Shown here piece by piece: positions 1-49,675 of a DNA stretch of 49,675 bases. The translations under genes and the position numbers were made by a program. A model generated the notes under the pieces. It worked only from the letters and a program-made list of their open reading frames with translations. It was not told where the DNA came from and searched no databases. The DNA lies in the NCBI GenBank assembly GCA_012520655.1, contig JAAYNW010000097.1, positions 1 through 49,675 of the forward strand, read 5' to 3'. Each line of letters opens with the position of its first letter. Position 1 is the first letter of the stretch. This DNA is from Clostridiales bacterium. GTDB taxonomy: Bacteria; Bacillota; Clostridia; Lachnospirales; Lachnospiraceae.

Positions 1-505
1 ATATGAGAAGTGCGGCAAAGATAAATAATTCCGTAAACAATTGCAAAAAGGTAAGCAACAGATTGTAAGAGCCATTTACATCGCTCATAATATGGCGCAT
101 CACTACCGGTGTGCTGGCATCCAGGAAAAATTCGTAGGGACGACGCACATAATCCTTGAACAGGTTTCTGGAGGTATTATACTGTCCGTTGTAAATAAAA
201 CGATACTGTGCATAATACATGAAAAATAAATAGACACTCTTCACAATATATACGACAATAAGTACAAGCGCCAGCATAATTAAGAAGCCGCTTGCATCCG
301 ATAATTGAAAGAGGTCATAAAAGTATCTTAAATATGCATTTTGAGATATGCTCTCCGGATCCATGGCTACCGTGATAAAGGGCAGGAGAAGGGATGTCCC
401 CACAGTCTCCAACCCCGCTCCTATCAGCATCATTATCATCAATAAGGCCAACAATCTTTTTTGCCTTTTGGTAAGAATTTTCGCTACTCTCTTTAATAAG
501 TTCAT
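1..505 (-). CDS. ABC transporter permease/ATPase, PglK-like, N-terminal part only
   Basis: The reading frame opens at an ATG ending at 505 and runs off the left edge, so only about 168 residues are visible. They hold the start of an ABC exporter transmembrane domain: a basic N-terminus, then hydrophobic helices. Two short motifs, RRPYEFFL and a following SDVN, match the equivalent KRPYEYYL and SDVN stretches of the complete ABC transporter at 37333-39084, so the two are paralogs. By family it is probably a flippase for lipid-linked oligosaccharide (PglK/MsbA type). It starts 18 bp after the GT2 gene, with AGGAG about 12 bases before the ATG, which is longer than usual. The ATP-binding domain would lie outside the window. 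Confidence 0.85.
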   Translation of the reverse strand, partial: MNLLKRVAKILTKRQKRLLALLMIMMLIGAGLETVGTSLLLPFITVAMDPESISQNAYLRYFYDLFQLSDASGFLIMLALVLIVVYIVKSVYLFFMYYAQYRFIYNGQYNTSRNLFKDYVRRPYEFFLDASTPVVMRHIMSDVNGSYNLLLTFLQLFTELFIFAALLI

Positions 506-523
506 ATAAATAACAATCTCCTG

Positions 524-1549
524 TTATGCTCTGCTCCGAAGCGGAATCACATATTTGTCATACAACTTCACAGCATGATAGTACGCGATCGGAGAAGCGA
601 GCACTAATTTCATGCGCATCTTATCTCCTATGGCGGCATAATCCTTTCTGTGTATCCTTCGAATGTTTTCTTTCTCTATTTTGAGCTGCCGAATTATTTC
701 CTTCGCAAATTCTCTTGTATCTTTGTTCTCCATAAATTCTATATAATAAAACAGCATCCGGCGGTAAAAGTGGTACGCCGCCTTATCGGACAGCTCCGGC
801 ATTCCCGCTTCCGCAATGTAAGCAATCTGTTCTTTCCAAAAGGGAATCTCATCCTGAAGCCTTCGTTGTCCGGCTTTTTCGTTCATGATGCTTCCTTCCC
901 TATCGAGAACATAATTATAATAAGGGACATCCAGATAGACCAGTCTCTCCATTTTGCAGAATGCTTTTGTTGTAAACATGATGTCTTCGGAATTCTTCCC
1001 CACAGGAAAACGCATCTCCTTTACAAGGTCGGCCAGAAATAATTTGCTCCATACCGAATTATATATCACATATTTTTCGTCTGCACAGACATAAGCTTCC
1101 AAAGCGCGTGTTTTGGATAATAATACACTATTACCCGCGGAGGAGTCAATCATCCCCGCTTTTCCTCCCTGCCCGGAGGTCTTTATCTGCTTGTAACGGC
1201 ATACCGCCACTTGGGCGTTCTCTCTCTCGCACGCCTCATACATGGCTCTGTACATATCTTCATCGATCCAATCATCTCCGTCCACAAAGCCGATATATTC
1301 CCCGGAGACCAGATTCATTCCGGCGTTTCTCGCATCGGACAATCCGCCGTTCTTCTTGTGCACCACCTTTATTCTGCCATCCTTTTTCGCATAGCTGTCG
1401 CAAATATTGGCGGAGTCATCCGTAGAACCGTCATCCACCAGTATAATCTCAAGCTGGGGATACGTCTGTGCCAGAATGGAATCCACACATCTGGGCAGAT
1501 AAGCTTCTATATTATAAACCGGCACTATTATCGATATCAATTTTTCCAT
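524..1549 (-). CDS. GT2 family glycosyltransferase
   Basis: Predicted 341-residue GT-A fold transferase that adds a sugar from a nucleotide donor at the cytoplasmic face of the membrane. Visible motifs are VPVYN (residues 9-13), VDDGSTDDS (38-46) and the metal/donor-binding DGDDW (90-94). The C-terminal third is basic and aromatic, typical of membrane-associated capsule GT2 enzymes. I chose the ATG at 1549: AGGA lies 9 bases upstream and residues from there match the family N-terminus. Starts at 1555 or 1588 are possible but add non-family residues. It overlaps the upstream fucosyltransferase gene by 38 bp. Donor and acceptor cannot be read from the sequence. Confidence 0.9.
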   Translation of the reverse strand: MEKLISIIVPVYNIEAYLPRCVDSILAQTYPQLEIILVDDGSTDDSANICDSYAKKDGRIKVVHKKNGGLSDARNAGMNLVSGEYIGFVDGDDWIDEDMYRAMYEACERENAQVAVCRYKQIKTSGQGGKAGMIDSSAGNSVLLSKTRALEAYVCADEKYVIYNSVWSKLFLADLVKEMRFPVGKNSEDIMFTTKAFCKMERLVYLDVPYYNYVLDREGSIMNEKAGQRRLQDEIPFWKEQIAYIAEAGMPELSDKAAYHFYRRMLFYYIEFMENKDTREFAKEIIRQLKIEKENIRRIHRKDYAAIGDKMRMKLVLASPIAYYHAVKLYDKYVIPLRSRA

Positions 1550-2435
1550 ATGCATCAATCCTAACCATATCCGGCGTAAAAATATCATGACATTCGCATG
1601 TATTCAGCCATTTTTCGGGAGCAACCACACATTTCCCGGGAGAATCGTTCAGCCATGCCCCCCACCAGCTAAAGCTGCTATTGGCAATAATGTGATGCCT
1701 GCATTTACTCATGAGCATCAAGTCGATATATCCGGTCGCTTCCTTCGTTCCTTTTATTACAGTAAACTTGAATTCACGTTTTTCCGCTCGCTTTTCTTCA
1801 CACCATTTTTCAGCCCAAAGAGTGTCGTTAGTAAATACAAAAAAATGGGCTGATGGATACTTCTCCAGCAGATACTCCATCGCTTTTTCGTAGTAAGCAT
1901 CCGTACAGATGCCGCCATACACATCTTCTGCCTGCAGATAATCCCCTCTTCGGATATGGATGCTGATAGAAAGGCTACCTGCAATCTGCTCTTCGTATTG
2001 TTTTATCTGTGTTTCTATTGGCTCAGGCATATGTACATTCCTGAACCGGAAGGCTTCCCTTACCTCTTTTTCAATATCTTTAAAATATTTCTCACTTTGA
2101 AAGTATCCGCATAAATACGAAGAGTCTTTTTTTAATACTTCTTCATCATATCCCAAAAAAGCTTCTGTATACTCTCTGCTCTTTCGTCCGAACAGCTTCC
2201 GCCTGATCCTGTCCACCAAATTCATTGATCCGTCCGTTATTTCGTTTATCTCTTCTTTCGATGCTTTCGGATAATCGATACCGAATACAGAAAGCATAAT
2301 CGGTCTGGCATTATCCGGTTCGTATTCCGTTACATCGTCAAATTTCACTTCTTTGCCGAGAGAAACCAGCTTCAAATACAGCGCATATTGAAACATCTGA
2401 TTCCCGATTCCTCCGGACATGCGAATAATATTCAT
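1512..2435 (-). CDS. Alpha-1,2-fucosyltransferase-type GT11
   Basis: A 307-residue protein with the hallmarks of glycosyltransferase family 11: GGIGNQMFQYA at residues 8-18, the HIRRGDY motif at 160-166 (GDP-fucose binding HxRRxD), and a C-terminal SSFSWWGAWL. Family members transfer L-fucose from GDP-fucose to the 2-position of a galactoside; some accept other sugars. The start at 2435 makes an ATGA overlap with the stop of the asparagine synthetase-like gene, implying translational coupling, and places the GGIGNQ motif at the usual position near the N-terminus. No GDP-fucose synthesis genes are in the window, so the donor would have to come from elsewhere. Confidence 0.9.
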   Translation of the reverse strand: MNIIRMSGGIGNQMFQYALYLKLVSLGKEVKFDDVTEYEPDNARPIMLSVFGIDYPKASKEEINEITDGSMNLVDRIRRKLFGRKSREYTEAFLGYDEEVLKKDSSYLCGYFQSEKYFKDIEKEVREAFRFRNVHMPEPIETQIKQYEEQIAGSLSISIHIRRGDYLQAEDVYGGICTDAYYEKAMEYLLEKYPSAHFFVFTNDTLWAEKWCEEKRAEKREFKFTVIKGTKEATGYIDLMLMSKCRHHIIANSSFSWWGAWLNDSPGKCVVAPEKWLNTCECHDIFTPDMVRIDAYGKIDIDNSAGL

Positions 2436-4306
2436 AACAGCATCCACTCCTGAAACATAAGTATAAACCATATCTGAATGCGCCAAACTCCGTTCTTCGT
2501 AAAGTCTTCCCAGATCTCCCATACCACATCGGGGTCCAGTATCCCCTGCTGTTCCAAGGTTTTTCTGTCTATGAGCGTTTCCGCCCATGCCCTGAGTTCC
2601 GGTTCAAGCAACCACTTATCGATAGGAATGCTGAAGCCTTTTTTGGGACGCTCCATCATTTCCCGGGGAACATATTTATATAATACGTCGCGCAGAACCT
2701 TTTTCCCCGTCTTTCCTTGTCTTTTATATTCTATCGGAAGCGTCCATGCGAATTCCACCACATCCTTATCCAGCATAGGCACTCTCGTCTCGAGAGAAAC
2801 CGCCATTGCCGCTCTGTCCACTTTCACAAGAATATCATCCGGATGATACATCATCATATCCATCAGCATAATGTCATGGTTTACTTCCTCCAGATAATGA
2901 CTGAACTCGCTGTATTTGTAAGGGCAGTCCTCATGTGTCTTGCTTATTTTCTTCGTAAGCGTATCCGTCTCATATGAGATTTCATACAGTCTGGCCGGGG
3001 TTCTTGCACCCAGGAGCGTTCCCTTCGTACGATATATATGCTTTTTCGCCAGAGGACTATGGAGAACGAGTTCACTGCACGGCTTTCTTATAAAATACGG
3101 AATTCCTTTCATCTTATTCCAGATACGGCTTACCGACTCGTAGGACGTATAACCGCAGAAAAGTTCATCGCCCGCATCTCCGCTTAATGAAACCGTCACA
3201 TGCTCCTTCGTCATCTTACTCACGAGATAAGTTGGTATCTGTGAGGAATCGGCAAAGGGTTCTCCGAATATATAGGCCAACTTCGGAATCACGTCGATAG
3301 CATCCTGTTTCGAAATATAAAGCTCAGTGTGGTCAGTTCCCAAATGCTTGGCAATTTCTTTTGCGGCTGCCGCTTCATTATAGCCTTCCTCGCTCATACC
3401 TATAGTAAAGCTTCGCACCTTCGTGCTATTCAGTGACTGCATCAATGCAACAATCGTACTACTGTCAATTCCTGCGGACAGAAAAGCGCCTACCGGTACA
3501 TCCGCTACCATCTGTTCCTTTATAGACTCCTTCAGCAGTCGCTCCAGTTCCTGCGCAGCCTCTTCCCCACTGCCCGTAAATAAATTGGATTGTCCTTTTA
3601 CTGCCGCATCCTTCATGGACCAAAAGGCGGAGATAGAAATATCCTCTTCGTGATATGGCTCCTTTATCTTTAATATGCTGCCCGCCTCCAGCTTATATAT
3701 GTCCTTATATATAGAATAAGGCGCAGGAATATAGCCATGAGTAAAATATATATCCAATACCGAAGTATTAATTTCATTGTTGAAGCCTTCTAAAGCAGCT
3801 ATAGAACCGACTTCGGAGGCAAAGGCGAAGGCTCCGCCCTCCACAAAACCATAATAGAGCGGTTTTTCTCCCACTCTATCTCTAATCAAAAATAACGTGT
3901 GTTCTTTTTTATCATACAGGGCAATTGCAAACATACCTTTACACATGCCGATCGCTTTCTCCACCCCGTAGGCTTCCATAGCCTCCAAGAGCACTTCCGT
4001 ATCGCAGGTACTCTTAAATCGAGCTACCTTTTTTTCCTCAAGAAGTCTTCCGGCTATCTTTTTATAATTATAGATTTCTCCGTTAAATACAATGACATAG
4101 CGCCCGCTGTGAGATTCCATAGGCTGAGCCCCGCCGGGGGATAGATCCACAATAGATAATCTCTGGTGTCCAAGCACCACATTCTTTTCCTCGTTTGCCC
4201 ATATGCCGGAAGCGTCCGGCCCCCTGTGAGCCATACGCTTATTCATCCTATCCATATTGCTGCGCCAGTCGCCTCTTGAGTTGCATAGTCCCGCAATACC
4301 GCACAT
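2432..4306 (-). CDS. asnB: AsnB-type glutamine amidotransferase, copy 1
   Basis: A 624-residue class II amidotransferase. Cys2 is the glutaminase nucleophile, followed by HRGPDASG, FNGEIYN (74-80) and RDRVGEKPLYY (142-152). The synthetase domain has a PP-loop at 277-283 that reads SAGIDSS rather than the common SGGxDSS. Family chemistry is ATP-dependent amidation of a carboxylate using glutamine nitrogen. In polysaccharide loci, AsnB relatives such as WbpS are thought to amidate uronic acids, and a UDP-HexNAcA pathway is present at 15.3-19.0 kb. A role in free asparagine synthesis is the alternative. A strong GGAGATGAGAAT precedes the ATG. The gene is coupled by ATGA to the fucosyltransferase. 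Confidence 0.93.
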   Translation of the reverse strand: MCGIAGLCNSRGDWRSNMDRMNKRMAHRGPDASGIWANEEKNVVLGHQRLSIVDLSPGGAQPMESHSGRYVIVFNGEIYNYKKIAGRLLEEKKVARFKSTCDTEVLLEAMEAYGVEKAIGMCKGMFAIALYDKKEHTLFLIRDRVGEKPLYYGFVEGGAFAFASEVGSIAALEGFNNEINTSVLDIYFTHGYIPAPYSIYKDIYKLEAGSILKIKEPYHEEDISISAFWSMKDAAVKGQSNLFTGSGEEAAQELERLLKESIKEQMVADVPVGAFLSAGIDSSTIVALMQSLNSTKVRSFTIGMSEEGYNEAAAAKEIAKHLGTDHTELYISKQDAIDVIPKLAYIFGEPFADSSQIPTYLVSKMTKEHVTVSLSGDAGDELFCGYTSYESVSRIWNKMKGIPYFIRKPCSELVLHSPLAKKHIYRTKGTLLGARTPARLYEISYETDTLTKKISKTHEDCPYKYSEFSHYLEEVNHDIMLMDMMMYHPDDILVKVDRAAMAVSLETRVPMLDKDVVEFAWTLPIEYKRQGKTGKKVLRDVLYKYVPREMMERPKKGFSIPIDKWLLEPELRAWAETLIDRKTLEQQGILDPDVVWEIWEDFTKNGVWRIQIWFILMFQEWMLL

Positions 4307-4319
4307 ATTCTCATCTCCT

Positions 4320-5396
4320 CTATTCTTCCGCCGTTATTTCGGCAAAATCACCGTTTGCAATTTTATCAGCTATAACCACCTTTGCGTTTTCATATTCTTT
4401 CTTCCACTGTTCATATGCCGCGTCCCACTTCGCGTAACGCTCATCTCCCCTTTTATCGGTTAACGAATAATTATTTACAATATAATCCGCCAAAAACGCC
4501 GTACACTTTTCTGCGCCTAAGGCATTGGTATGTCCTCCGTAATCGCTGAAGTCGGTGGAAAAGTCGAGCCCGATTTCCTCATAGTAATCGTTCATATTCA
4601 AAAAATCATATCCATAGCTCTCTATAATATCCGTCATGTAATTATACATCATCTGTTTCTCTTCCTCCATCACGGTCGGAGAGAGAATAAATAACGATTG
4701 TAATTTTTCTTTCTTCAGATAATCCAGCAATTGATATAGATGCTCTTCCTGCTCCTTCGGCATCGCAGCTTTCTCGGTTATTCCGGAAGTATCCACGGCC
4801 TCGCAGGGTCCCACTTCTTCCGTCATTACATAGCCCTTCTGATCATCCAAGAGCTCATATCGAAAGCACGCCAGCTGCTTTGGCAACACCATTGTCTTCC
4901 AATTGGAATGATACTTAAAGATGTCGAAGTAATACGTATACCGCACAGAGGTATCTTCTACCATAGCATTTATGGTTTTTATTCGGTTCCACGAATATTT
5001 CATGTTATCCGTGACGCCTCTTGTGTACGCCATATTATTGGTAAGATCCGTTTCTCTCGCCGTATACATACGCATTTCAAATACATACAGTGCAGGATTC
5101 TGTGTCTTTCTTACCTCCTCTGCCATGAACGTTGCCGCAACCGGCCTTTGCAGATTGCTGGAAATAGGATATGCCGTAATTCCGTATTCCCCCCACATCT
5201 GCGGCGCGGAGTAATACGGATATACGGGACTCGAACCTATCATAATCACATCTATGGTATTGCTCGGCTCCGCATAAAATCCCGTAAATCTATCCTTTAC
5301 ATCTCCGTTGGTTCTAATAATATAAGTAACGGTAAGAAGTATATATATGAAAATCATGATGAAAAAAATTGATTTTGCCGCTTGCTTAAGAGTCAT
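4320..5396 (-). CDS. SGNH/DltD-like membrane-anchored protein
   Basis: A 358-residue protein with one N-terminal transmembrane segment (about residues 9-27), so the rest is probably outside the cell. A strand ending in MIGSSPVY (52-59) looks like block I of the SGNH/DltD superfamily, with GSS in place of GDS. A late DYGGHTN (about residue 295) supplies an Asp/His pair like block V. Relatives of this fold (DltD, AlgX/AlgJ) hydrolyse or transfer acyl groups such as O-acetyl or D-alanyl on surface polymers. A role in O-acylation of this glycan is an inference. It starts 4 bp after the GT4 gene at 5401 and ends 13 bp before asnB copy 1. Confidence 0.8.
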   Translation of the reverse strand: MTLKQAAKSIFFIMIFIYILLTVTYIIRTNGDVKDRFTGFYAEPSNTIDVIMIGSSPVYPYYSAPQMWGEYGITAYPISSNLQRPVAATFMAEEVRKTQNPALYVFEMRMYTARETDLTNNMAYTRGVTDNMKYSWNRIKTINAMVEDTSVRYTYYFDIFKYHSNWKTMVLPKQLACFRYELLDDQKGYVMTEEVGPCEAVDTSGITEKAAMPKEQEEHLYQLLDYLKKEKLQSLFILSPTVMEEEKQMMYNYMTDIIESYGYDFLNMNDYYEEIGLDFSTDFSDYGGHTNALGAEKCTAFLADYIVNNYSLTDKRGDERYAKWDAAYEQWKKEYENAKVVIADKIANGDFAEITAEE

Positions 5397-5400
5397 TCCT

Positions 5401-6498
5401 TTATCCCTGCATTATCTTTTCCAAATAATTTTTCCAAGTCCGGTTTATAACTCCCGGATTGAATTCATCTTTTACTTTTGAAGCATTTTCGCCCATTTTT
5501 TTTGCATAATCTATGTTATCTAATAATTTTTGCAAGTTTTCCGCCAGTCTATTACAATCTCCCGGAGGTGTTAACAGTCCGTTCTCTCCATGATCAATTA
5601 GTTCTCCGGGTCCTCCCGGAGGACAATCCGTAGAAATTACCGGTATTCCCAAAGCCATCGCTTCCAGGAGTGTATTGGGCATTCCTTCCGAATAGGAGGA
5701 TAGAACGAATACCGACGCTTTATGAATGGCATCTGCCACATTTGCTATAGAACCGGGCAGCTCGACGCGCCCTTCCAGACCCAAATCGGCTGCAAATTCT
5801 ATCAGCTTCTGCCTCAGTTCTCCCTCTCCGTATATGATAAGCTTATAATCAGGATATGCGGAAGCAATCTCCGCAAAAGCCTTGATAATCATCTCGTGAT
5901 TCTTATTAGCATCCACACGTCCCACGGCCACAATTTTCTTTTCTCTATCTCCGTTATAATTCTCTCTGATGAATGCCGGATTAAGAGAATTTTTAAGTAT
6001 CACCGCTTTTTGCCTGATTGCCTTAGGAAAGAAGTCGAGACAGCTTGCCGTCTGCAAGACAATTCCGTCCGCAAGTCTAAAAACAGTCTTTGCCGCAAAT
6101 TTCAGCCCTTTGGAGTAATATTCCAGCTCCGGTTCTCCTCTTACCGATATTACGGTAGGAATACGGAGAAACAACGAAGTCAGTATCGCCATAATATTAT
6201 TCTTGCCGATAAACGACAGAATCAAATCCGGTTTTTCGCCTTTCCATATACCTCTGAGCTTCATAAAACGTCTGCAAAAATTAACTACCCTGCTCTTACT
6301 TGTCTCTTCTGCCGTAATATCCGACAAAATCCTGTCAATTCCTTCGCTTATCTCGTATTCATTCTCCGCTTTATACTGAGTCACAATCGTTACTCGATAA
6401 CCTTCCGAGAAAAAATATTCGGCGAGATTGACTAAAACCCTTTCGGAGCCGCCTTTATTCAAGGAACTGATAAACAAGGCCAAATGTTTGTTTTTCAT
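5401..6498 (-). CDS. GT4 family glycosyltransferase
   Basis: A 365-residue GT-B retaining glycosyltransferase. The N-terminal acceptor domain opens with SLNKGGSERV (12-21), and the donor domain carries VGRVDANKNH and the EX7E pair (Glu271 and Glu279 in EGMPNTLLEA). It is clearly related to the GT4 at 9271-10389 (shared LLEAMALG, then a DCP-GGP loop), suggesting duplication within the locus and transfer of similar donors. It probably acts on the lipid-linked intermediate in the cytoplasm. The junctions are tight: 29 bp from asnB copy 2 and 4 bp to the SGNH-like gene. Confidence 0.92.
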   Translation of the reverse strand: MKNKHLALFISSLNKGGSERVLVNLAEYFFSEGYRVTIVTQYKAENEYEISEGIDRILSDITAEETSKSRVVNFCRRFMKLRGIWKGEKPDLILSFIGKNNIMAILTSLFLRIPTVISVRGEPELEYYSKGLKFAAKTVFRLADGIVLQTASCLDFFPKAIRQKAVILKNSLNPAFIRENYNGDREKKIVAVGRVDANKNHEMIIKAFAEIASAYPDYKLIIYGEGELRQKLIEFAADLGLEGRVELPGSIANVADAIHKASVFVLSSYSEGMPNTLLEAMALGIPVISTDCPPGGPGELIDHGENGLLTPPGDCNRLAENLQKLLDNIDYAKKMGENASKVKDEFNPGVINRTWKNYLEKIMQG

Positions 6499-6527
6499 AG
6501 AAGCACCTGCCTACAATCCTCATGTTC

Positions 6528-8432
6528 TCACTTAAAATAATATTGATACCACTGTTCGAATATATAGAAGGACCAAGACAGTTTGGAATAATTAGCCCCG
6601 GTCGCGGGACCTCCGTCACCCGTCTTTATATATTCCCGTATCATACCCGATACATATTCAGCATCGAAAATCCCTTGTTTCTCCAAATAATCCTTTTCGC
6701 TGTATGCGAGGAGCTGCTCTCTTAACGGTCCGCGCAACCACTTATCTAACGGTACCCCAAAACCGACTTTAGGCCTGTCCAACAGCTCCTTCGGTATATA
6801 GTCATACGCAATATCCTTCAGAATATGTTTTTTATCCCCTTTGTAAAACTTATATTCATGAGGAATTCTATAAGAATATTCCATAACATCTCTGTCGAGA
6901 ATCGGACATCTCGCCTCCAGTGAATATTTCATGGATGCCCTGTCCACCTTACAGAGGATATCTCCCGGAAGATAAGTATCCATATCTAAGAGCATACGGC
7001 GTATCTGCCATCTATTCTCCCCGTATTTACTTTCTATTTCATAGTGGCAGGGAAGCTCGCTTCCGTCATTCTTTACCATAGCATTGGCGCGTACGATGTA
7101 ATTGCTGGCGCCAAATTGTGTTTTTGTCTCTTTATTCCGGTTCTCGGCAATAACGCGCACCCTAAAGGGCAGTTTCTCCGAAAGTCCTGTCTTATTTATA
7201 AGAGGAAGGCTGTATAATCCATGTACCGCAGCACCCGCCATATCCAGCATTTGTGCCTGCGCTACATTTTCATAAATATTATAACCGCAGAAAAATTCGT
7301 CGCCTCCGTCTCCGGAAAGTGCTACCGTCACATGCTCTCTGGCCAGAGCGGATACGAGCATGGAGGGTATCTGAGAGCTGTCCGCAAATGGTTCATCATA
7401 ATACTTCGGTATGCTTTCTACGAGTTCAAACATCTGTTTTTCATCGATGTACATTTCCGTATGGTTCGTACCGAGATATTCCGCCACTTCTTTCGCGTAT
7501 TTAGCCTCGTTATACTTTTCTTCATGGAATCCGATGGAAAAGGTTTTGACAGGCTCCGAAGAATGTTCCTGAGCCATCGCTGTAATCAAGGAAGAATCAT
7601 AGCCGCCGCTTAAGAATGAACCTAACGGAACATCCGCAATCATCCGGGAGGATGTCGCTTTCTTCAGAAGCTCCTTCAGTTCTCCCTTGGCCTGCGAGTA
7701 ATCGGTAACCATATTATTTTTCTGCTTGGCATATACATCTTTTATATCCCAATATTTCCATACTTCCTTCGCCAAGCCTTGCGGTTGTTTGCTGACGGAA
7801 AGCTTTAAAATTGCCCCAGGCTCGAGTTTATATACGTTCTCGAAGATGGTCTCCGGCGCATTGATGTACTGCTGATACAGATACCGGGAAATAACCTCTT
7901 TTCTTATTGTTTTCTTAAACCCCGGAAAAGACATAATTGGTTTTAACTCCGAAGCAAAGACCAATTCCTCTCCATTATCCATATAATACAGGGGCTTTTT
8001 CCCTATGCGGTCGCGCACCAAATACAATTCCCCGCTCTCCCTGTCGAACAGCGCAAAGGCAAACATACCGTTGAGTCGCTCTACGCTGCTTATTCCCCAT
8101 TTCAGATAAGCGGCGATAATCACTTCCGTGTCGCAGCTCGAGCAAAACGGATAGTCGGACAATTGTTCCTTTAACTCATGGAAATTATAAATCTCACCGT
8201 TAAATACCACGCTAATCCGTCCATTGTCGGAATGCATCGGCTGATGTCCCAGTACGGACAAATCCAGTATGGAAAGCCTGCGCTGCGCAAGCCCCATGTG
8301 GTATCCATCCTTCAGCTCATATATTTCTTCACCGCTGTCGTCGGGGCCTCTATGATACATTGTGTTATTTATTTCTTTCAACTGTGCCAGCTTGATATCC
8401 TGTCTGGACACAAATCCGCATATACCGCACAT
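6528..8432 (-). CDS. asnB: AsnB-type glutamine amidotransferase, copy 2
   Basis: A 634-residue homolog of the protein at 2432-4306. Cys2 begins the glutaminase domain; FNGEIYN (77-83), RDRIGKKPLYY (140-150) and a canonical PP-loop SGGYDSS (275-281) are all present, as is a downstream EPFADSSQIP stretch shared with copy 1. The catalytic residues look intact, so it should amidate a carboxylate from glutamine and ATP. The two copies have diverged, including in the PP-loop, which argues for different carboxylate substrates rather than recent duplication. The start has a textbook AGGAGG 7 bases before the ATG. It lies between a deacetylase-like gene and a GT4. Confidence 0.93.
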   Translation of the reverse strand: MCGICGFVSRQDIKLAQLKEINNTMYHRGPDDSGEEIYELKDGYHMGLAQRRLSILDLSVLGHQPMHSDNGRISVVFNGEIYNFHELKEQLSDYPFCSSCDTEVIIAAYLKWGISSVERLNGMFAFALFDRESGELYLVRDRIGKKPLYYMDNGEELVFASELKPIMSFPGFKKTIRKEVISRYLYQQYINAPETIFENVYKLEPGAILKLSVSKQPQGLAKEVWKYWDIKDVYAKQKNNMVTDYSQAKGELKELLKKATSSRMIADVPLGSFLSGGYDSSLITAMAQEHSSEPVKTFSIGFHEEKYNEAKYAKEVAEYLGTNHTEMYIDEKQMFELVESIPKYYDEPFADSSQIPSMLVSALAREHVTVALSGDGGDEFFCGYNIYENVAQAQMLDMAGAAVHGLYSLPLINKTGLSEKLPFRVRVIAENRNKETKTQFGASNYIVRANAMVKNDGSELPCHYEIESKYGENRWQIRRMLLDMDTYLPGDILCKVDRASMKYSLEARCPILDRDVMEYSYRIPHEYKFYKGDKKHILKDIAYDYIPKELLDRPKVGFGVPLDKWLRGPLREQLLAYSEKDYLEKQGIFDAEYVSGMIREYIKTGDGGPATGANYSKLSWSFYIFEQWYQYYFK

Positions 8433-8478
8433 ACCGGTACCTCCTGCTGTCTATAATCCGCCTGAATCAATCGCCCTT

Positions 8479-9234
8479 TTACTTGACATATTCCAAAAAG
8501 CTATCCTTATATTCTGCGAAATCTTTGCATTCCCTGTCAATGCTGTCGATTAACTCCACATACTTCTCCCGTATCAGAGCTCGATAATTATCATAATTGT
8601 CGTAGCCTTTCTTGGTCCATGCAAAGGGGTGAGTCAGAATCTGTACCTTGGCATGTCCAAGAATGTTCTTCTCATTTGGATAACCGTATCTCCATATATG
8701 ATTCGCATCGGATAAGTATTTTACCCCGAGTACGGAATCCTCCGTCACATTTTCGGCAAAAGTGAAAAAGTCATTCTGATATGCATTGATAATACCCGGA
8801 AGCTTTATATTTTCAGCCAGAATCGTCGGTGATGGACGATGAATGGAAAACTGTGTTATTTCAAATCCAAGCATTTCACTCAGCATATGCATTTCCTTTA
8901 CAATCTGCCTGCGGATCTCCTGCATATCGGTCATTCCATTCAATGCAAAATGAAGGCCTATATTTTGTCCCCTCTCGTGCATATCGCATATCATATCTCT
9001 GTTTTTTCTGGACAATAGATTATAGGAATTGTTTGTCCACTGGAAGAAGAAAGTGGACGTGAAATCCATTCCGGTTTCCACCTTTGCCAGGTCATAAGCC
9101 CGTTCCACGCTATACTCCACATCGTGGCGCATAATGATGAATTTATCCCTGTGAAGCGCTTCCTCGTAATTTGCCTGCAGCCCGGTAGATTTAATAATCC
9201 TTATAATCTCTTTATAATCATCAAATGAAAACAT
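8479..9234 (-). CDS. NodB/CE4-like polysaccharide deacetylase family protein
   Basis: A 251-residue protein related to the polysaccharide deacetylase superfamily. RHDVE near residue 36 stands where the catalytic/metal Asp pair of NodB proteins occurs (here a single HD followed by Glu). NIGLHFALNG and SIHRPS supply the later His residues. Members remove N-acyl groups from amino sugars or peptidoglycan, but this subgroup is poorly characterised. No signal peptide is visible, so it would act in the cytoplasm, on a nucleotide sugar or a lipid-linked intermediate. AAGGAG lies 7 bases before the ATG. In the Arn pathway a comparable enzyme, ArnD, deformylates a lipid-linked amino sugar, a parallel worth noting here. 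Confidence 0.8.
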   Translation of the reverse strand: MFSFDDYKEIIRIIKSTGLQANYEEALHRDKFIIMRHDVEYSVERAYDLAKVETGMDFTSTFFFQWTNNSYNLLSRKNRDMICDMHERGQNIGLHFALNGMTDMQEIRRQIVKEMHMLSEMLGFEITQFSIHRPSPTILAENIKLPGIINAYQNDFFTFAENVTEDSVLGVKYLSDANHIWRYGYPNEKNILGHAKVQILTHPFAWTKKGYDNYDNYRALIREKYVELIDSIDRECKDFAEYKDSFLEYVK

Positions 9235-9270
9235 TTTTCTACTCCTTTATCTTACTACCTTTAATATTCT

Positions 9271-10389
9271 TTATCTTTTCGTTTTACTGCAAATCTCTTC
9301 TATATAATTCCTCCACTGCTCAAAAATAGCCTTTGAATTGGCGATTTCTCCGATTTTCCTCGCGTTATCTCCCAATTTCTCCGCATATTCGGGATTCTCG
9401 ATAAGCTTATTGATTCCCTCTTCCAAAGCCTTCTGGTCTTTGATCGGAATCAGCAAGCCGTTTATCCCATTCTCTATTACGGTACGGGGACCGCCGCAGG
9501 GACAATCGGTAGCAACTACAGGCAGCCCCAATGCCATCGCTTCCAGCAACGCGTTGGGAAGCCCTTCCCAGTCGGAGGAAAAAGCATATAAAGCTGCCGC
9601 CGGCAAATCCTTCTCCAGAGAATCGCTGGCACCCATCAGCTCGATATAATCTTCCGCATGGTTTTTTTTAATGATCGATTCCAGAATTTCTTTTGTTCCG
9701 TCAAAGGAATCCGGACCGTATATCTTAAGTGTATAGTCCGGATGCTTTTTGTGAACTTCGATAAATGCCCTAAGCAGCATCGGCTGATTTTTAAAATCTA
9801 CCAGACGTCCCGACTGTACCACATCCTTCGTACGAGCCTGCGGCTTCGGAACTCCGATATATTTATCATGCAGAGGGTTCAGTATGATTCTGGATTTTTT
9901 CTGTAAAAAAGGAGCAAAGAATTCTCTTTGACCTTCTGTCTGGAAAACACATCCTGCAGCTAACGGAAATAAAAGCGGAATCTGTATCTTATCTGAAATA
10001 GCATCGTAATGTCCCACCGGGTCGGTTCGGATAGATATTATAACCGGTACCTTCGTACCGAAAGAAGCCATAAGCGCCCTATAGTTAGCTCTCTGGGCAA
10101 AGGCTATAAGAACATCCGGCTTTTCTCTCTTCATAAAGCTTCTTAAATATTTTACCCTTAAAAGAAACTGCGCCACCCTCGGTTTCTCTTCATCTTCTCT
10201 TGTCAGCCCCACATGGACACGCTTTATCCTTTCATCTATCTGAAATTCGTTTTCTCCGTACCACTGGGTAGCAATGAGCACCTCATATCCTTCTTTTGCA
10301 AATTGATTCGCCAGATTGGAGACTACCCTCTCGGCTCCTCCCTGTTCCAGACAGTTCAAATGAAACGCAATTTTTTGCTTTGCTGCCAT
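9271..10389 (-). CDS. GT4 family glycosyltransferase
   Basis: A 372-residue GT-B enzyme with a glycine-rich LEQGGAERV near residues 14-22, SGRLVDFKNQ in the donor domain, and EX7E at Glu275/Glu283 (EGLPNALLEA). It is a sister of the protein at 5401-6498. I placed the start at 10389: GAGG is 6 bases upstream and the N-terminus then aligns with other GT4 proteins here. An in-frame ATG near 10467 would add 26 residues lacking family similarity. A 105-bp gap separates it from the upstream GT2. The sugar transferred is unknown. Confidence 0.9.
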   Translation of the reverse strand: MAAKQKIAFHLNCLEQGGAERVVSNLANQFAKEGYEVLIATQWYGENEFQIDERIKRVHVGLTREDEEKPRVAQFLLRVKYLRSFMKREKPDVLIAFAQRANYRALMASFGTKVPVIISIRTDPVGHYDAISDKIQIPLLFPLAAGCVFQTEGQREFFAPFLQKKSRIILNPLHDKYIGVPKPQARTKDVVQSGRLVDFKNQPMLLRAFIEVHKKHPDYTLKIYGPDSFDGTKEILESIIKKNHAEDYIELMGASDSLEKDLPAAALYAFSSDWEGLPNALLEAMALGLPVVATDCPCGGPRTVIENGINGLLIPIKDQKALEEGINKLIENPEYAEKLGDNARKIGEIANSKAIFEQWRNYIEEICSKTKR

Positions 10390-10494
10390 TTCATACCTCG
10401 TTTTGATTTCAAATAATTCATCCTGATATTCCCAACATATAATACTTCCCAATTTTACCATATTCATATAGTAATCATAATCAGTTATCTCGTT
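10390..10494 (-). other. 105-bp intergenic gap, possibly untranslated
   Basis: Third-longest gap in the window. On the minus strand it is AT-rich and contains TGG followed by TAAAAT, which resembles an extended -10 element, but no acceptable -35 sits 16-18 bases upstream. An open frame continuous with the downstream GT4 crosses it, but no ribosome site supports translation there. No terminator hairpin with a U-run was seen. Confidence 0.35.
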
Positions 10495-11226
10495 CTAGCA
10501 TACATCTAATATGCCTTTATACATAACGTTTTTTTCATTCTTTTTCAATTTAAATAAAATCCTCAAAGCCTCCGTAACGGATTTCATACGAAAACTGGAC
10601 TCAGAACCAACATAGTGAATAGGAACCTCCACCGTATGATAATTGCGGCAATAATACCTCATCTCGGTCTGATACATATGGCCTCTCGAAAGAAACTTAT
10701 CCAAATCCATATTTTCCAGCACGTGTCTTTGGAAGCCTTCGAATCCGCTGGTCATATCCTTTAATCTTGTTCCTAACACCACATTCGCCAAAACCGTACC
10801 GCCCGAACTTAAAATTCTCCTATACAGCGGGTGATTGCTTATTCCTCCGCCCTTTACAAAGCGCGATCCCCAGACACATTCATAACCCTCTTCCAGCTTT
10901 TCTAAAAACTGCGGTAATTCCGATGGGAGATGACTGCCTCCGCCATCCATTTCAATAATTTGATCCGCCCCATCCGCAAGCGCTTGTCGAAAGCCCTCCA
11001 AATAACAGCTAATGACGCCATAAGATTCTTCATAAAATATCAGTTTTACCTTATCCGTCTTCTCCTCATATTCCTCTATAATTTTTTGTGTGTTATCCTT
11101 GGAAAAAATATCCATAACGGGATATATGTATAAGTTATCGTAGCCTAACGCCAATATCTCATTCAGAGCTACCCCTATTGTTGCTTCCTCATTTGCCACA
11201 GGCATTACAATAATTGTCTTTTTCAT
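10495..11226 (-). CDS. DPM1-like GT2 with degenerate donor motifs
   Basis: A 243-residue protein shaped like polyprenyl-phosphate mannose synthase (DPM1/Ppm1). The conserved late motifs are visible: WGSRFVKGG (119-127) and DMTSGFEGF (157-165). The two donor/metal motifs are altered: VMDIFSKDNT (37-46) where VDDGSxDxT is expected, and MDGGGSH (93-99) where MDADxSH is expected, so the second Asp of the DxD is a Gly. There are no C-terminal transmembrane helices, as in single-domain DPM1. It may use a different donor, work without metal, or have lost transferase activity. It lies between two GT4 genes. Confidence 0.82.
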   Translation of the reverse strand: MKKTIIVMPVANEEATIGVALNEILALGYDNLYIYPVMDIFSKDNTQKIIEEYEEKTDKVKLIFYEESYGVISCYLEGFRQALADGADQIIEMDGGGSHLPSELPQFLEKLEEGYECVWGSRFVKGGGISNHPLYRRILSSGGTVLANVVLGTRLKDMTSGFEGFQRHVLENMDLDKFLSRGHMYQTEMRYYCRNYHTVEVPIHYVGSESSFRMKSVTEALRILFKLKKNEKNVMYKGILDVC

Positions 11227-11248
11227 CCTCAGTGCCCTTTCTGTCCGC

Positions 11249-12418
11249 CTATGCTTCTATCTGCTTTTTCAGGATTTCCACATAGGCCTTATTAGAGAAA
11301 TCCCCCGCACGCATGAGAGCCACCTTTTTATATTTTTCGTAATGCCCTCTATCCGTTACCATTCGCTTTATTTCTTCATAAAGTACTTTTTCTTCTTCGG
11401 TTATAAGTCCCGCATCCAGATTTTTCTCCGGACTCATATTCGGTATCAGCACGCCGTAATCAGCGTCTATAGCTCCTGTAATCTTCCCTGCCTTTGCCTC
11501 TCCCTCGGAAATGTACTTCTTCTGCAGTATTTCCCTCGGCCCTGTCATGCAATCCGTCGCAATAACCGGAATACCAAGCGCCATCGCTTCGAGGAGCGCA
11601 TTGGGAAATCCTTCATTATATGAAGAAAGGACGTAAACCTCCGCCGCTTTCAGGTAAGGAAACGGGTTCTTCTTCATTCCCGGGAAGAAAATATGGTCCG
11701 CAATCTCTAATCGTTTCGCCAGATTCCTATATTCCTCAAAATCGCCTTCTCCGATAATCATCAACTTCACTTCCGGAATATCCTTCTGCAGAAGTGCAAA
11801 GCTCTTTATCAGATGCCAATATCCTTTTACGTCGTCTTCTCTTCCCATAGAGACAATAATATGCTCCGCATTATCCCAAGGCAATCTTGGCCCACCGGCT
11901 TCCGCATTTTTTCGAATTTCCTCTACATCCAGCGGATTATATAAAGTAATTGCTTTCTTGCAGTTATATTTTTTTGCAAGCTCCTCCTCAATCATCTTGG
12001 AGCAGCACAATATTTTATCCGACAGCTTGCAGAGCAGACTTATTTTTCTTTCATTTTCCATATCCATATAGCTTCTGATTCCTGTCCACACCTGTTCTCT
12101 CCTGCGGGAAAAAACATTTACCAGATTCGCCGTCGGCCCGAAGCTGTATGCAATGTCTATTGTCAGCTTCTTCTTCAGTCTTCTCACCATAAAGCTCCGC
12201 TTCACCACATTTAAAAGCTTGCCTGCCATATCCTTTTTCACACCCATGTGCAAATCGATGACATTTAAGCCTTTGATATCATAAGCAATATCCTTGGAAT
12301 CAAATATAATTATGTATATGTCAAAAAACGGCTCTAGCAGCCGTGCCGTCGCCACACATACCCGTTCAAATCCGCCCTGGTGAAGCATAGGGACAATCAA
12401 CATGATTTTTTTCTTCAT
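11249..12418 (-). CDS. GT4 family glycosyltransferase
   Basis: A 389-residue retaining GT-B transferase with MLHQGGFERV (11-20), a MGREDDVKGY donor-domain entry, and EX7E at Glu269/Glu277 (EGFPNALLEA). It shares the LLEAMALGIPVIATDC block with the GT4 proteins at 5401 and 9271, but has a longer insertion after it (about 30 residues, reaching VLIPN). The start at 12418 is fixed by GGAGGTAATC directly before the ATG. An ATG at 12439 is in frame but lacks a ribosome site. It sits between another GT4 and the DPM1-like gene. Confidence 0.92.
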   Translation of the reverse strand: MKKKIMLIVPMLHQGGFERVCVATARLLEPFFDIYIIIFDSKDIAYDIKGLNVIDLHMGVKKDMAGKLLNVVKRSFMVRRLKKKLTIDIAYSFGPTANLVNVFSRRREQVWTGIRSYMDMENERKISLLCKLSDKILCCSKMIEEELAKKYNCKKAITLYNPLDVEEIRKNAEAGGPRLPWDNAEHIIVSMGREDDVKGYWHLIKSFALLQKDIPEVKLMIIGEGDFEEYRNLAKRLEIADHIFFPGMKKNPFPYLKAAEVYVLSSYNEGFPNALLEAMALGIPVIATDCMTGPREILQKKYISEGEAKAGKITGAIDADYGVLIPNMSPEKNLDAGLITEEEKVLYEEIKRMVTDRGHYEKYKKVALMRAGDFSNKAYVEILKKQIEA

Positions 12419-12458
12419 GATTACCTCCGCTTGCCGCATGAAGCTGCCCGATTTACCA

Positions 12459-13598
12459 TTATATTTTTCCGGTCTTATAAAAGCCTTCTACCTTAACCGC
12501 CTGTTCCATTACGTCAAATCCGGCTTGTTTTATCACTTCATGCATATTCGTTCTCTCATAAGAAGCGTTTCTCATAATATGTTCCGCCCATATATCCGCA
12601 GGCTTCTCAATGCTTTCGTAATGAACCAGCTCGGTAAAACCCACTTCCGGTGTGATTGTGTCGGAAATGATACACCGCAAACCTGCTGCCTGTGCTTCCA
12701 CTACAGTTCCGGGAAGTCCTTCAAAGCGGGACGGAAAAACAAAATAATCCATTGCCTGATAGTAATTCTCCACATCCTTTTTATTCCCCATAAAAAGAAC
12801 ATCCTCGTTTAACCGAAGCTCTTCGGCCTGTTCTTTTATGGCTTTCATTCCTGCACCATCCCCGAGGAGGAGAAGTACTGCCCGCATATTCCGTTCTTTC
12901 ATCCTGCTATGCAAAGCCGAAAATATCTCCAATAAGAATTCATGATTCTTGGCATAATGAAACCGTCCTACATGTCCAATCACATAACTTTCTTGTATGC
13001 CTAATTCTTCGCGTATCTTCTCTCTTTCGTCCCTGTTAAAAATATATTTCTCCGATGCAATTGCATTTGGAAGGACCACAGCCTTTCCCGATTTCTCCCA
13101 CTTCTTACCGAATACTGCTTCCCCCGCTTCTTTGGAGCACGCCAGACAATAATCTGCCCTTTTCAACAGCGGAATACGGAGACACCTCGTAATGATGCCC
13201 TTTATACCCTTGTCCACCCCCGCGCTTCTCGCGTGTGCGGCAACTATAGGTACCCCTGCCTTTTTTGCCACCGGCAGGTATAAGGCCGCCGTACTCGTCA
13301 TATGCCCTTGTACAAGCACAAATTCACGGTGGTTCTTAAAAAAATCCTCGACAGCCTTTTTATATGCTATATAATTATATACCTTAAATCTGGGAAGCAC
13401 AAATATCCTACCGCCCAGCGCTTTTATTTCTTCATCATAAAATTCCGGTTTTCTTGCATTTAAATCATCTGAATGTACGAGAAAGTCGAATTGTATTTCA
13501 TCTCTGTCCATGCAGCGGTACAAATCCATAATGCGACTTTCCGCACCTCCGAGGCTCACGCCTCCGAGCACATGCAATATACGAGCAGGCTGATTCAT
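12459..13598 (-). CDS. GT4 family glycosyltransferase, EpsF-like
   Basis: A 379-residue GT-B enzyme of the EpsF-like branch: LHVLGGVSLGGAESRIMDLY at the start, VQGHMT in the acceptor domain, GHVGRFHYAKNH at about 208-219, and EX7E at Glu293/Glu301 (EGLPGTVVEA). Members in Firmicutes exopolysaccharide loci extend lipid-linked repeat units. It differs from the other GT4s here by EAQAAG in place of EAMALG. GGAGAGGAAA precedes the ATG. It follows the DUF2334 gene by 28 bp. Linkage and donor cannot be deduced. Confidence 0.92.
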   Translation of the reverse strand: MNQPARILHVLGGVSLGGAESRIMDLYRCMDRDEIQFDFLVHSDDLNARKPEFYDEEIKALGGRIFVLPRFKVYNYIAYKKAVEDFFKNHREFVLVQGHMTSTAALYLPVAKKAGVPIVAAHARSAGVDKGIKGIITRCLRIPLLKRADYCLACSKEAGEAVFGKKWEKSGKAVVLPNAIASEKYIFNRDEREKIREELGIQESYVIGHVGRFHYAKNHEFLLEIFSALHSRMKERNMRAVLLLLGDGAGMKAIKEQAEELRLNEDVLFMGNKKDVENYYQAMDYFVFPSRFEGLPGTVVEAQAAGLRCIISDTITPEVGFTELVHYESIEKPADIWAEHIMRNASYERTNMHEVIKQAGFDVMEQAVKVEGFYKTGKI

Positions 13599-13626
13599 TT
13601 TCCTCTCCTCTCATAAGTTCCGGATG

Positions 13627-14379
13627 TTACAAGAACTTTACCAACAAATGCTTCACTTTTGCCATCACATATTCGGCGGCATTTCCAAGCCAGCCTCTTT
13701 TTATAGCCGGCATTTTCAAATATTCTTCATAAGAAATCATTTCTTCCGATTCAAAGATTCTGCGACACCGCTCAAAATCCGAATCTTTCATGGTATTCGT
13801 ATGAATTACCATGGTCGTTGTCCCCTTCTTTTTTTTCAAGCTGCTGCTCAGCTTAAAAGAAATAGGATAGAAAACCATTCCCCTTCTAATATATGGGCCG
13901 GAGCCAAAACCATCCGTTATCTTCGTATATCCCAGTTCCTTGAGAGCGCGAAGCGTATTTTTGTCATAAGAATGTGCCGGAGCCATAAAAATATCTGTTT
14001 CCACCCCATGTGAAGCCAAGATAGCCTTCCCGGCTTCCAGCATATCTCTCTGCCTCTCATAACTTAACCCTGCAAATTCCGAAAAGCAATTTAACGGAAA
14101 GCAACCGCCTTTTTTCTGTGTATATACATGCTGGTATCCGTGCAGAGCGACTGTCCAGCCTTTTTCTTTCCATTCCCTGACTTTTTCCCAGAAATATTCT
14201 TCCTTGGAGCCCCGGTCTGCATCCTCGCTTTTAACTCTATTCAGATTGTCATCCCGGTTATCCGGAACTATCCCTATCAGCGGCTTTATCCGATATTCGT
14301 CAAGAATCTCCTTGAATCTCTCAAAGTTCTCCCAATCCATATGCGGTGTAATATCATCCATTCGAACAGCAATTTTCAT
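13627..14379 (-). CDS. DUF2334-type polysaccharide deacetylase
   Basis: A 250-residue protein with the marks of the DUF2334 branch of NodB-like deacetylases: RMDDITP (6-12, catalytic/metal Asp pair), LHGYQHVY (79-86, metal His80 and His84) and APAHSYD (133-139). The predicted chemistry is metal-dependent removal of an N-acyl group. No signal peptide is visible, so a cytoplasmic substrate is likely. Its ATG shares one base with the stop codon of the formyltransferase-like gene (TAATG), so the two are translationally coupled. That pairing recalls the N-formylate-then-deformylate logic of ArnA/ArnD, though this is only inferred. Confidence 0.87.
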   Translation of the reverse strand: MKIAVRMDDITPHMDWENFERFKEILDEYRIKPLIGIVPDNRDDNLNRVKSEDADRGSKEEYFWEKVREWKEKGWTVALHGYQHVYTQKKGGCFPLNCFSEFAGLSYERQRDMLEAGKAILASHGVETDIFMAPAHSYDKNTLRALKELGYTKITDGFGSGPYIRRGMVFYPISFKLSSSLKKKKGTTTMVIHTNTMKDSDFERCRRIFESEEMISYEEYLKMPAIKRGWLGNAAEYVMAKVKHLLVKFL

Positions 14380-15299
14380 TAATTCAGCACATCTCCCGTC
14401 ATAATCTCTTTATCGCATTCATAACGCTCTATCAAAAGAGAACCGTCCACAGTGCGCACAACCGGTTTGCCGTCAAAGACATCCACCACTTCTCCCGGCG
14501 CATAAGCCGAGAAATCTATTATTTCATCAAAAGGATGAGCCTCCCATATCGTAATCTTTTTTTCTCCGCACATTGCAAATGCCCCGGGAAAAGGAGCTGC
14601 CACGCCCCGAATCAGATTGTAGATGTTTCTGGTACGGTCATGAAAATCTATTTTGCCGTCTGCCGCTGTCCGTTTATTATACCACGAATCGAAATCCTTC
14701 GAATCCGTCCTTATGACGATATTTTTCTCCTCATAAGCCTTTAACAGCTTCCTTACCAAGTTCTTCGAGCAAATCATATTTTTGTACTGGGCCGTACGTA
14801 TATTGTCGTGAGGCGTTATGGCGAACATCTCCGTAGCGAAGACATTGGGACTATCCGCTTTCTCGTCATATCGGAACAGATTCAGATTAAATCTTGTATC
14901 CCCATTTATTATCGACCAGTTTAGCGGAGAACGTCCCCTTCCGAAAGGCAGGTATCCGCAATTACCATGGAAGCCATATACACCGTATTCAAATTTCTCC
15001 AGCACATAAGCCGGAATCAGACGCTGCCACCCCATGGAAATCGCTATATCGAATTCATTCTCTTCCATAAACTTCTCAGTCTTTTCATCCGTCAGGAAAT
15101 AGCTATCGGCTTCAAATACCGGAATCCCGTATTTATCCGTTAATACGGACAATCCTTTAAATCCCGAAACATCATTCTTATTCAGCACATCCTTACTAAT
15201 GGTAATAACAAGATCCACCGGACAAATACTATTATGAATAAACTCCACGATATTCTCCGAGGTATCCTTCACGCCAAACACTACAACTTTATATTTCAT
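14379..15299 (-). CDS. Formyltransferase-fold protein (ArnA-N/Fmt-like)
   Basis: A 306-residue protein with the N10-formyltetrahydrofolate-dependent formyltransferase fold: an N-terminal nucleotide-binding-like region, a catalytic region around FHGNCGYLPFGRGRSPLNW (110-128) and a C-terminal Fmt-like domain from about residue 205. Of the usual Asn-His-Asp triad, His111 and Asp149 (in KADSPN) are recognisable, but the Asn two residues before the His is a Gly (YGFH). Relatives formylate the 4-amino group of nucleotide-linked amino sugars, several of which could be made here. Loss of the Asn may be a subfamily trait or may mean altered chemistry. It is coupled to the DUF2334 deacetylase. Confidence 0.85.
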   Translation of the reverse strand: MKYKVVVFGVKDTSENIVEFIHNSICPVDLVITISKDVLNKNDVSGFKGLSVLTDKYGIPVFEADSYFLTDEKTEKFMEENEFDIAISMGWQRLIPAYVLEKFEYGVYGFHGNCGYLPFGRGRSPLNWSIINGDTRFNLNLFRYDEKADSPNVFATEMFAITPHDNIRTAQYKNMICSKNLVRKLLKAYEEKNIVIRTDSKDFDSWYNKRTAADGKIDFHDRTRNIYNLIRGVAAPFPGAFAMCGEKKITIWEAHPFDEIIDFSAYAPGEVVDVFDGKPVVRTVDGSLLIERYECDKEIMTGDVLN

Positions 15300-15323
15300 A
15301 CACTGTTTCCCATTCTTTAAGCT

Positions 15324-16301
15324 CTATTTGAGGTTTTCCTTATACCAATCGATAGCAAGGCGGATGCCCTTTGCAAAGTCATATTCCGGGTCGTATCCGA
15401 GCAGTTCTCTCGCTTTGGATATATCCGCATTGGAATCGCGTATATCGCCAAGTCTCTCGGGGCCGAAAACCGGTTCCACTTCTTTTCCGAGCGCTTTACA
15501 CAAATTATAATATACATCAATTAAGAATTCTCTCCCGCCGGCTCCGATGTTGAAAGCATTTCCTCCCGCTTCGCTGGGTGCAAGACAGGCCTTAAGATTT
15601 GCTTCAATTACATTGTCAATATAAGTAAAGTCTCTGGATTGTTTTCCGTCTCCGTTAATCGTAGGTACTTCCCCATTTAATAGCATGCGGATAAATTTAG
15701 GAATAACCGCCGCATAGGCTCCGTCCGGATCCTGTCTTCTTCCAAACACATTAAAATAACGCAGTCCGTAGGTATCGAGGCCATATAGCTCTTTATAAAG
15801 TCTTCCGTATTCCTCATCCACTTTTTTTGTAAGGGCATAAGGAGATAATACTTTACCTTCCGCTCCCTCCTTTTTCGGCAGCTGCGGATGGTCTCCGTAT
15901 ACGGAGGAACTGGAGGCATAGACGAACTTCTTCACACCGTTTTGCCTGCAGGCTTCCATCATGTTAAGTGTTCCCCTGATGTTTATTTCTTCATATAACA
16001 GCGGCATTTCAATACTTCTGGGCACGCTTCCCCATGCCGCCTGATTCATGCAATAATCTACGCCCCTGGTCGCTTCGAGGCAGGTATCAAGCTCTCTGAT
16101 ATCGCCCTTTATAAAGGTAAATCTTTCATTTGCCGTAAGGGGTTCAACATTCTCATATTTGCCGGTAGACAAGTTGTCCAGACACCTTACCGTATATCCC
16201 ATTTCAATAAGTGCCTCGCAAATATTGGATCCGATGAAACCGGCACCTCCCGTTACAAGAAAAACGCTGTCTTTGTCAAATTTCAGTTCTTTATAGCCCA
16301 T
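15324..16301 (-). CDS. wbpP: UDP-HexNAc 4-epimerase, WbpP/TviC-like
   Basis: A 325-residue short-chain dehydrogenase/epimerase. NAD-binding TGGAGFIG is at 17-24, the catalytic Ser lies in YASSSSVYG (128-136), and YALTK gives Tyr155/Lys159. GSVPRS and RYFNVFGRRQDP are typical of WbpP and TviC, which interconvert UDP-GlcNAc/GalNAc or their uronic acids. Together with the TviB-like dehydrogenase at 17671 it should yield UDP-GalNAcA. AAGGAG lies 9 bases before the ATG. The start overlaps the end of the upstream membrane protein gene by 19 bp. Confidence 0.92.
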   Translation of the reverse strand: MGYKELKFDKDSVFLVTGGAGFIGSNICEALIEMGYTVRCLDNLSTGKYENVEPLTANERFTFIKGDIRELDTCLEATRGVDYCMNQAAWGSVPRSIEMPLLYEEINIRGTLNMMEACRQNGVKKFVYASSSSVYGDHPQLPKKEGAEGKVLSPYALTKKVDEEYGRLYKELYGLDTYGLRYFNVFGRRQDPDGAYAAVIPKFIRMLLNGEVPTINGDGKQSRDFTYIDNVIEANLKACLAPSEAGGNAFNIGAGGREFLIDVYYNLCKALGKEVEPVFGPERLGDIRDSNADISKARELLGYDPEYDFAKGIRLAIDWYKENLK

Positions 16302-17671
16302 GATTTCTTACTCCTTCTCATCCATTCGATGATCAATATAAAATACGCCGTATAAAATGCGGAAAACCCATAAATCATATACCGTGACAATGCCATAATC
16401 GTAAGTGATACTCCGAATACATTCGCGGCGATTGCGAGCAAAGAGAGCACCATCAGCCACGCGCTGCTGCCTATCCTTCCTTCTTCCTTCAGCGTCCTGC
16501 GCACTGTCCATACCGTCATGACTATTGCAGACAGGTAGAGAAACAGCGCAATCCAGTTGATGACCGGGTGTACCACCGCAATGCTTCGAATCAATCCGTA
16601 ACTCGCAATCAGCAAATAGTTGCCAGACCATCTGCCAAAGCACTTCGGTAATATCCCGGCAATAATCTTACCGGCAGTTTCATCCGCCATCAGATTTTGC
16701 GTAATATAGTCGTTTGTCACAGTTTTGTCGTATGTCTGATAAAACACATCTTCTATCATCTCATACTTCACAGTATCATGCCACTGCTCGATATGTTCTA
16801 CTTTGTCCTGCCACGAATCGCCCGCATACCTGTAATTTGCTCGGCGCTCTTCGGTGAGGTCGTACATCCTATAGAAAAACTCCCTCGCCTCCTCGTCTTT
16901 TATATTCTCCCCGTCTTCTCTGTCGGACGCATAGAGGATATTTGTCAACGTGTTCACTGTTCCGTAAGTATTATTAATAAAACGACCGTTAAAAATTAAA
17001 TTATAACTTTTTACCGCCGTCGTTCTGGCCAAAAAAGCTACTGCCACAATGATAAACACTGCCGCTATTCTCAGTATAACGCCGCCCTTTTTGCTCTTCG
17101 TGATTATTATTTTTACAATAGCAATAACAGCCCACATTAAAAGCGTGAGCATCATCTGACTTCTCGTAAGAGAAAGCAAAAAAGCGAGCGCAAGCGATAT
17201 CCAGGCAGCTCTCTGTGCGGAGGATTTCTCTTCTGCAAGCACTTTAAAGCATTCCAATAAAAACAATGTAAAAAGAGGAATACAAAGCGCTTCACTCATT
17301 ACGGAATTCGTAATGAATAAATGAAGGGATGAAACATATTTCGTAATCATATGGGGCATCAATCCCAACAGCACGACAATCGCTTCCTCCCAAAAGCGCA
17401 AGGAGAATTGCTTCATCACATATTCCGCAAAAAGCCATATGCTGGTCGCGGCTAAAAGGTTCTGGATAATGCCCATTGCCGTAAGCCACGCTTCTCCGAA
17501 CACCGCCCTAAGCGACGCGAGAAAAAGCGGATACAGTGGCTCTCTGTGTATATGCATCTTAATATACTGATCCGAGTCGTTGTATATTCCCGGCCCGAAT
17601 GCAGCAAACATTCCCAGAAATAATACGGCAAGTACCAACAGAAGCCCGCCGGATTTGATTCTTTTTGCCAT
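16283..17671 (-). CDS. Multispanning GT-C-like membrane protein
   Basis: A 462-residue integral membrane protein with roughly ten hydrophobic segments. After the first helix comes an acidic loop motif, NDSDQY (31-36), then HREPLYP (42-48). GT-C glycosyltransferases that use polyprenyl-phosphate sugars carry a catalytic acidic motif in this first outer loop, so this protein may move a sugar onto the glycan outside the membrane. No specific family is recognised. The start at 17671 has GGAG 6 bases upstream and shares one base with the dehydrogenase stop (TAATG). It sits between the two UDP-HexNAcA genes. Confidence 0.85.
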   Translation of the reverse strand: MAKRIKSGGLLLVLAVLFLGMFAAFGPGIYNDSDQYIKMHIHREPLYPLFLASLRAVFGEAWLTAMGIIQNLLAATSIWLFAEYVMKQFSLRFWEEAIVVLLGLMPHMITKYVSSLHLFITNSVMSEALCIPLFTLFLLECFKVLAEEKSSAQRAAWISLALAFLLSLTRSQMMLTLLMWAVIAIVKIIITKSKKGGVILRIAAVFIIVAVAFLARTTAVKSYNLIFNGRFINNTYGTVNTLTNILYASDREDGENIKDEEAREFFYRMYDLTEERRANYRYAGDSWQDKVEHIEQWHDTVKYEMIEDVFYQTYDKTVTNDYITQNLMADETAGKIIAGILPKCFGRWSGNYLLIASYGLIRSIAVVHPVINWIALFLYLSAIVMTVWTVRRTLKEEGRIGSSAWLMVLSLLAIAANVFGVSLTIMALSRYMIYGFSAFYTAYFILIIEWMRRSKKSWAIKN

Positions 17672-18987
17672 TACAGTCTCCAATATAAATATTCGTTATC
17701 TGAAAAGTCTTTCTTATCAAACAATCCCTTAATGTCCATCAATACCTTCTGTTCATGCTCCGGATGGAAGAAGCCCGCAATTTCTTCCCGAGAGAGCTCG
17801 AGAAACTGGGAATGCGCTACCGCAACGATGACCGCATCCATATCCTCAATTTCATCCATAGAATGAAAATCGATTCCATAAAGTCTTTTTGCTTCTTTTG
17901 AATCCGCTGCAGGATCCACTACCATCGGAGTAATTCCATATTCCTGCAATTCTCTGTAAATATCAATGACCTTTGTGTTTCTCGTATCCGGGCAGTTTTC
18001 CTTAAAGGTAAATCCTAAAATCGACACCTTTGCGCCTTTTACCGGTATATTCGTTTTTATTAGGTTTTTAACAAGACTTTCCGCCACATATCTGCCCATA
18101 TCATCGTTGATACGGCGCCCTGAAAGGATAATCTGGGAATGATATCCGAGCTGCTCCGCCTTATAGGTTAAATAATAGGGATCCACACCGATGCAGTGCC
18201 CGCCGACAAGTCCCGGGGAGAACTTTAAGAAATTCCACTTCGTTCCGGCGGCCTCCAATACGGATTTCGTATCGATACCCATCTTGTGGAATATAATGGA
18301 CAATTCATTCATAAAAGCGATATTAATATCTCTCTGACTGTTTTCTATTACTTTTGCCGCTTCCGCTACTTTAATGGATTCGGCACGGTATACGCCTGCT
18401 TCCACAACAAGCTCATAGACTTTTGCTACAGTATCAAGAGTCTCTTCATCCATACCGGACACGATTTTAACAATCGTTTCCAAACGGTGCACCTTATCGC
18501 CCGGGTTGATTCTTTCCGGAGAATATCCTATTTTAAAATCCACACCGCACTTTAAGCCCGATTCCTTTTCCAATATCGGAACGCATACATCTTCGGTCAC
18601 TCCCGGATAGACTGTGGATTCAAATACAACTATAGAGCCTTTTGTCAGATTCTGTCCGAGCAAGCGGCTGGCTCCTTCCACCGGCGTAAGATCCGGAGTA
18701 TGGTCGTCATTTACCGGAGTAGGCACGGCTACAATATGGAACTTCGCTTCCTTTAGCCTGTCCGCATCAGCGGTAAACTCTACCGATGTGTTTTGGATTA
18801 CTTCTGCGCCGACTTCATTCGTAGGGTCGATTCCCGACTTATATAGATCTATCTTCTCTTTATTTAAATCAAAACCTACTACTTTTATCTTTCTTGCAAA
18901 AGCTACCGCAATCGGCATTCCTACGTATCCGAGACCAACAAGTGAGAGTTTTTCCTCTCCGCTTACCAGCTTTTCGTATAAATCCAT
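17671..18987 (-). CDS. tviB: UDP-HexNAc 6-dehydrogenase, TviB/WbpO-like
   Basis: A 438-residue nucleotide-sugar dehydrogenase. GLGYVG (18-23) binds [16 protein letters not shown] carries catalytic Lys212; [12 protein letters not shown] carries the thiohemiacetal Cys265; [13 protein letters not shown] marks the C-terminal domain. The [19 protein letters not shown] region closely resembles TviB, which oxidises UDP-GlcNAc to UDP-GlcNAcA; WbpO does the GalNAc version. I prefer the ATG at 18987, which has GGAGG 8 bases upstream. An earlier in-frame ATG at 19002 overlaps the GT4 stop as TAATG but lacks its own ribosome site. The product feeds the WbpP-like epimerase and possibly the AsnB amidotransferases. 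Confidence 0.94.
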
Positions 18988-19001
18988 CTTTTTATCCTCC
19001 A

Positions 19002-20090
19002 TTATGAGTTATATAATATCGTGTTAATTTCACTTATATATGCATCAATGACAGTGTTTCTGTCAAATTCACATTCCATTTTCTCTCTTGCAGCCTTCCC
19101 CATATGTGCCTGCTCTTCTTTGGACAGTGCAAGAAATCTCTCCATCGCACGGATTAAGTCATCCGCATTTCCCGGAGTAAAACCAAAACCTGTCACTCCT
19201 TCCTCGAAGGCTTCCCTGCATCCGCTGATATTGGAAGCGATGACCGGGCGACCTGTGGCCGCTGCTTCTATAAGCGCATTGGACATTCCTTCATGGAACG
19301 ATGCCACAACAATCGCGCTGGCCTGTGCAAGATAAGGATGTACCTCCGTATGAAACCCCCACTGACTGATAATACCTTTTTCGGTATACTCATTCAATAT
19401 ATCCTGATAGTCTTCATCGCAATATCCTAATATAGCGAATTCGATATCCTCCCGGTGCAGCCTTACCGCCGCTTCCAGATATTCCAGAATACCCCGTTCC
19501 TTCATGACTCTTCCCACAAAAAGAAAAATCGTCTTGCCGTTCATAGGATATGTTTCAAAAGAATGCCTTGTCAGATTCACGCCCGAACCGTTTACCATTC
19601 GCTCTTTCTTTCCCGCAATCTTATATCCGGAAAAAATATCTCTGTTTTCGTTATTTTGGAAAAAAATACATTCCGCCTTTTTGAGACCTGTCCGATACAT
19701 CTGAACAATCATTTTAAGGAATAGACCTTTTTTATCAAAGGCCCCTCCGAGTCCCGTTATTGTTGTGATATACGGAACTTTCAAAAGCCTGCTGGCAAAC
19801 CCGCCGTATATATTAGGCTTTATTGTATAAGTAATCACCATATCCGGCTTTATCTGCTGAATCAGCTTCCTATAAGCAAGAAAAAGCTTTATATCTTCCT
19901 TGGGGTTTACGCCTCTTCTGTTAATGGGCGTTTCAATAATTTCACACCCCTCTTCCTTCAGCTGCGCGACCTTAGTCGTATCCGGAAGGCTGATAATCAC
20001 CTTGTGGTTCTCCAATAACCGAACAAGCAACTCATTGCGGAAATCATAAAGTCCACCCGATGAATTGGTCAAAATCAATATTGTGCCCAT
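19002..20090 (-). CDS. PglA-like GT4 glycosyltransferase
   Basis: A 362-residue GT4 protein opening with [15 protein letters not shown], a signature of the PglA/WbnE-type branch that adds the second sugar, often GalNAc, to a PglC-made lipid-linked sugar. [19 protein letters not shown] and EX7E at Glu267/Glu275 ([10 protein letters not shown]) follow. Its position two genes after pglC supports the second-sugar role. The ATG at 20090 follows the ATP-grasp stop codon with no gap; GGAG lies 12 bases upstream, so translation probably depends on coupling. The identity of the sugar is inferred from family and context only. Confidence 0.92.
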
Positions 20091-21074
20091 CTACACCATC
20101 ATCTCCGTATCGCTCATATCTCTAATCATAACCTCATTATATTTCATCATGCATATACCTGCCTTGTAACAGCCGACGGTATTCGGATTGCTTTCCCCTC
20201 TTAAATTGCGTATCACTTGTTCGGCCATATTCACACCGCATTCATGTGCATGCGGATATCCCCCGCCGAATCTGGGATTTACTTCGGAAATAAAATAGCT
20301 ATCTCCTATCTTAAAAATGTCCATATCTATCATACCACAGAAACCACATTTTTCCACAAAATTTTCTATCATGGAAAACAGCCCTTCATCCTTATAGGAT
20401 ACAGCTTTGTCCGTTTCTCCCGCACGCATCTTTATCTTTTCTTTCACAAAGATAGAAGTGCACTTCCCGCTGAGCATATCAATATAGACATCGGCTCCGT
20501 ATTCCGTTCCATCCATATATTCCTGAATCATCAAATCATCGTACAGGTCAAAAAGAACCTCCAGTTCATCTCTTCCATATACCTTATTTATATGAATACT
20601 GGCGCTTCCTTTTATCGGCTTCACAAATACCGGATAAGAAATCTCTCCGTTTTTCTCTGCCTGATAAAAGGCCTCTTTATCCACAAAGCATTTCCCTGTA
20701 GGAATCCGCATCTTACATAACATGTCATACATCTTATATTTGTCGAAGCAGATTTCCACGAGCTCATAGGGAGAGATGATGGGAGTCGTTCCCACCTCCA
20801 GAAATCTTTGCTTTTCTTTCGCCAGCAAACTTAGTTCCGGATCGATTAAGGAAAATACTCCGTCAATTTTTTCCCTCCTGCAAATATCCAGCACAGTATC
20901 CAGATAATCCGGAGCAGTAATACGGGGAACGAGATAAAACTTATCCGCCTCATAAACTGCCGGAGCGAGCTTAGAGCAATCCGTTACTATGACCTTTCCG
21001 TTATCTTTCATTTCTCTTTTAAAATATTGTACGACCTTGTTTCTTGTTCCCGCGCTTAAAATCAATATATTCAT
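20091..21074 (-). CDS. ATP-grasp ligase linked to pgl genes
   Basis: A 327-residue CarB-like ATP-grasp protein: an N-terminal pre-ATP-grasp domain (about 1-110), VKPIKGSAS (151-159) for ATP binding, and the Mg/ATP-binding EVNPRFGGGYP (264-274). ATP-grasp enzymes activate a carboxylate as an acyl phosphate and join it to an amine. It sits in an ATGA overlap directly after pglC, where a PglD acetyltransferase might be expected but none is found. It could acylate the 4-amino sugar made by PglF/PglE with an amino acid or another acid. That substrate is inference; a general carboxylate-amine ligase role is supported by the fold. Confidence 0.88.
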   Translation of the reverse strand: MNILILSAGTRNKVVQYFKREMKDNGKVIVTDCSKLAPAVYEADKFYLVPRITAPDYLDTVLDICRREKIDGVFSLIDPELSLLAKEKQRFLEVGTTPIISPYELVEICFDKYKMYDMLCKMRIPTGKCFVDKEAFYQAEKNGEISYPVFVKPIKGSASIHINKVYGRDELEVLFDLYDDLMIQEYMDGTEYGADVYIDMLSGKCTSIFVKEKIKMRAGETDKAVSYKDEGLFSMIENFVEKCGFCGMIDMDIFKIGDSYFISEVNPRFGGGYPHAHECGVNMAEQVIRNLRGESNPNTVGCYKAGICMMKYNEVMIRDMSDTEMMV

Positions 21075-21742
21075 AAACTATCTACGTTCCTTTCAAGACT
21101 TCCGGTCTCTTCCAGTCTCTGTTTTCTTATTTCGGCAAAATTACCTTCCGTCAGATTTGTATCTTCCGCCACATCGCTATGTCCGAGCACAGTCTGTACA
21201 GTCAGCCACAATACCTTCATATCCATGCGAAAAGAAAGGTTTCTTACATATTCCACATCTTTCTTAAACCTACTGTCCCAATCGATATAATTCCGGCCGC
21301 TTACCTGCGCGAGTCCTGTAAGGCCGGGACGCACCGTATGGCGAAGCCTCTCTTCCCCGGTATAATAGGGAAGATAGGACACTAAAAGCGGTCTGGGACC
21401 GATAAAGCTCATATCCCCTTTCAATATGTGGAACAATTCGGGAAGCTCGTCCAGACTCGTGGCGCGAAGCATCTTCCCGAATTTTGTCAATCGTATACTG
21501 TCGGGCAAGAGCACTCCGTTTTCATCTCTTTTATCCGTCATCGTCCGGAACTTGCAAAGGGTAAAGATTTTTTCATCCTTTCCCGGACGTTCCTGTTTAA
21601 AAAGAACAGGGCTTCCGAGCTTAATCCTGACAAGAAGTGCAAGCACGAGAAATAGAGGAGATAGCAGGATTACTCCCGTAAGCGCCAAAATAAAATCCAG
21701 TATTCTTTTTACAAATCTCCCATATATCTTAATAGACACCAC
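21071..21742 (-). CDS. pglC: PglC-like phosphoglycosyl transferase (initiating enzyme)
   Basis: A 223-residue monotopic phosphoglycosyl transferase. A single re-entrant hydrophobic helix (about 15-40) with a Ser-Pro kink precedes KFRTM, the catalytic Asp98-Glu99 in SLDELPEL, GDMSFIGPRPL and RPGLTGLAQVSGRN. It transfers a phospho-sugar from UDP to undecaprenyl phosphate at the inner membrane face, starting the glycan. With PglF and the PglE-like enzyme upstream, the first sugar is probably a 2-acetamido-4-amino-2,4,6-trideoxyhexose or an N4-acylated form. The length is that of the minimal (PglC/WsaP-like) class. It starts with GTG, 6 bases after AGGA; no ATG is available nearby. Confidence 0.95.
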   Translation of the reverse strand: MVSIKIYGRFVKRILDFILALTGVILLSPLFLVLALLVRIKLGSPVLFKQERPGKDEKIFTLCKFRTMTDKRDENGVLLPDSIRLTKFGKMLRATSLDELPELFHILKGDMSFIGPRPLLVSYLPYYTGEERLRHTVRPGLTGLAQVSGRNYIDWDSRFKKDVEYVRNLSFRMDMKVLWLTVQTVLGHSDVAEDTNLTEGNFAEIRKQRLEETGSLERNVDSL

Positions 21743-21771
21743 CCCAAATCCTGTGCTTAATCCTTCTTTAT

Positions 21772-21800
21772 ATAATACGAATTTCTATCTTATGATACAA
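21772..21800 (-). promoter_or_regulatory. Weak possible promoter before pglC
   Basis: On the minus strand TTGTAT (21795-21800) and TATTAT (21772-21777) are 17 bp apart, in the 47-bp gap between the pglE-like gene and pglC. The -10 is 5/6 to consensus but the -35 only 3/6, and there is no TG extension. It could give a minor internal start. Confidence 0.22.
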
Positions 21801-22935
21801 AAATTTTCCTTATAATACCGATAATCCGCTCCATGTCTTCGTCGGTATTCTTTATATCGCTGGGCAGGCATAAGCCTCGGTTAAAAATATCCTCCGCTAC
21901 GCTGCAGCTTTTGCAGCCGTTCTCTCCGTTGATCGAAATAAAATCATATTCTTGAAATACAGGCTGCAAATGCATCGGTTTCCAAATGGGTCTGCACTCG
22001 ATATTTTCCGCTTCCAGAGCATCCATAATCTTATCGGGAGTCACTTCGCATCCTTCTTCTATTGTCATGCAGGAAAGCCAGTTATTGGCATCTCCATCCG
22101 GATTCAGCGGATTCATAGCGATTTCGGAAATATCCGCAAAAGCCTCCTTATACCGCTTATAAATTGCTTTTTTTAATGACTTGTGTTCCTCCAGCGACAG
22201 TAGCTGCCCTCTGCCTATTCCGGCCGTCACATTGCTCATACGGTAATTATAGCCTATCTGCGAATGCTGATAATGCCTTGCCGGATCTCTCGCCTGGGTA
22301 GATAGGAATCTCGCTTTTTCTATCATATCCTTATCCGCAGATACAAGCATACCTCCCCCCGAAGTGGTAATAATCTTATTGCCGTTGAAGGAATAAATAC
22401 CGAATTTTCCAAAAGTTCCGGTATGCCTTCCCTTGTATGTGCTGCTTAGAGATTCCGCTGCGTCTTCGATGACTACAGTTCCCTTCTCTGCACAAATCGA
22501 CATTATCTCATCTATTTTTGCCGGGGTTCCGTATAGGTGAACGATAATGACCGCCTTCGGATTCGGATATTTATCATATGCCTTTCTCAATGCTTCCGGA
22601 GATATATTCCATGTCTCCCTTTCGGAGTCAATAAATACAGGCGTCGCATTCTCATAAATAATTGGATTGCACGTTGCGGAAAAAGTAAGCGACGGCACAA
22701 ATACGATATCTCCTTTTTTTACTCCGAGCAGACGCAGTGCCAGGTGAATCGCGGCAGTTCCTGCGCTTAAGGCTGCTGCATAAGGTATGTTCACATGCTC
22801 TGCCAGTTCTTTTTCAAAGCTGTTTACATTAGGCCCTAGCGGGGCTACCCAGTTCGTATCGAACGCTTCTTTCACAAACTCCTGCTCTTTTCCGTGCATG
22901 GTTGGCGATGACAGGTATATCCTTTTCTTTTCCAT
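21790..22935 (-). CDS. pglE: PglE-like UDP-4-keto-sugar aminotransferase (DegT family)
   Basis: A 381-residue PLP enzyme of the DegT/DnrJ/EryC1 family. SAGTAAIHLAL (57-67) binds the cofactor phosphate, VIEDAAES holds the pyridine-binding Asp, and the Schiff-base Lys187 is in SFNGNKIITTSGGGM. Members next to PglF aminate UDP-4-keto-6-deoxy-HexNAc at C4. The start at 22935 gives the family-typical KRIYLSSP N-terminus; an in-frame ATG at 22959 would add eight residues. It lies 36 bp after pglF and 47 bp before pglC. No PglD-type acetyltransferase follows. Confidence 0.92.
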   Translation of the reverse strand: MEKKRIYLSSPTMHGKEQEFVKEAFDTNWVAPLGPNVNSFEKELAEHVNIPYAAALSAGTAAIHLALRLLGVKKGDIVFVPSLTFSATCNPIIYENATPVFIDSERETWNISPEALRKAYDKYPNPKAVIIVHLYGTPAKIDEIMSICAEKGTVVIEDAAESLSSTYKGRHTGTFGKFGIYSFNGNKIITTSGGGMLVSADKDMIEKARFLSTQARDPARHYQHSQIGYNYRMSNVTAGIGRGQLLSLEEHKSLKKAIYKRYKEAFADISEIAMNPLNPDGDANNWLSCMTIEEGCEVTPDKIMDALEAENIECRPIWKPMHLQPVFQEYDFISINGENGCKSCSVAEDIFNRGLCLPSDIKNTDEDMERIIGIIRKIFVS

Positions 22936-22971
22936 TTTCCAAACGCCTCTTTTCCTCATATTAGAAATAAA

Positions 22972-24840
22972 TTAGTCCTTATAGTGATAGGTAGGCACTA
23001 TTTCTTTAACTAACGGCCGAATATCTACGATTTCCTGCTTCGATTCTTCTTTCAATTTTTTAAGCTGGGCAAAAAACTTCATTTCATCCAGTTCTATCGG
23101 CTTACCCACATGAATAAGTTTATTGGCGGTTTCCTTCATACCTTCTTCATCCATAAGAAGTTCTTCATACAGCTTTTCCCCCGGGCGCAAGCCTGTGAAC
23201 TCTATCTTGATATCCTCACCTACGCGATAACCGGATAAACGAATTAGATTCTCCGCCAAATCCAGTATTCTGACAGGTTCTCCCATATCCAGCACGAATA
23301 TTTCCCCGCCTTTCGCATAAGCTCCTGCCTGCAATACTAAAGAAACCGCTTCCGGAATTGTCATGAAGTAACGAATAATATCCGGATGGGTCACCGTTAC
23401 CGGACCACCCTGCATAATCTGCTTTCTGAAAAGGGGAATTACGCTTCCGTTACTTCCCAGCACATTTCCAAAGCGCACCGCAACGAACTCCGTCTCATAA
23501 TGATTATTAAAAGTCTGAATAACCATCTCGCAGATGCGCTTGCTCGCACCCATGATATTCGTAGGGTTTACCGCCTTATCGGTGGAAATCAGCACAAATT
23601 TGTTTACCCCGTAAAAGGCTGCTGCCTGCGCGGTCTTCCAAGTACCGAATACATTATTTTTCACTGCTTCATTAGGGCTGTCCTCCATAAGAGGCACATG
23701 CTTATGCGCTGCCGCATGATAGACGATGTCCGGTTTATAACGTTCAAATATCCAATTGATCCTGTTCGTATTTCGAACGGAAGCGATAAGAACGACAAGA
23801 TCCAAATCGGGATATTTGGTTTTCAGTTCCTGCTGTATATCATATACGCTGTTTTCATAAATATCCAGAATAATAAGTCGCTTCGGCTTATGTCCGGCAA
23901 TCTGCCTGCACAGCTCGCTGCCGATGGAGCCTCCCCCGCCGGTTACGAGTACTGTTTTATTCTGCACATAGCCGAGAATCGAATTGATATCTACACTGAT
24001 AGGATCTCTGCCGAGCAAATCTTCTACCTCTATATCTCTCAGCTTGCTGACATTGACTTCCCCGTTCACCAACTGATACATGCCCGGAAGCGAGCGCAGC
24101 TTACAATTGGTCTCCTTACAGATCTCCAGTATTTTCCTGAGCTCTGCGCGGGAAATGGATGGCATTGCCACGATAATCTCATCAATATCATAAATATCGG
24201 CGCATTCGATAATCTTATCCCTGCCTCCGACTACTTTAATGCCTTGAATATATCTTCCCCATTTTCCTTTATCATCATCGATAATACAACGGATTACCAT
24301 AGTGCTGAAATTGCTGTTCACAATCTCTTTGATAATTACATTTGCCGCCTCTCCGGCACCTATTACCATGACCGATATTCCATTCTTCTTATTCTGCTGT
24401 TTATGCTTCTGGCTTCGCAGAAACCGGTAAGAAAACCGGCTGACAAAAATCATGCTGATCAACACAAACATATATAAGAAATAATAGCTTTTGGGAACCG
24501 GCTGCTGCACAGTCTTAAAAAATTGCAGACCTATGCTGTTCAAAACCGCCGAGATCACACATGACACCACTACATTCTGCAACTCTGTTTCTCCGGCAAA
24601 TGCCCACAAGCTATGGTATAAACGAAAAAAATAAAAAATAAACAGCGTAAGCAATATATTGACCGGGAGAAATCTCGTTATAGGATCGAGAAAGTGAGCC
24701 GGTATCATATCTATATGGAACTCGTAACGAATGAGCACCGCCATATAGCTTGCAAAAATAATACTGATAATATCGTATATAATCAGGCTCGTTCTTCTGT
24801 AGAATAATTTTACATTAAAAGGCTTTTTATCTTTCTTCAT
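22972..24840 (-). CDS. pglF: PglF/CapD-like membrane UDP-GlcNAc 4,6-dehydratase
   Basis: A 622-residue polysaccharide biosynthesis protein. Four N-terminal transmembrane helices (about residues 17-135) are followed by a CoA/NAD-binding-like domain with VIGAGEAA (159-166) and then the dehydratase domain with TGGGGSIGSEL (300-310) and STDKAVNPTNIMGASKR (419-435). Full-length PglF relatives convert UDP-GlcNAc to UDP-4-keto-6-deoxy-GlcNAc without C5 inversion. I favour the ATG at 24840, with AAAGGA 8 bases upstream; 24849 is possible. It overlaps the ligase/polymerase gene by 14 bp. Confidence 0.93.
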   Translation of the reverse strand: MKKDKKPFNVKLFYRRTSLIIYDIISIIFASYMAVLIRYEFHIDMIPAHFLDPITRFLPVNILLTLFIFYFFRLYHSLWAFAGETELQNVVVSCVISAVLNSIGLQFFKTVQQPVPKSYYFLYMFVLISMIFVSRFSYRFLRSQKHKQQNKKNGISVMVIGAGEAANVIIKEIVNSNFSTMVIRCIIDDDKGKWGRYIQGIKVVGGRDKIIECADIYDIDEIIVAMPSISRAELRKILEICKETNCKLRSLPGMYQLVNGEVNVSKLRDIEVEDLLGRDPISVDINSILGYVQNKTVLVTGGGGSIGSELCRQIAGHKPKRLIILDIYENSVYDIQQELKTKYPDLDLVVLIASVRNTNRINWIFERYKPDIVYHAAAHKHVPLMEDSPNEAVKNNVFGTWKTAQAAAFYGVNKFVLISTDKAVNPTNIMGASKRICEMVIQTFNNHYETEFVAVRFGNVLGSNGSVIPLFRKQIMQGGPVTVTHPDIIRYFMTIPEAVSLVLQAGAYAKGGEIFVLDMGEPVRILDLAENLIRLSGYRVGEDIKIEFTGLRPGEKLYEELLMDEEGMKETANKLIHVGKPIELDEMKFFAQLKKLKEESKQEIVDIRPLVKEIVPTYHYKD

Positions 24841-27541
24841 TTGCTTCATCCTTTTTCTTACCCATATCGAATAGCAAAGGGGCTAACACAACAAGCAAGG
24901 TAAATCCTGCCGGATGGCAAAGATGAAATATCCATTCCACAAGTCCCGCCATAGCAAAAGCCACTACAATAGCCACCGGCATCGCGGCACACGCAACGCT
25001 GTTCTTTCTTCTCACGAAGAAAATGCATCCCTGCACAAAGGTTGCCGCTCCCAAAACGATAAATACAATACCTACAAAAATGCCATGGTCGTATGCCACC
25101 TGAAGATAAATATTATGAGCATGAACCGCAAGTGTTCCGTCCGGAAGCAAAGCACCCATCTCATCATGTCCTTTTAGGTTAAGCTGATCCAGATAGGCAC
25201 GGAAAATATCCACACGACCGTTGGCGTACTCCTCCGTTTTCTCGTATACACTCGTCTCTTCTACTATCTCTTCCTGTACTTCTTCCGTTTCCGTAAAATC
25301 AGTTTCTTGCGCGTCTCTCTCTAACTGCGCAGCACGTGCATCGTCCGCTGCCCGCTCTTCATCGGTCTTCGTTCCGATAATATTCAGTTGCTCTCCGCTT
25401 GCGTTTCCGGGTGCTTCTGCGCTTGCATTTCCGTCGTTTTCTTCGGCCTTATATAAATCGTTTATGCCGCCCTCCCATACAACTTCACCGCTGCTGTTGA
25501 ACCTTTTGGCACGGTATTTCTGATATTCTTCGCTTCTTTCATAAGAAGACGTTCCGCTTTCGGGTATTCCGAATATCTTATTGTTGAATACCTCCGCAAA
25601 GCGTTCCACGGTTATATAATACATGGAATCCCATTCATTCCCTCTGGAGATCGCATCGGGAAATACTTCGACTTCATATTTGAATACATCGTTGCACAAC
25701 GCGGGAATAATTCTCTGTCCGGTAAAAATAATAGGAAAGCACCAGATCACAGCCGCCGCCATCAACCCGGACAAGCCTAAGATATTGCCGAACTTCTCCT
25801 TCCCGATACCCTTAGCCGTCATTACCACGGCGACAATAAGCATTACGGCAACAGACATAAAGCCGGTTCTGGATGCCGTAAAAATCATATAAGTACCGGA
25901 GATTCCAAGTATTACAAGCTCTCCCCATATATCTTTTATCTTATGTGACTTTCCATATTTATCCGCTAGCTTCATGAAAGCCGCGCATATAATGAATGTC
26001 AAATATACCGCAGTTACCGTAACCGTATGGAAAACAAAAGGAAATCTGGGATATACCCACGATAAAAACGGCCTGTGCATCAGCGCAAATAAAACAGAGC
26101 AAACGAAATGAAGGATTAACCCATTACAGATGTTTTGCAACAAATGTTCCTTTTTATTCCACAATGCATACCGGATATAAAATAGCGAAAAGGAAATAAC
26201 TAACGCAACTGTCCACCATCTCGTATTTCTGAATGCGATGATGAGTACGAAGAAAAGCCCCAATATCACTCCATACCAGACGGATATTCGGCTCATCCTT
26301 TCTTTCCTTACAAGCATTGTAATGATGCGCGCTATTACTGTTACGGCTACGAATCCGGCAAGCCCCACCGCAAGGACTCCGTACCTTACAGCCTGCAAAT
26401 CAAGTTCGTTCATTGCCAGATAATCTACATAGATGCTACAGTAACGGTATGCCGCCGCCACTGCCGCCACAACGTAAACGAGAGAAATTTTATTGAATAT
26501 TTCTTTCTTTTTACACATAGTAATGATTACTAAAGAAAAAAATATGATAAACTGCCGTTCGGCAATTCGATGGTGAATATCGTAAAGGCCGTTCATATAA
26601 TTACAGCATGCCCACACAGCACCGGCTATAAAAGCTGCCTGAAGATAATCCGACCCATTCTCTTTCAGCTTGTCCCATAACGGAACATGCTTGCTTCTGT
26701 CTCGTTTACAGTTTATTGCATAAAATAACGTCGCGCTGCACAGCAGTGCTCCTATCGTATAAAAAAGGTTATCCGTAAACTGCCCGCTGAAAAAACGGCG
26801 TATACTTACCATGTATAAACTGACTCCCGTCAAGGCTGTCACCAGAATATTGACCGTGTAACGGAAAGCCTTTTCTACGGTAATCAGTTTATCCCGCTTG
26901 GATATGCGGAAATATAACTCCACGGCACCTGCAAGCAACGCAGCTATAATGAGCAGCATGGCATCATAAGCAAAAATCTTGTCCTTGCGAAGCGGAACCA
27001 TATAGTAATATTCTCCGACAATATTATATCCCTGCAGTTCATCGTAATTATAAACCAAACGGCTTACATACTGAGTACCCGCATTTGCTGTCTCCTCAAG
27101 CCCGAACCACACACGGCTACCGTTTTGCCCTTGCAGGAAGAAATAATAATCCCGTCCCACTTCCAAATCCTCGTTTATATAAACGGGGCAGAATCCGGGA
27201 ATATCTATAAACCTTACATCCACTTTCTGTTCAAACATGACCTGCATGTCCGAATCCAGCATACGGAATATAAAAGAATCAACCCTTTGATCCTTATTCC
27301 ATCCGTTATCGAAATCCGCTATATATAAATTGATTGTTCCAAGATGGTTGTATTGCGCGATAAAGCGCTGCAAGAGATAATCTTCCCCTACACTGTCCGA
27401 AGATCCCGCCAGAATCTGATTGCTGACGGAAGGGATCGTCTCGTCCCACATACGGATAGGATAAATCGTTAGCATCGCTAACAAAGTAAACAATAATATT
27501 ACGCTTTGTATCGCACGGCTCTTTTTCACAATTTTATACAT
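24827..27541 (-). CDS. Very large O-antigen ligase/polymerase-like membrane protein
   Basis: A 904-residue multispanning protein of the Wzy/WaaL superfamily. The signature region around GTYMIFTASRTG (about 549-560) and, near the end, HAHNIYLQVAYDHG (807-820) match O-antigen ligase-like proteins, usually 400-500 residues long. Two features enlarge this one: an N-terminal outer domain of about 150 residues (35-185) after the first helix, and an acidic, repeat-poor outer loop of about 200 residues (610-805), rich in Glu, Asp, Asn and Ala, just before the catalytic His motif. It should join or polymerise lipid-linked glycan outside the membrane. GGAGAG precedes the ATG at 27541. It has its own apparent promoter. 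Confidence 0.88.
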   Translation of the reverse strand: MYKIVKKSRAIQSVILLFTLLAMLTIYPIRMWDETIPSVSNQILAGSSDSVGEDYLLQRFIAQYNHLGTINLYIADFDNGWNKDQRVDSFIFRMLDSDMQVMFEQKVDVRFIDIPGFCPVYINEDLEVGRDYYFFLQGQNGSRVWFGLEETANAGTQYVSRLVYNYDELQGYNIVGEYYYMVPLRKDKIFAYDAMLLIIAALLAGAVELYFRISKRDKLITVEKAFRYTVNILVTALTGVSLYMVSIRRFFSGQFTDNLFYTIGALLCSATLFYAINCKRDRSKHVPLWDKLKENGSDYLQAAFIAGAVWACCNYMNGLYDIHHRIAERQFIIFFSLVIITMCKKKEIFNKISLVYVVAAVAAAYRYCSIYVDYLAMNELDLQAVRYGVLAVGLAGFVAVTVIARIITMLVRKERMSRISVWYGVILGLFFVLIIAFRNTRWWTVALVISFSLFYIRYALWNKKEHLLQNICNGLILHFVCSVLFALMHRPFLSWVYPRFPFVFHTVTVTAVYLTFIICAAFMKLADKYGKSHKIKDIWGELVILGISGTYMIFTASRTGFMSVAVMLIVAVVMTAKGIGKEKFGNILGLSGLMAAAVIWCFPIIFTGQRIIPALCNDVFKYEVEVFPDAISRGNEWDSMYYITVERFAEVFNNKIFGIPESGTSSYERSEEYQKYRAKRFNSSGEVVWEGGINDLYKAEENDGNASAEAPGNASGEQLNIIGTKTDEERAADDARAAQLERDAQETDFTETEEVQEEIVEETSVYEKTEEYANGRVDIFRAYLDQLNLKGHDEMGALLPDGTLAVHAHNIYLQVAYDHGIFVGIVFIVLGAATFVQGCIFFVRRKNSVACAAMPVAIVVAFAMAGLVEWIFHLCHPAGFTLLVVLAPLLFDMGKKKDEANEER

Positions 27542-27557
27542 ATAATCTCTCCATCTC

Positions 27558-27589
27558 AAATCAGAAAAACACACACCGGTTTCTGATTT
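27558..27589 (-). other. Leader stem-loop before the ligase/polymerase gene
   Basis: A perfect 10-bp inverted repeat, AAATCAGAAA at 27558-27567 and its complement TTTCTGATTT at 27580-27589, encloses a 12-base loop. In the minus-strand transcript it lies between the predicted start of transcription and the ribosome site of the gene at 24827-27541. It is AT-rich and is not followed by a U-run in the transcript, so it is not a standard terminator. It may stabilise the 5' end or serve as a target for a regulator. Confidence 0.6.
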
Positions 27590-27601
27590 TAATCATGGGT
27601 A

Positions 27602-27630
27602 AGTATAGCACAGTTACCCTCAGTTTACAA
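27602..27630 (-). promoter_or_regulatory. Sigma-A-like internal promoter with extended -10
   Basis: Minus strand: TTGTAA (27625-27630), a 17-bp spacer ending in TGC, then TATACT (27602-27607). The -10 is 5/6 to TATAAT and has the TGn extension; the -35 is 4/6. The -35 overlaps the last codons of the DUF6020 gene. Transcription would start near 27595, giving a leader of about 54 bases that contains the stem-loop at 27558-27589. It would drive the ligase/polymerase and pgl genes. Confidence 0.55.
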
Positions 27631-29458
27631 GAACCGCCGTCGCCGCCGGCAGCGCGAACCACAAAATCAGTACGTAGCGCGGCAAATAAGTTGGACCTAA
27701 GATTACGGTCAGCAATACGAGCAGTACCATAAAGAAAGGTATGAGTAAATAGTACATCCTTCTATAATAGATATAGCCAAAAGTAAAGGCAAATACCCAA
27801 AAAAGAAATCCGGGCGAAAACAGCATGGATAGAACCGGTACTTTCTGTTGTGTAATCTCAAGAGAAAGGCTCCTGTACCATTCGTTCAAAAACGGGAGTC
27901 TGCTCTCTCTGGTTCCGGGCTGTTCCACCTCATAGCCAAAAAAGGAACTGTCTCCATAGGTAAACGTAAATACCTCGTTTCCTCGGTATACGTCCACAAC
28001 CGTATCCGGATACCAGAAACCATAAGAAGTCATTAGCCATGCATTGACATAAGTAAAAGGATGCTTCATTCCTATCTTCGCCCATAATTTTATATATTTT
28101 CCGGAATCGGCAGCATATGCTTCGTTATCAAACCATATTTTTACCCCGTCCGATACCTTAGGTGTATAGAATCGCAGTGCCTCCTCGGGAAGAATCTCAT
28201 ACAATGTATCCAGGTCTTCTTGCGTAAAACTCTCTTTATCATATTTATAAGCTCTCGCCAGCTGCTGAATCGGCACGGTAAGCATCTCCTGACTGCCGGA
28301 GGGCTCTGCTGAAAGAAGGGTCGCAAGTGCCGTAGAAGCAACGAAGTAAACTACAAAAATGCATCCCAGCAGACCTGTCAGTTTCTTCCGATATCCTTTC
28401 ATATAAAATAAAAGCACCGGCGTCATTACGAGAAAAGCATACACTCCGTTATGTCTGAAGGACATCATAACAAATGTGCATATTCCAAAAAACAGCCTAC
28501 TCTTCCATGAAGCAAAAAAACTTTCCTTCTCCCTTACCATGTCTGTCATAGCAAGAAGCAGCAGAAGCAAAGCAGCCGTAAAGATTCCGTCCTTTGCCGA
28601 ACATAAAGTGAACATAACGATAACCGGGAAAACAGCGAAGTAAATAACGGTTACCGCTCGAAGTATCGGACGTACCCTTCTTTTTTTCATATAATAAACA
28701 ACATACGTAAATACCCCTGCCATAAATAGCATTTGAAGTAAAGTATAAACTGCAATTCCCATGTTATAAGAACCGGTCACTTTATTTACGCCTAAAATAA
28801 TGCCTCCCAACAGAAGCACATGACAAAGAGGATGGTGCGTCGTAAAGTTTCGCGTCTGCACTTGTATGAATTCATCCTGCGCATCATATACAAAAAAACC
28901 CGGGTATACGGCCAAGAATACCGGCAGCCAGCAAAGCAGAAACAGGCTCACCAATAGAACCGCCTGCTTCCTATCTGATAATCCGTTCCATTTATCATAG
29001 GCCCTATGCCATATACTCCCGCTGTTCACAGCTTCTTCTTTCTTAGTGCATTGGCTTCGTCTTATCTGCCAAGCTTCCAACGCTTTCCAGGCGCTGCGTA
29101 TCCAAACCGCGAATATTCCGGTCCATACCGCAACAGATACCCACATTCCGATGTCCTTAAAATTCACATTTGCCGCATAGTCGAGCTGTGCCCCGAAGGC
29201 GATGCACAGAGAAAACAAAAAGGCAAGGAGTCCTGCTGCTACCGTCCCCCTTTTGTCCGCTTTCCACTTCCTAAGCGCACTATAGAGCGCATACGAACAC
29301 CCTCCCCATAGCAATACGCTAAAATAACTATTGCTAATAATAAGACTGTTACCTTTCAAATTCAACATCTGCGGCAGACACCACACCCCAACTAGCGCAA
29401 GTAGTAACGACGCGGCCATAACAGTTCTATTTCGCATACCTATTTCATTCCTCATCAT
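27620..29458 (-). CDS. DUF6020-like multispanning membrane protein (GT-C candidate)
   Basis: A 612-residue integral membrane protein resembling the DUF6020 group of Firmicutes. After several helices, an outer loop carries YDAQDEF (191-197) followed by THHPLCHVLL (207-216), an arrangement of acidic and His residues reminiscent of GT-C enzymes that use polyprenyl-phosphate sugars. A soluble outer segment of about 110 residues (roughly 395-510) precedes the last helices. A role as the extracellular transferase for the UndP-sugar made by the adjacent GNAT-GT2 fusion is inferred. The start is uncertain: 29458 (GGGAAG upstream, overlapping the fusion gene by 14 bp) or 29437. Confidence 0.8.
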   Translation of the reverse strand: MMRNEIGMRNRTVMAASLLLALVGVWCLPQMLNLKGNSLIISNSYFSVLLWGGCSYALYSALRKWKADKRGTVAAGLLAFLFSLCIAFGAQLDYAANVNFKDIGMWVSVAVWTGIFAVWIRSAWKALEAWQIRRSQCTKKEEAVNSGSIWHRAYDKWNGLSDRKQAVLLVSLFLLCWLPVFLAVYPGFFVYDAQDEFIQVQTRNFTTHHPLCHVLLLGGIILGVNKVTGSYNMGIAVYTLLQMLFMAGVFTYVVYYMKKRRVRPILRAVTVIYFAVFPVIVMFTLCSAKDGIFTAALLLLLLAMTDMVREKESFFASWKSRLFFGICTFVMMSFRHNGVYAFLVMTPVLLFYMKGYRKKLTGLLGCIFVVYFVASTALATLLSAEPSGSQEMLTVPIQQLARAYKYDKESFTQEDLDTLYEILPEEALRFYTPKVSDGVKIWFDNEAYAADSGKYIKLWAKIGMKHPFTYVNAWLMTSYGFWYPDTVVDVYRGNEVFTFTYGDSSFFGYEVEQPGTRESRLPFLNEWYRSLSLEITQQKVPVLSMLFSPGFLFWVFAFTFGYIYYRRMYYLLIPFFMVLLVLLTVILGPTYLPRYVLILWFALPAATAVLVN

Positions 29459-30914
29459 TCATGACTTCCCTTATGACAAATTGAGGCGAATTATTCATAG
29501 AAATATACATTCTGCCTATATATTCTCCGATCAGACCTAACATGAGCATAAGCATACCGCCTATAAATACAAGCGCTGACATCATGGAGCTGAAGCCCAT
29601 AGGCACATTGGGATTAACAAACTTCTTAATTATCGTATAGATTCCGTAAATAAATCCCATAGACGCGAGAAAACACCCTATCGCCGTCGCTATTCTAAGC
29701 GGTTTGACGCTGAATGCGGTAAACCCATTAAACCATAATCCTATCAGTTTCCTGAAAGTATAGCCGGAGGTACCAACCTCGCGCTCTCTGTGATGCACAT
29801 TTACATTGCTGATCCTCTTTGTTGTCCGCAGTACTAATCCGATCACATAAGGATAAGCGTTGGTATATCGCTTTATATCCTCTATTACAAAACGTCTTGC
29901 CGCAAAATAACTGGACACATAAATATCCTTAGGTTTGCCGAGCATCATTTCCGTCATCTCTTCATTGAGCCAACTGCCGAAATTGCGGAAGAGGGAATGC
30001 ATTTTATGATCATATTTGGCATATACCACATCGGAGCCCTTTTCTATTTCCGCAAGCAGCTTCCCTGCTTCATTTGCCGGTGTCTGCCCGTCATCATCCA
30101 GACATACAACAACATCGCCCTTTACGTAATGAAATCCTGCCATAAGCGCCGCATGCTGTCCAAAATTCCTTGCCAAATTGATACCCGTAATCTTCTTATT
30201 ATTTTCACATAAATCTCTAATCACATCGAATGTATTGTCCGGAGAACAGTCGTCTACAAGTATAATTTCATAATCATACTTCTTTCCTCCGGCATTTAAC
30301 GCTTCTACCGTCCTTATCACTTCTTCTACAACCTTAGGCAGTGTCTGTTCCGAACGGTAGCAGGGAATTACAAAGCTGACCAACCGGCTATTATCTTTTG
30401 CTATCGACATCAGATACATATCCTTCCTCTCGCCATCCGAGCACTCCACAGCTTTTAGTAAAGACTCCCTTGAAAATCCTGCTTTTTCATAGCTAGCCAC
30501 AGCCGCCGCATTATCCGTAAAGACTCTGAGTATCAGTTTACTGAGCTTAAGCTTCTCAAATGCATATCTTACTGCGAGAAGCGCCGCTTCTGTTCCATAT
30601 CCGTATCCTACCGCATCGTCTTCGCCGATAAAGATGCCGTATTCCGCTTCCCCTTTATCCGTATCCACATCTCGAAAATACACGCTTCCAATAGGACGCA
30701 TATCTTTTTTTATGCAAATAATAAATTGAACGGCTTTCCCTGTTTCAATCATCGACCTTATCCATTTTTTATGGCTTTCCGGCGTAAAATCCTCTCTATA
30801 AATAAAGTGTTTCCTGACTCTTTCATTGTTTCTCCACTTTATAATATAATCCGTATCTTCAAAAGTAATGGGCTTAAGTATTATATTTGATCCCGTTATT
30901 TTCGTCGTCTGCAT
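29445..30914 (-). CDS. GNAT N-acetyltransferase fused to GtrB/ArnC-type GT2
   Basis: A 489-residue two-domain protein. Residues 1-172 form a GNAT domain like PseH and RimJ-type enzymes: KWRNNERVRK (27-36), EYGIFIGE (91-98), the acetyl-CoA loop GYGYGTEA (103-110) and ASYEKAGF (140-147). Residues 176-489 form a GT2 of the GtrB/ArnC type: VIPCYR, DDCSPDNT (221-228), DDDGQTP (273-279) and two C-terminal transmembrane helices (about 405-430 and 442-470). Such GT2 enzymes move a sugar from a nucleotide to undecaprenyl phosphate. Fusion suggests that the sugar is N-acetylated and loaded by one protein. The sugar aminotransferase gene lies two genes upstream. Both domains look intact, and no frameshift is needed. 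Confidence 0.92.
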   Translation of the reverse strand: MQTTKITGSNIILKPITFEDTDYIIKWRNNERVRKHFIYREDFTPESHKKWIRSMIETGKAVQFIICIKKDMRPIGSVYFRDVDTDKGEAEYGIFIGEDDAVGYGYGTEAALLAVRYAFEKLKLSKLILRVFTDNAAAVASYEKAGFSRESLLKAVECSDGERKDMYLMSIAKDNSRLVSFVIPCYRSEQTLPKVVEEVIRTVEALNAGGKKYDYEIILVDDCSPDNTFDVIRDLCENNKKITGINLARNFGQHAALMAGFHYVKGDVVVCLDDDGQTPANEAGKLLAEIEKGSDVVYAKYDHKMHSLFRNFGSWLNEEMTEMMLGKPKDIYVSSYFAARRFVIEDIKRYTNAYPYVIGLVLRTTKRISNVNVHHREREVGTSGYTFRKLIGLWFNGFTAFSVKPLRIATAIGCFLASMGFIYGIYTIIKKFVNPNVPMGFSSMMSALVFIGGMLMLMLGLIGEYIGRMYISMNNSPQFVIREVMNDEE

Positions 30915-30958
30915 GAGATTCCTATGCTCCTTCCCCGCGTAAAAAACTGTCCCTCATA

Positions 30959-32824
30959 TTAATCGGCTATCGTTTCAATTTTATTTTCTTGAATTTTATA
31001 TACGCCGATAATTCCGTTTATTGTATCTACAAGCTTTGCTTCCGCAGGCATGCCCTGCTCCTCATAGTAATCCGTCAAAAAATCCGTACCCTTTTTAAGC
31101 TCCGCCATCATATATACATTATCGCCATATATAAGCTCTTCCTGCATAGAACTCATTCCAAATGCTTTCAGCTTTTTATCGTACAGCGGGCTTTTCGTCA
31201 GCCAGCCGCCCATAATTTCATAATTTGCAATATTATTATTTACATTTTTAAACATCTTTTCTGAATATGGTATGGATGTAACCGGATCCGATACCGAAGA
31301 ATATACATCGAAAAAATAAAAGTTCTCTTTATGAGCGCGGCAATACTCCTTCATCTGCATATCTGTCGTATTCGCTTCCGCCCGCTTCGCATATTCTCTA
31401 TCTACCTCTGCTATACTTGATGAAATAGAGGCCGCCGCAGTTATCGCAAGAACCGCAGGAAAAACTGCCGCTACCTTTACTTTTCCGCAGATTTTCATCT
31501 CGATTGCTGCGCTTTCCGTATGAAGCATTGCCCATAAGATGCATAGCTCAATAAAATACAGGGAATGTGTGACGCGTTCGGGGGAACGTCCTCCCATGAG
31601 AATATACATCCAAAGTACACTTCTTATAAATCCCATAAGTACGAGCTTCCATCCGATTTTCCATATTGCGTTGAACACTTGTCCGTCATATTCGGCTTCA
31701 CTGTTTTTTATGCGGAATGCCTCATTCCATATTCCGGCAATAAAAACAGAAATATACCCAAGTATCACCATAATATTCCATGGGTAATCGTCAGGCTTTT
31801 CAGAGCCTTTCGGCTCTCTGTGCAAAGTTCTGTATTTATATTCTTTCAACTTTTCAACGCAAGTTTCAGTTATAGATTCCGTTTGCTTTTTCTTTTCTGC
31901 CTGGTACTTAGCCATTGCATCCAGTATTCCGGCATCTAACGTATCATCCATTCCAAAATCGTATTCTTCAATCAGCAGATTCTGCTCGACCTGTGTAATT
32001 CCCAGCCTTTCATACAGTTCTTCATTTCCTTCATAAGGCGGAATTCCCTGAAAATCATATAGCTCCGTTCTGCTGTTGAAGAAATCTATGAAGTTCTTCC
32101 AATTCCCTCTACTGTATACAGCGTCGTTCATCGCGTATATTAACACGATTCCCGCCAAAATACTTCCTATAACCCCCAAGTATTTCACTATGTTTTCTCT
32201 CGTAAATACGGACGATTCCATTGACCACCTATATATACCCGCCGCACAAATAAACGGCAGAGCTAAAAGCAGCATTTCCGAGCGTATGCCGAATGCCACT
32301 ATGACCAGAACGATGCTCAACAGATTCTTTCTAATAAACTTTCTACCCGCCGCTTCGTTGTCCGACGTAATGAATAAAAAAGCGGCTGTTCCCGCAAGCA
32401 ATGCGGAAGTGACCGTATACTGTATAAAAATAAAATGCGGAAGAAACAAAACAATTATTATAAGACCTTCCAGCCCTGCCATCAGTAGCTTGGATGCAGT
32501 GTGCTCCCGGAAGCCAACACTCCTTTCTGCAATCAGGAAAAACCCGATAAGCTGACATGCGCACAGAAAGATACCATAAACCGGCGCCTGTGGAAAAATC
32601 CTGTAAAAGAGACTGATTAGCAGGCTCATCGGGTACATCATCTGAATATTCATGCTTTCCGGATCTCCCGTATAGACTCCCGCCAGAATGTCCTTCATTA
32701 CCACATCATCGTTCAGGTCATAGTAATAGTCATACCGCACCGCTGCCAGTATGCCGAGAACTATGATAAGCCCTGCTGCAATTATTATGTTTTCGTATTT
32801 TTTGCAGAAATTTCTAAGCACCAT
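30959..32824 (-). CDS. Multispanning membrane protein, GT-C candidate, function unknown
   Basis: A 621-residue membrane protein of no family I can name. The first helix (about 13-29) is followed by YYDLNDDVVM (34-43), an acidic motif in the first outer loop as in GT-C glycosyltransferases. About ten more helices follow, with a long soluble stretch (about 240-335) and a soluble C-terminal region of about 140 residues ending IGVYKIQ. A comparable hydrophobic-Tyr-Lys ending occurs in the proteins at 33967 and at the right window edge. It overlaps the wecE-like gene by 11 bp. It probably transfers a sugar from a polyprenyl carrier outside the cell. Confidence 0.75.
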   Translation of the reverse strand: MVLRNFCKKYENIIIAAGLIIVLGILAAVRYDYYYDLNDDVVMKDILAGVYTGDPESMNIQMMYPMSLLISLFYRIFPQAPVYGIFLCACQLIGFFLIAERSVGFREHTASKLLMAGLEGLIIIVLFLPHFIFIQYTVTSALLAGTAAFLFITSDNEAAGRKFIRKNLLSIVLVIVAFGIRSEMLLLALPFICAAGIYRWSMESSVFTRENIVKYLGVIGSILAGIVLIYAMNDAVYSRGNWKNFIDFFNSRTELYDFQGIPPYEGNEELYERLGITQVEQNLLIEEYDFGMDDTLDAGILDAMAKYQAEKKKQTESITETCVEKLKEYKYRTLHREPKGSEKPDDYPWNIMVILGYISVFIAGIWNEAFRIKNSEAEYDGQVFNAIWKIGWKLVLMGFIRSVLWMYILMGGRSPERVTHSLYFIELCILWAMLHTESAAIEMKICGKVKVAAVFPAVLAITAAASISSSIAEVDREYAKRAEANTTDMQMKEYCRAHKENFYFFDVYSSVSDPVTSIPYSEKMFKNVNNNIANYEIMGGWLTKSPLYDKKLKAFGMSSMQEELIYGDNVYMMAELKKGTDFLTDYYEEQGMPAEAKLVDTINGIIGVYKIQENKIETIAD

Positions 32825-33944
32825 AAAATTCCTTTACCTTATCGGCAATATAGTCCACTTCCTGTTCCTTGAGTTCGTAGAACATGGGAAGCCTCAACAA
32901 CCTTTCACTCTCTTTCGTCGTATATCTGTCTTCGCCATGGAAACGCCCGAATTTTATTCCTGCCGGGGCCGAATGCAATGGCACATAATGAAATACCGAC
33001 AGAATATCGTTTTTCTTCAGGAAATTGATAAGCTCTGTTCTTTCTTCCATATCTTTCGTTTTTATATAGAACATATGCCCGTTATGGATACATCCTTCAG
33101 GTACATGCGGGAGCTCTATCTTCCCGCTTTCCATGAGGGGAGCCAGTCTGTCATAATATTGCTTCCATCTCTTTAGACGGATATCGTTTATCTCATCCGC
33201 CAGTTCGAGCTGCGCATATAAATATGCCGCGTTCATATCGCTCGGCAGATAAGAAGAACCGTGATTCATCCAACGGTATTTATCTACCTGCCCTCTGAAA
33301 TACTTGCTTCTGTCCGTTCCCTTTTCCCTGAAAATTTCCGCATTTTCAATATATTTTTCATCTCTGATAAGCAAGGCGCCGCCTTCTCCCATACTGTAGT
33401 TCTTCGTCTCGTGGAAGCTGAAGCAGCCGAAATCACCGATTGTTCCCAGGGCCTGTCCTTTATAGGAAGCCATTACTCCTTGCGCAGCATCCTCAACTAC
33501 AATAAGGTTATATTTCTCGGCAACCTCCATGATTTTATCCATTTCACAAGATACTCCCGCATAATGTACGACCGAAACCGCCTTCGTTTTTTCCGTAATG
33601 GCTGCTTCTATCAGGTTCTCATCTATGTTCATCGTATCCGGTCGAATATCCACAAATACAATCTTCGCTCCCCGCAAAACAAAGGCGTCCGCCGTGGAAA
33701 CAAAAGTATACGAGGGCATGATTACCTCGTCTCCTTCTTTTATATCCACAAGAAGCGCCGCCAACTCTAACGCATGTGTACAAGACGTCGTAAGAAGGCA
33801 TTTTTTTGATTTTGTCCGTTCTTCTATCCATTTGCTGCATTTATGCGTGAATTCCCCGTCTCCGCATATTTTCTGATTCTCTACCGCCTGCCTCATATAC
33901 TCCATTTCTTTTCCTGTAAACGGAGGCACATTAAAATTGATCAT
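32814..33944 (-). CDS. wecE: WecE-type dTDP-4-keto-sugar aminotransferase
   Basis: A 376-residue DegT-family PLP enzyme. The N-terminus (INFNVPPFTGKE), TTSCTHALELAA (52-63), VVEDAAQGV and the Schiff-base Lys181 in SFHETKNYSMGEGG are the WecE/RffA pattern. That enzyme aminates dTDP-4-keto-6-deoxyglucose to dTDP-4-amino-4,6-dideoxygalactose, the precursor of Fuc4NAc. The acetyltransferase that would complete Fuc4NAc may be the GNAT domain at 29445-30914. No dTDP-glucose synthesis genes (rmlA, rmlB) are visible, so the keto sugar must come from elsewhere. AAAGGGAGAAAGGG precedes the ATG. Confidence 0.9.
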   Translation of the reverse strand: MINFNVPPFTGKEMEYMRQAVENQKICGDGEFTHKCSKWIEERTKSKKCLLTTSCTHALELAALLVDIKEGDEVIMPSYTFVSTADAFVLRGAKIVFVDIRPDTMNIDENLIEAAITEKTKAVSVVHYAGVSCEMDKIMEVAEKYNLIVVEDAAQGVMASYKGQALGTIGDFGCFSFHETKNYSMGEGGALLIRDEKYIENAEIFREKGTDRSKYFRGQVDKYRWMNHGSSYLPSDMNAAYLYAQLELADEINDIRLKRWKQYYDRLAPLMESGKIELPHVPEGCIHNGHMFYIKTKDMEERTELINFLKKNDILSVFHYVPLHSAPAGIKFGRFHGEDRYTTKESERLLRLPMFYELKEQEVDYIADKVKEFYGA

Positions 33945-33966
33945 AATACCCTTTCTCCCTTTCGAT

Positions 33967-35703
33967 TTATTCTATTGCCCGATATACTTTATAATTTTGG
34001 TTTTCAAAAATGCACCGGTATTTATGTTCTGCAATGAAATCCATTATCAAGTCCGTCTTTTCTCCTGATACGATTTCTTTCCCCGTATCGTTATGAAGAA
34101 TGACTGTCGGCAGAGATGTCAAATCCTCCAGCGCCCGGTTAAGTGCATCGCAGGTATTGCTCGGTATCTCCGGCCAGGTAGTAAAAATCGCCGAGGGAAC
34201 ATCCAAAATATAGCTGAGTCCGGGGGCATCTCCCCAGAAGATTACCGGCTCCTTCCCCATGGCATCTTCTTGCCAGAAGGAGATCAATTCGCCGAGGCTC
34301 TCCGCATTTATGCCTGTCGTATACATTCCTTTCAGCACAAAGCTGTTCTCTACAAGTGAATCACGTTCTTCTCCGTTTATTCCATCCCGGAACACATAAT
34401 TGCACCCGAATAAGACACCTTGGACGAGCGTCATGAGAATTACCGTCGCCGCAAATGCCTGCAGCGGGAAATAAACAGCTCTATCCTTGGTTCTCCCCCA
34501 TATCCGATAACACACCCATAAGGTATACGGCGCAATTAAGAACAGATTATTCATATTCTGATACGTGTAATTATTGCTTCCGATGGGTGTGACCAAAATA
34601 ATGAGAAGCACAATCATAGCCAATATACGCTCCTGTTTATCCCCGGAGCCGGAAACATATCCTCCGATTCCCGCTATACTGCAGATAACAGACAAAATAA
34701 GGAACAGCATCATCCACTGAAAAATGCTTCCCTCATTATAGTAACGTAACGAGAACATTCCCTGTCCCAGATAAAAGCGAAGCAATATCAGAATTCCGAT
34801 GCAGTACAGAAGCTTTTTCAGTTTCTCATAATGTCCCTTTTTAATATAAAACATAATGCTTCCCGCAAATATACATGGAATCATATAGGCGATCCATTTG
34901 AGAGAAGCCGCATATGCGCTGGCGATATCGGAAATCATTCCAATAAGCGTATAATCGGAAGCCTCCTCCGATACTCCTGCCAATCCGCTTATCATACCGG
35001 TAAAGGATTTCATTCCGTATTTCACGGCTATAATAAGAAGAATGCTACCTATTCCCGCAGCGTATCCGCCTAGGCACAGTCCCGTTTTCTTTACAATATC
35101 AATAATTCTATCTTTATTCAGCCATCCCGCAAACCACAGCGCTACGATTAGAGCAGCTTCCGTAAGATTGGGAAAGCGTACCATCACGTTGAGTCCCAGG
35201 CATAATCCCGCCGATATATAATATCTCTTCTTTTCGCTCACGAGTGCCTCATATAGCAAGATGCTTCCCGCCGCAAAAAGAAAATATGTCAAATAATTGT
35301 ATAAAATAGTTGTAGGGCACCAGCATAGGCTAAGAGCTATCATCTCCCCAATGAACGCTATCCACGCTTTCATCCGCCGCTTTGCCGCATAATAGCAAAT
35401 AAGTGCCAACACGCTTAGAAGCATCCCCGTATACAGGTTCATGCCCAAAAGAGTATCTCCAAGCGGCAGCTTCATCAAAAGTGAACCGGTCACATTGGCC
35501 AGATAAGTAGCGAGCACCCACATAGTGTCCATACGATCCATGAATCGATAATAACCTAGAGAATACGTGGTATCCGTAATATCGATCCCCTGATTGACGA
35601 GCAGCAACGGATATAGAAATAATATGAGCGGGAACACTGCTTTTTCCGCTATTATCATATATCGTTTCCCTTTCTCTTCCCAAACCGTAAGAGTTCTCAT
35701 CAT
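33967..35703 (-). CDS. Multispanning membrane protein, GT-C candidate, function unknown
   Basis: A 578-residue membrane protein with about eleven hydrophobic segments. After the first helix, GIDITDTTYSLGYYRF (39-54) places Asp41 and Asp44 in the first outer loop, like GT-C glycosyltransferases. A C-terminal soluble region of about 130 residues (from about 445) includes FWGDAPGLSY and ends YKVYRAIE. No specific family is recognised. It lies 8 bp after the acyltransferase gene with AGGAG before the ATG, and 22 bp before the wecE-like gene. A role in transferring the UndP-linked amino sugar is inferred from context. Confidence 0.75.
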   Translation of the reverse strand: MMRTLTVWEEKGKRYMIIAEKAVFPLILFLYPLLLVNQGIDITDTTYSLGYYRFMDRMDTMWVLATYLANVTGSLLMKLPLGDTLLGMNLYTGMLLSVLALICYYAAKRRMKAWIAFIGEMIALSLCWCPTTILYNYLTYFLFAAGSILLYEALVSEKKRYYISAGLCLGLNVMVRFPNLTEAALIVALWFAGWLNKDRIIDIVKKTGLCLGGYAAGIGSILLIIAVKYGMKSFTGMISGLAGVSEEASDYTLIGMISDIASAYAASLKWIAYMIPCIFAGSIMFYIKKGHYEKLKKLLYCIGILILLRFYLGQGMFSLRYYNEGSIFQWMMLFLILSVICSIAGIGGYVSGSGDKQERILAMIVLLIILVTPIGSNNYTYQNMNNLFLIAPYTLWVCYRIWGRTKDRAVYFPLQAFAATVILMTLVQGVLFGCNYVFRDGINGEERDSLVENSFVLKGMYTTGINAESLGELISFWQEDAMGKEPVIFWGDAPGLSYILDVPSAIFTTWPEIPSNTCDALNRALEDLTSLPTVILHNDTGKEIVSGEKTDLIMDFIAEHKYRCIFENQNYKVYRAIE

Positions 35704-35711
35704 TTCATCTC

Positions 35712-36827
35712 CTATGAAAAGCTGTTGCCAATCTTATCCATCCACAATGCCAATTTAGTTTTGGCCGTATACCTGCCTATAAAGTTAAAAATAACTCTGC
35801 GTATTGCGTCTATAAATATTCCTACAGCATATACGAGAATAACGGACAGCAATAAATGAATTAAAAAACCCAAGGTTCCTGCACTTTCCGCCGGCCCGAT
35901 AAACTCATCGATCCATCCGGACCATTCCGTACGAATATCAATATGTTCATGGAATAAATATACGCCGAACGTAAGCGGCGATATGCCACGTATGATACTT
36001 GCCGCCTTTCCTTCCGGTATATTCACATAGCCAAAGGCATAGAACAATGCGACCGCGGCTGCCAGACATAATATATAATTATAATGAAAAGGCACTTCAA
36101 AATAATAAGCAAATGCCCCTGTTTTCCGATTAATAAAGTAAAAGCCGCATACTATCGCAAATATAGCTAACGCGCAGCCTACGTAGACAAGCCATGCGCA
36201 TCTCCCCGTGGAAAATGTCTTAAGCCCATACAGCCTGATATAAGCTGCCAGGAGATAGACACATAAAAACCACCCGAAATCATAACCGAACCGGTCCGTA
36301 ACTAATTGCACCGGAACAATGCTTTTTATCCCGCAAAAGAAGATGAGAAGCCCGGCAAGAGTAATCTGCAGCTGTCTCTTATTCATGTTTTTCACTGCAA
36401 GGTTAAGCACCGGCGTAAATAGATATAAGATAACATAAGAAGTCGCAAACCAGTAATGTTCTGTTCCTATGGGAAAAATATATCGTATCCACTCATAAAT
36501 GCCGCCGTCGCTGATATCCACCGCTCCGCTTCCCAGCATAACGAGCGGAATGATCATCGCATAGAATAAAACCTGACAAATAAGAATCAGCACTCTCTTT
36601 ATCTTGAATCCCGCTTCCACAAGAAAATAACCGCTGATCAGCACATATACGTTGACAGCAACAATGCAGAAGGATTCCAGGAGAGTTCCTATGATTCTTT
36701 TCGCATCCGCACTTCCCCCCAAGACGAGCAATGCTCCTGTATGGTTCAAATAATGCAGCGTAACCACCATAAGCATTGCGATAATTCTCAATAATTCATA
36801 ATTTGCCTGACGTTTTGACTTCGCCAT
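35712..36827 (-). CDS. Acyltransferase family 3 membrane protein
   Basis: A 371-residue acyltransferase-3 (OafA/WecH-type) protein with about ten transmembrane helices. The N-terminal YELLRIIAMLMVVTLHY carries the conserved, essential His25, and LFHEHI near the end is also typical. Such proteins O-acetylate surface sugars, usually by passing an acyl group across the membrane. It may work with the SGNH-like protein at 4320, since OafA-type acyltransferases often need an SGNH partner domain. The start at 36827 has GGGGAG 6 bases upstream; an in-frame start at 36866 falls inside the gtrA gene. Confidence 0.9.
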   Translation of the reverse strand: MAKSKRQANYELLRIIAMLMVVTLHYLNHTGALLVLGGSADAKRIIGTLLESFCIVAVNVYVLISGYFLVEAGFKIKRVLILICQVLFYAMIIPLVMLGSGAVDISDGGIYEWIRYIFPIGTEHYWFATSYVILYLFTPVLNLAVKNMNKRQLQITLAGLLIFFCGIKSIVPVQLVTDRFGYDFGWFLCVYLLAAYIRLYGLKTFSTGRCAWLVYVGCALAIFAIVCGFYFINRKTGAFAYYFEVPFHYNYILCLAAAVALFYAFGYVNIPEGKAASIIRGISPLTFGVYLFHEHIDIRTEWSGWIDEFIGPAESAGTLGFLIHLLLSVILVYAVGIFIDAIRRVIFNFIGRYTAKTKLALWMDKIGNSFS

Positions 36828-36838
36828 ATACAACTCCC

Positions 36839-37279
36839 CTAAGCTTCCTTTTTTCTGAATACCCAAAGCTTACTGAAAAGATAATTAGTAATAATCACTA
36901 TTACATTACATATGAATTTGGAAATAACATCATCGATGTCGATTACATCTACCATAACATACATAAGGACGAGTTCCATAAGTCCCGTTACGACTCTGGC
37001 GCTGATGAAGGACAAAAACTCTTTATAAACGCCGATCTTCTCCTTGACCTTGCTCTTAAACACAAAAGCACGGTTTGTCCAGTACGCGAAAAGAACGGCC
37101 GTAACCCAAGCGAAAGCCGTCGCTGCAAGTACGAGGATAACCTTATCGTTATCAGCGCCGAGCACCTTGGCCGCCGCCGCGTAGGCTATCATATTTACAA
37201 GAAATGCAAGAAAACCAAAGAATAAGTAGTTCACGGCCTCCTCATATTTCTTGTACATGGTAATAACAAATTCTATCAT
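36839..37279 (-). CDS. gtrA: GtrA family membrane protein
   Basis: A 146-residue protein with four transmembrane helices (about 18-38, 45-68, 90-110, 120-138) and the GtrA-type features YLFFGFLAFLVN, YWTNRAFVF and a final NYLFSKLWVFRKK. GtrA proteins are thought to flip polyprenyl-phosphate-linked monosaccharides across the membrane for use by GT-C enzymes outside. The GtrB-like partner is the GNAT-GT2 fusion at 29445-30914, and the GT-C candidates lie between them. AGGAAGAACCG precedes the ATG. It follows the ABC transporter by 53 bp, with no terminator seen. Confidence 0.92.
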   Translation of the reverse strand: MIEFVITMYKKYEEAVNYLFFGFLAFLVNMIAYAAAAKVLGADNDKVILVLAATAFAWVTAVLFAYWTNRAFVFKSKVKEKIGVYKEFLSFISARVVTGLMELVLMYVMVDVIDIDDVISKFICNVIVIITNYLFSKLWVFRKKEA

Positions 37280-37332
37280 CGGTTCTTCCTATGCCCTTTC
37301 GGCAATCCTTTCTATTTCTTATTCCCCTATAA

Positions 37333-39084
37333 TTACCGTTCTCTCAATACTTGTCCGTTTTCCACGCGATATACAATATCACATTTTTCAATTGTCTGTA
37401 ATCTGTGTGCGATAATAATCAGTGTTTTCCTACCGTGCAGGCGATTAATGGAATCCATAATCGCCGCTTCCGTATCGTTATCCAGAGCCGAGGTCGCCTC
37501 ATCGAGTACCAACACCTCGGGATCTTCAAACAGCGCTCGCGCGATGCCGATGCGCTGTCTTTGTCCCCCCGACAGGCGGATTCCTCTTTCCCCGATACCT
37601 GTATCGAGTCCCTCCGGAAGCCCTCTCACGAACTCATCGAGTTGAGCCTCTTTCAGTGCCTGCCATACTTTATTATCGTCGATATCATCATCCGCATAAC
37701 CGAAAGCAACGTTTTTGCGAATCGTAGAATCAATCATGAAAATGGTCTGAGGAATATAACCGATATTTTTCAACCATGACTCATAATGGTCTCTTACTTC
37801 CGTCCCGTCCGCTAATATTTCACCCGATTGCAATCGCAAAAGTCCCAGCATAATATCCACTACTGTCGTTTTACCCGCTCCGGAAGTTCCCACAATACCG
37901 ACAGATTTACCTACCGGAATGCTCATCGTGGCATTATCAAAGATGAGTGTATCCGTATTCGGATACTTATAAGTGATATTTTTCAGAAGAATCTCCTTCG
38001 TAACCGGAAGCTTCTCTATATTTCGCTTCTTCTTATAGGCTTCTTCACTATAATTAATATTCTCATCCCTTATTTCTTCCTGCAGATTATCCGTCACACC
38101 CATGAAGAACGGTTCAAAATAAGCAATGGAAGTCAGATAATTATTAATCCGATTAGCGCTCGGTATAAGTCGCATCGCCGCCATTGCAAGCGTCATAAGC
38201 TGAGGCATAATGGAGGTGACCGCAGTTCCACCCGCTATCTTCAGCATCATATAAAGAACCATGCCTGCAATCGCTACTGTTTCTATCAAAAGCCTAGGCG
38301 TAGCGTTGAATATATTATAACGCTGTACGGCATTTACATACCCGGCACCGCAGGAGGAGTATTCATTGATAAAATAATTCTCTTTATTGGCTACTTTAAT
38401 TTCCTTGATTCCCATGACCGATTGTTCGATCCATTTATACAAGCCGCTGTAATAATCCTGATTCTCCTCGCCGGCTTTGCGCATAATCGGCTTTAAAATG
38501 CCTTTGATGACAAGAAGTACGACAACTAATAACGTAGAAACAGTTACCGTCATCATTACATCCGATTTCAGGCAAACGATTGTCAGGCAAACGAATACGA
38601 TAAGCTCGCTAAAAAGCTGTAAGAGGCTCAAGATCAGTCCATACATATTATTGACATCAGAAGTAATGCTTCTCTGGATTACCGAAGTATCGGCATTCAA
38701 ATAATATTCATACGGACGTTTCATAAAATTGATCATCATTCTTCTCGAAGTCGCGAATTGATTGCTGTATACAAACTTCAGCTGTACCTTATTCTGAAAA
38801 AACAAGTAGGCATTTTTCACTGCAAATACAGCAATTAAAGCTCCCATAACGACCAATGTAAACTGAGTAACGCTCTGCATATGAAGCATATCGTATACCA
38901 TCGACAGGCTTTCGCTCTTCTCTATTGCGCGGGGATCCGTAATTACCTCTGCAACAGGATAAATCATACCGATTCCGAGCGTCTCGAGCATTGCTCCTAT
39001 CAGCATGACGAATACAAGACCGACCATCTTTTCTTTCTGTTTTCTATCTAATAACACATTTAATTTTGCCAGTATTTTTCCCAT
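37333..39084 (-). CDS. PglK/MsbA-like ABC transporter, permease-ATPase fusion
   Basis: A 583-residue half-transporter: six hydrophobic helices (about 20-310), then an ATPase domain with Walker A GTSGAGKT (399-406), LSGGQ (504-508) and Walker B VLVLDE (524-529). It resembles PglK, which flips lipid-linked oligosaccharide to the outer face, as judged by the short basic N-terminus and LIGAMLETLGIG in helix 1. It is a paralog of the truncated protein at the left edge. The start is uncertain: 39084 gives the best alignment with the paralog (GAGG 11 bases upstream); in-frame ATG and GTG codons at 39120 and 39129 would lengthen it. It has its own apparent promoter. Confidence 0.93.
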   Translation of the reverse strand: MGKILAKLNVLLDRKQKEKMVGLVFVMLIGAMLETLGIGMIYPVAEVITDPRAIEKSESLSMVYDMLHMQSVTQFTLVVMGALIAVFAVKNAYLFFQNKVQLKFVYSNQFATSRRMMINFMKRPYEYYLNADTSVIQRSITSDVNNMYGLILSLLQLFSELIVFVCLTIVCLKSDVMMTVTVSTLLVVVLLVIKGILKPIMRKAGEENQDYYSGLYKWIEQSVMGIKEIKVANKENYFINEYSSCGAGYVNAVQRYNIFNATPRLLIETVAIAGMVLYMMLKIAGGTAVTSIMPQLMTLAMAAMRLIPSANRINNYLTSIAYFEPFFMGVTDNLQEEIRDENINYSEEAYKKKRNIEKLPVTKEILLKNITYKYPNTDTLIFDNATMSIPVGKSVGIVGTSGAGKTTVVDIMLGLLRLQSGEILADGTEVRDHYESWLKNIGYIPQTIFMIDSTIRKNVAFGYADDDIDDNKVWQALKEAQLDEFVRGLPEGLDTGIGERGIRLSGGQRQRIGIARALFEDPEVLVLDEATSALDNDTEAAIMDSINRLHGRKTLIIIAHRLQTIEKCDIVYRVENGQVLRER

Positions 39085-39236
39085 CCGGTGTCTTACCTCT
39101 GCCTGTTTTTCCTTACGCATCCTGCCCACTTCTTTTTATCTGCGCAGGAATATCTTTATATTTTAACATACTTGCTTATATGATTGCAAATCTTCGGTGT
39201 TATGGACCATCAGCGTTTCATATTCCACATTTTCTC
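39085..39236 (-). other. Intergenic region between GT52-like and ABC transporter genes
   Basis: At 152 bp this is the longest gap in the window. It holds the promoter at 39160-39189, and a stem TCCTGC/GCAGGA with an 18-base loop just downstream of the predicted transcription start, including an 8-bp palindrome CTGCGCAG. No factor-independent terminator (GC-rich hairpin plus U-run) for the upstream pse genes is visible. Confidence 0.5.
39160..39189 (-). promoter_or_regulatory. Sigma-A-like internal promoter before the ABC transporter
   Basis: Minus strand: TTGCAA (39184-39189), an 18-bp spacer ending in TGT, then TAAAAT (39160-39165). The -10 is 5/6 to consensus with a TGn extension; the -35 is 5/6 if the central CA/AC positions are read leniently, 4/6 strictly. 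Spacing is 1 bp longer than optimal. It would drive the flippase and the GtrA module. Confidence 0.45.
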
Positions 39237-40310
39237 TCATATCATCTCATTTTGTCTGTGCATCTTCGGAGGTTCATAATTATCCATAAAGTCCTCGCCC
39301 AAGTATATGATTTCCTCGGCAAATCGAATGGATGAGGGCACCGTAAAGACGGAGACTACCCGGCGGAACTTAAGTCCCGGAATAAAATTAAGCACCTCCA
39401 TTGGAAACTTACCGTCCAAGACAATATACTGCGAAAACAATTTATGATAGTCGAGCACATCCCTCGGATGAGGTTTGATCATAATTACCGTATCTTTCCC
39501 GCAAGTCTTGCCATACTGGTCTATCACATCGCGGAACAGCCTTTCCCTAACATCCGGAGCGCACAGCGGCTCCGTCAGAATAAGTACTTTATTCTCGCCG
39601 CCTTCACAGAGTTTTCTCTCTATTTGGTCTATATCATCAATAAACAAGTGAAGCAAAATCTGCTTCGCTTCCTCATCCAGAGCCTTTACCAGCTCTTCTC
39701 TCGGCTTTTCGATATATTTTGGACAGGGATAAGGCAATATCGAAATATTATTCACTTCCATATCGATACAGTACTTGGCCCAACCGTTTTGGATAAAGAT
39801 AAGATTTAGCGACGCCATAAAAGCCTTGAGTCTAAAGTGCCCGCGATTATCATAACGAGCCGTATCATAGGTACTGATACAGTCAAGTCCATCCTCCAGC
39901 GCATGGTATTTTATTTTCATATAACTTAAATAATATCCGATTGGGTCGGAATCGCAGAATACATAAACATCCTTATACTCTTTAAAATCCACCGGGATAT
40001 AAGGTTGCTGCATTTTTCCCAAAAGCTTTGTATATTTTATTCTGGATATCATATTGAGAAGCAAATTCCCCTTATCCGTATGATACTTCATAAGCTCAGG
40101 AAAATGGACATCCTCTTTTTCTTCAAACATGTACACAGCTTCAAAAAGTCCTGACTTCTCGGCTCTGCTTTTCAAATCTCCAAAATCGTTGGACATCGTA
40201 CTTAAGACCAAGTCCGCACGTCCCCTTCGTTCCCTCGCAAGGTTTAATTCCTTTAAACATGCGACGTATACATGATAATATGTATGACAGACATAGATTC
40301 TTTCTTTCAT
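39237..40310 (-). CDS. GT52/polysialyltransferase-like glycosyltransferase
   Basis: A 357-residue protein with motifs shared by bacterial sialyltransferase-type GT-B families (GT52 and relatives): an N-terminal CHTYYHVYVACL (9-20), ALEDG (137-141; the E/D-D-G acidic motif), KPHPRD (279-284; the HP motif that binds the CMP) and VFTVPSS (321-327; the Ser motif). These enzymes transfer nonulosonic acids from CMP donors. It closes the pse gene block, so CMP-pseudaminic acid or a derivative is the likely donor. It starts 5 bp after the ATP-grasp gene. A GT52-type transfer of another sugar is the alternative. Confidence 0.83.
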   Translation of the reverse strand: MKERIYVCHTYYHVYVACLKELNLARERRGRADLVLSTMSNDFGDLKSRAEKSGLFEAVYMFEEKEDVHFPELMKYHTDKGNLLLNMISRIKYTKLLGKMQQPYIPVDFKEYKDVYVFCDSDPIGYYLSYMKIKYHALEDGLDCISTYDTARYDNRGHFRLKAFMASLNLIFIQNGWAKYCIDMEVNNISILPYPCPKYIEKPREELVKALDEEAKQILLHLFIDDIDQIERKLCEGGENKVLILTEPLCAPDVRERLFRDVIDQYGKTCGKDTVIMIKPHPRDVLDYHKLFSQYIVLDGKFPMEVLNFIPGLKFRRVVSVFTVPSSIRFAEEIIYLGEDFMDNYEPPKMHRQNEMI

Positions 40311-40315
40311 GCCGA

Positions 40316-41536
40316 TTATTCCTCTTCTATATCTATATGGACAAATTCAAGCGCTTTCTCTGCTATGCTCATAGCTTCCTCCGCAGTCTCCCCGCCGGCA
40401 ATTACATGGCCGAGCCTGTCATTGCTGGATTTCGTGCTGTCTATCTTATCCCCTGCTTTTTTATATAACACAAATTCCTCCAGACCTTCTAAAGCATTTA
40501 TTCCATCGTCCACGGTTATTTTTTTGATTCTTCCGGGCGTTCCCTGAATAAAGCGGATTGCTGCCCCCTTTGCGCACTTGCCCGTCAAATCTGTTTGCTC
40601 CCCGGCAGCCAGAAGTACGGAATTGCCGACCATATCCACCCCTGTAGACAGCGGAACAAGCTTTGACGTAATGAAATCACCGCCGAGTCTTGCCGCAATC
40701 TCAACAATTTTAGGGCCTTTTGGCGTAACCTTTACTTCCGTATGGGAAGGGCCGTTCTGTAACCGTATCGCTTTTACAGCCTGCAGCGTTATTTTTTTGA
40801 TTTCCTCTTTCGTATCTTCCGCAAGTCTGCTCGGCTGGGAATGTCCGATTTCCACAAAATAAGGCGGCGGAGTTATAAATTTATCCGTAATGGCAATGAT
40901 TGTGGTCTCTCCGTCTACGGTCATGGATTCTACGCTTACCTCCGCACCCGTCATGAACTCTTCCGTCATAACGATGCCGTTTCTTGAATTGCTTTTGCTG
41001 TATTCATAAATTTCTTTTAATTTTCTATCATTACTCTCGCCTTGTTTCGTATGCCGGAAATCGACCAGTACCACTCCGCGGCTTCCCGCATTATCCGCAG
41101 GCTTTACGATACAGTATCCTCCGAGCCTGCTTACCGCTTCTCTCAACTGCATATAATCGTGGATTACATAATATTCGGGGATGGGTACTCCGTTCTCTTT
41201 CAGCCTATCTCGCATATAGCTTTTTATCGTAGCGCACAAGGAATCTTCATAAGCCAGATCCGGCTTTTTTCCAAGCTTCTCATTTACGTAAGCAGCAGTG
41301 CGCACCGGGCCGTCACTTGTGGAGGTAATCACCACGTCGGGCTTGTGAATCAAAGCCTGCCTATAAACCTCCTCTTGATCCAACGTGCTGACTACCAATT
41401 TCACATCGGCAAGAGGAAAGCCTACCGCATTATCATCATAATCTACGAGAATAATCTCAAATCCGAGTTCCTTCGCTTTTTTAATCGCCGGAACCTGCAG
41501 CGCACTTGCGCCAAGGATCATCATTTTCTTCCCCAT
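40316..41536 (-). CDS. ATP-grasp ligase linked to pse genes
   Basis: A 406-residue PurK/CarB-like ATP-grasp protein. MMILGASALQVPAI starts a pre-ATP-grasp domain, VKPADNAGSRGV (144-155) is the ATP-binding loop, TEEFMTGAEVSVESM follows, and VEIAARLGGDF carries the Mg-binding Glu and Arg. The family forms amide bonds between a carboxylate and an amine. It is inserted between pseI and the GT52-like gene, and no stand-alone pseH is present, so it could acylate the Pse precursor or amidate/aminoacylate Pse itself. Neither role has been shown. It shares only the fold with the second ATP-grasp protein at 20091. Confidence 0.88.
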   Translation of the reverse strand: MGKKMMILGASALQVPAIKKAKELGFEIILVDYDDNAVGFPLADVKLVVSTLDQEEVYRQALIHKPDVVITSTSDGPVRTAAYVNEKLGKKPDLAYEDSLCATIKSYMRDRLKENGVPIPEYYVIHDYMQLREAVSRLGGYCIVKPADNAGSRGVVLVDFRHTKQGESNDRKLKEIYEYSKSNSRNGIVMTEEFMTGAEVSVESMTVDGETTIIAITDKFITPPPYFVEIGHSQPSRLAEDTKEEIKKITLQAVKAIRLQNGPSHTEVKVTPKGPKIVEIAARLGGDFITSKLVPLSTGVDMVGNSVLLAAGEQTDLTGKCAKGAAIRFIQGTPGRIKKITVDDGINALEGLEEFVLYKKAGDKIDSTKSSNDRLGHVIAGGETAEEAMSIAEKALEFVHIDIEEE

Positions 41537-41551
41537 GGACTCATCTCTCCG

Positions 41552-42610
41552 TCATTCTATATACTTCCAATCAAGGGGCGTACCCGCCGCAATATCCGTC
41601 TTCGCTTTCTGTCCCAGAATCTCATCGTAATACATCGTATGCATGCCAAAAGCCGGACGGATGGAACGAATGTTTTCTTTCGAGAATTCTTCTCCCGCTT
41701 TGATGTCCTTCACCACGAACAAAGACCTTCCGTCTTCCCTGCTCTTTTTCTGCTTCTCGGTCAGCTCGTAAGTTACCTTGCCCAAAGCCTTTTCCACGAT
41801 ACGGATATCCTTTACCATCTGTTTAAACTCTTCCGGTTCCATAGAGAATGCCGCATCCGGACCACCGTCCGCACGTGACAGCGTAAGATGTTTCTCCACC
41901 ATCTTAGCCCCTAGTGCCACGCTTCCTACGGCTACCGCAGTTCCCATACTATGATCCGATAATCCTGTCACACAGGAAAATACCTCTGCCATATTAGGAA
42001 TTACCTTCAAATTCATATCTTCGTAAGGCGAGGGATATGTGGAGGTGCACTTTAACAGTATAATCTGTTCGTTCCCTTCCTCCCTGCACACTCTTACCGC
42101 GCGCTCTATATCTTCCAGATAAGCGATTCCCGTTGCAAAGATGACGGGTTTTCCTATCCGGGCAATCTTCCGTATAAGCGGAATATCATTAATTTCAAAG
42201 GATGCAACCTTATAAGCGGGCATGTCCATTTCTTTCATGAAGTCCACAGCCGTTTCATCAAAAGGCGAGGAGAAACATTCCATTCCCAGTTCATTTGCGA
42301 GCTTCATCAGCTTCGGCTGCCATTCCCACGGCGTATACGCCGTTTCATAAAGCTTGTGTAAGGTCGTTCCATCCCAGATTGTTCCCTGAGTTATTTGAAA
42401 ATAATCATTATCACAGTCAAGAGTAATGGTGTCCGGCGTATAGGTTTGCAGCTTTACCGCATCCGCCCCCGCTTCTTTCGCCGCTCCGATAATCGCGGCC
42501 GCTCTATCATAATCCTGCAAATGGTTCGCGGAAACCTCCGCTACTACAAAGGTCTCTTCGCCTTCCCCCACGTAACGGGCGCCTATTTTAATCTTCTTTC
42601 CCATTTCCAT
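41552..42610 (-). CDS. pseI: Pseudaminic acid synthase
   Basis: A 352-residue NeuB-family enzyme of the PseI branch. AEVSANHLQDYDRA, KLQTYTPDTITLDC, GTIWDGTTLHKLYETAYTPW and CFSSPFDETAVDF are PseI-type blocks; SDHSMG and EKHLTLSR follow, and a C-terminal antifreeze-like SAF domain begins at about residue 290. It condenses 2,4-diacetamido-2,4,6-trideoxy-L-altrose with phosphoenolpyruvate to give pseudaminic acid. The start at 42610 has GAGGAAG upstream and overlaps pseF by 23 bp. NeuB and LegI are less likely because the TITLDC and TIWDG blocks are PseI traits. Confidence 0.94.
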   Translation of the reverse strand: MEMGKKIKIGARYVGEGEETFVVAEVSANHLQDYDRAAAIIGAAKEAGADAVKLQTYTPDTITLDCDNDYFQITQGTIWDGTTLHKLYETAYTPWEWQPKLMKLANELGMECFSSPFDETAVDFMKEMDMPAYKVASFEINDIPLIRKIARIGKPVIFATGIAYLEDIERAVRVCREEGNEQIILLKCTSTYPSPYEDMNLKVIPNMAEVFSCVTGLSDHSMGTAVAVGSVALGAKMVEKHLTLSRADGGPDAAFSMEPEEFKQMVKDIRIVEKALGKVTYELTEKQKKSREDGRSLFVVKDIKAGEEFSKENIRSIRPAFGMHTMYYDEILGQKAKTDIAAGTPLDWKYIE

Positions 42611-43307
42611 CGATGTCTTCCTCCATCATGCGGAATTTAATTTCCGCCAGCTTCCAATCCGAAACATTATCTATATCCTGTACCTCCGTCTCCGGGACGA
42701 TAATCGGTACATAGCCTTCTTTTAGATCTCCGCGGCAGGCACGGTATTTCTCCGTATCGTAAAAATAAAACTGTCCGCAATCATGATATATCGTCTCCAG
42801 GTCCTGAGAACGTTTCATCGCATTTTCCGGATAGCAATATTCCAGCTTGCCGTTTCTTACTGCCATTCCCCGCTGAGGCGGAAAAGAGAAGCTTACCACC
42901 GGCATGACGCCGGAAGCCTTATTGTCTTTCAAAGTATCAAAGGCACTCTTCAGTTTCTTCGCCGTAACAAAAGGTGCCGTCGGATAAATACACGCCATAT
43001 ATTCGAATGTTTTTCCTCTTTTTTCATATTCCTCGAGCACTTCGAGCAACACATCATCCGTGGTAGCATAGTCGTCTGCCGCCCGGCTGCTTCTCATAAA
43101 AGGCACGTTCGCCCCTGCTTTTACCGCTATATCTGCGATCTCCTCATCATCGGTGGACACCATAACTTCATCGAAAAGTCCCGAAGCGAGAGCCGCTTCG
43201 ATGGAATAGCAGATAATAGGCTTACCTAAAAAATCTTTTTTATTTTTGCCCGGAATTCTTTTGCTTCCGCCTCTTGCCGTAATAATTGCTACTGCGCCTA
43301 ACCGCAT
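42588..43307 (-). CDS. pseF: Pseudaminic acid cytidylyltransferase
   Basis: A 239-residue CMP-nonulosonate synthetase. The nucleotide-binding ITARGGSKRIPGKNKK (9-24), VSTDDEEIA, YPTAPFVTA and DIDNVSDW motifs are those of the NeuA/PseF family, and the context with PseI and PseG selects PseF. It activates pseudaminic acid with CTP to CMP-Pse, the donor for the GT52-like enzyme. GGAGG lies 8 bases before the ATG. It sits 16 bp after pseG. Confidence 0.93.
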   Translation of the reverse strand: MRLGAVAIITARGGSKRIPGKNKKDFLGKPIICYSIEAALASGLFDEVMVSTDDEEIADIAVKAGANVPFMRSSRAADDYATTDDVLLEVLEEYEKRGKTFEYMACIYPTAPFVTAKKLKSAFDTLKDNKASGVMPVVSFSFPPQRGMAVRNGKLEYCYPENAMKRSQDLETIYHDCGQFYFYDTEKYRACRGDLKEGYVPIIVPETEVQDIDNVSDWKLAEIKFRMMEEDIDGNGKED

Positions 43308-43323
43308 ACCGTTTCCTCCAAAT

Positions 43324-44391
43324 TTACAGTCTTATTATTTCCTCCGCAATCCTTTCCGCTCCATTTCCATCCGTCACCTCGCAGAGCTTTTGCTTCATTT
43401 CCGTTTGAAGTTTCTTATCCCTCACAAGCCGTTCCAGCCGGGTGCAGATTTCCTTTATGCACACCTCTCTGTCGGTCCTTATATCTCCGGCAAACAGCAT
43501 CCTCTCTTCCCGCGCAAAGAAATCGCTGTCATATTTCTGATTGTCCGCGCAGACAAAAAATACCGTCGGCACATGCATGGCACAAAGCTCAAACAAAACA
43601 GTTCCTGCTGCCGACACCGCCGCTTTACATTTGCCCATAAGCTCTGCCATATTGCCGACATTATGGTGAAGTACAATCTGTTCATACCGTCCGGCCAGCA
43701 TTTTCAGTTCGCCTTCATTGTTGTGGAATCTTCCTACGACCGTATCGAATATGATATACTTTAGTCCGTCTCTCGTCACCGCCTCCGCGAGGATGCCCGA
43801 AAGCGCATTGTAAGCATCTCCGCCACCGCAGCTCAATAAGACATGACATCCGTTCGTATCTTCCTTGGCACTCGTTTCAGCTTCTGCCACATCTTCCTTT
43901 TTCAAATAAACGCCGCCATCATTAAAAAACTCCTCCCGCAACGGAACATATGCCGTGCCGAGCAACAACTTCGTATCCTGTCCGTAAGCCTGCTTATACG
44001 GAAAACGCTCGTAATACGCGTTATAATTTATAATCATATGAACCGGATAAACATCCTCAAACATATCGTCTATATAAACGACCTTGCATATTTTCTTCAG
44101 CTCCTCAAAATATCCCTTCGTAGCCCGATAGGAATCTACCAGAAGTTTTTCGCAGCCCGCCTTTTTCAGCTCATAGCGCAATATGGGCAATTCCTCCTCC
44201 ATCTCACTCCAGTTCGTCTGCAAGCACACATAATCCATCCCTGCCCAGTTCAACATCGGAACAGCAAATTCATCCGCTACAAAAAAGCATACCCTTTCTC
44301 CCGCCTTCATAAGCTGCTTTGCAATCGTTATACACCGCATGATATGTCCGGTCGCAATTTCTTCATTTGCATCAGCCCGTATTCCTATCAT
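43324..44391 (-). CDS. pseG: UDP-2,4-diacetamido-2,4,6-trideoxy-altropyranose hydrolase
   Basis: A 355-residue GT-B-like hydrolase. RADANEEIATGHIMRC (5-20) includes the catalytic His16, and VDSY, YIDD, HHNVGNM and SAAGTVLFE are conserved PseG features. It removes UDP from the diacylated altrose precursor, the third step after acylation. The start at 44391 is fixed by AAAGGAG 5 bases upstream; the longer frame from 44412 adds seven residues. It overlaps the upstream PLP-fold gene by 20 bp. An insertion of about 20 residues (around 190, with EDVAEAETSAKED) before the LLSCGGGDA motif is a small peculiarity. Confidence 0.92.
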   Translation of the reverse strand: MIGIRADANEEIATGHIMRCITIAKQLMKAGERVCFFVADEFAVPMLNWAGMDYVCLQTNWSEMEEELPILRYELKKAGCEKLLVDSYRATKGYFEELKKICKVVYIDDMFEDVYPVHMIINYNAYYERFPYKQAYGQDTKLLLGTAYVPLREEFFNDGGVYLKKEDVAEAETSAKEDTNGCHVLLSCGGGDAYNALSGILAEAVTRDGLKYIIFDTVVGRFHNNEGELKMLAGRYEQIVLHHNVGNMAELMGKCKAAVSAAGTVLFELCAMHVPTVFFVCADNQKYDSDFFAREERMLFAGDIRTDREVCIKEICTRLERLVRDKKLQTEMKQKLCEVTDGNGAERIAEEIIRL

Positions 44392-45523
44392 CTGTTCTCC
44401 TTTTTTCCACAATATAATCGCGAATAGCGTCTATCATTTGCTCCATCGCTTCCCTGCCATACCTTTGATCCATAGGCAAGGCAAGCAGATGGTCAAAAAT
44501 ATACTGTTCGTTTTCCGAAAGCAGGTTCTCATTCTCTTTCCCGACCGGCCAAAGCACCGGCGCATATATATCTCGCTTCCGTAGAAATTCCTGCAGTTCC
44601 TCCCTCTCCTTAGCGTAGACCGGAAAATACAAAGGAGCCGACTTCTCCTCCGACATCATTAACACCGGACGGACGCTTTTAGATTCCTTCAACGCATCAA
44701 ACAGACGCTTATAATTCTCATTCCTTGCTTTTTTACATGCATCCTCATCTACCCTGCTCAGCATGTCCTTGGACACTTCGGATATCCCATTTACATCCGA
44801 CAGTTTATCCAGCCATTCTTCCATTTTTCTATTTTTGCCCAGGTAATCCTCTTTTAGAGCTCTTTTTTCCTCTTCGCCTTTTTCGCCATGGAGGTATTCC
44901 CACTTTTCTGTCAATAGCTCCAGTCTCTTGTGTACGAACTCCTTACATTCAGGAAGTTTTTTTCGGGAAAGAGGAATATCGGAAACTACAAAACCTCCGT
45001 CAGGTACAGGATACCATTTTCTGAGACTTCCTATCACATAATCGGCTTCTCTTCCCGCCTCTTCCAGATAATAGGACTGCGTCACATCTTCCATAATATA
45101 GATTCCCTGACTGCGCCATTCCTTAAGCAAAGACCGCATCGGCTTCCATGTATCCACACCATAATAGGGATGAATAAAAAGCAGACCCGGTCTTATATTT
45201 TCTATCTGTCTTCGAAGTTTTTCTAAATCCGCCTCCAGATTCTTTCCAATATGATAAAAATGCAGGTTCCACCCTTCCTGCTCAAAGGGGAAAAATACGG
45301 TATCGCACATGTAAGCAGGAATCAGGCATTCCTTCGATATAGCAGGTACGTTTTCCGCAAGGCTTCGAAGTGCCCAGGCAATGGCCTCCCTGCCTGACTG
45401 GGTGTATGCGCAGTATTTTTTATTGTATTTTTCCACTTCCTTTAAATGTAGGCCTACAGCGCCAAAAAGGCATCCTGCCGGTACATTTTCAGGATTGATT
45501 TCATAAATGCTTCCTATTTCCAT
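44372..45523 (-). CDS. DegT-fold PLP-dependent-like protein of unknown substrate
   Basis: A 383-residue protein with an aminotransferase-like (DegT-type) fold: YTQSGREAIAWALRSL (40-55) fits the cofactor-phosphate loop, FIHPYYG then IMEDVTQSYY fits the Asp-containing strand, and SLRKWYPVPDGGFV carries a Lys where the Schiff-base Lys is expected. It is distant from PseC, PglE and WecE, and the middle is rich in charged helices. It may be an aminotransferase acting on a different keto sugar, or a PLP protein with other chemistry. It lies inside the pse block, 14 bp after a GT2 and overlapping pseG by 20 bp, where pseH is often found. Confidence 0.75.
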   Translation of the reverse strand: MEIGSIYEINPENVPAGCLFGAVGLHLKEVEKYNKKYCAYTQSGREAIAWALRSLAENVPAISKECLIPAYMCDTVFFPFEQEGWNLHFYHIGKNLEADLEKLRRQIENIRPGLLFIHPYYGVDTWKPMRSLLKEWRSQGIYIMEDVTQSYYLEEAGREADYVIGSLRKWYPVPDGGFVVSDIPLSRKKLPECKEFVHKRLELLTEKWEYLHGEKGEEEKRALKEDYLGKNRKMEEWLDKLSDVNGISEVSKDMLSRVDEDACKKARNENYKRLFDALKESKSVRPVLMMSEEKSAPLYFPVYAKEREELQEFLRKRDIYAPVLWPVGKENENLLSENEQYIFDHLLALPMDQRYGREAMEQMIDAIRDYIVEKRRTDDRNTG

Positions 45524-45537
45524 GAAAGAGCCTTTCC

Positions 45538-46584
45538 TTATTTATGTCCGATTACTCCTGCCGAACGGGCTTTTCTCCACCTTCGGTATGCCCATAATAA
45601 CTTATAATATAACATAAAAAAAAGTGTCGATTTCTGCTGCATTGTAATGAGCTTCTTCTCTTCTTCATTCGTTCTTTCCCGATAGTACGGATTCTTAAAA
45701 AAATCGGGAAAGGTCTGTTTCATTTCCTTTCCTAACGCCTTTACAAAGCGATATTTCGTATGTTCCACCCCCGCCATATAGGTAAACAGCGTATTGATGT
45801 AAAACAATAGCGTAAAGCTATATTCCAGCTCAGGGCGGAAATCTTCCATATACTGATGGCGCTCCGCTTCTTTTAGCATCAGTCTGCCCGCTTCCATACG
45901 GTCTTCACACCTCTTCGCTGAAACCGTGTGTACGGTAGAGGAATCATGCTGATAATAGTAATATAACGGTTCTTCAATATATTCAAAATGTTTCGCCAGA
46001 ATCATATAAGAATTCCCAAGGGCATTGTCTTCATAAAAAATATTCTCCGGAAACCAGAGTTCATTTTCTATAATCATAGTGCGCCTAAAAATCTTAACGA
46101 CCAAGCTGCCTCCGTCCAATATGAGACTTCGCCTCTTATCTGCGGTGAGCACTCCGCTTTGTTCAGCCTTATTGTTATGAACTATCTTACCTATCTTCAT
46201 CGAATGTTCGTCGGTAAGGCTGTAATCACAACCCACCATATCCGCACCTGTCTCTTCCGCCCTCTTTATAAGTCGTTCATACATGTCCGGAGTAATCCAG
46301 TCATCGCTGTCGATAAAACCGATCCACTCTCCTTTCGCCAGTTTCAGGCCGATGTTCTTCGCCCCGCCCTGACGCTTATTTACTTCGGAATGTATCGCGC
46401 GAAACTTGTAGGGAAACCGTTCCTCATAATCTTTAAGAACGATTAGCGAATTATCCGTAGAGCAATCATCCACCGCTATAATCTCGTAATTATCTATTGT
46501 CTGATTTACCAAGGAATTCAGGCAATATTCCAATTTTCCGTCCGCCGCCATATTATAAACGGGTACAATAATACTCAGCTTCAT
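45538..46584 (-). CDS. GT2 family glycosyltransferase
   Basis: A 348-residue GT-A transferase: SIIVPVYN (4-11), AVDDCSTDNS (37-46), GGAKNIGL (73-80) and the metal-binding IDSDDW (91-96). A basic, aromatic C-terminus ends the protein. It sits within the pse block between pseC and the PLP-fold gene, so it may extend the chain next to Pse. I chose the ATG at 46584, where the family N-terminus begins; the ribosome site is weak (AAAGG 12 bases upstream). Frames from 46626 add 14 residues and overlap pseC. Confidence 0.9.
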   Translation of the reverse strand: MKLSIIVPVYNMAADGKLEYCLNSLVNQTIDNYEIIAVDDCSTDNSLIVLKDYEERFPYKFRAIHSEVNKRQGGAKNIGLKLAKGEWIGFIDSDDWITPDMYERLIKRAEETGADMVGCDYSLTDEHSMKIGKIVHNNKAEQSGVLTADKRRSLILDGGSLVVKIFRRTMIIENELWFPENIFYEDNALGNSYMILAKHFEYIEEPLYYYYQHDSSTVHTVSAKRCEDRMEAGRLMLKEAERHQYMEDFRPELEYSFTLLFYINTLFTYMAGVEHTKYRFVKALGKEMKQTFPDFFKNPYYRERTNEEEKKLITMQQKSTLFFMLYYKLLWAYRRWRKARSAGVIGHK

Positions 46585-46603
46585 TGCCTGCACCGCCTTT
46601 TCA

Positions 46604-47809
46604 TCACTTCGCATAATATTGCGCAAGTTTCGTTACCGCACGGATGACGTCCTGTACGTCCTCATCCGTCATCGCATAATAAAGAGGAAGGCTGATCATT
46701 TCCTCGTATAATTTCTCCGCTTTCGGACAAATCCCTTTTTCATACCCGAGCTTCTGATAATACGGGAAGTAATAGGTAGGGATATAATGTACGTTGCATA
46801 TGATGTTCTCTGCCCCAAGCGCATCGAAAAACTGTTTTCTGTCTATCGTCAGCTTTTCGGGTATCAAGCGTAAAATATATAAATGCCTTGTTGTATCGGA
46901 TTCAGGAATCTCTTGCTGTATCGCTATTTGAGGCAGCTTTGAAAACGCTTCATCGTACCTGGCTACAATCTCTTTCCTGCGCTTCGAAAAAATCGGAAGC
47001 TTTTTCAGCTGACTGAGAAGCAACGCCGCCTGAATATCCGTCATACGATAATTGAATCCTAAGTCAATCTGTTCATAATACCATGGACCATCCGGCTCAT
47101 TCTCCATCTGATCTGTCTCTCTCGTTATGCCATGGGCTCTATAGAGCAAAAGCCTGCGGTAATATTCTTCGTTGTTGGTAAGCACCGCTCCGCCCTCACC
47201 GCTGGTCACTGTTTTTACCGGATGGAAGCTTAAGGTTGTCATATCTGCAATGGAACCGTTCGGTCGACCTTTATATTTCGTACCGATAACATGGGCACCG
47301 TCCTCGATAAGCACCAGATTCTTCTCGCGGCATATGTTGAGCAATTCTTCTTCTTCTATGGATTGCCCCGTAAAGTCTACGGCCACCACAGCTTTCGTCC
47401 TCCCGGTGATGTGTTCCTTTACCGATGCCGGATCAATATTGTAAGTTTTGTCGTTAATATCCGCAAATACCGGCTTGGCACCCACATAAAGCGCACAGTT
47501 GGCGGAGGCTGCGAACGTAATCGGAGCACTTACTACCTCATCGCCCCGGGTAATACCTGCTGCCATACAGGCGATATGAAGAGCCGCCGTGCCGTTGCTG
47601 CATACTACCGCATATTTTGCACCCGTTATTTCGCACAACTTCTTTTCCAGCTCGGCAATTTTAGGACCGCAAGTCAGATAATCGCTCTTCAGCACATCCA
47701 CCACCGCCTGAACATCCTCTTCATCGATATATTGATGTCCATAAAATATTTTTGTATCGCGCACGGGCGTTCCGCCGCAGATTGCCGGTTTTTCCATCTT
47801 TATAACCAT
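46604..47809 (-). CDS. pseC: UDP-4-keto-6-deoxy-L-altrose-HexNAc aminotransferase
   Basis: A 401-residue DegT-family PLP enzyme that aminates the PseB product at C4. The N-terminus (PAICGGTPVRDT, then YGHQYIDEEDV), SNGTAALHIA (71-80), IEDGAHVIG and the Schiff-base Lys199 in SFHPVKTVTSGEGG are PseC features. It follows pseB by 31 bp. The start is at 47809, or at 47797 by an in-frame ATG; both lie near GGAAAGGA. The next usual step, N-acetylation by PseH, has no dedicated gene here. Confidence 0.94.
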   Translation of the reverse strand: MVIKMEKPAICGGTPVRDTKIFYGHQYIDEEDVQAVVDVLKSDYLTCGPKIAELEKKLCEITGAKYAVVCSNGTAALHIACMAAGITRGDEVVSAPITFAASANCALYVGAKPVFADINDKTYNIDPASVKEHITGRTKAVVAVDFTGQSIEEEELLNICREKNLVLIEDGAHVIGTKYKGRPNGSIADMTTLSFHPVKTVTSGEGGAVLTNNEEYYRRLLLYRAHGITRETDQMENEPDGPWYYEQIDLGFNYRMTDIQAALLLSQLKKLPIFSKRRKEIVARYDEAFSKLPQIAIQQEIPESDTTRHLYILRLIPEKLTIDRKQFFDALGAENIICNVHYIPTYYFPYYQKLGYEKGICPKAEKLYEEMISLPLYYAMTDEDVQDVIRAVTKLAQYYAK

Positions 47810-47840
47810 GTCCTTTCCGATTCCGTAATCTGGTCGTCTC

Positions 47841-48836
47841 TTATTTCTCCAAATCTACGGTCTTAAGAAGTTCTTTTATCTCTTCTACCGATAACCACTG
47901 GTCATTGTTATCCGAACTGTAGGAAAATCCCTCTGCTACTTTTTTACCGCTCAAATCCGGCTTCTGTTTATTATTCCAAACCATCTGTGGATAAACGATA
48001 AAATGTTTATCATATTCATAGGTAGTATGGGAATCTTCTACCGTTACCATAATCTCGTGAAGCTTTTCGCCCGGCCGGATTCCGACTTCAGGCATCTTGC
48101 AGCCCGGCATCATCGCCTGCGCCAAATCGGTAATTTTGAAAGAGGGAATCTTGCTGATAAAGGTTTCTCCTCCGGCAGCTTCTTCCAGCGCCTTAATGAC
48201 AAGCTCCACGCCCTGCGTCAAACTGATCCAGAATCTGGTCATGCGGTAATCGGTAATCGGGAATTCCGTTCCTCCGTTCTTCATAATATTATGGAAGAAA
48301 GGAATTACAGAACCGCGGCTTCCTGCCACATTTCCATATCTTACGATGGAAAAATTGATGTCCTTCGTTCCTGCATATGCGTTTGCCGCAACGAACAGCT
48401 TATCGGATACAAGCTTTGTGCCGCCGTACAGGTTTACCGGATTTACCGCTTTGTCAGTGGACAGAGCCACCACTTTCTGCACATCGGAATCAAGCGCCGC
48501 ATCAATTACATTCTGTGCACCGTGAATATTCGTCTTAATTGCTTCATTAGGATTGTACTCACAAGCGGGCACTTGCTTAAGAGCTGCCGCATGTATTACA
48601 TAGTCCACTCCTTCGAAGGCTCTTTGCAGTCTCTCCTTGTCGCGCACATCCCCGATAAAGAAGCGCAGCTTATCTTTATATTCCTTAAATTCATTTTCCA
48701 TTAAAAACTGTTTAAATTCATCTCTGGAATAAATGATAATCTTCTTCGGTTCGTAATGTTCCAGAACATATTTGGTAAAGCATTTCCCAAAAGAGCCTGT
48801 CCCGCCGGTTATCAATATCGTTTTATTATTCAACAT
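47841..48836 (-). CDS. pseB: UDP-GlcNAc 4,6-dehydratase (C5-inverting)
   Basis: A 331-residue short-chain dehydratase. TGGTGSFG (10-17) binds NADP, AALKQVPACEYNP (85-97) is typical of PseB, and STDKAVNPVNLYGGTK (126-141) carries Tyr137 and Lys141. It lacks the membrane helices of PglF, as expected for the soluble inverting enzyme, and produces UDP-4-keto-6-deoxy-L-arabino-HexNAc for pseudaminic acid. GGAGG lies 9 bases before the ATG. A consensus-like promoter sits just upstream, so this is probably the first gene of a transcription unit. Confidence 0.95.
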   Translation of the reverse strand: MLNNKTILITGGTGSFGKCFTKYVLEHYEPKKIIIYSRDEFKQFLMENEFKEYKDKLRFFIGDVRDKERLQRAFEGVDYVIHAAALKQVPACEYNPNEAIKTNIHGAQNVIDAALDSDVQKVVALSTDKAVNPVNLYGGTKLVSDKLFVAANAYAGTKDINFSIVRYGNVAGSRGSVIPFFHNIMKNGGTEFPITDYRMTRFWISLTQGVELVIKALEEAAGGETFISKIPSFKITDLAQAMMPGCKMPEVGIRPGEKLHEIMVTVEDSHTTYEYDKHFIVYPQMVWNNKQKPDLSGKKVAEGFSYSSDNNDQWLSVEEIKELLKTVDLEK

Positions 48837-48864
48837 AATTATTTCCTCCAGTATTCCAATCCAT

Positions 48865-48893
48865 ATTATAAGTCATACTTTCAATAATTTCAA
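48865..48893 (-). promoter_or_regulatory. Sigma-A promoter of the pse block
   Basis: Minus strand: TTGAAA (48888-48893), a 17-bp spacer, then a perfect TATAAT (48865-48870). The -35 is 4/6 and the -10 is 6/6. Transcription would start near 48858, giving a short leader of about 22 bases with GGAGG before pseB. This is the best promoter in the window and would initiate leftward transcription of the whole locus. Confidence 0.75.
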
Positions 48894-48943
48894 ACCATTA
48901 TAAAATACTATTGCAGTCTTAAGTCTACATATCGTTTTTAGAA

Positions 48944-48955
48944 TACCATATGGTA
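48944..48955. promoter_or_regulatory. Perfect 12-bp palindrome upstream of the pse promoter
   Basis: TACCATATGGTA is self-complementary over all 12 bases. It lies about 50 bp upstream of the -35 element, in the gap after the truncated gene at the right edge. It is not followed by a U-run on either strand, so it is unlikely to terminate transcription. It could be a binding site for a dimeric regulator, but a chance palindrome in AT-rich sequence cannot be excluded. Confidence 0.3.
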
Positions 48956-48971
48956 AACCAATTTAAAAGAA

Positions 48972-49675
48972 TTATTTAAACTCGTATATACTCCAAAGAG
49001 ATTTCTGGCCTACCATCCGGTAACCTTCAAGCCCCGGATTGCTTCGGAGAATCAGTTCCAGACTCTCCTCCTTCGTGTCGCCGTCCGCCGCATAAACGAT
49101 TAGTTTGCGGCTGCTGCATACTACGCTGTCCGTGATCTCTTCTTTATTATCTTCGCTCATAAAATAAGCACCGTCATATTCCATCAGTTCTCCGGAACAC
49201 CACCAGACATTGTAAGGTGTCGCCGCATTATATAATATCACTGCCGGAACATGTGCATTCTCCCTTGCATACGCCACTCTATCCGCATCCTCCTCATACA
49301 GAAACAATACCCTTCCGGCTGCCAGCTCGTGAACATCCGACAGCAGAAATACTGCAAAAAGAAATACTATACCGGCCTTTCTCAGTTTCTCATTAATGAA
49401 AAGCGCATGAAAAATTCTGCCGGATAAAGTGTACACCGCTACAATTACAAGCATCATAAGTATGCCATATATGGGCAGTTCATAGCGATTAGATGTCTCG
49501 TAAAGCAAAAGTGCTGTTTTGGAAACCGTAAAGAAGTATCCGCAAACTGCAAACAATAGCAAAAAATATGCTTTATAATCCCCTTTAACCACAAATCTTC
49601 CTGCTGCCGTATTCTTTTTCTTCCTTATAATTAACACGGCAGCCATCAAAAAAATCAACGATAACAACAGAAGAA
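48972..49675 (-). CDS. Multispanning membrane protein, C-terminal part only
   Basis: The frame is open to the right edge, so only about 234 C-terminal residues are visible. Four hydrophobic segments are followed by a soluble C-terminal region of about 130 residues (with YNAATPYNVWWCSGEL) that ends SLWSIYEFK. The layout, helices then an outer domain ending in a hydrophobic-Tyr motif, matches the GT-C candidates at 33967 and 30959. It is probably another membrane glycosyltransferase or related glycan protein. It ends 135 bp before pseB, a gap that carries the promoter and a 12-bp palindrome. Confidence 0.75.
   Translation of the reverse strand, partial: LLLLSLIFLMAAVLIIRKKKNTAAGRFVVKGDYKAYFLLLFAVCGYFFTVSKTALLLYETSNRYELPIYGILMMLVIVAVYTLSGRIFHALFINEKLRKAGIVFLFAVFLLSDVHELAAGRVLFLYEEDADRVAYARENAHVPAVILYNAATPYNVWWCSGELMEYDGAYFMSEDNKEEITDSVVCSSRKLIVYAADGDTKEESLELILRSNPGLEGYRMVGQKSLWSIYEFK

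Follow-up and report, generated by a model that had tools for sequence, protein, structure and literature searches.

The window analysed here, a stretch of 49,675 nucleotides from a Clostridiales bacterium of the family Lachnospiraceae, contains seven consecutive genes at 27620-37279. All seven ORFs listed by the preliminary description of this DNA were present on one strand, the minus strand, and they are most likely to make an acetylated amino sugar, put it on a membrane lipid and hand it to an extracellular surface glycan. In the order of transcription, they are:

36839..37279, minus strand: small membrane protein of the GtrA type, which may flip the sugar linked to undecaprenyl phosphate (UndP) (PF04138, 73.6 bits, cut-off 26.1)
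35712..36866, minus strand: Acyl_transf_3 membrane protein that may O-acylate the sugar after its transfer (PF01757, 78.1 bits)
33967..35703, minus strand: memA, predicted transferase of the GT-C fold whose C-terminal part is soluble (AlphaFold model, PDB fold matches)
32814..33944, minus strand: WecE, predicted dTDP-4-keto-6-deoxyglucose aminotransferase yielding dTDP-Fuc4N (NF008687, TIGR02379)
30959..32824, minus strand: memB, predicted GT-C-fold membrane protein (AlphaFold model, PDB fold matches)
29445..30914, minus strand: fusion protein pairing a GNAT N-acetyltransferase with a UndP-sugar synthase of the ArnC/GtrB type (Pfam, NCBIfam, PDB)
27620..29458, minus strand: polytopic membrane protein of the DUF6020 family, possible third transferase (PF19484, 136.7 bits)

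The genes for WecE and memB overlapped by 11 bases, and those for the fusion and DUF6020 by 14 bases. The Acyl_transf_3 ORF begins at a TTG codon, and an alternative ATG 39 bases downstream is equally likely as its start.

By the curated equivalog models, the aminotransferase gene is a true WecE. It scored 644.5 bits with NF008687 (cut-off 375) and 643.7 bits with TIGR02379 (cut-off 434.85), whereas its scores with DesI (120 bits), ArnB (177.9 bits, cut-off 631) and PseC (200 bits) were each below the cut-off. In the fusion protein, the GNAT domain occupied about residues 1-170 (PF13302) and the ArnC/GtrB-type half about residues 177-487 (PF00535, 109.4 bits), with two C-terminal hydrophobic segments at 408-426 and 444-462. 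The latter half matched ArnC (9hwj, 8.4e-48) and the GtrB protein sll0501 (5ekp, 9.7e-36) in the PDB over the full domain, and its 191.3 bits with the ArnC model PRK10714 lay under the cut-off of 529, which places it outside the ArnC equivalog.

The preliminary description had supposed the synthase to act on the product of WecE. The distribution of the two proteins was surveyed in 249 other genomes of the family, each of a different genus. Matches of at least 225 bits were assigned to the GtrB class and those of at least 400 bits to its close class. The GtrB class was present in 71 of the 249 genomes. WecE occurred in 66 of these 71 genomes, compared with 14 of the 178 genomes without the class (Fisher p 7e-40, kinship ignored). 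The counter-cases were thus five GtrB-class genomes without WecE and 14 of the 80 WecE genomes without the GtrB class, and such absences are soft, since only up to six or seven candidates were scored per genome and the list of GtrB matches was cut short. Among the 66 genome pairs of GtrB and WecE, 50 were on the same contig; in 42 the distance was at most 10 kb, and in 6 at most 60 bases. Even at 225-400 bits, WecE was found in 37 of 41 genomes, and PseI in 7 of 41. Both co-occurrence and adjacency therefore back the supposed partnership of synthase and WecE product.

Next to this survey, 80 related loci were compared, which had been selected for GNAT and GtrB and whose flanks, at most 10 kb long, often ended at contig ends. 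WecE was in the flank of 58 of them and elsewhere in the genome for 20 of the remaining 22 (78 of 80 in total). GNAT and GtrB, which all 80 loci hold by selection, formed one ORF in 17, and the fused state changed five times on the tree, at least four of these changes being forced, with gains and losses counted alike. This agrees with the earlier proposal that the two domains work together. Among the matches listed, GNAT stood beside GtrB in 21 of 30 close-class genomes and in none of the 41 genomes at 225-400 bits; acetylation by the GNAT gene is therefore not universal. An UndP-linked donor of the Fuc4N(Ac) type is well supported by the conserved gene set, by the tracking of WecE by the GtrB class and by the recurrent changes in the fusion state of GNAT and GtrB.

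The gene set itself was conserved more than by chance. A five-gene core (memA, WecE, memB, GNAT and GtrB) was found in 47 of the 80 loci and the full set of seven in 27, the listed genes being on the same strand in every case. Within the 47 core loci, the Acyl_transf_3 gene was found in 46, forming a single ORF with memA in 7, and the DUF6020 gene in 33. GtrA adjoined the core in 27 and was adjacent in none of the other 20, and a GtrA was encoded somewhere in every one of the 23 genomes with memA that were tested, out of 29 sampled. The term "self-contained", which was first applied to the module, did not hold: GtrA is absent beside these 20 cores, and the substrate of WecE must come from RmlA (C50:15031-15885, 494 bits) and RmlB (C50:13714-14736, 489 bits), both encoded on another contig of this genome, C50.

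Neither memA nor memB matched any Pfam family, and no match to the ArnT sequence family was found for them in Pfam or NCBIfam, so that the likeness to ArnT is one of fold only. Structure prediction bore out the suggestion that these two could be GT-C enzymes, as both models were confident and their best PDB matches were GT-C enzymes. For memA (pLDDT 91.1, pTM 0.90), all eight matches at E<=0.001 were GT-C enzymes, with TM-scores on the query of 0.42-0.48; a chain of the oligosaccharyltransferase (OST) complex was best (1.8e-5) and ArnT second (8.1e-5), with AglB and PglB near. For memB (pLDDT 90.9, pTM 0.90), ArnT was best (5f15, 6.2e-4) and the first eight rows were all GT-C; a single match reached E<=0.001, the TM-scores on the query being 0.24-0.40. 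The models thus point to a GT-C fold clearly for memA and less strongly for memB, with modest TM-scores for both. In the alignments, acidic residues were invariant after the first helix, namely D41 and D44 in the following loop of memA, and D32, D39 and D40, together with N38, in memB. Moreover, 26 of 28 genomes with memA had the close GtrB class (at least 400 bits; the weak memA matches in G013 and G144 were left out). All 30 members of the DUF6020 alignment matched PF19484, a family which we presume may be placed with the GT-C families and on which nothing was found in the open-access literature searched. By profile comparison, memA was not clearly related in sequence to memB or to DUF6020. 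In sequence-profile searches of the PDB, memA had no match and DUF6020 none at E<=10, and no GT-C family came up consistently when the members in the three alignments were scanned against Pfam.

The flanks of the seven genes have the character of a polysaccharide locus:

21071..24849, minus strand: PglF-like dehydratase, LegC-like aminotransferase and phosphoglycosyl transferase (none above NCBIfam cut-off)
24827..27574, minus strand: Wzy/ligase-like membrane protein (Wzy_C, 25.7 bits, under the cut-off of 31.7)
37333..39129, minus strand: PglK/MsbA-like ABC transporter, likely flippase of an UndPP-linked glycan (NF050066 PglK, 353.7 bits, cut-off 1000)
41552..48836, minus strand: PseI, PseF, PseG, PseC and PseB (all five above NCBIfam cut-offs)

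The Wzy/ligase-like gene was in the flank of 43 of the 47 core loci and the transporter gene in that of 34. The three genes at 21071..24849, whose order was kept in many relatives, are likely to start an UndPP-linked acceptor glycan. As for flagellin as an acceptor, the scanned ORFs, which cover part of the neighbourhood, included no flagellar or Maf gene. The pseudaminic acid genes also include a GT2 and a DegT-like gene (Pfam), and no PseH gene was found among them.

This last gap leads to the main rival reading: the absent PseH of the neighbouring pathway would be the GNAT domain, whose fusion to GtrB would be incidental, and GtrB would load either a free amino sugar or some other one. With PseB, PseC, PseG, PseF and PseI all present next to the module, the fused GNAT was the only stretch of the genome near the PseH cut-off (86 to 88.9 bits against 93.1; next 32.3 bits). 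PseH was its closest curated model, and a shortfall so close to the cut-off argues only weakly against that identity. Furthermore, of the 21 genomes with GNAT beside GtrB, 20 contained PseI and equally 20 contained WecE. However, PseI was found in 27 of 30 close-class genomes, so it marks the whole close class and does not single out GNAT, and the sharing of one ORF by GNAT and GtrB, seen in 17 of the 80 loci, also speaks against an incidental fusion. Twenty PseI regions were inspected, 17 of them from genomes with GNAT beside GtrB (G004, G188 and G206 were not such genomes, and the regions of G045, G060 and G235 lay outside the inspection). Several of the 17 held other genes in this place: a second GNAT beside PseI in four (G135, G022 and G198 by the PseH model, G208 by BLAST only), another GNAT fused to PseG in two (G196, G187) and a MaoC-hexapeptide protein in one (G184). 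An ATP-grasp gene occurred in seven (G107, G003, G156, G100, G213, G207, G236) and also in the window; it was recognised by BLAST similarity to the two ATP-grasp proteins encoded in the window, in some cases at an identity of 23-28%, and a role of the gene in PseI regions is presumed. Nothing was recognised in three (G037 and G120, with some ORFs scanned, and G190, with none scanned). The PseH reading is thus weakened, and we regard it as unlikely.

A slightly less probable alternative is that one of the cluster's ordinary glycosyltransferases adds Fuc4NAc in the cytosol, and that the sugar which GtrB loads is a common one, for instance glucose or GlcNAc, as in teichoic acid systems. The window does hold many glycosyltransferases of the cytosolic type, and the characterised Gram-positive systems given in the available text of PMC8035078 use Glc, Gal or GlcNAc. 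Yet the GtrB class closely tracks WecE and often lies near it, its nearest curated relative here is ArnC, an amino-sugar enzyme, and WecF (PF07429) had no match in this genome and one in 2 of 23 genomes tested. Least probable of all is that memA and memB are oligosaccharyltransferases or polymerase-like proteins acting on an UndPP-linked glycan, which the OST-type matches of memA and the adjoining Wzy-like gene would allow, but UndP-bound ArnT ranks second for memA and first for memB, and memA accompanies the close GtrB class.

An Arn-like pathway of the three-component type for a 4-amino-4,6-dideoxyhexose is in our judgement the probable one. RmlA and RmlB would supply dTDP-4-keto-6-deoxyglucose, which WecE would aminate to dTDP-Fuc4N. 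The GNAT domain would N-acetylate this donor, presumably before the fused GtrB domain loads the sugar onto undecaprenyl phosphate at the inner membrane face. GtrA, adjacent or encoded elsewhere, would move UndP-Fuc4NAc outwards, and memA and memB, perhaps with DUF6020, would transfer the sugar, under some division of labour, to a glycan probably exported and assembled by the PglK-like transporter and the Wzy-like protein encoded on either side. The acyltransferase may then O-acylate the product. The type of pathway is already known, and no description of this sugar and gene combination was found; the titles and abstract openings listed from the mostly open-access literature searched named no UndP-Fuc4NAc donor. 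More broadly, the chances seem even that many Lachnospiraceae genera own a dedicated UndP-Fuc4NAc pathway acting outside the membrane, with N-acetylation and lipid loading in one protein in several lineages, with O-acylation and the GT-C joined in others, and with one amino-sugar donor for one surface glycan shared by two or three GT-C families that lack detectable sequence kinship. If so, a large bacterial group would add Fuc4NAc by a route quite unlike the cytosolic one known from the common antigen of enterics. The whole ArnC/GtrB subfamily would gain a testable donor specificity, two transferase families without a Pfam model would be recognised, and a natural fusion of acetyltransferase and UndP synthase would be at hand for making lipid-linked amino sugars.

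The closest comparison is the Arn pathway, in which ArnB, ArnA, ArnC, ArnD, ArnE/F and ArnT add L-Ara4N to lipid A. Since that pathway also carries sugar-making genes, own sugar synthesis is not the distinguishing mark it was first taken for. The module would share with it a DegT-family aminotransferase, N-acylation before lipid loading, UndP transfer of the ArnC type, a small-protein flippase and a GT-C transferase. For the GtrB half, ArnC led both the curated models and the PDB matches, and ArnT was among the top two fold matches of memB and memA. In contrast to Arn, WecE replaces ArnB, GtrA replaces ArnE/F and a presumed N-acetyl group replaces N-formyl; the acyltransferase is fused to the UndP synthase, two or three candidate transferases occur, none matching the ArnT family, and the surrounding locus is of the polysaccharide type, in a Lachnospiraceae-like genome. 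The dTDP-Fuc4NAc precursor is shared with enterobacterial common antigen (WecE, WecD, WecF), and the cut-off of the WecE model was far exceeded. WecF attaches the Fuc4NAc of that antigen in the cytosol, whereas this genome lacked a WecF match and the sugar is predicted to pass through UndP. As in the GtrA/GtrB/Gtr, CsbB/GtcA/YfhO and GtsABC systems, an UndP-sugar synthase of the GT-A kind, a GtrA flippase and a GT-C transferase go together; the module has the GtrA-family protein, the GT2 synthase with C-terminal TM helices and the predicted GT-C-fold transferase that define three-component systems. In the available text of PMC8035078, the multi-component transmembrane glycosylation systems of Table 1 add Glc, Gal, GlcNAc or an unknown sugar, and that text names no sugar synthesis of their own, unlike the built-in amino-sugar branch here. 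The pentofuranose three-component systems (C. youngae O1/O2, GT136) likewise add their sugar outside the membrane and, in the available text of PMC11127046, include sugar-making genes among the candidates; they differ in using a pentofuranose donor, a MATE-family flippase and a GT136 transferase.

All seven genes that the preliminary description had assigned to one module were found exactly at 27620-37279 on the - strand, and the names given to them were consistent with Pfam and NCBIfam. In transcription order they are:

27620-37279, - strand: GtrA, acyltransferase-3 (Acyl3), memA, WecE, memB, GNAT-GtrB fusion, DUF6020 protein

The membrane proteins memA (578 aa) and memB (621 aa) matched no Pfam family; WecE scored far over two curated NCBIfam cut-offs, and the fusion protein is 489 aa long. 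Two pairs of neighbours within the module overlap, by 11 and 14 bases. The source genome (2.85 Mb, 94.6% complete) consists of 97 contigs, one of which is the window, and the closest named relative at the locus was Kineothrix alysoides, whose best-matching segment of the fusion is 81% identical.

The conservation of this gene set was investigated by scanning genome contigs with the fusion protein. The best 80 of 434 relatives were used, 65 labelled Lachnospiraceae, 1 Muribaculaceae and the remainder other or unplaced bacteria. GNAT and GtrB occurred in 80 of 80 loci, both being part of the query, and the family profiles were built from these same loci. With these profiles, memA, WecE and memB accompanied GNAT-GtrB in 47 loci. 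Among these core loci we found Acyl3 in 46, a Wzy-like gene in 43, a PglK-like gene in 34, DUF6020 in 33 and GtrA in 27, the counts for outer genes being too low because contig ends cut some flanks. The listed genes lay on a single strand in all 47, and the ten-gene order PglK, GtrA, Acyl3, memA, WecE, memB, GNAT, GtrB, DUF6020, Wzy was kept in 23. All seven module genes occurred together in 27 of the 47, that is, in 27 of the 80 loci selected for GNAT and GtrB. The seven genes are a real unit inside a conserved glycan locus, with Acyl3-memA-WecE-memB-GNAT-GtrB as the firm core and GtrA and DUF6020 as frequent extras.

A PglK-like transporter gene lies on one side of the module and a Wzy-like gene on the other; beyond the latter come genes for a PglF-like protein, an aminotransferase and a phosphoglycosyl transferase, and this flanking order recurs in many relatives. 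The likeliest acceptor would be a UndPP-linked glycan built by these flanking genes, ending as a polysaccharide or on protein. A DUF2334/deacetylase-like gene, a protein with a formyltransferase C-terminal domain and an epimerase stand in a row at 13627-16301, possibly a second N-formyl amino-sugar branch. Amid glycosyltransferases, two asparagine-synthase-like genes and one UDP-glucose/GDP-mannose dehydrogenase (2432-4306, 6528-8432 and 17671-19002) may lead to amidated uronic acids. Four window ORFs in this dense glycan island matched no Pfam family at the thresholds applied: 48972-49667 (231 aa), 4320-5396 (358 aa), 8479-9234 (251 aa) and 16283-17683 (466 aa).

Which sugar is loaded was approached through a family sample of 249 other genomes, each of a different genus, with the GtrB class set at 225 bits or more to the window protein. 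WecE was present in 66 of 71 genomes with the GtrB class versus 14 of 178 without it (Fisher p 7e-40, kinship ignored), the background rate being 81 of 250 genomes with the source genome included; the five GtrB-class genomes lacking WecE were G040, G108, G233, G235 and G240. Of the 66 GtrB-WecE pairs, 50 shared a contig, 42 were at most 10 kb apart and 6 at most 60 bases apart. Among the 80 GNAT-GtrB loci, WecE lay within the flank in 58 and elsewhere in the genome for 20 of the remaining 22; the other two (L098 and L109) come from contigs of 3.6 and 6.6 kb. RmlB and RmlA, the makers of the WecE substrate, adjoin each other on another contig of the source genome. The ECA-route transferase WecF had no match in the source genome, and 2 of 23 genomes tested had one. 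Considering this co-occurrence and adjacency, the presence of RmlA and RmlB and the lack of WecF, the GtrB half most likely uses dTDP-Fuc4N or its N-acetyl form as donor. The galacto configuration of the predicted sugar follows from the match to the WecE model; the model of DesI, another dTDP-4-keto-6-deoxyglucose aminotransferase, has its cut-off at 650 bits and gave 120.

GNAT and GtrB formed one ORF in 17 of the 80 loci. The fused/unfused label changed five times on the GtrB-domain tree, at least four changes being forced by well supported branches, on a tree made by a quick method without bootstrap and with gains and losses counted alike. The window fusion fell within a 12-row group, all fused (support 98), and for G207 and G037, both from the whole-genome sample, the alignment to the fusion was nearly full length with one internal stop. 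Since the fusion appears in several separate lineages, GNAT and GtrB most likely act in a single pathway. Alternatively, the GNAT half could be the PseH lacking from the adjacent pseudaminic acid cluster upstream, where PseB, PseC, PseG, PseF and PseI were all over their cut-offs. Nothing else in the genome comes near the PseH cut-off of 93.1 bits: the GNAT half scores 88.9 and the next stretch 32.3. Among the matches listed, 21 genomes had GNAT beside GtrB, 20 with PseI and 20 with WecE, so GNAT co-occurrence alone cannot decide. However, PseI is typical of the entire close GtrB class (at least 400 bits; 27 of 30 genomes), and of the 41 genomes in the wider class (225-400 bits), 37 hold WecE but only 7 PseI. 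Moreover, in 14 of 17 examined genomes having GNAT beside GtrB, the Pse locus has its own candidate for the PseH step: a GNAT beside PseI in 4, a GNAT-PseG fusion in 2, a MaoC-hexapeptide protein in 1 and an ATP-grasp gene, which would stand in for PseH, in 7. The window itself carries the ATP-grasp kind (40316-41536), and the two genomes with a GNAT-PseG fusion carry that GNAT as a separate gene, in addition to the GtrB-linked one. With the recurrent joining of this GNAT to GtrB in one ORF, we regard a PseH role as improbable and favor N-acetylation within the GtrB pathway.

The gene at 40316-41536 (LAL_C2) lies beside PseI, next to the Pse genes at 41552-48836. As relatives carry a GNAT, a GNAT-PseG fusion, a MaoC-hexapeptide protein or an ATP-grasp gene in the equivalent place, and G100 and G213 have a PLP decarboxylase near the ATP-grasp gene, this variable position suggests varied N-acyl groups. 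In the stretch 20091-24849, a second ATP-grasp gene (20091-21074) stands next to genes for a PglF-like dehydratase, a LegC-like aminotransferase and a phosphoglycosyl transferase, a group that includes no acetyltransferase; ATP-grasp ligases may replace 4-N-acetyltransferases twice in this island. A flagellin-modification operon of Shewanella is likewise reported to contain an ATP-grasp gene and to have no clear orthologues of PseH, PseG, PseI and PseF (PMC3765264).

Three membrane proteins had been proposed as GT-C transferases, and AlphaFold models of memA (from 33 sequences) and memB (from 35) both showed this fold, with mean pLDDT of 91.1 and 90.9 and pTM of 0.90 each. All eight PDB matches of memA at E<=0.001 were GT-C enzymes (OST-A, ArnT, four AglB entries, AftA and yeast OST; TM-scores 0.42-0.48 on query). 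The best match of memB was ArnT with undecaprenyl phosphate (6.2e-4), the one match at E<=0.001; its top eight rows were GT-C (TM-scores 0.24-0.40). GT-C enzymes are expected to have acidic residues just past the first helix, and invariant ones stand there in memA (D41, D44) and memB (D32, D39, D40). Both proteins are thus predicted to have a GT-C fold, so the outcome that the preliminary description named as refuting, none of the three membrane proteins with this fold, did not occur. For the DUF6020 protein a simple scan gave 12 hydrophobic segments, some of which overlap; its residue D192 is invariant. memA occurred in 28 other sample genomes, two further weak matches excluded, and 26 of these have the close GtrB class; this parallel distribution ties memA tightly to the predicted donor. 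In seven loci (L092, L095, L096, L097, L101, L102 and L103) Acyl3 and memA form a single ORF of 932-1034 aa, a natural acyltransferase-GT-C fusion that ties the acyltransferase to the memA transferase. Two GNAT-GtrB loci with no WecE in the flank have an ORF without Pfam match after GNAT-GtrB (L049:11463-13145, 560 aa; L060:5274-6854, 526 aa), perhaps a further transferase family using the same donor.

The arn pathway combines an aminotransferase, N-acylation, ArnC-type loading, a flippase and a GT-C enzyme, and the module follows the same logic. However, it does not belong to that pathway, as its genes missed the ArnB and ArnC cut-offs and had no ArnT family match in Pfam or NCBIfam. The module has all three gene-content features of the three-component systems described in PMC8035078, and pentofuranose systems likewise bring sugar-making genes (PMC11127046). 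Based on these likenesses, the module is a kind of system already known. The preliminary interpretation, decoration of an extracellular glycan with a sugar such as Fuc4NAc, is partly supported, and the observation of the seven genes is confirmed. No description of a UndP-Fuc4NAc donor was found in the open-access literature searched. The new parts are the sugar branch, the GNAT-GtrB fusion and two unnamed GT-C families.
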